Positions 1 through 31,629 of a stretch of DNA of 31,629 nucleotides are shown piece after piece. This stretch comes from a virus. The stretch is from positions 1 through 31,629 of the IMG/VR virus record IMGVR_UViG_3300021364_000103; one strand, given 5' to 3'. Both the position numbers and the translations under genes were made by a program. The notes under the pieces were generated by a model. The model did not search any database. It was not told the DNA's origin and worked only from the letters and a program-made list of their open reading frames with translations. Each line of letters begins with the position of its first letter. Positions within the stretch are counted from its first letter, which is position 1.

Positions 1-917
1 ATCTATCAACTGTTGTTGCTAGATGTCTACGCGAGAAACAAGTATATCGCATTGACCATTATCTCGGCAAAGATACTGTCAATAATATTCTTGCTACACG
101 GTTTAGTAATATTCTTCTTGAGCCACTCTGGAATCGCCAGTATGTAGAAGAAGTGCAGATATTTGCTTCTGAGACTATTGGTTGTGAGGGTCGTGCCCAG
201 TATTATGAGACCGCTGGTGCTGTCAGGGATATGCTGCAGAATCACATTCTGCAAGTGTTGGCATTGATAGCAATGGAAGCACCTTCTCGAATGTCAGCAA
301 AAGAAGTCAGACGAGAAAAGACAAAAGTGCTTGCCGCCACTAGAATGACTGAGAATGTTATTCTGGGTCAATACGATGGTTACCGTGATGAAGAGGGCGT
401 TGATCCTCAGTCTGGCACTCCTACCTATTTCGCTGGCACTTTATTCGTTGATAACTGGCGTTGGGAGGGAGTTCCTTTTAACGTCATGACAGGTAAGAAA
501 CTGCCATATCAATGCGTAGAGGTAGTAATTAAGTTAAAGACACCACCACTCAAATTATATGAAGGTGAAACTGGTGATCGTATTGTGATACGTCTTCAAC
601 CAAATCCTCATCTTGATATTCGTATGGATATGAAGTCTCCTGGACTCAATGATGATTTGGAGCTTGCTACATTATCATATGCATATCCACAAGAAAGAGC
701 AATTGATGGATACGAAAAACTCTTGTATGATGCTATCAATGGTGATCAGTCACACTTTGTCCATGCTGAAGAAGTCATGGAGAGTTGGAGGATTGTAGAT
801 GACCTTCTGTGTACTGGTGATAGTTGTCCAATTCGCACTGTCCCTTATATCTACCGTGGCGGGTGGGGTCCCGAGCACAAAACGCACCTTATAACCAAGT
901 GGGATTATCCAGCATGA
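1..917 (+). CDS. zwf: Glucose-6-phosphate 1-dehydrogenase, 5'-truncated by window edge
   Basis: This enzyme oxidises glucose-6-phosphate to 6-phosphogluconolactone with NADP, the entry step of the oxidative pentose phosphate pathway. The open frame enters from outside the window; the first full codon is at base 3, and 304 residues are visible. The family signature RIDHYLGKD appears near the start of the visible part; its histidine is the substrate-binding/catalytic region of G6PDH. RFSNILLEPLWNR and a C-terminal GGWGP are also typical of the family. No frameshift is seen. The stop overlaps the next ATG (ATGA). In cyanophages zwf is an auxiliary metabolic gene thought to supply NADPH and pentose for phage DNA synthesis during infection; that role is known for the group, not shown here. 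The missing part is the N-terminal NADP-binding region, so intactness cannot be judged. Confidence 0.95.
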   Translation, partial: LSTVVARCLREKQVYRIDHYLGKDTVNNILATRFSNILLEPLWNRQYVEEVQIFASETIGCEGRAQYYETAGAVRDMLQNHILQVLALIAMEAPSRMSAKEVRREKTKVLAATRMTENVILGQYDGYRDEEGVDPQSGTPTYFAGTLFVDNWRWEGVPFNVMTGKKLPYQCVEVVIKLKTPPLKLYEGETGDRIVIRLQPNPHLDIRMDMKSPGLNDDLELATLSYAYPQERAIDGYEKLLYDAINGDQSHFVHAEEVMESWRIVDDLLCTGDSCPIRTVPYIYRGGWGPEHKTHLITKWDYPA

Positions 918-1003
918 TAAGCACCGTATTCATTTTTACATTTATCCTTCTACTTACAGTAGGAATGGAAATCACATGGCCAGTTAAAAATCATAAACTA
1001 TGA
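914..1003 (+). CDS. Small single-pass membrane peptide, unknown function
   Basis: This is a 29-residue ORF. It begins MISTVFIFTFILLLTVGMEI and ends with a short basic tail (PVKNHKL). Almost the whole N-terminal half is hydrophobic, so one membrane segment is predicted. It starts inside the zwf stop (ATGA) and its own stop overlaps the next start in the same way. This chain of translational coupling is the main argument that such a short frame is real. There is no strong Shine-Dalgarno sequence, as expected for a coupled gene. I do not recognise a family. Confidence 0.55.
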   Translation: MISTVFIFTFILLLTVGMEITWPVKNHKL

Positions 1004-1176
1004 CACATGTGCAATTATTTGTGAGAGCAGTGATGAATACCCCATGGTGTTTAGGAGTCATGGGGTTCTTACTTGTATTCGTTCCCATCCTAGGTATGTG
1101 GGCGGTCCATAAATATGGATGGGAACATTGGGAACCTTTTAGTCGTCATGAACCTCCTACTCCGCCCACTGAATGA
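1000..1176 (+). CDS. Small membrane protein, unknown function
   Basis: This 58-residue ORF starts MTHVQLFVRAVMNTPW and has one hydrophobic segment (about residues 17-36, containing GVMGFLLVFVPILGMW). A Trp/His-rich stretch follows (KYGWEHWEPFSRH), then a Pro/Glu tail (EPPTPPTE). The start overlaps the stop of the upstream 29-residue ORF (ATGA). A basic N-terminus ahead of the hydrophobic segment suggests an N-in single-pass protein, but this is inference. No homologue is recognised. It belongs to a stack of tiny membrane-protein genes between zwf and the nuclease. Confidence 0.55.
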   Translation: MTHVQLFVRAVMNTPWCLGVMGFLLVFVPILGMWAVHKYGWEHWEPFSRHEPPTPPTE

Positions 1177-1354
1177 TATAAATGACCCCGTTTGGAGTGT
1201 GATCTTTTCGATCATTTTGCTCCTAGTAGGGGTTTTTTATGTCGTGGCCTATATATTAGGAGTTGACAAAAGAGAATCCCATGGGAGCAATGACCCCACC
1301 CAGCAGGAAGAGCTGCTACAATTTCCGAGTGATCGAGATCAACAGAGTTCTTGA
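1148..1354 (+). CDS. Putative small membrane protein, unknown function
   Basis: The frame encodes about 67 residues from ATG 1148; an upstream ATG at 1115 would give 79. It holds one strong hydrophobic segment (WSVIFSIILLLVGVFYVV), then a polar Glu/Gln-rich tail ending in DRDQQSS. The 3' part overlaps the nuclease gene in another frame for about 74 bases, more than the other overlaps in this window, and the 5' end overlaps the preceding small gene. This weakens the case. The clear membrane segment, and its position as the third of three membrane ORFs, support it. No Shine-Dalgarno sequence decides between the two starts. Confidence 0.45.
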   Translation: MNLLLRPLNDINDPVWSVIFSIILLLVGVFYVVAYILGVDKRESHGSNDPTQQEELLQFPSDRDQQSS

Positions 1355-1742
1355 CGGAGATACAATTGATGTCACAATTGACTTGGGTTTTGACCTCTAC
1401 AAAAAAGAGAGGGTCAGAGTTGCAGGAGTCGATACGCCAGAGAAACGAACACGCGACCTTGAAGAGAAGGCACTGGGATACGATGCCACCAACTGGCTTA
1501 AGGACAAGCTTGAAGGTGCTATCTCTGGCGACGATGATCTCATTATCCGCACTGAGCTTGTTGGTGGTATGGGCAAGTATGGGCGTCTTCTCGGGTGGTT
1601 ATACATCGGGGACGCAGAACTCTCCCTCAACGAACAGATGATCACCGAAGGTTATGCATGGGCATATGATGGTGGCACTAAGCAAAAAGACTTTGAAGAA
1701 TTACGAGAAATTCGCAGATCTTACGGCACTTTGGTAGAATGA
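1281..1742 (+). CDS. Staphylococcal nuclease-like (SNase/thermonuclease) protein
   Basis: This is a predicted calcium-dependent phosphodiesterase of the SNase family that would hydrolyse DNA or RNA. Starting at ATG 1281 it is 153 residues. The family's key residues are visible with correct spacing: DGDT at about 25-28, the VRVAGVDTPE block with Arg46, Asp51 and Glu54 (equivalents of Arg35, Asp40 and Glu43), and KYGRLLG with Arg102 (equivalent of Arg87). No signal peptide is present, so it probably acts in the infected cell. Alternative starts are ATG 1290 and TTG 1263; the AGGA near 1258 sits too close to the TTG, so 1281 is preferred. It may scavenge host nucleic acid or work near packaging, but the context (next to an oxygenase and terminase) does not prove either. 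Its stop overlaps the next start. Confidence 0.85.
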   Translation: MGAMTPPSRKSCYNFRVIEINRVLDGDTIDVTIDLGFDLYKKERVRVAGVDTPEKRTRDLEEKALGYDATNWLKDKLEGAISGDDDLIIRTELVGGMGKYGRLLGWLYIGDAELSLNEQMITEGYAWAYDGGTKQKDFEELREIRRSYGTLVE

Positions 1743-2326
1743 TTTCAAAATTTGATAATGTTTTCACCACCCAAGAAATTTGGTGGATGAATGAATACAT
1801 GGAGAGATTTGATGGGTGGCAACTAATCTTTGATGATAGTACAGATCAAGGTGTTGCTACCTATTCTTTAGGTCGTGCTATTGATAAACCAAACTATGGA
1901 GACTTTGAAGATTTTCTTATCAAGTGCCTCAACTCTAGGATTAAATCAACTGTCATTCCAGACTTTCATCGAGTGGTATATAATGCTTTCCGTCCTGGGG
2001 ATAGTCCTGCTTTGCATATTGATGGTGAATATAACGGGGCGTTGACTGCCATGGTATATACCAACCTTAATTGGAAACCTGAGTGGGGTGGAGAAACTGT
2101 CTTTTACAAAGATGGTGAGTGTATAGATACAGTAGTGCCTAAACCAGGGCGTGTTATTATGTTTCCTGGAAACATAAAGCATGGTGCTAAACCACCTAGT
2201 GTGTTAGCAGATGCTCCTGCACGTTTTAGTGTTGCTTTACAATTTTGTCCTGGTCAGGATGAGGAAATGGAATATCATGCACAATTCCAGTCTCCAAATC
2301 ATAGACCATTCCCCCCTATTGAGTAA
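1739..2326 (+). CDS. 2OG-Fe(II) oxygenase (prolyl-4-hydroxylase-like)
   Basis: This is a predicted 2-oxoglutarate- and iron-dependent dioxygenase, 195 residues, with a double-stranded beta-helix core. The iron triad is visible as His93-x-Asp95 (LHIDGEYNG) and His148 (NIKHGAKPP). Arg162 (ARFSVALQF) is the expected 2-oxoglutarate anchor. The WGGET segment just after the first strand is typical of the P4H-like group. The start overlaps the nuclease stop (ATGA), and the stop overlaps the terminase start (TAATG), so it is translated as part of the packaging operon. The substrate is unknown; phage members of this superfamily are suspected to modify proteins or nucleobases. Three further oxygenases occur at 25048-27839. 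Confidence 0.88.
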   Translation: MISKFDNVFTTQEIWWMNEYMERFDGWQLIFDDSTDQGVATYSLGRAIDKPNYGDFEDFLIKCLNSRIKSTVIPDFHRVVYNAFRPGDSPALHIDGEYNGALTAMVYTNLNWKPEWGGETVFYKDGECIDTVVPKPGRVIMFPGNIKHGAKPPSVLADAPARFSVALQFCPGQDEEMEYHAQFQSPNHRPFPPIE

Positions 2327-3993
2327 TGTCAAACCAGACTGATATCTATCTTGGTAATCCTAATCTAAAGCGTGCTAATGTCGCGCAAGATTTTACTAAA
2401 GAGGAAGTCCAAGAGTTTATCAAGTGCAGTCAAGATCCTGTATACTTTATCAAAAAGTATATTCAGATTATCTCACTGGATAAAGGTCTGGTGCCATTTA
2501 CCCTGTACGATTTTCAGGAGAAGATGGTAAATCGGTTTAATGATAATCGATTCAATATCGCTAAACTTCCTCGTCAGTCTGGTAAGTCCACGGTTGTGAC
2601 GGCATACCTGCTGTGGTATTCAATCTTCCACGATAACGTCAACATTGCCATCCTTGCTAACAAGGCAGCGACGGCAAGAGAAATGCTCCAACGTCTCCAA
2701 CTATCTTATGAAAACCTCCCCAAGTGGCTCCAGCAAGGCGTCGTCAACTGGAACAGAGGTAGTCTGGAATTGGAGAATGGAAGTAAGATCATGGCTGCAT
2801 CTACTTCCGCTTCTGCTGTCAGGGGCATGTCTTTTAATATCATTTTTCTGGACGAATTCGCGTTCATTCCGACTCACATTGCTGACGAGTTCTTTAGCTC
2901 TGTGTATCCTACTATCTCTTCTGGTAAATCAACCAAGGTGATTATCATCTCCACGCCCAAGGGGATGAATATGTTTTACAAACTCTGGCATGACGCAGAG
3001 AAGGGCAAGAATGAATATGTTACTACTGAGGTCCACTGGTCTGAGGTGCCTGGTAGAGATGCTGAGTGGAAAGAGCAGACGATCCGCAACACATCAGAAG
3101 AGCAGTTTAACCAGGAGTTTGAATGCGAATTCCTGGGATCGGTCAACACACTAATTACATCATCGAAACTCAAGACACTGGTCTACGATGATCCCATCAC
3201 ATCTAATGCTGGTCTAGATGTGTATGAGGAGCCTAAAGAAGATCACACATATGTCATGACAGTTGACGTTGCTAGGGGTCTTACTAAAGACTACTCAGCA
3301 TTTGTTGTCATGGACACAACTACCATCCCATATAAACTGGTAGCAAAGTATCGAAACAATACAATTAAACCACTACTCTTCCCTAACGTTATTGATCAAG
3401 TCGCTAGGACATATAACCATGCTTATGTCATGGTGGAAGTCAATGATATTGGAGGGCAGGTAGCAGACACTCTTCAGTTTGATCTGGAGTATGACAACCT
3501 CCTTATGGCATCGATGCGCGGACGTGCTGGTCAGGTGGTGGGTCAGGGATTCTCTGGATCTAAAGTGCAACTGGGTGTCAAGATGTCCACCACAGTCAAG
3601 AAGACTGGATGTGCAAACATGAAGCAGTTGATTGAGGATGATAAACTCATCTTCACCGACTATGATATTATTGCAGAGTTGACGACTTTCATTCAAAAGG
3701 GTCAGGCATGGGAAGCAGAAGAAGGTTGTAATGATGACCTTGCTATGTGTCTGGTCATTTTCTCATGGTTGGCAACATCAGATTACTTCAGAGAGTTGCA
3801 TGACTCTGATGTGCGTGCTCGAATGTATCAAGAGCAGAAAGAAGCAATCGATGCAGATATGGCACCATTTGGATTTATGGATGATGGTCTTTCAGGAGAA
3901 GAAACATTTGTTGATCCTGAAGGTCAGGTATGGAATACCACGGAGACTGTCGGTGATTATGGAGACATGTCGTTTATGTGGGACTATCGCTAA
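2326..3993 (+). CDS. 17: Terminase large subunit (gp17), ATPase and nuclease
   Basis: This is the DNA-packaging motor subunit that cuts concatemeric DNA and drives it into the prohead through the portal. It is 555 residues, close to the 610 of T4 gp17. The N-terminal ATPase carries Walker A PRQSGKST (82-89) and Walker B IIFLDE (172-177), with the coupling motif STPKG after it. The C-terminal RNase H-like nuclease shows the first acidic residue in TVDVARG (about 314), a second in VEVNDIGG and the last in GCNDDLAM. It starts at the stop of the oxygenase gene. No gp16 (small subunit) is in the window. The family is clear and the gene looks complete. Confidence 0.98.
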   Translation: MSNQTDIYLGNPNLKRANVAQDFTKEEVQEFIKCSQDPVYFIKKYIQIISLDKGLVPFTLYDFQEKMVNRFNDNRFNIAKLPRQSGKSTVVTAYLLWYSIFHDNVNIAILANKAATAREMLQRLQLSYENLPKWLQQGVVNWNRGSLELENGSKIMAASTSASAVRGMSFNIIFLDEFAFIPTHIADEFFSSVYPTISSGKSTKVIIISTPKGMNMFYKLWHDAEKGKNEYVTTEVHWSEVPGRDAEWKEQTIRNTSEEQFNQEFECEFLGSVNTLITSSKLKTLVYDDPITSNAGLDVYEEPKEDHTYVMTVDVARGLTKDYSAFVVMDTTTIPYKLVAKYRNNTIKPLLFPNVIDQVARTYNHAYVMVEVNDIGGQVADTLQFDLEYDNLLMASMRGRAGQVVGQGFSGSKVQLGVKMSTTVKKTGCANMKQLIEDDKLIFTDYDIIAELTTFIQKGQAWEAEEGCNDDLAMCLVIFSWLATSDYFRELHDSDVRARMYQEQKEAIDADMAPFGFMDDGLSGEETFVDPEGQVWNTTETVGDYGDMSFMWDYR

Positions 3994-4220
3994 TGGATTT
4001 TGAAGAGGAGTTTGAATTAGGCGATCTAATTTTTGCCGAAAGGCAATGTAGGAAGTGTTTACGAACTCTCTCATTAGTAGAAGATTTTTATAAGACAAGA
4101 CCCGATAGAGGTAAAAGTCCATCAGCATACTCCTACGAGTGTAAGAAATGCACTATCAAAAGAGTAGTAAAATCCAGAAGGCAACCTAGGAAATGGATCA
4201 CAGACTATCCTGACTGGTGA
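3993..4220 (+). CDS. Small zinc-ribbon protein, unknown function
   Basis: This 75-residue protein starts at ATG 3993, which overlaps the gene 17 stop (TAATG); a further-upstream in-frame start lies inside gene 17 and is less likely. It has an acidic N-terminus, then a CxxC pair (CRKC), about 28 residues, a second CxxC pair (CKKC), and a basic tail ending WITDYPDW. The paired CxxC layout with a Phe-Tyr-x-x-Arg segment between resembles the zinc-binding front part of phage endonuclease VII/HNH-type proteins. No His-Asn-His catalytic core is visible, so nuclease activity should not be assumed. Its place between terminase and tail sheath suggests a role in packaging or late gene expression, by inference only. 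Confidence 0.75.
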   Translation: MDFEEEFELGDLIFAERQCRKCLRTLSLVEDFYKTRPDRGKSPSAYSYECKKCTIKRVVKSRRQPRKWITDYPDW

Positions 4221-4255
4221 TCACGTCAAGTTTCCCCTCTGAAATTATACGTTTT

Positions 4256-4263
4256 AATAAATA
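4256..4263 (+). promoter_or_regulatory. Late promoter-like octamer AATAAATA before tail sheath gene
   Basis: AATAAATA matches the T4-type late promoter consensus TATAAATA at seven of eight positions. It lies 40 bases before the sheath start codon in one of the few gaps between genes here. It would be read by host polymerase carrying gp55, which is encoded at 16263-16745. Confidence 0.7.
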
Positions 4264-4303
4264 ATTTCAGCATCCGAACTTGATTCATTCAGGAGATTTA
4301 CAG

Positions 4304-7075
4304 ATGGCATCTACACAGCTTTCACCAGGGGTTGTTGTACTTGAAAGGGATCTTACCAACGTCGTAAACGCTACCGTTGATAACGTAGCAGCACTCGTTG
4401 GTGCCTTTGAAAAAGGTCCCGTAGAAGAGGTTACAACAGTTACTAGCGAGAAGGAACTTCTCGCAATTTTCGGTCGCCCCACCGAGTATAACTACGAGTA
4501 TTGGTTTACTGCTGCTCAGTATCTTATTTACGGCGGCGTCTTGAAGCTCGTCAGAGCATACAACTCTTCGCTGAAAAACGCAATTGATACTGCACAGTTT
4601 ATCGTTGCATCATTCAGCGCAAGCGACACCACTCTGACTGTTGAGTCTTCAACCGACTTCGACGTTAACGATGTCCTCCTGATTGACTCCGAATTGCTGA
4701 CCGTCCAGGGCGTGGCTGGTAACGACGTTACCGTCCTCCGTGGTCAACTGGCAACTTCTGCTGCATCTCACGCCGCTGCTGCTCCTATCACTCTGATCGA
4801 AGCCGCTGGCACCTCCTCAACAATCAACGAAGGTGCAACCTTCACCGATTCGGATGGCACCCTGACCGTTACCTCTGCAACCGCACTTGCTGGTGGCACC
4901 AACTCCTATGTCAGAATTGACGATGAGTACCTGCAAATCACTGGTGTTTCTGGTAACAACCTGAATGTCACCCGTGGTGTCCTGGGATCAACCGCTCAGG
5001 CACACACCGATGGATCGACCGTTACTCTGGTCAACGTTACTACTCAGAAGACTGAGATCGCTGAGTCAACCGCTACTGGCGTTGTTGCTCCTCTGATCAA
5101 AAATGCTCAAGAGTATGAGACCAGCGTAGAGACTGCTGCTAACAACTGGAAGTGGGCAGCAAAGACCGCAGGTAAGTTTGGTAACTCCATCCGCGTGGTC
5201 ATGACCGACGCTGGTGCTGATCAGGTCCTGTATCTTGCACAACCTACTGCTAACGAGTGGGAATTCACTCCTGGCGCTGAAGTTTCATACTCCAACGCTA
5301 ACATCTACGGTAAGGTTTATTCCTACACCTACATCGTCACCCTTGAGGACAACAGCGCACTGGTTGGATCCTTTGAGAAGGACAACTTCATCACTGCTGT
5401 GTCTGGTGGTGTTACTGGTAAGATCGTTGCATGGGATCCTGAGACCCGCAAACTGGAAGTCGAAGTTGATGGCACCTCTTCTGACGTGCTGGAAATTGGC
5501 GATACCGTTTCCGAGTTGGCAAACAACAATGGAGCTCCTGGATCTGCTTCTGGCGATGCTGGTGAAGTTGAGTCCATCCAACGTCAACTCCGCATTGCAT
5601 TGAATCCTGGATCACCTGGATTCCAAGCAAACCAGACTGTCGTAGATGACAACTCCGCTACTATTCTGGTTGCAAACGTTGAGTCGGACTATGAGACTCG
5701 TCTCTATGGTAAGAATCAGAAGTGGTCCTCAATCGCTCCTCGTCCCACGACTTCTGCATGGGTACAAGATCGCGGTGGTCACAATGACCTGATGCACATT
5801 CTGATCCTCGATGGCGATGGTCAACTGACTGGCACTCCTGGCGCTCTCCTTGAGAAGCATCTCAATGTGTCTAAGGCATCCGACGCTCGCTCACCTCAAG
5901 GCGACAACCTCTTCTACAAGGATGTTATCAAAACATACTCTAACTACCTCCATTGGGGTAGCCATGAGACTAACAACATCTATGATGCAGATCCTAATGC
6001 TAATGGATCATTCGGTGTTTCGGGTATCAACCGCACCTTCGACCTGATCAAGGCAGACGATCCCCTCAACAATCTGGATGACCCCACTGGTCTCAACCCT
6101 CTGGCAGTGCCCCTGCTTGGCACCAAAGGTGCTGGCACCGTGCGCTATGCTCTCCAAGGTGGCGTTGATGGTTACACCATCTCACGTCCCGATATCCTGG
6201 GTGCATACAACCTGTTTGATGATGCTGAAACTGTCGATGTGGACTACATCCTGATGGGTCCTTCGATGAATAGCAGCAATGACACCATTGCTAAGGCACA
6301 GCACATCATCTCGATTGCCACCAACCGTAAGGATTGTATGGCATTTATTTCACCTTTCCGTGCAGATGTGGTTGGTCAGGCAAACACCTCGACTATTGTC
6401 CAGCGCACAATTAACTACTTCGAGCAACTGGGATCTTCTTCCTACGCTGTCTTCGATAACAACTACAAGTACATCTACGACAAGTACAACGATGTTTACC
6501 GCTACGTCCCCTGTAACGGTGACATGGCAGGTCTGGTCCTGAGCACAACTCTTAACCAAGAGCCTTGGTTCTCACCCGCTGGTTTCAACCGTGGTCGCCT
6601 GAGAAATGCAATCAAACTTGCATACTCTCCTCTGAAGGATCACAGAGATCTGCTCTACGCTGCTCGCGTTAACCCCATTGTTGCATTCCCTGGTCAGGGT
6701 ATCATCCTCTTCGGTGATAAGACTGGTCTTGGTTATCAGTCAGCATTCGACAGAATCAACGTCCGTCGTCTCTTCCTGGTTATCGAGCAAGCAATTTCCG
6801 ACTCCGCTAAGTCTATCCTCTTTGAATTGAATGACGAGTTTACTCGCCAACAATTCAAGAATGCTGTTGAGCCTTATCTGCGCTCTGTCCAGTCACGCAG
6901 AGGAATCGTGGACTTCCTGGTTGTCTGTGATGGCACCAACAACCCTGCAGATGCAATTGACCGTGGTGAATTCTTTGCTGAGATCTTCATCAAGCCTACC
7001 CGCTCGATCAACTTCATCACTCTCACCTTCACCGCAACGAGAACTGGCGCTTCATTCGCTGAGCTCGTTTCGTAA
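4304..7075 (+). CDS. 18: Tail sheath protein (gp18), enlarged with inserted repeat domains
   Basis: This is the contractile sheath subunit that surrounds the tail tube. It is 923 residues against 659 in T4 gp18. The conserved N-terminal start (LSPGVVVLERDL, then VGAFEKGPV) and the C-terminal sheath domain (FKNAVEPYLRSVQSRRGI, RTGASFAELVS) flank extra material. Two tandem copies of an approximately 65-residue beta-rich motif, at about 103-166 and 179-246, share the pattern TLTV-x(n)-IDxE-L-x(2)-GV-GN-x-L/V-x-V-x-RG. A further Gly/Ala/Glu-rich insertion lies at about 330-450. The start is ATG 4304, with AGGAG at 4291-4295; a TTG at 4280 would precede the ribosome-binding site and is rejected. 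The extra domains probably decorate the outer sheath surface. Confidence 0.96.
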   Translation: MASTQLSPGVVVLERDLTNVVNATVDNVAALVGAFEKGPVEEVTTVTSEKELLAIFGRPTEYNYEYWFTAAQYLIYGGVLKLVRAYNSSLKNAIDTAQFIVASFSASDTTLTVESSTDFDVNDVLLIDSELLTVQGVAGNDVTVLRGQLATSAASHAAAAPITLIEAAGTSSTINEGATFTDSDGTLTVTSATALAGGTNSYVRIDDEYLQITGVSGNNLNVTRGVLGSTAQAHTDGSTVTLVNVTTQKTEIAESTATGVVAPLIKNAQEYETSVETAANNWKWAAKTAGKFGNSIRVVMTDAGADQVLYLAQPTANEWEFTPGAEVSYSNANIYGKVYSYTYIVTLEDNSALVGSFEKDNFITAVSGGVTGKIVAWDPETRKLEVEVDGTSSDVLEIGDTVSELANNNGAPGSASGDAGEVESIQRQLRIALNPGSPGFQANQTVVDDNSATILVANVESDYETRLYGKNQKWSSIAPRPTTSAWVQDRGGHNDLMHILILDGDGQLTGTPGALLEKHLNVSKASDARSPQGDNLFYKDVIKTYSNYLHWGSHETNNIYDADPNANGSFGVSGINRTFDLIKADDPLNNLDDPTGLNPLAVPLLGTKGAGTVRYALQGGVDGYTISRPDILGAYNLFDDAETVDVDYILMGPSMNSSNDTIAKAQHIISIATNRKDCMAFISPFRADVVGQANTSTIVQRTINYFEQLGSSSYAVFDNNYKYIYDKYNDVYRYVPCNGDMAGLVLSTTLNQEPWFSPAGFNRGRLRNAIKLAYSPLKDHRDLLYAARVNPIVAFPGQGIILFGDKTGLGYQSAFDRINVRRLFLVIEQAISDSAKSILFELNDEFTRQQFKNAVEPYLRSVQSRRGIVDFLVVCDGTNNPADAIDRGEFFAEIFIKPTRSINFITLTFTATRTGASFAELVS
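4610..5041 (+). repeat. Two tandem copies of a beta-rich domain within gene 18
   Basis: Copy one (about 4610-4801) and copy two (about 4838-5041) encode similar segments. Each has a TLTV strand, an ID(S/D)E turn, a GV(A/S)GN turn, a VxRG strand, an Ala/Ser/His-containing stretch and a final V/I-T-L. The nucleotide sequences have diverged, so this is an old domain duplication in the protein and not a recent DNA repeat. Confidence 0.7.
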
Positions 7076-7115
7076 TTCCCTTTCTTTCACTACAATCATC
7101 TAACAGGAGACAACA

Positions 7116-7799
7116 ATGGCTGATTTTGATTCAAGAGTCTATCCAGGACAAACGGAAGGGAAACAACTTAATGCTCCCATCCTTGACTTCCGCAACCGCA
7201 TCGGTGACCTGGCACGTCCCAACCTCTTTCAGGTTGAGATCGGTTTCCCTGGTATCGTAGATAGTGGCACCCCTAACTCGGGTGCTACCCCTGGGTCCCA
7301 GGAGCAACGCACACAAGAATCTGCTGGTGCTTCCCAAGCAGGCAGCGGTAGCAGCTCACTCTCACTGTCTTCCTTCCTTGTGAAGGCAGCAAACATCCCT
7401 GCTTCGACAGTGGGTGTGATTGAGGTGCCCTATCGTGGTCGCACTCTGAAGATCGCAGGTGATCGCACCTTCGAGCCTTGGACAGTTACTGTGCTTAACG
7501 ACAAAGGTTTCGCACTTCGCTCCAAGTTTGAAGAGTGGTCAACTAAGATCCAGGCATTGCAGCAAAACCTGCAACAGCCTCGCACCATCGCTGAGTATCA
7601 ATCTAACGCAGTTGTGCGTCAGTATGATCGTCAAGGTGGCATCGTCCGCACCTATCAGTTTGTTGGCATCTGGCCTTCAAACATCTCTGCTATCGATCTG
7701 GCATGGGATAGCAACGATACCGCTGAGGAGTATACCGTAGAATTCCAGGTACAATACTGGACCTACGCTAACGACGCTAACGCTGGTAATGCCGTCTGA
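7116..7799 (+). CDS. 19: Tail tube protein (gp19)
   Basis: This is the subunit of the inner tail tube through which DNA is ejected. It is 227 residues, against 163 in T4 gp19. The core is recognisable from RPNLFQVEIGFP through VKAANIPAS, YRGRTLKIAGDRTF and the C-terminal GIWPSNISAIDLAWDS / EYTVEFQVQYW. A Gly/Ser/Gln-rich insertion of roughly 40 residues (about residues 50-85) separates the first strand from the conserved core and looks like a flexible surface loop. A strong Shine-Dalgarno sequence, AGGAGA at 7105-7110, precedes the ATG. The gene directly follows the sheath gene, as in T4. Confidence 0.95.
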   Translation: MADFDSRVYPGQTEGKQLNAPILDFRNRIGDLARPNLFQVEIGFPGIVDSGTPNSGATPGSQEQRTQESAGASQAGSGSSSLSLSSFLVKAANIPASTVGVIEVPYRGRTLKIAGDRTFEPWTVTVLNDKGFALRSKFEEWSTKIQALQQNLQQPRTIAEYQSNAVVRQYDRQGGIVRTYQFVGIWPSNISAIDLAWDSNDTAEEYTVEFQVQYWTYANDANAGNAV

Positions 7800-7809
7800 T
7801 TTCTGACGG

Positions 7810-7817
7810 TATAAATA
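7810..7817 (+). promoter_or_regulatory. Late promoter TATAAATA before portal gene
   Basis: An exact TATAAATA lies 26 bases before the portal start codon, in the gap after gene 19. This is the canonical T4 late promoter sequence. Confidence 0.8.
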
Positions 7818-7843
7818 ATTGATAATGTAGACGAGCGACAGTA

Positions 7844-9451
7844 ATGTCACAATTATTTGGTTATTCACTTGATCGCAAGAAGAAGGGCTCTGAGAAGGGT
7901 CCTTCTTTCGTGCATAAAGATAATGACGATGCAGCAGCACCTATAGCCGCTGGTGGTTATTTTGGTCAGTATGTTGATTTAGGTGACAGTGCTAACAAGT
8001 CCAGCGAGATTGATCTGGTTGGCAGGTATCGTGAGATGTCTCTTCACCCCGAAGCGGACGCTGCGATTAACGATATTGTCAATGAAGCAATTGCAGGTGA
8101 CCTTGACGATCACCCCGTAGACATTGAGTTGTCAAATCTCAAAGTCTCAAATACCGTCAAGACAAGAATCAGAGAAGAGTTTGAGAATGTCCTCACACTC
8201 CTCGACTTTGATAGAAAAGCATACGATATCTTCCGTCGTTGGTATATCGATGGACGTATTTTCTATCATAAGATGATCAATCCAGAGCGTCCTCAGGATG
8301 GTATTACTGAGTTGCGCTACATTGATCCTCGTAAAATTAAAAAAGTTATTGAGTTTGATAAGGGAAGAGATCGTGTATCTCCTGCTGATCCTCAAGTCAA
8401 TACACTTATTCCTAAGTCGGTAGAGTATTACATCTACAGTCCCAAGGGTCTCCGTGGTTATGAAAACCATGGTATCAAAGTAGCACCTGACGCTATCTGT
8501 TTCTGCCACTCAGGTCAACTTGATATGCAGCGCAACTATGTGCTGGGACATTTGCATAAGGCAATCAAGGCACTCAATCAACTAAGAATGATTGAGGACT
8601 CCCTGGTTATCTATCGTTTGTCTCGTGCTCCTGAGCGCCGCATCTTTTACATTGACGTGGGTAATCTGCCTAAGCAAAAGGCAGAGCAGTATCTGCGTGA
8701 GGTGATGTCCCGTTATAGAAACAAACTGGTTTATAACGCTGACACTGGAGAGATCCGCGACGACAAAAAATTCATGTCCATGCTGGAAGATTTCTGGCTT
8801 CCTAGACGTGAGGGTGGTCGTGGCACCGAGATCACAACTCTTCCTGGTGGTCAAAACCTGGGTGAGTTGGAAGATGTCAAGTATTTCCAGAAGAAACTGT
8901 ATCGCGCACTCAACGTCCCCGAGTCACGTCTGGAGTCTGATTCTTCTTTCAACGTTGGTAGGTCTGCTGAGATCACCCGTGATGAAGTTAAATTCCAGAA
9001 GTTTGTCGTGCGCCTTCGCAAGAAGTTTAGCGACCTCTTCCTTGATCTCCTAAAGACTCAACTCGTGCTGAAAGGTGTCTGCTCACTGGATGAGTGGGAT
9101 GACATGAAGGAGCACGTCCAGTTTGATTTTGTTGCTGACAACTACTTCAGTGAGTTGAAAGAGCAAGAGATCATGAATGCTCGCATGGCTCTGCTGCAAC
9201 AAATGGATCCTTTTGTGGGTCGTTATTTCTCTGTTGAATATATGCGCCGTCAGATTCTGCGTCAGGCAGATGCTGAATATAACGAGCTCGATAAGCAGAT
9301 GGAGAAAGAGATTGCTGAGGGTAAAGTCATGGATCCCATGGCAATGCCTCAGATGGAGCATGAGCAAATGGCTCTGTCTCTTCAACCACCTGAGCCCGAT
9401 CCTGCGGAGCAGGGTATCGATGACGCGGATTACAAAAAAGGAAATATCTAA
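7844..9451 (+). CDS. 20: Portal vertex protein (gp20)
   Basis: This protein forms the dodecameric ring at the packaging vertex that joins head to neck and docks terminase. It is 535 residues, against 524 in T4 gp20. Recognisable stretches are EIDLVGRYREMSLHPEADAA, VDIELSNL, ELRYIDPRKIKK, RAPERRIFYIDVGNLPK and the NVPESRLES / EITRDEVKFQKFV block of the stem and clip region. A hydrophilic, low-complexity C-terminus (MDPMAMPQMEHEQMALSLQP) is typical. The ribosome-binding site is weak (GAGCGA). Transcription probably starts at the late promoter just upstream. Confidence 0.97.
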   Translation: MSQLFGYSLDRKKKGSEKGPSFVHKDNDDAAAPIAAGGYFGQYVDLGDSANKSSEIDLVGRYREMSLHPEADAAINDIVNEAIAGDLDDHPVDIELSNLKVSNTVKTRIREEFENVLTLLDFDRKAYDIFRRWYIDGRIFYHKMINPERPQDGITELRYIDPRKIKKVIEFDKGRDRVSPADPQVNTLIPKSVEYYIYSPKGLRGYENHGIKVAPDAICFCHSGQLDMQRNYVLGHLHKAIKALNQLRMIEDSLVIYRLSRAPERRIFYIDVGNLPKQKAEQYLREVMSRYRNKLVYNADTGEIRDDKKFMSMLEDFWLPRREGGRGTEITTLPGGQNLGELEDVKYFQKKLYRALNVPESRLESDSSFNVGRSAEITRDEVKFQKFVVRLRKKFSDLFLDLLKTQLVLKGVCSLDEWDDMKEHVQFDFVADNYFSELKEQEIMNARMALLQQMDPFVGRYFSVEYMRRQILRQADAEYNELDKQMEKEIAEGKVMDPMAMPQMEHEQMALSLQPPEPDPAEQGIDDADYKKGNI

Positions 9452-9454
9452 ATA
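9447..9454 (+). promoter_or_regulatory. Possible variant late promoter TCTAAATA
   Basis: TCTAAATA overlaps the end of gene 20 and lies 24 bases before the ATG of the gp67-like gene, the same spacing as other late promoters here. It keeps the TAAATA core but misses the consensus at its second base. The downstream gene has no clear Shine-Dalgarno sequence. Confidence 0.35.
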
Positions 9455-9478
9455 GTATTATCGAATTCACTTATTATT

Positions 9479-9724
9479 ATGCCTACTGATGCCGCGCTCG
9501 ATATTGTCAATTCATTGTTTGCAGGTCAAAAAGACTTGTCAGACTTTGTAGCAACTGGTATGAATGCCGCTGCTGTTGACGCTCTCGACGCTAAGAAAAA
9601 GGAAATGGGTGCAAAGTTGTTTGCTCCCGAGACTGAGGAAGAACCTGAGTCTGAGACTGAGCAACCAGAAGCAACCGCCGACCAAGAGGAAACTACAGAT
9701 GAAACTGATCAGGGAAGAGATTGA
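9479..9724 (+). CDS. 67: Prohead core protein (gp67-like)
   Basis: This 81-residue protein lies between portal and prohead protease, exactly where T4 has gene 67 (80 residues). Its N-terminal half is helical (ALDIVNSLFAGQKDLSDFV). The C-terminal half is extremely acidic (EEEPESETEQPEATADQEE and so on), the hallmark of the T4 internal core protein PIP/gp67. That protein helps assemble the scaffold and is degraded to internal peptides by gp21. The assignment rests on size, composition and order more than on sequence identity. It overlaps the start of gene 21 by 26 bases. No clear ribosome-binding site is visible. Confidence 0.75.
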   Translation: MPTDAALDIVNSLFAGQKDLSDFVATGMNAAAVDALDAKKKEMGAKLFAPETEEEPESETEQPEATADQEETTDETDQGRD

Positions 9725-10346
9725 AACCGCTAAGGTAATTATTACCGAAGGCAAGAATGGTAAGAAAAATCACTTCATTGAAGGTGTCTTCCTTCAGGGT
9801 GCAATCAAAAACCGCAATGGTCGCATGTATCCTGTGGAAACTCTTGGAAGAGAAGTTGCTAAATATAATGAATCTTACATTCAAAAGGGACGCGCACTTG
9901 GTGAGTTGGGACACCCCGATGGACCTACTATCAACCTCGATCGTGTTTCACACCTGATTACTTCGTTGAAGCAAGAGGGTAATAATTTTGTAGGAAAGGC
10001 AAGAATTCTCGACACCCCTATGGGTAACATTGCAAAGTCACTCCTCGATGAGGGTGTGAAACTTGGTGTTTCTTCTAGAGGTCTTGGATCTATCAAGGAA
10101 GAGAATGGATGTAAAGTTGTCTGTGATGACTTTATGCTTGCAACTGCGGCAGATATTGTTGCAGATCCTTCTGCTCCTGACGCCTTTGTGAATGGCATCA
10201 TGGAAGGAAAAGAGTGGGTGTATGCTGGTGGCGCAATTCACGAGCAAAGAATCGAAGAGATCAAGAATCGAATCGATAATGCACACCGCAATCAACTGGA
10301 AGAAATGAAACTTTCCGCGTTTCATCAATTCCTGAAAAACTTATAA
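9699..10346 (+). CDS. 21: Prohead core protease (gp21)
   Basis: This is the serine protease of the prohead core. It cleaves scaffold, core and capsid proteins during head maturation. Starting at ATG 9699 (AGAGGA at 9685-9690) it has 215 residues, against 212 in T4. The open frame continues upstream to 9564, but that part is basic, overlaps gp67 and lacks a ribosome-binding site, so it is rejected. Catalytic residues fit the herpesvirus-protease-like family: His72 in GELGHPDGP, and the Ser at 125/126 in KLGVSSRGLG. The N-terminal KNRNGRMYP motif and the ADIVADPSAPDAF segment are also typical. Confidence 0.95.
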   Translation: MKLIREEIETAKVIITEGKNGKKNHFIEGVFLQGAIKNRNGRMYPVETLGREVAKYNESYIQKGRALGELGHPDGPTINLDRVSHLITSLKQEGNNFVGKARILDTPMGNIAKSLLDEGVKLGVSSRGLGSIKEENGCKVVCDDFMLATAADIVADPSAPDAFVNGIMEGKEWVYAGGAIHEQRIEEIKNRIDNAHRNQLEEMKLSAFHQFLKNL

Positions 10347-10347
10347 T

Positions 10348-10355
10348 GATAAATA
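10348..10355 (+). promoter_or_regulatory. Late promoter GATAAATA before scaffold gene
   Basis: GATAAATA lies right after the gene 21 stop and 39 bases before the gene 22 start. It differs from the T4 consensus only at the degenerate first base. Confidence 0.75.
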
Positions 10356-10394
10356 ATTCATAGCATAACGCACGTTTGTACCAAGGAGACTACA

Positions 10395-11435
10395 ATGTCA
10401 CAAGAGATTGAAACAACTCTGGATGAATCGAGTGTAACCGCTGGCGCAAAACCTGCTGACCCCCAACCTAAGTTGGGTGCTGATGGCAGTAGTCTCGCTG
10501 GTGTGCAAGACCTCGGTGGTCCTACACCACAAAACAGCAAACCCACAGATGACAGCAATAAGTATAAGACTATTGCTGGTGGCAATGCAACCGCACCTAC
10601 CACAAAGCCTTCTGATGCATCAGGTAGCAAGCAGGACACTCTGTCCAAGAAGCCTACCTTCGATCATGTAGAAGCAGAGGGTGAGGTAATTGCTGAAGAC
10701 GAGGTGCAGGAGACCGTCCTTGAAGTCGATCTCTCCGCTGATGTCGCTGCTCTGACCGAAGGCGAAGACCTGAGCGAAGAATTCAAAGATAAGGCACGCA
10801 CCATCTTTGAAGCAGCAGTAGTCTCCCGCCTCAATGAGGAACTGGAGCGTATGCATGAGGAATATGCAAAGGTCCTCGAAGAAGAAATTGAATCCGTCAA
10901 GACTGATCTTGCTGAAAAGGTAGATGAGTATCTGACTTATGCTGTATCCAACTGGATGAAGAATAACGAGCTCGCAATCGAGCAAGGCATCAAGTCTGAG
11001 ATGGCAGAATCTGTCCTGAGCGGTATTCAAAAAGTTTTTGTCGAGAATTTCATTGATCTTCCCGACGAAAAAGTTGATCTTGTGGATGAAATGCAAGAGC
11101 AACTCCAGACCATGGAAGCAAAACTCAACGAGTCTATTGAAGAAAACGTCTCCCTCGCTCGCGAGGTTGGCACCTATATGAAGAATGGGATTGTGACAGA
11201 AATCTCCGAAGGTCTGAGCCTCACCCAGCGTGAGAAACTCGCATCTCTGGCAGAAGCTGTTGAGTTTGAAAATGAAGAAACCTTCCGTGCGAAGGTATCT
11301 ACCCTCCGTGAATCATATTTCTCAACCAAACCCGAAACACCCCAAGTGGTGACTGAGGATGTTGAAGTTGAGAATGCACCTACTGGTGATGCAATGTCTG
11401 TCTATGTGCAGGCTCTGTCCCGTTGGGGCAAATAA
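10395..11435 (+). CDS. 22: Prohead scaffolding protein (gp22)
   Basis: This is the major scaffold of the prohead, around which the gp23 shell assembles; it is later degraded by gp21. It has 346 residues, against 269 in T4. The first 90 residues are low-complexity and rich in Gly, Pro, Ser and Thr. The rest is strongly acidic and predicted to be mostly coiled coil (RLNEELERMHEEYAKVLEEE and EMQEQLQTMEAKLNESIEE). It ends ...VQALSRWGK, similar to other gp22 proteins. The Shine-Dalgarno sequence is AAGGAG at 10383-10388. Position between 21 and 23 and composition decide the call; the Gly/Pro-rich N-terminal extension is longer than in T4. Confidence 0.92.
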   Translation: MSQEIETTLDESSVTAGAKPADPQPKLGADGSSLAGVQDLGGPTPQNSKPTDDSNKYKTIAGGNATAPTTKPSDASGSKQDTLSKKPTFDHVEAEGEVIAEDEVQETVLEVDLSADVAALTEGEDLSEEFKDKARTIFEAAVVSRLNEELERMHEEYAKVLEEEIESVKTDLAEKVDEYLTYAVSNWMKNNELAIEQGIKSEMAESVLSGIQKVFVENFIDLPDEKVDLVDEMQEQLQTMEAKLNESIEENVSLAREVGTYMKNGIVTEISEGLSLTQREKLASLAEAVEFENEETFRAKVSTLRESYFSTKPETPQVVTEDVEVENAPTGDAMSVYVQALSRWGK

Positions 11436-11470
11436 TCCGTCCAATTCTTTTCTACTAACTAGGAGACAAA

Positions 11471-12841
11471 ATGTTTAACGCAGAACATCTCCAGGAAAAG
11501 TGGTCCCCCGTCCTTGAGCACTCGGAGCTCGATCCTATTAAGGATACATACCGTAAGGCGGTGACCTCGGTCCTCCTGGAAAACCAAGAAAAATTCATCA
11601 AAGAAGAGCGTGGAATGCTGACCGAAGCAGCACCCACCAACAGCCTCGGCGGCACTGGTTACAGCGGTAGCAGCACTGCTACTGGTCCTGTTGCTGGTTT
11701 CGACCCCGTGCTGATCAGCCTGATTCGTCGCTCGATGCCTAAGCTGATTGCTTATGACATCTGTGGCGTGCAGCCCATGACTGGTCCTACTGGTCTGATC
11801 TTCGCAATGCGCTCCACTCAGGGCACCAACCGCGACATCAACGCTGGTGCATCGGAAGCATTCTTCAACGAAGCAGACACCCGTCATTCGGCAGAGAACA
11901 GCGGTGACAGCCTGGGCGCTGGTGCTCAGACTGGTAGCAACCCTGGTCTCCTGGCAGACGCTGCAGGTAACTACACCATCGGCGGTCAAGGCATGACCAC
12001 TGCTCAGTCAGAAGCACTGGGTGATGCAGCAGGTAACCACTTCAACGAGATGGGTTTCTCCATCGAGAAAGTGACCGTTACTGCAAAGTCACGCGCTCTG
12101 AAAGCAGAATACAGCCTTGAGCTGGCACAAGACCTGAAGGCAGTTCATGGTCTGGACGCTGAGTCCGAGCTTGCAAACATCCTCAGCACCGAGGTGCTGG
12201 CAGAGATCAACCGTGAGGTTGTCCGTACTGTTTACAAGATCGCTCGTCCTGGTGCTCAAAACAACACCGCTACCGCTGGTGTGTTTGACCTTGACGTTGA
12301 CTCCAACGGTCGCTGGTCGGTTGAGAAATTCAAGGGTCTCCTCTTCCAAATCGAAAGAGACATGAATGCAATCGGTCATGAGACTCGTCGCGGGAAGGGC
12401 AACATCCTCATCTGCTCTGCAGACGTGGCAAGTGCTCTCTCCATGGCAGGCGTGCTCGACTACAGCAGCGGCATCTCTGGTGCTGTTGGCGGTCTGTCCA
12501 ACAACGTGGATGACAATTCTTCCACCCTGGTTGGCACCCTCAACGGTCGCATCAAGGTGTATGTGGATCCCTACTCTGCAAACGTTTCCGACGACCACTT
12601 CTATGTCGCTGGTTACAAGGGTGGCTCTGCATATGACGCAGGTCTCTTCTACTGCCCCTATGTGCCCCTGCAGATGGTCCGTGCCGTTGGTCAGGACACC
12701 TTCCAGCCCAAGATTGGCTTCAAGACCCGCTACGGCATGGTCGCTAATCCCTTCGCTGAGGGTCTGTCACAAGGTCAAGGCGCTCTCAACGCTAACGCAA
12801 ACCGTTACTATCGTCGTGTTAAGGTCAGCAACCTTATGTGA
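11471..12841 (+). CDS. 23: Major capsid protein (gp23)
   Basis: This is the HK97-fold shell protein of the head. It has 456 residues, shorter than T4 gp23 (521), as usual in cyanophages. The N-terminal propeptide (residues 1-52) ends at LTE/AAPTN, which fits the gp21 cleavage rule of a hydrophobic residue, any residue, then Glu. Conserved blocks follow: LIRRSMPKLIAYDICGVQPM, TGLIFAMRS, NEMGFSIEKVTVTAKSRALK, AEYSLELAQDLKAVHGLDAE and the C-terminal GFKTRYGMVANPF. The Shine-Dalgarno sequence is AGGAGA at 11461-11466. A strong terminator follows the stop. Codon usage is visibly more uniform than in the small genes around it, as expected for the most abundant virion protein. Confidence 0.99.
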   Translation: MFNAEHLQEKWSPVLEHSELDPIKDTYRKAVTSVLLENQEKFIKEERGMLTEAAPTNSLGGTGYSGSSTATGPVAGFDPVLISLIRRSMPKLIAYDICGVQPMTGPTGLIFAMRSTQGTNRDINAGASEAFFNEADTRHSAENSGDSLGAGAQTGSNPGLLADAAGNYTIGGQGMTTAQSEALGDAAGNHFNEMGFSIEKVTVTAKSRALKAEYSLELAQDLKAVHGLDAESELANILSTEVLAEINREVVRTVYKIARPGAQNNTATAGVFDLDVDSNGRWSVEKFKGLLFQIERDMNAIGHETRRGKGNILICSADVASALSMAGVLDYSSGISGAVGGLSNNVDDNSSTLVGTLNGRIKVYVDPYSANVSDDHFYVAGYKGGSAYDAGLFYCPYVPLQMVRAVGQDTFQPKIGFKTRYGMVANPFAEGLSQGQGALNANANRYYRRVKVSNLM

Positions 12842-12862
12842 TTCACGTCACGATATCAACAC

Positions 12863-12888
12863 AGGAGACCTTCGGGTCTCCTTTTTTT
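12863..12888 (+). terminator. Rho-independent terminator after gene 23
   Basis: This is a perfect 8-bp stem, AGGAGACC/GGTCTCCT, closed by a TTCG tetraloop (the very stable C-UUCG-G type) and followed by seven T residues. It lies 21 bases after the major capsid stop and should end late transcripts from genes 22 and 23. Confidence 0.93.
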
Positions 12889-12891
12889 ATG

Positions 12892-12899
12892 GTTAAATA
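12892..12899 (+). promoter_or_regulatory. Variant late promoter GTTAAATA
   Basis: GTTAAATA lies four bases after the terminator and 21 bases before the next ATG. The same octamer occurs at 31226-31233 with almost the same spacing to a gene. It keeps the TAAATA core and misses the consensus only at the second base. Confidence 0.5.
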
Positions 12900-12920
12900 G
12901 GTGTATATGCATGAGTAACT

Positions 12921-13085
12921 ATGTCAACTGGACAAGTAACCAAAGTGGAATTGGTCTCACGCCTCTACAAACTGAAGACATCCCTCTTCAACGGAGATCA
13001 TAAAGACAAAGGTGCTGATTGGCACGATGGTGCCCATAATGCGCTAAACTCTGTATTGGATATTCTCAACGAATACAGAGTATGA
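12921..13085 (+). CDS. Small conserved-type protein between genes 23 and 3, unknown function
   Basis: This 54-residue ORF begins MSTGQVTKVELVSRLYKLK and ends VLDILNEYRV. It appears fully helical and soluble, with a His/Asp-rich middle (DHKDKGADWHDGAHN). It follows a terminator and a variant late promoter, and its stop overlaps the next start (ATGA). I do not recognise the family. Independent transcription signals plus the coupling make it a likely real gene. Confidence 0.7.
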   Translation: MSTGQVTKVELVSRLYKLKTSLFNGDHKDKGADWHDGAHNALNSVLDILNEYRV

Positions 13086-13258
13086 AGGACTTGGATTTCA
13101 TCGACAACCTACTTCCCCACATGGATGACGAAGACCTCAAGCAACTAGCAAGAAAAGCACGCAAGATGAAAATGGATGTCCTCTTTGAGGAACCATGCCC
13201 GATCTACGAAGGCGATGCTGAAGACTGGGAAGATTTCTGGTATAACGAGGATAAATAA
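13082..13258 (+). CDS. Small acidic protein, unknown function
   Basis: This 58-residue ORF begins MKDLDFIDNLLPHMDDEDL. It has a basic helix in the middle (KQLARKARKMKM) and a strongly acidic C-terminus containing EGDAEDWEDFWYNEDK. It overlaps the upstream gene by an ATGA. Its last codons contain the late promoter GATAAATA that serves gene 3. No family is recognised. A charged helical protein of this kind could be a binding partner of polymerase or of head proteins, but nothing in the sequence shows which. Confidence 0.7.
   Translation: MKDLDFIDNLLPHMDDEDLKQLARKARKMKMDVLFEEPCPIYEGDAEDWEDFWYNEDK
13250..13257 (+). promoter_or_regulatory. Late promoter GATAAATA before gene 3
   Basis: GATAAATA sits 21 bases before the gene 3 ATG and overlaps the last codons and stop of the upstream small gene. 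Transcription from it would give a very short leader without a Shine-Dalgarno sequence. Confidence 0.7.
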
Positions 13259-13278
13259 GACGTAGCATCCTATGTCTT

Positions 13279-13830
13279 ATGACCTTCAAGAATCAAATTG
13301 AGAATCAAAACTTCTTGTCTCCCATAGGATTCAGGTTTAGTCTTGCTCGCTTTCCGAAGGTCGCATACTTCGCGCAGTCTGCTAACATCCCAGCAATCAA
13401 TCTAGGACAAACTGAGCAACCAACACCTCTCCGTGGATTGCCACTGGAGGGGTTTTTGGACTACGATCCTTTCAGTCTGTCATTCATCATCGATGAAGAC
13501 CTGGAAAACTATATGATCCTCCACAACTGGTTGAAAGGTGTAGGCACACCCAACACAGTGTTTGAGAGATCTGAGTATAGAGCAAAGATGGAAGCAGTCT
13601 TCGGCAACGATGATCTGTATGCTGATGGCACGTTGACTATCCTCAACAGTAACTTCAATATGAATTACAATGTGATCTTCAAGGATCTATTCCCTGTCAG
13701 TTTGTCGGCACTTGATTTCAATGCTACAATTGATGGGACAGAATACGCCATGGCGCAGGCAACGTTTAGATATCTTGCTTACGAAGTGCGTCCTGGTGAA
13801 TCTAATGACGCTGACGAGAGACTTACTTAA
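13279..13830 (+). CDS. 3: Tail completion and sheath stabiliser protein (gp3)
   Basis: gp3 caps the tail tube and sheath when the tail reaches full length. This protein has 183 residues, against 176 in T4. It resembles tail-tube-fold proteins: FRFSLARFPKVAYFAQSANIPAI near the N-terminus is the same type of strand as in gp19, and it ends with FRYLAYEVRP. Position directly after gene 23 and before uvsY is standard for cyanomyoviruses, and this supports the assignment. A nearby ATG at 13272 opens only nine codons and is ignored. The stop overlaps uvsY (TAATG). Confidence 0.85.
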   Translation: MTFKNQIENQNFLSPIGFRFSLARFPKVAYFAQSANIPAINLGQTEQPTPLRGLPLEGFLDYDPFSLSFIIDEDLENYMILHNWLKGVGTPNTVFERSEYRAKMEAVFGNDDLYADGTLTILNSNFNMNYNVIFKDLFPVSLSALDFNATIDGTEYAMAQATFRYLAYEVRPGESNDADERLT

Positions 13831-14273
13831 TGAATTTGGAAAAAATTGAGGAGATGTGGGCGAAAGATGCAGAAGCATTCTTCGATCACAGAGAGTTACC
13901 TGAGTTGCTTGCCAACGATAGTATGGAAACTCCCAGACTCCATGCAAAGTATTTGCAATTTTATAATCAATTCAAACTCATGTTGTCTGATGCTGAGGTT
14001 AAACATCGTCAGATGTATCGTGACAAATATGAATACTATTCTGGTAAAGCACCAGCACATGTATACAAAGAAAACCCATTTGACCTTAAGGTTTTGAAGG
14101 GTGATCTACCAATGTATATTGAAAGTGATAAAGAGTTGTGTCGTGCCAAACAAAAAATTGATTATCTTGAAACTTGTATAAGTAGTGTTGATAGGATTCT
14201 AAAGCAAATCGACAGTCGTGGATTCGCTATTAAAAATACTATCGAGATAGTCAAGTATTATGGAATCAGATGA
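13830..14273 (+). CDS. uvsY: Recombination mediator UvsY
   Basis: UvsY loads the UvsX recombinase on gp32-coated single-stranded DNA. This protein has 147 residues, against 137 in T4. The family signature DKYEYYSGKAP in the middle and DSRGFAIKNTIEI near the C-terminus match T4 UvsY, as does the DK-x-L block before the last helix. It overlaps gene 3 (TAATG) and uvsW (ATGA), so the three are probably co-translated from the gene 3 late promoter or from read-through. UvsX and gp32 are not in this window. Confidence 0.93.
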   Translation: MNLEKIEEMWAKDAEAFFDHRELPELLANDSMETPRLHAKYLQFYNQFKLMLSDAEVKHRQMYRDKYEYYSGKAPAHVYKENPFDLKVLKGDLPMYIESDKELCRAKQKIDYLETCISSVDRILKQIDSRGFAIKNTIEIVKYYGIR

Positions 14274-15733
14274 CGACTACGATTACCAAGAAGAATGAAG
14301 TATATCTGAAGGTCGAAGGAGAGCAGTCTTTACACAAGGAGTTGAGCGAGCACTTTTCATTTGATGTGCCAGGGGCAAAGTTTATGCCCCAATATAAAAA
14401 TCGAGTATGGGATGGGAAGATCCGCTTATATTCTCCTGGCACTGGGGAGATATATGTGGGTCTTTTTGATTATCTTTGCGAGTATCTAGAAGAAAAAGGA
14501 TACGATTACGTTATTAAGGACAGCAAGTTTTACGGTATTCCTAACGAGGAGGAGGAATATGTCAGCCCTGAAAGCGTCGCGAGTTTTATTAGATCTCTGG
14601 GTCTGCCTTTTAAGATTAGAGATTACCAACTCAAAGCAGTATTCACAGCACTTAAACATCGTCGCAAACTTCTACTATCCCCCACGGGATCGGGAAAGTC
14701 TCTGATCATTTATTCTTTGGTCCGCTGGCACCTGAAGCAGGACAGACAGATACTGATCATTGTGCCTACCACATCTCTGGTCTCACAATTGACTCAGGAC
14801 TTCAAAGACTATGGTTGGAAAGCAGATGCTTATGTCCACCAGATCATGGGTGGGAGAGAGAAGTATTCTGATGCTCCTGTAGTTATCTCTACATGGCAGA
14901 GTATCTACAAAGAGCCTCGTAAATTCTTTGAAAGATTTGATGTTGTCTTAGGTGACGAGGCACACCTATACAAAGCAAAAAGTCTCAGTGGGATTCTGAC
15001 GAAATGTCACGACGCAAAGTACCGAGTTGGACTGACAGGCACCCTCGATGGGATGCACACGCATCAGTTAGTACTTGAAGGTCTGTTTGGGAGGTGCGAC
15101 AAGGTGACGACCACTGTGGACCTGATGAAGAAGGGGCAATTGACTCCTTTGAAAGTGAAGATTCTTTTGATGAAGCATGGTCATGTCCCATTTGATTATT
15201 ACCAGCAAGAGATGGATTATATCGTATCACATCCTAGGCGAAATAAATTTATTTGCAATCTTGCTAACGACCTAGATGGAAATACATTGATACTATTTAA
15301 CTATATCGAAAAGCATGGGGAACCTTTATGGGACCTGCTAAATAGTAAGGTGGAGGAAGGTCGAAAGATCTTTTTCATTCACGGTGGCGTTGATGCTGTT
15401 GAAAGAGAAGAAGCACGCAGGATCTGCGAAGAAGAAAAGAATGCAATCATTCTTGCTTCTTATGGCACTTTCTCTACAGGCATCAATATCCGCAACCTAC
15501 ATAATGTAATCTTTGCATCCCCTAGTAAATCTAGGGTTAGAAACCTACAGTCGATTGGACGTGTATTGAGGAAAGGAGAGAATAAGGCACAAGCGGTCTT
15601 ATACGATCTAGCAGACGATTGCTCAAAGGGTAACCGTCATAATTATACTCTTCGTCATCTCGTTGAGAGAATGAAAATCTATGACGAAGAAAAATTTGAC
15701 TATGAAGTAACTAAGATCAATTTTAGGAAATGA
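14270..15733 (+). CDS. uvsW: DNA/RNA helicase UvsW
   Basis: UvsW is a superfamily 2 helicase that unwinds R-loops and branched DNA. In T4 it drives the change from origin-dependent to recombination-dependent replication. It has 487 residues (T4 about 500). Motifs seen are Walker A SPTGSGKS (137-144), DEAH (229-232), motif III GLTGTLDG, and motif VI QSIGRVLRKGE. The N-terminal FMPQYKNRVWDGKIRLY segment is the usual small DNA-binding domain. It is in the standard place after uvsY, with an ATGA overlap at both ends. Confidence 0.97.
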   Translation: MTTTITKKNEVYLKVEGEQSLHKELSEHFSFDVPGAKFMPQYKNRVWDGKIRLYSPGTGEIYVGLFDYLCEYLEEKGYDYVIKDSKFYGIPNEEEEYVSPESVASFIRSLGLPFKIRDYQLKAVFTALKHRRKLLLSPTGSGKSLIIYSLVRWHLKQDRQILIIVPTTSLVSQLTQDFKDYGWKADAYVHQIMGGREKYSDAPVVISTWQSIYKEPRKFFERFDVVLGDEAHLYKAKSLSGILTKCHDAKYRVGLTGTLDGMHTHQLVLEGLFGRCDKVTTTVDLMKKGQLTPLKVKILLMKHGHVPFDYYQQEMDYIVSHPRRNKFICNLANDLDGNTLILFNYIEKHGEPLWDLLNSKVEEGRKIFFIHGGVDAVEREEARRICEEEKNAIILASYGTFSTGINIRNLHNVIFASPSKSRVRNLQSIGRVLRKGENKAQAVLYDLADDCSKGNRHNYTLRHLVERMKIYDEEKFDYEVTKINFRK

Positions 15734-16155
15734 CTATTAACTACATCCGTCATGATCAGGAATTTTATGGAGTCGTCAAACTCGTCTCTGGCGAGGAGGT
15801 CATGGGCTCAATCATTGCTACTGAAGAAGAAGGTGATACTATCCTCTTTGTCAGTGATCCTGCTACTCCAACAGTAACACCTATTGAAAAAGAAGGTGGT
15901 ATTGCTATGGCAGTAGGACTTAACAAATGGATGATGTGGTCTGATGAAGACTTCTATATTGTGCAGGAAGCAGATATTGTAACGATCGCCCCCATGTCCA
16001 TGGAAGCGGTCATGATGTACAAACTCTGGTTGAGAAAAGAAACTGGAGATGAGGAAGAATTTGAAACTCCCATGAATGAAAACATGGGTCTCATCGGAAA
16101 GGTTTCTGAAATGAGAAAGAAGTTAGAAGCGCAATGGCGTAAGAACTCTAAGTAA
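15730..16155 (+). CDS. Conserved phage protein with possible Sm-like fold
   Basis: This 141-residue protein is coupled to uvsW by an ATGA. The N-terminal part, YGVVKLVSGEEVMGSII (about 13-29), fits the Sm1 pattern of LSm/Hfq-like proteins: a hydrophobic strand, L-x-x-G, then hydrophobic-x-G. IVTIAP (83-88) is a plausible Sm2 strand. The C-terminal third is charged and helical. T4 has small uvsW-adjacent genes too, but I do not match this protein to one of them with confidence. If it is Sm-like it could bind RNA or form rings; this is inference from the pattern alone. Confidence 0.8.
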   Translation: MTINYIRHDQEFYGVVKLVSGEEVMGSIIATEEEGDTILFVSDPATPTVTPIEKEGGIAMAVGLNKWMMWSDEDFYIVQEADIVTIAPMSMEAVMMYKLWLRKETGDEEEFETPMNENMGLIGKVSEMRKKLEAQWRKNSK

Positions 16156-16203
16156 TCTCTTTCCAACCCTGACATGGTTGATCATAATTAAATATGAGAT
16201 GTG

Positions 16204-16217
16204 TGTCAAGCTTGACA
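16204..16217. promoter_or_regulatory. 14-bp perfect palindrome overlapping the -35 box (possible operator)
   Basis: TGTCAAGCTTGACA reads the same on both strands, and its right half is the -35 hexamer TTGACA of the gene 55 promoter. A dimeric repressor or activator binding here would directly compete with or recruit sigma. No regulator is identified. Confidence 0.5.
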
Positions 16218-16240
16218 TTACATTGATAAAATAGTATTAT
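16212..16240 (+). promoter_or_regulatory. Sigma-70 type promoter for gene 55 operon
   Basis: A perfect TTGACA (16212-16217), a 17-bp spacer and TATTAT (16235-16240; five of six matches to TATAAT) lie 22 bases before the gp55 start codon, in a 107-base gap between genes. It looks like an early promoter used by unmodified host RNA polymerase. That fits the need to make gp55 before late transcription. Confidence 0.85.
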
Positions 16241-16262
16241 GTGTCGGTGATAGGTAAAAGAT

Positions 16263-16745
16263 ATGCAAGCACCTTTAATGTCAGCACGAAAAAAGCAACA
16301 CTATGTAGATAATAAAGAGTTTCTTGCAGCGATCACTGCGTATCGTCAAGAGGTTAAAGAGTCGCGTATTCTTGATAAACCCAAACCTCCTATCACAAGA
16401 TATCTTGCAGAGTGCTTCTTGAAGATTGCTACTCACTTGTCTTATCGTCCCAACTTCATCAACTACATGTTTAAGGAAGACATGATTAGTGATGGTGTAG
16501 AAAATTGTGTGCAGTATATCGACAACTTTGATCCTGAGAAGTCTAAGAATCCGTTTGCATATTTTACTCAGATCATCTATTACGCTTTCCTTCGTCGCAT
16601 TGCTAAAGAAAAGCGTCAGATGGACATCCGTGATAAGATTATTGAAAAGAGTGGTTACGATCAGGTCTTCCATAGTGACTCAGACGATAACCACTCTGAT
16701 ATGAATTCGATTAAGAGTCGAATTGAAACTAACATGAGGTATTGA
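16263..16745 (+). CDS. 55: Late-transcription sigma factor gp55
   Basis: gp55 is the phage sigma factor that directs host RNA polymerase to late promoters. It has 160 residues, against 185 in T4. It aligns by eye with T4 gp55 at YVDNKEFLAAITAY, DMISDGVENCVQYIDNFDPE and SKNPFAYFTQIIYYAF, followed by RRIAKEKRQ; these are region 2-like segments that bind polymerase and the -10-like element. The short C-terminus ends ETNMRY and lacks the hydrophobic SLDFLYE-type tail that T4 gp55 uses to contact the sliding clamp. It is preceded by a consensus sigma-70 promoter and an AGG-type ribosome-binding site. Stop and next start overlap. Confidence 0.93.
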   Translation: MQAPLMSARKKQHYVDNKEFLAAITAYRQEVKESRILDKPKPPITRYLAECFLKIATHLSYRPNFINYMFKEDMISDGVENCVQYIDNFDPEKSKNPFAYFTQIIYYAFLRRIAKEKRQMDIRDKIIEKSGYDQVFHSDSDDNHSDMNSIKSRIETNMRY

Positions 16746-16984
16746 TGACAAACGAGCATCCAGAAATTGCTGAAGTAAATTGGATTGACGACGCTTTCAG
16801 AATGGAAAAGACTCGCATGGGTCTTTGGAAAAGCGTACTTAAAAACGGCAAAGACTTTCTATTTGGAATGGAGCATGACAGTGTAAGAGATATGTCAAGA
16901 TGGCATCTCAAATGCTTGCAAGAAGGTAATTTAGATGACTATACTAGAGTGGTAAATAGTGGAGTTGTCGGCGGTAAACTCTAA
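16745..16984 (+). CDS. Small protein downstream of gp55, unknown function
   Basis: This 79-residue protein starts at ATG 16745, overlapping the gene 55 stop; a TTG one codon earlier is possible. It is mostly helical with mixed charge: an acidic start (NEHPEIAEVNWIDD), an amphipathic middle (RMGLWKSVLKNGKDFLFGME) and a Gly-rich end (NSGVVGGKL). By position it could be a partner of gp55, such as an analogue of co-activator gp33. It lacks the clamp-binding C-terminus of T4 gp33, so I do not name it. The stop overlaps the next gene (TAATG). Confidence 0.8.
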   Translation: MTNEHPEIAEVNWIDDAFRMEKTRMGLWKSVLKNGKDFLFGMEHDSVRDMSRWHLKCLQEGNLDDYTRVVNSGVVGGKL

Positions 16985-17178
16985 TGGCATATATCTCAGA
17001 TCACTACATGGAAAATTATTGGCAGGGATCTCCTCCAGAAGTCCGTGCCCAGAAGTTGCTCGAAGAGGCAGCAGCACTATTAAATGCTAGACTTATTAGG
17101 TCTCATGTGGTAGAATCCACAGGCAACAAGCATAAGACCCGTTTCGTGATTGAGTATGAATGTCCTTCTGATAACTGA
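16984..17178 (+). CDS. Small protein upstream of gp47, unknown function
   Basis: This 64-residue protein is soluble and probably alpha/beta. A helix rich in Ala and Glu (RAQKLLEEAAALLNARLI) is followed by two predicted strands (HKTRFVIEYECP). It is coupled to the gene before by TAATG and overlaps gene 47 by 23 bases. No family is recognised. It belongs to the same early operon as gp55, gp47 and gp46. Confidence 0.75.
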   Translation: MAYISDHYMENYWQGSPPEVRAQKLLEEAAALLNARLIRSHVVESTGNKHKTRFVIEYECPSDN

Positions 17179-18187
17179 TCAACATTTCGGCGTCCGTAAT
17201 GATAACCAGCACTTTGTAAAAAAGTATCAGGAGTTTTATACAAATACAGTTTTGCCTGCTATTGATAAAGCAGGCATCACCCAAGTGATTTGTCTTGGTG
17301 ATACCTTTGATAAAAGAAAGAGTATCAACTTTGCATCTCTGGATGCGGCAAAGGAGATGTGGTTTACCCCACTAGCAGAGCGTGGTGTTAAGATGACTAT
17401 GCTCTGTGGTAACCATGACATCTACTACAAGAATACTTTGAAGATCAATGCACCTAACCTGTTGTTGGGTGAGTATGACAACATCAATGTTATCGATGAT
17501 CCTACTGAAGTTGACTTTGATGGTCGCAAGATGCTGCTCCTCCCTTGGATCTGTGATGACAACAGAGAAAAGACATGGAAAATGGTGGAAGAAACTGATG
17601 CTTCTATCTGTCTAGGTCACCTTGAGTTGAATGGGTTTGAAGCAATCCCTGGTCACCACATGGAGCATGGAGACGATCCTACAAACTTTAGTAAGTTTGA
17701 TCTTGTCTGCTCTGGTCACTTCCACATGAAGAGTCGTAAAAACCAGATTAACTATTTGGGTAATCCCTACCAACTCTTCTGGAATGACTATAAGCAAAAA
17801 AGAGGGTTTCACATCCTAAATACTGATACTCTGGAGATGGGTTTCTTCAAAAACCCATACAACATCTTCAACAAAATCTATTATAATGATGACATCTATA
17901 TCACTGACAAAGACCTCAAGAAACTTGAAGGATCATTTGTCAAACTGGTAGTTGAATCAAAGGAAGATCAAGTTAAATTTGATAAAGTAGTTAGAATTTT
18001 ACAGGGAGCAAACCTTGCTGATCTTAAAATCATTGAGGATCTCTCTTATGATCTGGAAGAGGTTGATAATGACATCGAGATCGAAGATACTCTGACAATC
18101 TTAGAAACTTGTGTATCAGAATTTGATAATAAAGATCAGATATTTGGGATTCTGAAGTCCCTCTACTTAGAAGCACTAGAGGTCTAG
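17156..18187 (+). CDS. 47: Recombination nuclease subunit gp47 (Mre11/SbcD-like)
   Basis: gp47 is the phosphoesterase subunit of the gp46/gp47 complex that resects DNA ends for recombination-dependent replication. It has 343 residues from ATG 17156, against 339 in T4. The metallophosphatase motifs are complete: DQHFG (8-12), LGDTFDKR (47-54), GNHDIY (85-90) and GHFH (187-190). TTG 17150 is an alternative start two codons upstream. The C-terminal part is the expected region for capping and partner binding. It is followed after one base by a small gene and then by gene 46. Confidence 0.97.
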   Translation: MNVLLITDQHFGVRNDNQHFVKKYQEFYTNTVLPAIDKAGITQVICLGDTFDKRKSINFASLDAAKEMWFTPLAERGVKMTMLCGNHDIYYKNTLKINAPNLLLGEYDNINVIDDPTEVDFDGRKMLLLPWICDDNREKTWKMVEETDASICLGHLELNGFEAIPGHHMEHGDDPTNFSKFDLVCSGHFHMKSRKNQINYLGNPYQLFWNDYKQKRGFHILNTDTLEMGFFKNPYNIFNKIYYNDDIYITDKDLKKLEGSFVKLVVESKEDQVKFDKVVRILQGANLADLKIIEDLSYDLEEVDNDIEIEDTLTILETCVSEFDNKDQIFGILKSLYLEALEV

Positions 18188-18188
18188 T

Positions 18189-18452
18189 ATGTTTGTCTTA
18201 GTTGACGAGAGCACTGGTGGCGTTTATGCCGTAAGAGATGACGACACCATTGAGCGTGTCGTCCAGATGTTTGTTGACAAAGACGACGCGGAGAGGTATT
18301 ATGAAATGCTTGTAGCAAGTGACTACAAACGAGAGTTGACAGTTACAGAAGTAGAAGAAGAGGCAGTAAAACAAAACTGTATAAATTACGGTTATAAGTT
18401 TGCTGTTATAAAACCAGATGATTTTGTGATTCCACCCCATGATTGTATTTGA
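18189..18452 (+). CDS. Small protein resembling DUF3110, between genes 47 and 46
   Basis: This 87-residue protein begins MFVLVDESTGGVYAVRDDD. It has a run VVQMFVDKDDAERYYEMLVA, then a Val/Glu segment and GYKFAVIKPDDFVIPP at the end. From memory this order (strand, VxxMFxDxDDAxRYxxxL helix, GYxxxVI end) resembles DUF3110, a small family found mainly in cyanobacteria. If correct, it marks a host-type gene inside a phage recombination operon. It overlaps gene 46 by 14 bases. Function is unknown. Confidence 0.75.
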   Translation: MFVLVDESTGGVYAVRDDDTIERVVQMFVDKDDAERYYEMLVASDYKRELTVTEVEEEAVKQNCINYGYKFAVIKPDDFVIPPHDCI

Positions 18453-20157
18453 GAAAATCCGTTGGAAGAATTTCCTCTCAACAGGTAACGCATTTACCGA
18501 AGTTGTAATCAATGATTCTCCCAACCACCTCATCGTAGGATCAAACGGTGCAGGTAAATCAACTCTTCTCGATGCATTGTGCTTTGGTTTATTCAATAAA
18601 CCTTTTCGTAAGATAAATAAACCACAACTGGTCAATAGTATTAACGAGCGCGAATGCGTCGTTGAGATTGAGTTTTCTATTGGCAGCGTTGGATATAAGA
18701 TTGTCCGTGGCATCAAGCCAGGTATCTTCGAGATTTATCGTAACGGGGCGCTGATCGATCAAGATGCAGCAAACAAAGACTACCAGAAATATCTGGAGCA
18801 ATCGATTCTCAAATTTAACTTCAAATCTTTTACTCAAGTTGTTATTCTGGGAAGTAGCACTTTTGTTCCTTTCATGCAGCTTCCTGCTGCTCATCGAAGA
18901 GAAGTTATCGAAGATCTCCTTGATATTCAAATCTTCTCAAGAATGAATGTCCTACTCAAGGATCGCATCAAGGACGTTAAAGAGAGCGTCAAGACGTGTG
19001 AGCATGAATATAAACTGCATGAGTCACAGGTAAACTTGCAAAGATCTTCATGCTTGAATCTGCAGAAGATGAATGAGGAATACATTCAGAAACTGCAATC
19101 ATCCTTTAACGCCAACGAAGAGCAGCAGACTACCAATCTCACACGAATTGGTGAAGCACAGCAAGAGATTGATACTCTTACCGAGCAAGTTTCTGCTTAT
19201 CAATTCACTGAGAAGAAGTATGATCAACTCCGTGACATGAGGGTTAAGATCCAACAGAATTTTGAGAAGGCACAGAAAGAGATTGCCTTCTATGCTGACA
19301 ATGATACCTGCCCCACATGCTCTCAAGATCTTCCTGAAGACATCAAGAAGTCTAAAACTGCATTTGCTGAGGGTAAGATGGTCAAACTAGCAGGTGGTAT
19401 CACTCAAATCAGCGGTGAGATCAAGAAAGTCACTGACAATCTCAAGGATTATCAGTTGAAGATGAAGCAGATCAACGAATTGCAGTATGAAATCACCACT
19501 TTGCAGAAGCAAAATGGTAAGATGCTCAAAGAAAACTCACAAATCATTGCTCAAGTTAATGAAGATCGTCCTGACATCACTAAAGAAGAGGAGAAACTGC
19601 AGAAGTTTGAGGGTGAGTTGAAGGAAACTGCTGAAAGATGTGCCAAAGTTAATATTGATGCTACAAATCTTTCGATGGTATCGAATCTTTTGAAAGATAC
19701 AGGCATCAAGTCCAAGATCATCAGTAGATTCATCCCTGTGATCAATGTGCAGATCAACAAATATCTTCAGAGCATGGATTTCTTTGTCAATTTCACCCTG
19801 GATGAAGGATTCAATGAGATTATTAAGTCCAGATTCCGTGATGAATTCTCTTATGCATCATTCTCTGAGGGTGAAAAGCAGAAGATTGACCTTGCACTGC
19901 TGTTTACCTGGCGAGACATCGCTAAGATGAAAAATTCAGCATCAACTAACCTCCTGATCCTTGACGAGGTGTTTGATTCTTCGCTAGACTCCACAGCAAC
20001 AGACGAGTTGATGAAAATCCTCAAAGGATTGGACAAGAAAACCAACCTCTTCGTCATTTCACACAAAGGAGAGGTCCTCCTAGACAAGTTTGAAACCACG
20101 ATTCAGTTTGAAAAGGTCAACGACTTCTCCAAGATGGTCGTGGACCAGTCGAAGTAG
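18439..20157 (+). CDS. 46: Recombination nuclease subunit gp46 (Rad50/SbcC-like ATPase)
   Basis: gp46 is the ABC-type ATPase partner of gp47. It has 572 residues, against 560 in T4. It shows Walker A GSNGAGKST (34-42), a long coiled coil (about 180-420) with a zinc-hook CPTC at 291-294, the ABC signature FSEGEKQ (475-481), Walker B LLILDE (505-510) and the His-switch region VISHK. All parts needed for activity are present. A GATAAATA octamer inside the gene at 18612 is taken as chance. A GC-rich hairpin follows the stop. Confidence 0.97.
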   Translation: MIVFEKIRWKNFLSTGNAFTEVVINDSPNHLIVGSNGAGKSTLLDALCFGLFNKPFRKINKPQLVNSINERECVVEIEFSIGSVGYKIVRGIKPGIFEIYRNGALIDQDAANKDYQKYLEQSILKFNFKSFTQVVILGSSTFVPFMQLPAAHRREVIEDLLDIQIFSRMNVLLKDRIKDVKESVKTCEHEYKLHESQVNLQRSSCLNLQKMNEEYIQKLQSSFNANEEQQTTNLTRIGEAQQEIDTLTEQVSAYQFTEKKYDQLRDMRVKIQQNFEKAQKEIAFYADNDTCPTCSQDLPEDIKKSKTAFAEGKMVKLAGGITQISGEIKKVTDNLKDYQLKMKQINELQYEITTLQKQNGKMLKENSQIIAQVNEDRPDITKEEEKLQKFEGELKETAERCAKVNIDATNLSMVSNLLKDTGIKSKIISRFIPVINVQINKYLQSMDFFVNFTLDEGFNEIIKSRFRDEFSYASFSEGEKQKIDLALLFTWRDIAKMKNSASTNLLILDEVFDSSLDSTATDELMKILKGLDKKTNLFVISHKGEVLLDKFETTIQFEKVNDFSKMVVDQSK

Positions 20158-20165
20158 TGTCCACT

Positions 20166-20191
20166 GACCCCTGGGATCCGTCCTGGGGGTC
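20166..20191 (+). terminator. Hairpin after gene 46, possible terminator
   Basis: GACCCCTGG pairs with CTGGGGGTC (nine pairs including two G-T wobbles) around the loop GATCCGTC. Only TT follows, so a classical U-tract is lacking. It may be a weak terminator or a processing/stability element between gene 46 and the next gene. Confidence 0.5.
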
Positions 20192-20192
20192 T

Positions 20193-20198
20193 TATAAT
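20193..20198 (+). promoter_or_regulatory. Possible -10 element TATAAT before the vWA protein gene
   Basis: A perfect TATAAT follows the hairpin directly, but no -35 box is found 16-18 bases upstream. If it is used, transcription would begin near 20205. That is downstream of ATG 20201 and favours ATG 20222 as the translation start. A 12-bp palindrome, TGTATGCATACA (20198-20209), overlaps this site. Confidence 0.4.
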
Positions 20199-20200
20199 GT

Positions 20201-22348
20201 ATGCATACAAGCAACGGTCACATGTTTCAAAACGAAGTCAAGGGACAACTCGCCAAACTGCTCGCTACTGAGAATCTGATCATCGAGCACAAGGTTTGTG
20301 AGACTGCTTCCTTCAACGTGGAAACTCGCACCCTTGTCCTTCCTATCTGGGAGGTCCGTGACCGCACCTATACCATGCTAGTCGGTCATGAAGTCGGTCA
20401 TGCTCTCTACACACCCAACGATGACTCTCTAGACAACCTCCCTTGCCCCAAATCCTACGTCAATGTGACCGAGGATGCTCGCATTGAGAAGTTGATGAAG
20501 CGTAAGTTTCCTGGTCTGACCAAGGACTTCTATGCTGGGTATCAAGACCTGCATTCTCGTGATTTCTTCTCTGTCAAGGATGAGGATCTCACCACCATGA
20601 AGTTGATCGACCGTATCAACCTTTACTACAAGGTAGGAGCACATCTGCTGCTGCCTTTTGACGCCTCTGAGATGCCTCTGTGTGACGCTGTAGGCGCTGC
20701 TGAAACCTTTGAGGAAGCCATCGCCGCCGCCCTTGCTATTTTTGAGTTTGAAAAGCAGAAGCGTGAGCAAGAGAAGCACCTTGCTCCCTTGTCTAACAAA
20801 GACACTGGTGATACTTCTATCGAGAAGTCCCAAGGCAAGTCCGATGAAAGTGCTCAGGACACTTCTGATGATTCTGATCAACCTGGCGAGGAAGAAAGTG
20901 ATCAGGGTGGTGAGGAATATCCTGATGGCGGATCTCCCATGGATGATCTGGAATCCGACACCGACGCTGCTCTGACTGAGAAACTGAAAAACATCACTAA
21001 CAAGTGGCAACAAAACGAGACTCGCTATCTCACCATCAATACTCCTGATCTTGACCACCACATTGTCAATACTCAGCGTATGATTGACATGGCAGAAGAA
21101 TACTGGGATGAGGTTGATGGCAGTGACATCCTTAAGACTGACTGGACCTTTGTTGACAATGAGTATCGTAAATTCAAGCGTGAGTGTGCTCGTGAGGTCA
21201 ACTATCTCGCCAAAGAGTTTGAGTTGAAGAAGTCTGCTGCTGCATATTCTCGCGAGTCAATCTCTCGCACTGGTGTGCTTGACACTAAGAAACTCCACAC
21301 TTACAAATTCAACGAAGATCTCTTCAAAAAAGTCACTGTCCGTCCTGATGGTAAGAATCATGGTCTGATCTTCCTGCTGGACTGGTCTGGATCGATGGCA
21401 GAGGTTATCCATGACACTTACAAGCAACTGCTGTCTCTTTGTCTCTTCTGTCGCAAGTCTGGCATTCCCTTTGATGTCTATGCTTTCGTCAATGATGGTT
21501 TGTTTCTCCCTGCTGAATATGACCCTGAAGAATTTATGAAGAAGTATGCGGTCCACAATGGGTTTGCTATTGATGCACACTTCTTCATGTTGAATCTGCT
21601 GAGTAGTGATCTTAACAACGCCACTTTCGATAAGATGGCAAAGTATATTTGGCGTAATTCTTTCCACTATGATGTGCATTATGGTCAGCAACGATCCAAT
21701 TGGGATGCACGGCAATCGTGTCCTAACTCTCTCCCTCCCTGCTTCCATCTGTCGGGCACTCCTCTGAATGAAGCAATCGTCTGTCTGCAGGGTTTGATTC
21801 CTAAATTCCAAGGGAAGCACAACGTTGAGAAAGTCCACGTCAACATTCTCACCGATGGTGAAGCACAGTATTCCCGTCAGTGGGTCGTCCGTAATTACAA
21901 TGAGAAAGAGGTGCCTTTGTATAGCGTCGTTAGGGATTCTGTTACGCTTCGTTGCAAGAAGACTGGTCGCACCTATGCCCCAGGTTATAACGGTATGACG
22001 GCACAAGTCCTCCGTTACATGAAGGGTCGTTTCCCTCAATGCAACTTCCTTGGATTCCGTATTGGACCCGCTCGTGATCTTACTTCTATGCTTCAATACA
22101 GTGGTTTGCCTATTGATGATCAGCAAAAGACTAAGAAGATCTTCAATCGTGACAAGTGCGTTGCCATGAAGATCAATGGGTTTCAGGAGTTGTATTTCAT
22201 CAACGCTAAGAATCTAAATACTGATTCTGAGTTTGCTGTTGATATTGATGCAACTAATGCACAGATCAAGAATGCATTCAAAAAGTCTCTCAAGAGTAAG
22301 TCCAACAACAAAAAGATCCTGTCGTCCTTCATCACTCAAATTGCATGA
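20201..22348 (+). CDS. Metallopeptidase-like and von Willebrand A domain protein
   Basis: This 715-residue two-domain protein has a zinc metallopeptidase motif HEVGH at 63-67, followed by EDARIE (91-96), which can supply the third zinc ligand as in gluzincins. A very acidic Ser/Asp/Glu linker covers about 200-260. The C-terminal half is a vWA domain with the metal site DWSGS (394-398) and a later LTDGEAQ strand. The layout resembles DUF2201-type and CobT-type proteins that work with MoxR-class AAA+ ATPases, and such an ATPase (CobS-like) is encoded two genes downstream. The partner and the protein substrate are unknown. ATG 20222 is an alternative start, seven codons shorter. Cyanophage relatives are often annotated only as peptidase. 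Confidence 0.88.
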   Translation: MHTSNGHMFQNEVKGQLAKLLATENLIIEHKVCETASFNVETRTLVLPIWEVRDRTYTMLVGHEVGHALYTPNDDSLDNLPCPKSYVNVTEDARIEKLMKRKFPGLTKDFYAGYQDLHSRDFFSVKDEDLTTMKLIDRINLYYKVGAHLLLPFDASEMPLCDAVGAAETFEEAIAAALAIFEFEKQKREQEKHLAPLSNKDTGDTSIEKSQGKSDESAQDTSDDSDQPGEEESDQGGEEYPDGGSPMDDLESDTDAALTEKLKNITNKWQQNETRYLTINTPDLDHHIVNTQRMIDMAEEYWDEVDGSDILKTDWTFVDNEYRKFKRECAREVNYLAKEFELKKSAAAYSRESISRTGVLDTKKLHTYKFNEDLFKKVTVRPDGKNHGLIFLLDWSGSMAEVIHDTYKQLLSLCLFCRKSGIPFDVYAFVNDGLFLPAEYDPEEFMKKYAVHNGFAIDAHFFMLNLLSSDLNNATFDKMAKYIWRNSFHYDVHYGQQRSNWDARQSCPNSLPPCFHLSGTPLNEAIVCLQGLIPKFQGKHNVEKVHVNILTDGEAQYSRQWVVRNYNEKEVPLYSVVRDSVTLRCKKTGRTYAPGYNGMTAQVLRYMKGRFPQCNFLGFRIGPARDLTSMLQYSGLPIDDQQKTKKIFNRDKCVAMKINGFQELYFINAKNLNTDSEFAVDIDATNAQIKNAFKKSLKSKSNNKKILSSFITQIA

Positions 22349-22881
22349 ATATCTTTGCTACGCATGATGATCCTGTGCTGTCGGCAACTGAGTTGCCTGA
22401 CAAGCACATTGTAAAAATGCCACTGGAGTGTTGTCAGATGCTCGCAGTGGTTTATTCTCCTTGGTATAAGGACATTGGTCCTATTCTAAAGACAGATGGT
22501 AGTGCATATGCCACAAAGAAAGGTGCCTTTCGCAATCATCCATGCACCAAATGGGTAGCAGAATCTGACCACAACATCGCGTGGTTATTGCAGCATGGTA
22601 TTGCACTTTGTGACGAATATGAGTATAGATATAACAAACGTCATTCTTGTAAAAAGAGTTTAGTCTTTGCTGGTCTTCTGTATCAGCATGGTTGCCCTGA
22701 AAAACATACTCCCTTCGCTCGTGCGATGCCTGATGAGTGGAAATATGATGATTCTATCTCTACTCATGAGGCATACCAGCGTTACATCGCAAGCAAACCC
22801 TGGGTGTCAACCAACTACCTGAGGGTGCCAGATCGCAAACCGTCCTGGGTTGACCGCTATGCTCCTGTGGAGGCAGTATAA
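22345..22881 (+). CDS. Conserved phage protein with DKH motif, unknown function
   Basis: This 178-residue protein begins MNIFATHDDPVLSATELPDKHIVKMPLECCQML. The key features are the DKHIVKM motif near residue 20, a NHPCTKWV block around 65, and an EYEYRYNKRHSC block around 95. These Cys, His and Asp residues look like an active or metal-binding site. I recall related proteins in many phages and some bacteria with the same DKHxVKM / HPCxxW pattern, but no established function. It overlaps the metallopeptidase-vWA gene (ATGA) and lies before the CobS-like gene, so it may belong to that module. Confidence 0.85.
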   Translation: MNIFATHDDPVLSATELPDKHIVKMPLECCQMLAVVYSPWYKDIGPILKTDGSAYATKKGAFRNHPCTKWVAESDHNIAWLLQHGIALCDEYEYRYNKRHSCKKSLVFAGLLYQHGCPEKHTPFARAMPDEWKYDDSISTHEAYQRYIASKPWVSTNYLRVPDRKPSWVDRYAPVEAV

Positions 22882-22882
22882 T
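22877..22882 (+). promoter_or_regulatory. Possible -10 element TATAAT before the CobS-like gene
   Basis: TATAAT overlaps the stop of the preceding gene, 25 bases before ATG 22908. A TTGACC (22850-22855) lies upstream, but the 21-bp spacer is too long for a normal sigma-70 promoter. Only the -10 motif is convincing. Confidence 0.3.
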
Positions 22883-22907
22883 TACAAGGTAATCGAGAAA
22901 CACACCA

Positions 22908-24020
22908 ATGCCTGCCAAGTCTGACCTGACCACCGAGACTCTGGTCTCCTATCTCACCAATACCTACGGTGAGCAAGTCAAGACCGAGCAACTGCTTGCC
23001 GCTGCTGACCACTTCAACGTTTCATATCCCACTATCACTAAGCGTCTTGATACCTTCAAGGCAGGTCGTGGCAAGTGGAATCTGACTATCACTGAGATGC
23101 GTGAGCAACTGGAGCACACCATTGATATTCCAAGTATTGACTGCACTACCCAACAGCACCGCGAGTCCTTGATCCCATCTAAAGACAAAAACTTTGTCCC
23201 CTTTGGTAACTTCACTGATTTGAAGAAAGTTATCAACAGTGGTATCTACTACCCCATCTTCATCACTGGTCTCTCTGGTAACGGCAAGACCCTTGGTGTT
23301 GAGCAGGCATGTGCTCAGACTGATCGCGAGTTGATTCGTGTCAACATTACTATCGAAACTGATGAAGACGATCTTATTGGCGGTTTCCGTCTGGTTGACG
23401 GTAATACTGTGTGGCACAATGGTCCTGTCATTGAGGCTCTTGAGCGAGGTGCTGTCCTCCTTCTGGATGAGATCGATCTGGCGTCCAATAAAATCCTCTG
23501 TCTCCAGTCTATTCTTGAGGGTAAGGGTGTCTTCCTGAAGAAGATCGGTCGCTATGTCAAACCCGCTGAGGGTTTCACTGTCATTGCTACTGCCAACACC
23601 AAGGGTAAGGGCAGCGAAGACGGTCGCTTCATCGGCACCAACGTGCTCAACGAAGCATTCCTTGAGCGTTTCCCGATTACCTTCGAGCAGGAGTATCCCA
23701 CTCAAAAGATTGAGGCAAAGATGCTCAATAACTACTGCTCTGAGTTGGATTGCTGCGATGACAAGTTTATTTCTAATCTTGTCGCCTGGGCAGACATCAT
23801 CCGCAAGACCTTTGCAGACGGTGGTGTTGACGAGGTGATCTCAACTCGTCGCCTGGTGCATGTCATCCGTGCTTACAGCATCTTCTCTGATCGGGTCAAG
23901 GCAATCAAGGTCTGCCTCAATCGTTTCGATGACGAAACCAAGCAATCTTTCTTGGAATTGTATGATAAGATTGATGCTGAGGTTGACATTGATACTATTG
24001 ACACCATCCTCGCTTCCTGA
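22908..24020 (+). CDS. cobS: CobS-like MoxR-family AAA+ ATPase
   Basis: This 370-residue ATPase has a helical N-terminal region (1-90) of unknown role. The AAA+ core follows: Walker A GLSGNGKT (121-128), a DEDDLIGGF segment characteristic of CobS/MoxR proteins, Walker B LLLDEID (184-190), sensor region VIATANTKGKG and arginine-finger region LNEAFLERF. In bacteria CobS works with CobT and CobN to insert cobalt in B12 synthesis, and cobS is a common cyanophage gene. Here it is close to a vWA protein that looks like a CobT/DUF2201-type partner. The pair may act as a remodelling machine that is not necessarily for cobalamin; no CobN is in the window. Confidence 0.93.
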   Translation: MPAKSDLTTETLVSYLTNTYGEQVKTEQLLAAADHFNVSYPTITKRLDTFKAGRGKWNLTITEMREQLEHTIDIPSIDCTTQQHRESLIPSKDKNFVPFGNFTDLKKVINSGIYYPIFITGLSGNGKTLGVEQACAQTDRELIRVNITIETDEDDLIGGFRLVDGNTVWHNGPVIEALERGAVLLLDEIDLASNKILCLQSILEGKGVFLKKIGRYVKPAEGFTVIATANTKGKGSEDGRFIGTNVLNEAFLERFPITFEQEYPTQKIEAKMLNNYCSELDCCDDKFISNLVAWADIIRKTFADGGVDEVISTRRLVHVIRAYSIFSDRVKAIKVCLNRFDDETKQSFLELYDKIDAEVDIDTIDTILAS

Positions 24021-24024
24021 TAAT
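23998..24024 (+). promoter_or_regulatory. Possible promoter before the DUF3310-like gene and gene 45
   Basis: A perfect TTGACA (23998-24003) is followed after 15 bases by GATAAT (24019-24024), 20 bases before ATG 24045. The spacer is shorter than ideal. It lies at the end of the CobS-like gene and could start transcription of the clamp operon. Confidence 0.4.
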
Positions 24025-24044
24025 CTGTATACATACTCTGTCTA

Positions 24045-24335
24045 ATGGCCATGAAATATAGTGAAGATAAAATTCTTCAAGAGTTGCGTGATTACATCAC
24101 CAGCACCTACAATGCCCACTACTCCTCTGGTGGAGAAGATGGCATCCAAACTCTCGATCTAATCGAAGCATGTGGAGACGGGGAAGCATTCTGCAGAGCA
24201 AACATCCTTAAGTATGCTTCCCGTTATGACAAAAAAGGCACTGCTAGACGTGACATCATGAAGGTGCTACACTATGCTGTGCTGTTGATGCACTTCAACG
24301 ACAAAACCGCTATCACCGAAACCTACCCTCAGTAA
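24045..24335 (+). CDS. DUF3310-like phage protein
   Basis: This 96-residue protein contains GIQTLDLIEACGDGEAFCRANILKY, then ASRYDKKGTARRDIMKVLHYAVLL. This is the usual order of DUF3310: GIQ-x-x-D-x-IEA, then a helix with N-x-x-KY-x-x-R and K-x-G-x(n)-D-x-x-K. DUF3310 proteins are found in many phages, often near nucleotide metabolism or replication genes. Their activity is not settled; some are annotated as nucleotide kinase-like. ATG 24051, two codons later, is an alternative start. It lies just before gene 45. Confidence 0.85.
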   Translation: MAMKYSEDKILQELRDYITSTYNAHYSSGGEDGIQTLDLIEACGDGEAFCRANILKYASRYDKKGTARRDIMKVLHYAVLLMHFNDKTAITETYPQ

Positions 24336-24337
24336 TT

Positions 24338-25051
24338 ATGCAAGAAGAAGCCCGCCTTAATGTAAAACTCAGCAAGCAGACTATTGACTTCCTGCGTAAC
24401 TTCAGCACGATCAATAAATCTATCTTGATTGAGCCTGGTAAGCGACTGCAAACTATGTCAGTCAACAAGAATATCATCGCCATGACTGATATTCGTGAAG
24501 GTATTCCTGAGCAGATGGCAATCTATGATTTGCCTCTCTTCCTTGGTGCTCTGTCTCTCTTCAAGTCACCTACTCTCTTCTTCCCTGATAGTAAGAAAGT
24601 GGTCATCTATGATGAAGACACCAAAGGCAAGACTACTTTCTACTACAGTGACCCTGACATCATTGTCACTCCTCCTGAATTCAATCCAAACATTCCTGGT
24701 AAAGAGATTCACTTTGATCTCCCTCAGCAGGACATGCAACAATTGATGCAGGCAGCAAAAGTCTATGGTGTTGAAGATCTCTGCATCTATGGATATGAAG
24801 GAGAATACAGTGTCTGTGTTAAGGACAAGAAGAATGAAACTTCTAACGTCTTCTCTCTGCCTCTGAAGAAAGTAACGTTTGATGCTGAAGGGTCTACAGA
24901 TCGTCGCAATTTCTGTTACTGCTTCAAGGTTGAAAATCTGAAACTGCTTGATGGTAGTTATCATGTTTGCATTTCTAACAAGAATATCGCAAACTTCAAC
25001 TCTCTTACAAACACCTCTCTTGATTACTTCATTGCACTTGAGCCCAATTGA
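24338..25051 (+). CDS. 45: Sliding clamp (gp45)
   Basis: gp45 is the ring-shaped processivity factor of the phage polymerase; in T4 it is also an activator of late transcription. It has 237 residues (T4 228). Conserved points are LSKQTIDFLRNFSTIN at the N-terminus (T4 LSKDTTALLKNFATIN), the AIYDLPLFLGALSLF segment and the C-terminal DYFIALEPN (T4 ANYVVALEAD). The TGA stop overlaps a TTG start for the next gene. The order 45, 44, 62, regA is kept as in T4, but with inserted genes. Confidence 0.96.
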   Translation: MQEEARLNVKLSKQTIDFLRNFSTINKSILIEPGKRLQTMSVNKNIIAMTDIREGIPEQMAIYDLPLFLGALSLFKSPTLFFPDSKKVVIYDEDTKGKTTFYYSDPDIIVTPPEFNPNIPGKEIHFDLPQQDMQQLMQAAKVYGVEDLCIYGYEGEYSVCVKDKKNETSNVFSLPLKKVTFDAEGSTDRRNFCYCFKVENLKLLDGSYHVCISNKNIANFNSLTNTSLDYFIALEPN

Positions 25052-25578
25052 TCAAAGTTATTGACGACTTTCTAACCCCATCTTACTTTGAGGAGATCCA
25101 TCGTCTCCTCATCAGTTGGGATTTTGACTGGTATTGTCAACCCAATCTTGCTCCTGGTCTCCCAGGACCACCACGGGTAAACTTCAGTCATAACTTCTAC
25201 ATGGAAGAGGTCAGAAGTCCTCATTGTGCTTTGATCTTACCTTTCATGTATCAGGTGAAAGATATCTGTGGTGCTAAAGAGTTACTCAGATGTAGAGCAG
25301 ACATGACTGTGATTCATCCTGATAAGATCAAACATCCACCTCATGTCGATTTCCAGTTTCCTCATTACTCTTCTGTCTTTTACGTCAATGAGAGTGATGG
25401 GGAAACTGTCATGTATAACGAGAGATGGGATGGGAAGTATCCAGATACACTAACTGTCTCTCGGGTAATCGAGCCCAAACCAAACCGTGTTATTATCTTT
25501 GATGGGGATATAATTCATACAGGACATTCTCCTGCTAACCATCAAACCCGCGTGATTCTTAATTCAAACTATGTCTGA
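25048..25578 (+). CDS. 2OG-Fe(II) oxygenase between genes 45 and 44
   Basis: This is a predicted iron/2-oxoglutarate dioxygenase of 176 residues. Iron ligands are His99-x-Asp101 (PPHVDFQFP) and His157 (DIIHTGHSP; His160 is the alternative). Arg168 (QTRVILNSN) would bind 2-oxoglutarate. The start codon is TTG, read from TTGA at the gene 45 stop; the first ATG in frame is at residue 52, inside the domain, so TTG is well supported. It overlaps gene 44 by eight bases. The substrate is unknown. It is not a close copy of the oxygenase at 1739-2326. Confidence 0.85.
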   Translation: MIKVIDDFLTPSYFEEIHRLLISWDFDWYCQPNLAPGLPGPPRVNFSHNFYMEEVRSPHCALILPFMYQVKDICGAKELLRCRADMTVIHPDKIKHPPHVDFQFPHYSSVFYVNESDGETVMYNERWDGKYPDTLTVSRVIEPKPNRVIIFDGDIIHTGHSPANHQTRVILNSNYV

Positions 25579-26518
25579 TAAACTCTTCCTTTGGGTTGAA
25601 AAGTATCGTCCGAAAACCATCGATGACTGCATCCTTCCCGACTCCACTAAGAAAATCTTTAGGGGATTTCTGGAGCAATCTGAAATTCCAAATCTTCTTC
25701 TTGCGGGCTCGGCTGGTGTTGGCAAGACTACGATCGCGAAGGCGCTTTGCCACGAGTTGGGCACCGATTGTCTGGTTATTAACGGATCTGATGAAGGTCG
25801 ATTTTTGGATACGGTCAGAAATCAAGCAAAGGTATTCGCATCTACGGTATCGCTTACGTCGGATGCGAAGCACAAAGTAATTATCATTGATGAGGCAGAC
25901 AACACCACACCTGATGTGCAGTTGTTGCTCCGTGCTTGCATGGAAGAGTTTCAAAAGAATTGCCGCTTCATCTTCACCTGCAACTACAAGAATAAAATCA
26001 TCTCTCCACTGCACTCTCGGTGCTCTGTAATCGATTTCGGCGCGAAGGGTAAGGAGAAGCAGCAGATCGCTGCAGCATTCTTCGGTCGTGTCAACCAGAT
26101 CCTTGAGGATGAGGGTGTTGAGTTTGATAAGAAGGTAGTTGCTGAGGTTGTCCAGAAGTATTTCCCTGACTTCCGTCGCACTCTCAATGAGTTGCAGCGT
26201 TACTCTTCTTCGGGTGCTATTGACACTGGCATCCTTGGTGCTTCTAATGATATTCAGATCTCAAACCTCGTTGGTTACCTGAAGAATCGTGAGTTTACCA
26301 ACATGAAGAAGTGGGTTGCTCAGAATATGGACAACGAGCCACAAGCAATCATGAGGAAAGTCTATGACAACCTATATAACTATTTCCAACCCAATGCCAT
26401 TCCTGAAGCAGTCCTTATTATCAGTGAATACCAGTATAAGTCTGGTTTCGTTGTTGACCAAGAGATCAACATGGTGGCATTTATGACTGAATTGATGATG
26501 CGTTGTGAATATAAATGA
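25571..26518 (+). CDS. 44: Clamp loader large subunit (gp44)
   Basis: gp44 is the AAA+ ATPase that opens and loads gp45 at primer ends, with gp62. It has 315 residues (T4 319). It starts LWVEKYRPKTIDDCILP, the typical first motif. Walker A GSAGVGKT (46-53), Walker B box DEAD (107-110) and the arginine-finger SRC (149-151) are complete. Normally gene 62 follows immediately; here five stop-start-linked or closely spaced genes run on, and gene 62 lies 2.7 kb downstream. The stop overlaps the next start (ATGA). Confidence 0.97.
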   Translation: MSDKLFLWVEKYRPKTIDDCILPDSTKKIFRGFLEQSEIPNLLLAGSAGVGKTTIAKALCHELGTDCLVINGSDEGRFLDTVRNQAKVFASTVSLTSDAKHKVIIIDEADNTTPDVQLLLRACMEEFQKNCRFIFTCNYKNKIISPLHSRCSVIDFGAKGKEKQQIAAAFFGRVNQILEDEGVEFDKKVVAEVVQKYFPDFRRTLNELQRYSSSGAIDTGILGASNDIQISNLVGYLKNREFTNMKKWVAQNMDNEPQAIMRKVYDNLYNYFQPNAIPEAVLIISEYQYKSGFVVDQEINMVAFMTELMMRCEYK

Positions 26519-27171
26519 AATACAGCACAGATTTTCTATTTCCCGTTAGATTCTTTACCTTTAAGGCATCCGAAGAGTTGACAGCAGACACTCTGGAGAA
26601 GTTGCAACACATTGAATACCGTAGATATAACGATCCCTATGGTGTAGGCACAAGTGATCAATTGCATTCACGCCCCGAGTTTCGTGAATTGCATGAATGG
26701 TTTCAGAAATGTGTGGATCAACTTCATAGGGATAATGGATGGCACTGTGATCGCCTTGTAGTCAATAAATCATGGGCAAACCGTAGCAATGCTGGAAGTG
26801 GACATCATCACTCTCCACACCGCCACCCTATGTCATTCCTCAGTGGCATCTTCTACGTCACAAAGGGTCCTCCTACGGTCTTCCTGGACCCCCTGAGAGA
26901 CCGTGAGTGGGGTCAATTCCATCTGGATGGTGGTCCTGCATCTGAGACTCGTTGTTTCTGCCACCCTGGTCCTGGAGGACTGCTCTTATTCCCCAGTTAC
27001 ATGGTGCATGGGAGTGTTGAGAATGATAGTGATATAGATAGATTTACTATTGCCCTGAATACTTTCCCCTCTGGTGAAATTAACCTTGGTGCTTTCGATC
27101 GCCCCATGGCAGAGGTGTCTGTTAATGGATGGGCAGAGTTAGGACCATTATCTCTTAGTGATGACACATGA
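26515..27171 (+). CDS. 2OG-Fe(II) oxygenase-like protein (phage PF13759-type), first of two
   Basis: This is a 218-residue predicted dioxygenase. The core has a His-rich block, HHHSPHRHPMSFLSGIFYV (His102 and His104 candidate ligands), then FLDP with Asp125, and FPSYMVHGSVEN with His165. Arg176 in DRFTIALNTFP is the 2-oxoglutarate anchor. The pattern HRHPMS-x-LS-x-(I/V)(F/Y)Y and FPSxxxH is typical of a phage-rich 2OG oxygenase family. It is a paralogue of the next gene, with ATGA overlaps on both sides. Substrate unknown. Confidence 0.85.
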   Translation: MKYSTDFLFPVRFFTFKASEELTADTLEKLQHIEYRRYNDPYGVGTSDQLHSRPEFRELHEWFQKCVDQLHRDNGWHCDRLVVNKSWANRSNAGSGHHHSPHRHPMSFLSGIFYVTKGPPTVFLDPLRDREWGQFHLDGGPASETRCFCHPGPGGLLLFPSYMVHGSVENDSDIDRFTIALNTFPSGEINLGAFDRPMAEVSVNGWAELGPLSLSDDT

Positions 27172-27839
27172 CATTTGGGAAAGAATTGAATCTGTTTCCT
27201 GTTAGATTGCGGGAGTATCATAATCCAGATGCACATAATCATGAAAAGATTATTGAGCACTTTAAGACTCTCCCCTCTCAACAATCTAATCTCCCTGAAG
27301 GAGTAATTACAGGAGAACCCACATTACACTTCACGGATCATCCTGAGACTCAATTACTCATGGAATTCTTTGAGGATTGTCTTGGTGAATGGAGAGAAGT
27401 AAATCAACTCTACTGTGACAATCTAGATATTACTCTTGCTTGGTTTAATTTCGCCCCTGCTCATAGTGGGTTTGGGCATCCTCTACACAGGCACCCTATG
27501 TCTTACCTGAGTGCTGTCTACTATTTGACTGATGGAGCCCCAACTTACTTTGAAGATCCTTGCACCCCTAGGACTTCTGATACTCTAGATATCTTTACTC
27601 ATAAAGATATGACAACTGACTGGGGTATCAATGAAAAGATTGATGCAGAGCCAGGTAAATTAGTTATCTTCCCATCATGGTTGAAACATTATTCTGGAAG
27701 GCAGACCTATGACTATGATCGATGGTCAGTGTCTTTCAATGCATTTCCTACTGGTGCTACCAACGTAGGACCTTGGGACTGTGCTCAGTTGAATGTGTCC
27801 TTGCAACATCCCAAGGTCCGTGGTAATATGGATGGGTAG
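27168..27839 (+). CDS. 2OG-Fe(II) oxygenase-like protein (phage PF13759-type), second of two
   Basis: This is a 223-residue paralogue of the preceding protein. Both share an N-terminal LFPVR, the block LHRHPMSYLSAVYYL (His107 and His109), an Asp in FEDP (130), FPSWLKHYSG (His174) and Arg185 in DRWSVSFNAFPTG. The identity between the two is moderate and spread over the whole length, which points to an old tandem duplication. In an infected cell they could modify different substrates. The gene ends 11 bases before the putative nuclease gene. Confidence 0.85.
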   Translation: MTFGKELNLFPVRLREYHNPDAHNHEKIIEHFKTLPSQQSNLPEGVITGEPTLHFTDHPETQLLMEFFEDCLGEWREVNQLYCDNLDITLAWFNFAPAHSGFGHPLHRHPMSYLSAVYYLTDGAPTYFEDPCTPRTSDTLDIFTHKDMTTDWGINEKIDAEPGKLVIFPSWLKHYSGRQTYDYDRWSVSFNAFPTGATNVGPWDCAQLNVSLQHPKVRGNMDG

Positions 27840-27850
27840 AAACACATCCT

Positions 27851-28366
27851 ATGCTCGACTTCAGCAAATTTGATTTCCCCCAGATCTTCGGTGTTGTTAA
27901 AGCAACCGATGGTATGAAGAGTAGGCAGCATCGCCCACTCCGTGCAGAGATCCAAGAGAAAGCAATGGCGAAATACAGTGGCGGTCAACTGACTTATGTT
28001 GGTGATACTGCTGTTGGACAAGACTTTGTAAGTGATCAAAGCAAACGCTATGAGTCTAAGGGGCAGGATAATATCTTCTGCAAAACCAAACCATGGACCA
28101 AAGAAATTACTCTGAAAAATTTTCAGGGCAATAACAGTGGTCTTCCTGATCAGACCTTCGACTACATGCTACTATGGGATACCAAGACCTTTACGGCAGG
28201 TATTTGTACATGGGAAGCATGTATGAAAAACACGAAGGTAGTTTCTGACTCTGTTAAATTCAAAGTCCACTTTGATGACATTACATTCTTTTGTAAGGAT
28301 GTAGTGCCAGCAGATAAAGAAGACATTGGCAAACAACTTTCCACACTGATCGAATCTTTACTATGA
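27851..28366 (+). CDS. Putative PD-(D/E)XK restriction endonuclease-like protein
   Basis: This 171-residue protein is not gp62, which would be expected after gene 44. Residues 56-71 (GQDFV ... RYESKG) form a candidate PD-(D/E)XK hairpin: Asp58 on one strand, nine residues, then Glu68-x-Lys70. This is the catalytic pattern of many type II restriction enzymes. A likely sequence-recognition part follows (NFQGNNSG and FDYMLLWDTKTF). The stop overlaps the start of a Dam-family DNA methylase (ATGA), the gene order of a restriction-modification pair. I do not recognise a named restriction enzyme. No strong ribosome-binding site is visible. Alternatively it may be a nicking or homing-type nuclease, or inactive. 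Confidence 0.6.
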   Translation: MLDFSKFDFPQIFGVVKATDGMKSRQHRPLRAEIQEKAMAKYSGGQLTYVGDTAVGQDFVSDQSKRYESKGQDNIFCKTKPWTKEITLKNFQGNNSGLPDQTFDYMLLWDTKTFTAGICTWEACMKNTKVVSDSVKFKVHFDDITFFCKDVVPADKEDIGKQLSTLIESLL

Positions 28367-29193
28367 AATACTTGAAAACACCTCTGCGGTATCCTGGTGG
28401 TAAGTCTCGGGTAGCACCCATGCTGCTTGAGAAATTCCCTAGTGATATCAAAGAATTCCGAGAGCCGTTCCTCGGTGGCGCGTCTGTAGCACTTCTGTTT
28501 TCTCAGAAGTATCCTGAAATCCCTGTGTGGGTGAATGATAAGTATGAGTATCTGTATAATTTCTGGGTCACCCTCCAAGAAGATGGTGACAACCTCTCTG
28601 ATGTCCTTGTTGGGATCAAGGAAGACAACAGCACGGAAGAGAAGGCTAAAGAGTTATTCATCTCTGCTAAGGAAGAGATATCCAAAGCAGATCCTTTTCG
28701 CAAAGCTGTCCTTTTTTGGATTCTTAATAAGTGTAGCTACTCTGGGTTGACTGAAAACTCTTCCTTTTCTGCCTCTGCTTCAAATCAAAACTTTACTACA
28801 CGGGGTGCTAAGCATTTGAAGAATATCTCAGAGATCATTCAGCACTGGGAGATCACAAATCTGGACTATACTGAGGTCATGCAACCTGATGGTGATGGTG
28901 TCTTCTGCTTCCTTGATCCTCCATATAAGATCGGTAGTTATCTGTATGGCACCAATGCTGAGATGCATAAAACCTTTGATCATGACGACTTTATTGCTGA
29001 GTGTCGGAAGTGTCCTAACAAATGGATGGTGACTTACAACAATGATATTGATCTCAAAGAAGGTTATGCAGGTTATAACCAAGAAGAGTTTCGTATCACT
29101 TATGGTATGAAGCACCGAGCAGATAACAAGCACAAGACTGAGTTGCTTGTCACCAATTTCACCGAATCTACACCTCTGGAGGCACTGTTTTGA
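28363..29193 (+). CDS. Dam-family DNA adenine N6-methyltransferase
   Basis: This protein has 276 residues and is predicted to transfer a methyl group from S-adenosylmethionine to adenine in DNA. It contains the class alpha motifs in order: LRYPGGKSR (8-16), EPFLGGAS (34-41) for the cofactor and DPPY (185-188) for catalysis. The target is not visible from the sequence; Dam relatives often methylate GATC, and GATC is common in this window. The gene overlaps the putative nuclease gene upstream by ATGA. Its TGA overlaps the TTG start of gene 62. A lone Dam gene occurs in some cyanophages; pairing with a nuclease is the unusual point. Confidence 0.93.
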   Translation: MKYLKTPLRYPGGKSRVAPMLLEKFPSDIKEFREPFLGGASVALLFSQKYPEIPVWVNDKYEYLYNFWVTLQEDGDNLSDVLVGIKEDNSTEEKAKELFISAKEEISKADPFRKAVLFWILNKCSYSGLTENSSFSASASNQNFTTRGAKHLKNISEIIQHWEITNLDYTEVMQPDGDGVFCFLDPPYKIGSYLYGTNAEMHKTFDHDDFIAECRKCPNKWMVTYNNDIDLKEGYAGYNQEEFRITYGMKHRADNKHKTELLVTNFTESTPLEALF

Positions 29194-29585
29194 GTAAGGA
29201 ATATGAGATCCCTCTCAAAGATTATCTCAACAGTATCAACTTGAAGCAAGGAGATTTGACTGAAGACGAGAGAGCAATGCAGAAGTATCCTGCTTTCGTT
29301 ATTAACAAGTGCCTGGCACAGCATCTTGATACTCTGATGTATGCCAACGCTATGAATGGTGCTCAGCATCTTGATAATGATCTACAATATTCATTTTACC
29401 TACATAGTGTTAGGAAATCCAAAAGATTTTCTCCTTGGGATAAGAAGTCGAAAGACAGTGACCTTGACCTAGTGAAAAAATACTATGGTTATAACACTGA
29501 GAATGCTCAACAAGCAATGCGAATCTTGACTAGGGAGCAACTTGAGGTTATTAAATCTAAATTGAATACTGGAGGAAAGCGATGA
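29190..29585 (+). CDS. 62: Clamp loader small subunit (gp62)
   Basis: gp62 forms the clamp loader with four gp44 subunits. It has 131 residues, clearly shorter than T4 gp62 (187). Weak but ordered similarity to T4 is seen: the block YPAFVINKCLAQHLDTLMYANAMN (T4 [21 protein letters not shown]), then LQYSFYLHSVRKSKRFSPW (T4 HFNYLMAAVPRGKRYGKW), and a helical C-terminus. Position before regA supports the call. The start is TTG in a TTGA overlap with the methylase stop; the first internal ATG is at residue 30, which would cut into the conserved part. Confidence 0.85.
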   Translation: MSKEYEIPLKDYLNSINLKQGDLTEDERAMQKYPAFVINKCLAQHLDTLMYANAMNGAQHLDNDLQYSFYLHSVRKSKRFSPWDKKSKDSDLDLVKKYYGYNTENAQQAMRILTREQLEVIKSKLNTGGKR

Positions 29586-30004
29586 CTGAGGAGATCTCTT
29601 GGTCACAAGATATGATGCTAGAGGTTACGCTTAAGGAGCCTGATGACTTCCTGAAAGTGAGAGAAACCCTTACTCGTATTGGTGTTGCATCTCGCAAAGA
29701 GCGTAAACTGTATCAATCTTGTCATATTCTGCACAAACGTGGTAAGTATTATATTGTGCATTTCAAAGAATTGTTTGCCCTAGATGGTAAACCTACAAAC
29801 ATTACTCAGAATGATGTGCAGAGACGTAATCGTATCTCTAAACTTCTTTCGGATTGGGGTCTTGTAGAGATTACTCGTGCTGAGGAAGCAGAAGATCTTG
29901 CACCACTCAATCAGATCAAAGTGTTATCATTCAAAGATAAAGGTGATTGGACTTTAGAGTCTAAGTATAATATTGGCAAGAAGAAAACTCCTGCGGAAGT
30001 ATAA
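29582..30004 (+). CDS. regA: Translational repressor RegA
   Basis: RegA binds the start regions of early messages and blocks ribosomes. It has 140 residues (T4 122). Very clear matches to T4 RegA include DDFLKVRETLTRIGVAS, LYQSCHILHKRGKYYIVHFKE and the segment LLSDWGLVEI, as well as the end SKYNIGKKK. An N-terminal extension of about ten residues (MTEEISWSQD) precedes the T4-like start MMLEVTLKEP; a start at Met11 or Met12 is possible. The GGAGG before ATG 29582 favours the longer form. Confidence 0.97.
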   Translation: MTEEISWSQDMMLEVTLKEPDDFLKVRETLTRIGVASRKERKLYQSCHILHKRGKYYIVHFKELFALDGKPTNITQNDVQRRNRISKLLSDWGLVEITRAEEAEDLAPLNQIKVLSFKDKGDWTLESKYNIGKKKTPAEV

Positions 30005-30007
30005 ATA
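30000..30007 (+). promoter_or_regulatory. Late promoter TATAAATA after regA
   Basis: An exact TATAAATA overlaps the regA stop and lies 23 bases before the next ATG. It would switch on the following membrane-protein genes late in infection. Confidence 0.75.
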
Positions 30008-30030
30008 ACTGAGCCTTACTCTCACTACCC

Positions 30031-30339
30031 ATGCTTGGCAACAAATCCAAAGCAAAGGTAGAAGAGAAAGACGACCAGCATGAAGATAAAAGTGAAGTCC
30101 TTGGTAATTTGGTGAAAGTTGTTGTACTTATTTGGTCTGCTTCTCTCCTAACCTTTAGTTACGTTAGACTTCCCAACGGTCAAAAGATCCTTGACTTTGA
30201 CCCTACCTTTATCGCATCCGTGTTTTCTGGTTCGTTAGCTGCCTTCGGACTCAGCCCTGCTAAGTCTGGTGGTGCCGCTCCTAAAAAAGCACCCCCTATT
30301 GGTAAAAAAGAGGAAGAAGAAAATGCAAAAGTTAATTAA
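30031..30339 (+). CDS. Small membrane protein, late gene, unknown function
   Basis: This 102-residue protein has a highly charged N-terminus (about 20 residues with Lys, Glu and Asp), a hydrophobic segment VVVLIWSASLLTFSYV, a short polar loop (RLPNGQKILDFDP), a second weaker hydrophobic segment (FIASVFSGSLAAFGL) and a Lys/Pro/Glu-rich tail. This arrangement, two membrane segments with charged ends, is seen in holins and in virion membrane-interacting proteins. No specific family is recognised, and holin is only one possibility. It overlaps the next gene by 17 bases and is under a late promoter. Confidence 0.75.
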   Translation: MLGNKSKAKVEEKDDQHEDKSEVLGNLVKVVVLIWSASLLTFSYVRLPNGQKILDFDPTFIASVFSGSLAAFGLSPAKSGGAAPKKAPPIGKKEEEENAKVN

Positions 30340-30574
30340 CATTATTGCACTTCTCTCAGGTCTAACCAGTGCTGCCCTCATTGGCGGTGCTGGTTATGTC
30401 CTCATGAACAAAGATGCAATGATTGAATCTGCAAAGAGTGCTGCTGCCAAAGCAGCGACAGAAGCAGTCGCAAACGCCCTCCCAGGGATGTTAGACGCAG
30501 CAATGCCTGAGTTACCTAAAGTAACTGGTCCTGCTATGCCAACCACAACTGGTCCTGCGCTACCAATGCCATGA
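30323..30574 (+). CDS. Small membrane-anchored Ala/Pro-rich protein, unknown function
   Basis: This 83-residue protein starts at ATG 30323 (GAGGAAGAAG directly upstream); the longer upstream frame is basic and overlaps the preceding gene, so it is rejected. After MQKL comes one membrane segment (IIALLSGLTSAALIGGAGYVL), then a helix rich in Ala and Lys. The C-terminus is Pro/Thr-rich with repeated GPAMP/GPALP units. It could be an inner-membrane or virion protein with an exposed Pro-rich tail. The stop overlaps the next start (ATGA). Confidence 0.75.
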   Translation: MQKLINIIALLSGLTSAALIGGAGYVLMNKDAMIESAKSAAAKAATEAVANALPGMLDAAMPELPKVTGPAMPTTTGPALPMP

Positions 30575-31206
30575 AACTCTGGAAGTCCAAGGAAACACCT
30601 ATTGAGGAAACACCAATGGAAACACCAACAAAGAAAAGATCACCAATAAAGGTGGCGGCGTTGGCATTGGGTGCCGTCATAGGTGTTTCACACATTGGAC
30701 TTCTGGGTTATGTGTTGAGACCACAAGAGAAAGTGCAGCAAGTTCCCACAATCAACATTCCTCACGGTCCTTATTCCTCCTACAAGATCAAAGCAGGTAA
30801 GGATGGATACGAGATTGAGTTTCGTGCCGATGATCCTAAAATTTTAGAGTCTGAAAAATCCTTACGTTTGAATCAAGAGAAGAGAGGTTGGTTTGGCGGT
30901 GGCACCACTAATCGTAATGAGTATCGTCGTGATCAATACACCAGAGAGGGTGCTAGAAACCTAGGGGGTGGCGCTGCAGACGCCGAGGGAAAGTCTGCAA
31001 AAGACGTAGAGTGCATAGTGGCGGACGCTGGAGCACGGTCACAAGGTGCGATGGCAGGAACTAGCATTGCTGCTGGTGCTATTGTCCCTGCTGTTGTCGG
31101 CATTCCTTATATCGGATGGTTGGCAGGTGGTTGGGCATTGCTCCTAGGTCAGAAGATTGGATCTGAAGCAGGGTCACAAGTTGGCAGTGTCTTTAACGAT
31201 TGTTAA
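30571..31206 (+). CDS. Membrane-anchored protein with C-terminal glycine-zipper region, unknown function
   Basis: This 211-residue protein has a charged Pro/Thr/Lys N-terminus, then one membrane segment (about 28-48: VAALALGAVIGVSHIGLLGYVL). A polar middle follows, with Gly-rich turns (GWFGGGTTNRNEYRR). The C-terminal segment alternates Gly and Ala with hydrophobics (GTSIAAGAIVPAVVGIPYIG; GWLAGGWALLLGQKIGSEAG), a glycine-zipper style that can insert in or span membranes. No enzymatic motif is seen. It follows two other membrane proteins and lies before a virion-type gene, so a role in ejection or lysis is plausible but not shown. Confidence 0.75.
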   Translation: MKLWKSKETPIEETPMETPTKKRSPIKVAALALGAVIGVSHIGLLGYVLRPQEKVQQVPTINIPHGPYSSYKIKAGKDGYEIEFRADDPKILESEKSLRLNQEKRGWFGGGTTNRNEYRRDQYTREGARNLGGGAADAEGKSAKDVECIVADAGARSQGAMAGTSIAAGAIVPAVVGIPYIGWLAGGWALLLGQKIGSEAGSQVGSVFNDC

Positions 31207-31225
31207 TTAAAGTTTGATGAGTTTT

Positions 31226-31233
31226 GTTAAATA
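31226..31233 (+). promoter_or_regulatory. Variant late promoter GTTAAATA
   Basis: GTTAAATA lies 22 bases before ATG 31256, the same octamer and nearly the same spacing as at 12892-12899. It keeps the TAAATA core. Confidence 0.45.
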
Positions 31234-31255
31234 ACGTAGATTGTTATTAAAAGTT

Positions 31256-31372
31256 ATGGCACAATCCACATATAAAAAGCAACAGAAAAAAGAAGCATCT
31301 GAAACATTTTTCCTTTATGTTGCATTCCATTCAGCATTGAGTGCTATTGCGAATTTATTTAAGGATGACTGA
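31256..31372 (+). CDS. Very small protein, unknown function
   Basis: This 38-residue ORF begins MAQSTYKKQQKKEASETFF and continues into a short hydrophobic, probably helical segment (LYVAFHSALSAIANLF), ending KDD. A Lys/Gln-rich start ahead of a hydrophobic helix suggests membrane association. It is preceded by a variant late promoter and overlaps the next start (TGATG), the two reasons for calling it. No family is recognised. Confidence 0.55.
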   Translation: MAQSTYKKQQKKEASETFFLYVAFHSALSAIANLFKDD

Positions 31373-31629
31373 TGCCTGAAATCCCTAACATTACTTCTCC
31401 TAACATTAACATCAGGGAGATTGACATTCCACAGGTCGTAACATCTTCAGAAAACTACACATCTATACCACTTGCACCACCTGTAGTGGTAAATATTGGT
31501 CTTCCCATCGTTGACGTGCCTGGTTGTGTCGAAGCCCACGAAGCAAATAGCAAATCTAAAACTCTCGGAAGTGATGACGAGAGAGGACTGGTTACGTACT
31601 GCGATTCTGGTGTCCCTAGTTTTAATCCT
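31372..31629 (+). CDS. Probable virion protein, cut off by window edge
   Basis: The first 86 residues are visible, and the frame is open to the end of the window. It starts MPEIPNITSPNINIREIDIP, a Pro/Ile/Asn-rich region with repeated PNI/IDIP units. A stretch VVVNIGLPIVDVPGCVEAHE follows, then a polar part with a second Cys (TYCDSG). Ile/Pro-rich starts of this sort occur in hypothetical structural proteins of cyanomyoviruses, so a virion role is likely. No domain can be named from the visible part. Confidence 0.7.
   Translation, partial: MPEIPNITSPNINIREIDIPQVVTSSENYTSIPLAPPVVVNIGLPIVDVPGCVEAHEANSKSKTLGSDDERGLVTYCDSGVPSFNP

Follow-up and report, generated by a model that had tools for sequence, protein, structure and literature searches.

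The window analysed here, a 31,629-nucleotide stretch (positions 1–31,629 of virus record IMGVR_UViG_3300021364_000103), carries three adjoining open reading frames within positions 20201–24020. All features located below are on the plus strand. Gene 1 (20201–22348) encodes a 715-residue zincin-vWA protein that falls in phrog_459, annotated as "peptidase", and is a remote relative of CobT. Gene 2 (22345–22881), whose start overlaps the end of gene 1 by an ATGA (22345 versus 22348), encodes a 178-residue DenV-family protein (PF03013, phrog_624), a neighbour that we judge to lie outside the functional pair. Gene 3 (22908–24020) encodes a 370-residue MoxR/CbbQ/NorQ-class AAA+ ATPase annotated as "CobS" (phrog_249, PF07728). 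The original prediction had named these three frames with HEVGH, EDARIE and DWSGS motifs and an AAA+ ATPase, and all are present as described. Upstream lies gp46 (SbcC-like; 18439–20157, phrog_77), which marks a replication/recombination block, and downstream are a DUF3310 protein (24045–24335, PF11753) and the gp45 sliding clamp (24338–25051, phrog_223, PF09116). Both phrog_459 and phrog_249 are core cyanophage genes. Since genes 1 and 3 match them at E=2e-232 and E=2e-142, respectively, and have hundreds of phage homologues, these frames are not chance occurrences.

Domains and active-site residues of genes 1 and 3

The zinc-binding motif HEVGH of gene 1 occupies residues 63–67 (20387–20401), and its H, E and H are invariant wherever aligned rows reach the site. 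They are kept in 44/44 sequences reached via the CobS scan, a set unbiased for this motif; the pattern of the A7 viral scan itself contained HE[VI]GHA, so its 78/78 HExxH count was discounted as evidence. Based on the alignment, EDARIE (residues 91–96; 20471–20488) probably supplies the third zinc ligand and the helix that carries it, with E91, D92 and R94 invariant in 139/139 homologues and E91 the likely ligand. The N-terminus thus combines an HExxH with a downstream acidic residue, as expected of a zincin metallopeptidase. In the vWA domain, the alignment places the first MIDAS motif, DWSGS, at residues 394–398 (21380–21394), and T520 (21758–21760) and D552 (21854–21856) complete the DxSxS...T...D pattern. 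D394, S396, S398 and D552 are invariant in 139/139 homologues and T520 is kept in 138/139. Loss of zinc or MIDAS residues among homologues, which the original prediction had named as evidence against itself, was therefore not what we found.

Between the protease and vWA parts, residues 196–250 (20786–20950) form an acidic, poorly conserved linker (net negative fraction 0.27; column conservation 0.25), predicted to be disordered, with pLDDT <50 at 198–245 in the AlphaFold model. The best-conserved segment of the protein (mean 0.82), residues 331–388 (21191–21364), precedes the first vWA strand and matches the CobT segment before DNSGSM by position and by a G-x-L-D-x-x-x-L pattern; this position and short pattern make it a candidate for a pore-inserting "finger" as in NorD. 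The conserved C-terminal tail (residues 691–715; 22271–22345) has a fixed end, with the same last residue in 133/139 homologues. In the AlphaFold model (mean pLDDT 79.5, pTM 0.69), helices 54–70 and 84–102 bear the zinc-site motifs. Foldseek searches with this model found vWA folds, with alignments to solved structures confined to the vWA half, and the evidence for a zincin fold therefore comes from the motifs and the predicted helices; a sequence search of solved structures with gene 1 gave a low-complexity match only. The model also matches ATV ORF892 weakly (E=0.006). These features suggest that gene 1 encodes an HExxH zinc protease joined to a vWA domain.

Gene 3 is a MoxR/CbbQ/NorQ-class AAA+ ATPase. 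It scores 63.1 bits against PF07728 (AAA_5; cut-off 22), and the features of that family recur across 140 sequences: Walker A GLSGNGKT (residues 121–128; 23268–23291), invariant with two exceptions (L/M at position 2; one T to S), Walker B LLLDE (residues 184–188; 23457–23471), with D and E invariant, a sensor 1 Asn and conserved Arg residues. The top structural matches of its model are AfCbbQ2 (6l1q) and the NorQ–NorD complexes (9qh*), and it adjoins a vWA-partner gene, as is characteristic of the MoxR class. Judging by the secondary structure of the model, residues 9–58 (22932–23081) form a small N-terminal alpha/beta domain with an HTH-like look, which has a weak DUF2089-HTH match (E=0.028).

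Pairing and genomic setting

A zincin-vWA gene is present on 64/64 CobS-scan contigs with enough upstream sequence and, in the reverse direction, the ATPase gene accompanies the zincin-vWA gene on 66/66 contigs, a set that partly overlaps the first. The ATPase gene lies ≤2 kb from the zincin-vWA gene in 77/77 SSU5-type loci with the ATPase in view and in 70/71 divergent T4-like loci. The two genes have moved as a unit in S-CREM2 and DLP6, and are inverted as a unit in locus L168 and in seven loci of a further scan. The two genes thus form a near-obligate pair, and the co-occurrence of ATPase and peptidase-vWA protein put forward in the original prediction is borne out: save on one divergent contig, they were never apart on contigs of sufficient length. 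The zinc site, invariant in cyanophages, is kept in 74/78 SSU5-type proteins. HExxH has been lost in a few relatives (the nickie/ZY21 type and 4/78 SSU5-type proteins), some of which keep the MIDAS and the pairing; given this loss, the zincin domain of those few could play a structural part or not be needed at all. The "CobS" relatives of Staphylococcus phage G1 and Acinetobacter phage AM24 were set aside, as the gene next to them carries no HExxH or DxSxS. In Pseudoalteromonas phage XG4 the vWA and zincin parts are separate, swapped frames; this record is flagged as unverified and was given no weight.

In the window the pair is found between gp46 and gp45, within the replication block. Elsewhere it adjoins primase (S-CREM2, DLP6), DNA polymerase III alpha or helicase/Pol I genes, and in unrelated phages it is likewise found near replication genes. 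The late-type motif NATAAATA occurs upstream of gp18, gp20, gp22 and gp3 in the window and upstream of only 2/127 zincin-vWA genes; no late promoter precedes the pair in the window, though the structural genes there have one. This setting suggests that the pair most likely acts in the replication (middle) phase, and late expression by read-through would also be compatible with the missing late promoter.

A candidate remodelling machine and competing readings

The pair has already been published, under two conflicting readings of which the original prediction was unaware. Iyer et al. (2021) described, in jumbo phages of group 2.2, a MoxR-vWA pair that includes an N-terminal metallopeptidase (ASV44729.1/ASV44728.2; PMC7824862), and Liu et al. 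(2021) took the cyanophage pair to be viral cobST, considered the "peptidase" label mistaken and inferred hijacking of CobN (PMC8651126). No biochemistry on the gene 1 or gene 3 protein was found in the literature. From the domains, the invariant active-site residues and the near-obligate pairing, we infer complex formation, protease activity, timing and a kind of target, and we give about an even chance to the pair being a two-component AAA+ remodeller with a protease co-chaperone, at work in the replication phase and not in cobalamin synthesis. Gene 3 would assemble as a MoxR-class AAA+ hexamer with the gene 1 protein as its vWA co-chaperone. Segment 331–388 could dock into the ring and the fixed C-terminus onto it; the conservation of both fits the two NorD–NorQ contacts, in which the C-terminus of NorD docks on NorQ (PMC13036017). 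The MIDAS may bind an acidic residue of the target protein, and, as has been proposed for NorQD, ATP turnover would twist or pull that target against the N-terminal domain on its tether. This domain appears to be an HExxH zinc protease with its site intact, attached through a flexible acidic linker, so that remodelling and cutting of the target probably go together; the target could be a replication, recombination or host protein. More tentatively, and somewhat short of an even chance, cyanophage "cobS" may be the motor of an ATP-driven metalloprotease-chaperone acting during phage DNA replication.

The jumbo phage pair resembles that of the window by description, as a MoxR ATPase gene next to a vWA protein that begins with a metallopeptidase domain, and for it a role in virion assembly or maturation was proposed, with the chaperone joined to proteolytic processing of structural proteins (PMC7824862). 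The weak ORF892 match is in keeping with such a role, as is the MoxR-vWA pair p618/p892 of ATV, likewise virus-encoded, whose interaction and role in tail development are experimentally supported (PMC4124505). The ATV ATPase is a virion component, and the ATV pair is described as having no peptidase domain (PMC7824862). Against an assembly role, the pair of the window belongs to the replication block, is beside replication genes in unrelated phages too, and is not preceded by the late-type motifs found ahead of the window's structural genes. We regard an assembly machine as unlikely.

A machine of the NorQD/CbbQO type that inserts a metal cofactor or activates an enzyme, with the zincin as a structural clamp instead of a protease, seems to us a little less probable still. 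CbbQ and NorQ–NorD are the nearest structural relatives of the ATPase, NorQ–NorD and CbbQ–CbbO share the ring fold, MIDAS, finger-like segment and conserved C-terminus with the window pair, and NorQD drives metal insertion (PMC13036017). The relatives that retain MIDAS and pairing without HExxH, and cellular CobT as a homologue without zinc ligands, also agree with a non-proteolytic clamp. The targets of these systems are cNOR and rubisco, and PMC13036017 does not present NorD as a protease. On the other hand, the invariance of H63, E64, H67 and E91 at ~40% identity is difficult to account for unless these residues serve catalysis or bind zinc.

The viral cobaltochelatase reading, in which CobS and CobT join the host's CobN to boost cobalamin supply, ribonucleotide reductase being one possible user, is stated in PMC8651126, and the viral cobST cluster defined there explicitly takes in the cyanophage pair. 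Bacterial CobS/CobT are likewise an AAA+ plus vWA pair, CobS is among the closest named solved relatives of the ATPase, and CobN/ChlH is present in 29/31 Prochlorococcus genomes. The SSU5-type/ICP2-type "CobT + CobS" set (phages of Klebsiella, Salmonella, E. coli, Rhizobium and V. cholerae) likewise has a zincin-vWA gene, here immediately ahead of a MoxR-class ATPase gene, near DNA polymerase genes. SSU5-type proteins, a few of them without HExxH, exceed the Pfam CobT cut-offs, unlike the window protein, and their vWA domain matches bacterial CobT at 99.94% probability in profile comparison; they bridge cyanophage gene 1 and bacterial CobT, while their likeness to the window proteins is remote. 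Cyanophage gene 1 itself matches bacterial CobT profiles weakly (N half E=0.02, vWA half E=0.006), and over its whole length at E=8.5e-5 through the EDARIE helix only.

Against this reading, gene 3 scores 76.2 bits on the CobS equivalog TIGR01650 (NCBIfam), where the cut-off is 558.55, and gene 1 scores 9.7 bits on CobT PF06213, where it is 26.1. The zinc site, complete in the window and invariant in cyanophages, is missing from 15/15 bacterial CobTs, which carry RGxxDAxAL where the HExxH region would stand and retain the second motif in degenerate form, as EQARxE instead of EDARIE; the original remark that the peptidase site is absent from CobT was thus correct. No cyanophage record matches CobN/ChlH, and two phage records in all do so. 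E. coli K-12 hosts SSU5-type phages with the pair, and E. coli has no CobN match in our control panel. Cyanophage P-HM2, moreover, uses class I nrdAB, a ribonucleotide reductase that needs no B12. A cobaltochelatase is accordingly improbable.

We assign a still smaller probability to a host-takeover or counter-defence protease directed at a host protein by its vWA adaptor. Proteases aimed by adaptors are common in takeover, and the pair is core to cyanophages and also found in unrelated phages. However, its conservation across SAR11 and cyanobacterial hosts favours a phage-encoded or universal target, and PADLOC defence models gave no match, on which ground a defence system was also dropped. 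A further system of similar build is bacterial DUF2201 (PF13203), in which an HExxH domain is likewise fused to a vWA domain and a MoxR-like gene is adjacent in 6/8 loci; it differs from gene 1 in its zincin subtype (HEALH...D.ACD.AIN), is shorter, and its Pfam model does not match the window protein.

The choice between these readings has practical weight. The cobS gene occurs in nearly every marine cyanomyovirus, and metagenome studies routinely count it under vitamin B12 metabolism (PMC9983427 is one case). If the pair is a protein-remodelling protease, many studies have given it the wrong functional label. The readings in print differ in what they predict for the zinc site, for timing and for CobN in the host. 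The conserved zinc site allows a clean single-residue discrimination between them, and since a related pair, a zincin-CobT with HEVAH plus CobS, is present on PhiR41_1, a phage-plasmid of E. coli K-12, the question is testable in that laboratory strain.

The DenV-family neighbour

The gene 2 product scores 58.6 bits against PF03013, the T4 endonuclease V family (cut-off 23), compared with 53.3 bits for T4 DenV itself, and what had been called a conserved unknown is hence assigned to a family. A search of solved structures with gene 2 gave no match. The gene stands between genes 1 and 3 in 13/129 loci, being elsewhere or absent in the rest, and its family occurs in many phages without the pair, including phages of Vibrio, Acinetobacter and Pseudomonas, groups without a gene 1 match. 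A three-part module with gene 2 as substrate or third subunit, to which the ATGA overlap and shared operon, both here and in P-TIM40, had lent support, is contradicted by this distribution and by the DenV-family assignment, and was dropped as extremely improbable; what endures of the original prediction is the ATPase/peptidase-vWA pairing and the contrast with CobT. The catalytic residue of T4 endonuclease V is Thr at position 2; residue 2 of the gene 2 protein is Asn instead, in the window as in loci L001 and L164.

Genes 1 and 3 as a probable two-gene machine

The window derives from a virus record in IMG/VR, and its gene order is T4-like and of the cyanophage type. A structural block (terminase, tail sheath, tube, portal, head protease and major head protein) is followed by a recombination and replication block of gp47, gp46, genes 1-3, a DUF3310 protein and the gp45 clamp; further genes encode two 2OG-Fe(II) oxygenases and a DNA methyltransferase. 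All three predicted open reading frames, with every motif originally named in them, are present: gene 1, a zincin-vWA protein (20201-22348, + strand), gene 2 (22345-22881, +) and gene 3, a MoxR-class AAA+ ATPase annotated as CobS (22908-24020, +). Among annotated genomes, Cyanophage P-TIM40 comes nearest for genes 2 and 3, and its order across this stretch is identical. The oxygenase genes lie in tandem at 26515-27839, flanked by gp44 and the methyltransferase, and the second also matches phrog_274 DNA endonuclease V weakly.

Gene 1 belongs to phrog_459 (‘peptidase’) and gene 3 to phrog_249 (‘porphyrin biosynthesis’). Gene 1 matched 463 GenBank phage records, and the two genes had equal counts in the cyanophage name groups (Synechococcus 365, Cyanophage 61 and Prochlorococcus 24 each), with 7 and 6 records, respectively, under ‘Marine’. 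Since equal counts do not prove identical records, linkage was checked on IMG/VR contigs. Among the matches listed, gene 1 was found on 64 of the 70 contigs newly reached via gene 3, the contig end being too near to show it on the other six. Gene 3 was full-length on 65 of the 80 contigs reached via gene 1, was cut by the contig end on one (L065), and lay beyond the reach of 14 that ended before it could show. The two contig sets overlap in part, and both, being drawn from the best 80 matches, are biased toward close relatives. The ATPase and the peptidase-vWA protein do belong together as predicted; they are a real, near-obligate pair and probably one two-gene machine.

The pair survives REARRANGEMENT. 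It is flanked by gp46 and gp45 in cyanophages and Pelagibacter phage HTVC008M, adjoins primase genes in S-CREM2 and Stenotrophomonas phage DLP6, and is inverted at one locus (L168). In divergent T4-like contigs showing the ATPase, it lies within 2 kb of the gene 1 homologue in 70/71, and seven such contigs have the reversed order; in the unrelated SSU5-type phages, whose ‘CobT’ and ‘CobS’ genes are remote relatives of the pair, the ATPase is within 2 kb in 77/77. Retention through moves and inversions supports a joint function better than fixed synteny would. On IMG/VR contig L333, no recognisable CobS-like ATPase was found within about 4-5 kb either side of a zincin-vWA gene, the sole exception of this type seen among divergent T4-like contigs. 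In Pseudoalteromonas phage XG4 (PP712099.1, a record flagged unverified; 6902-10439), the vWA and zincin parts are separate open reading frames in swapped order (vWA, zincin, ATPase), with the ATPase frame split into two pieces. Liu et al. (PMC8651126) report a split cobT in HHTV-2 too.

Gene 2 and the timing of expression

Gene 2 had been proposed as a substrate or third subunit, an idea that its distribution contradicts. Of 129 loci, 13 have it between genes 1 and 3. Another 63 separate genes 1 and 3 by no more than 250 bases, and the remaining 53 have a wider gap in which no gene 2 was recognised. Gene 2 belongs to PF03013, the family of T4 endonuclease V, and occurs in phage records of Vibrio (74), Acinetobacter (66) and Pseudomonas (36), groups in which gene 1 has no match. 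Thr2 is the catalytic residue of T4 endonuclease V; residue 2 of gene 2 is Asn, making repair activity doubtful. Gene 2 is a bystander.

In the window, gp18, gp20, gp22 and gp3 are each preceded at 24-47 bases by the late-type motif NATAAATA, which several P-TIM40 structural genes also have in front of them; only 2/127 gene 1 homologues and 5/150 gene 3 homologues have it upstream. Replication genes neighbour the pair in unrelated phages too, and expression timing is conserved across T4-like cyanophages. The missing late motif and the replication-gene neighbours favour a middle-phase role, with read-through from late transcription as a possible alternative.

Active sites and a possible mode of action

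Loss of the zinc and MIDAS residues was looked for in homologues, and they proved to be kept: the HExxH, EDxR and MIDAS positions are invariant across 139 gene 1 homologues, barring three gapped rows and one T-to-S change. Because some scan patterns contained HEVGH, an unbiased check drew on 47 gene 1 sequences that had been reached via gene 3; in these, HExxH is complete in 44/44 and the other sites in 47/47. Walker residues are fully or nearly invariant in 140 gene 3 homologues.

In the AlphaFold model of gene 1 (mean pLDDT 79.5), the vWA half has weak similarity to structures of MDN1-MIDAS and NorD; comparison with viral models gave hits to vWA proteins of other phages, to haloarchaeal vWA proteins and, weakly, to ATV ORF892. 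The zincin half has no match among solved structures. The gene 3 model is nearest to CbbQ and NorQ, NorQ-NorD complexes included. The gene 1 segment immediately before the first vWA strand is the most conserved of the protein (0.82), the final residue is the same in 133/139 homologues, and a flexible acidic linker leads to the N-terminal domain, an anatomy matching that of NorD. Gene 1 differs from the NorQ-NorD system, however, in that its own N-terminal domain has a complete zinc-protease signature. The pair is probably a protein remodeller whose tethered gene 1 N-domain would be able to cut; the complex and the protease activity are predicted, and we infer the cutting of a putative substrate. 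Gene 3 itself carries a small N-terminal HTH-like domain (22932-23081), in place of which SSU5-type ATPases have a Cys/His-rich N-terminus, and such adaptors appear to differ among phage groups.

Ancestry and the cobalamin question

The pair is of a known kind, described twice before with conflicting functions. Liu et al. (2021) counted the cyanophage pair within viral cobST, considered the peptidase annotation a mistake and proposed that viral cobST hijacks host CobN (PMC8651126), while Iyer et al. (2021) described a jumbo phage MoxR-vWA pair with a metallopeptidase domain and proposed virion assembly (PMC7824862). The present evidence says that both were partly right on ancestry. One SSU5-type protein scores above the Pfam CobT cut-offs, similarity between the SSU5-type profile and bacterial CobT extends over both halves, and the SSU5-type N-domain matches that of the cyanophages (E=3e-6). 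HExxH is present in 74/78 SSU5-type proteins and, as originally noted for CobT, absent from all 15 bacterial CobTs compared, which retain EQARxE as a remnant of the second motif. CobT and the phage zincin-vWA proteins thus appear related, and the annotation as a peptidase is not merely a mistake. The present analysis adds that gene 2 is a bystander, that the zinc site is invariant in the cyanophage-type proteins and absent in cellular CobT, that the pairing is kept when the genes are relocated or inverted, and that a late promoter is missing.

That the pair acts as CobST with host CobN is improbable. The window proteins fall below the curated CobS and CobT cut-offs, CobN/ChlH has no match in any cyanophage record, and E. 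coli, which is infected by a phage with relatives of the pair (PhiR41_1), has no CobN profile match; Prochlorococcus has CobN or ChlH, which leaves this reading some room in cyanophages alone. In PhiR41_1, an E. coli K-12 phage (PV340561.1; 4992-8431), the zincin-CobT (HEVAH) and CobS-like genes adjoin DNA polymerase III alpha and offer a convenient test system. Two loci of ZY21/nickie-type phages (L159 and L266) are natural relatives with the protease site lost, having DSEISK in place of HExxH and retaining the MIDAS and the adjacent ATPase.

Among 58 alphaproteobacterial genomes, many of which may be incomplete, CobT (PF06213) was found in 41 and CobN/BchH (PF02514) in 22, with no CobN match in 20 of the 41 carrying CobT; the Caulobacter vibrioides control matched CobT and not CobN. 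Allowing for such incompleteness, CobST in cells may frequently function without its chelatase subunit. Bacterial genomes also encode DUF2201 zincin-vWA proteins, adjoined by a MoxR-like ATPase in 6/8 loci, a cellular parallel to the phage pair with a different zincin subtype.
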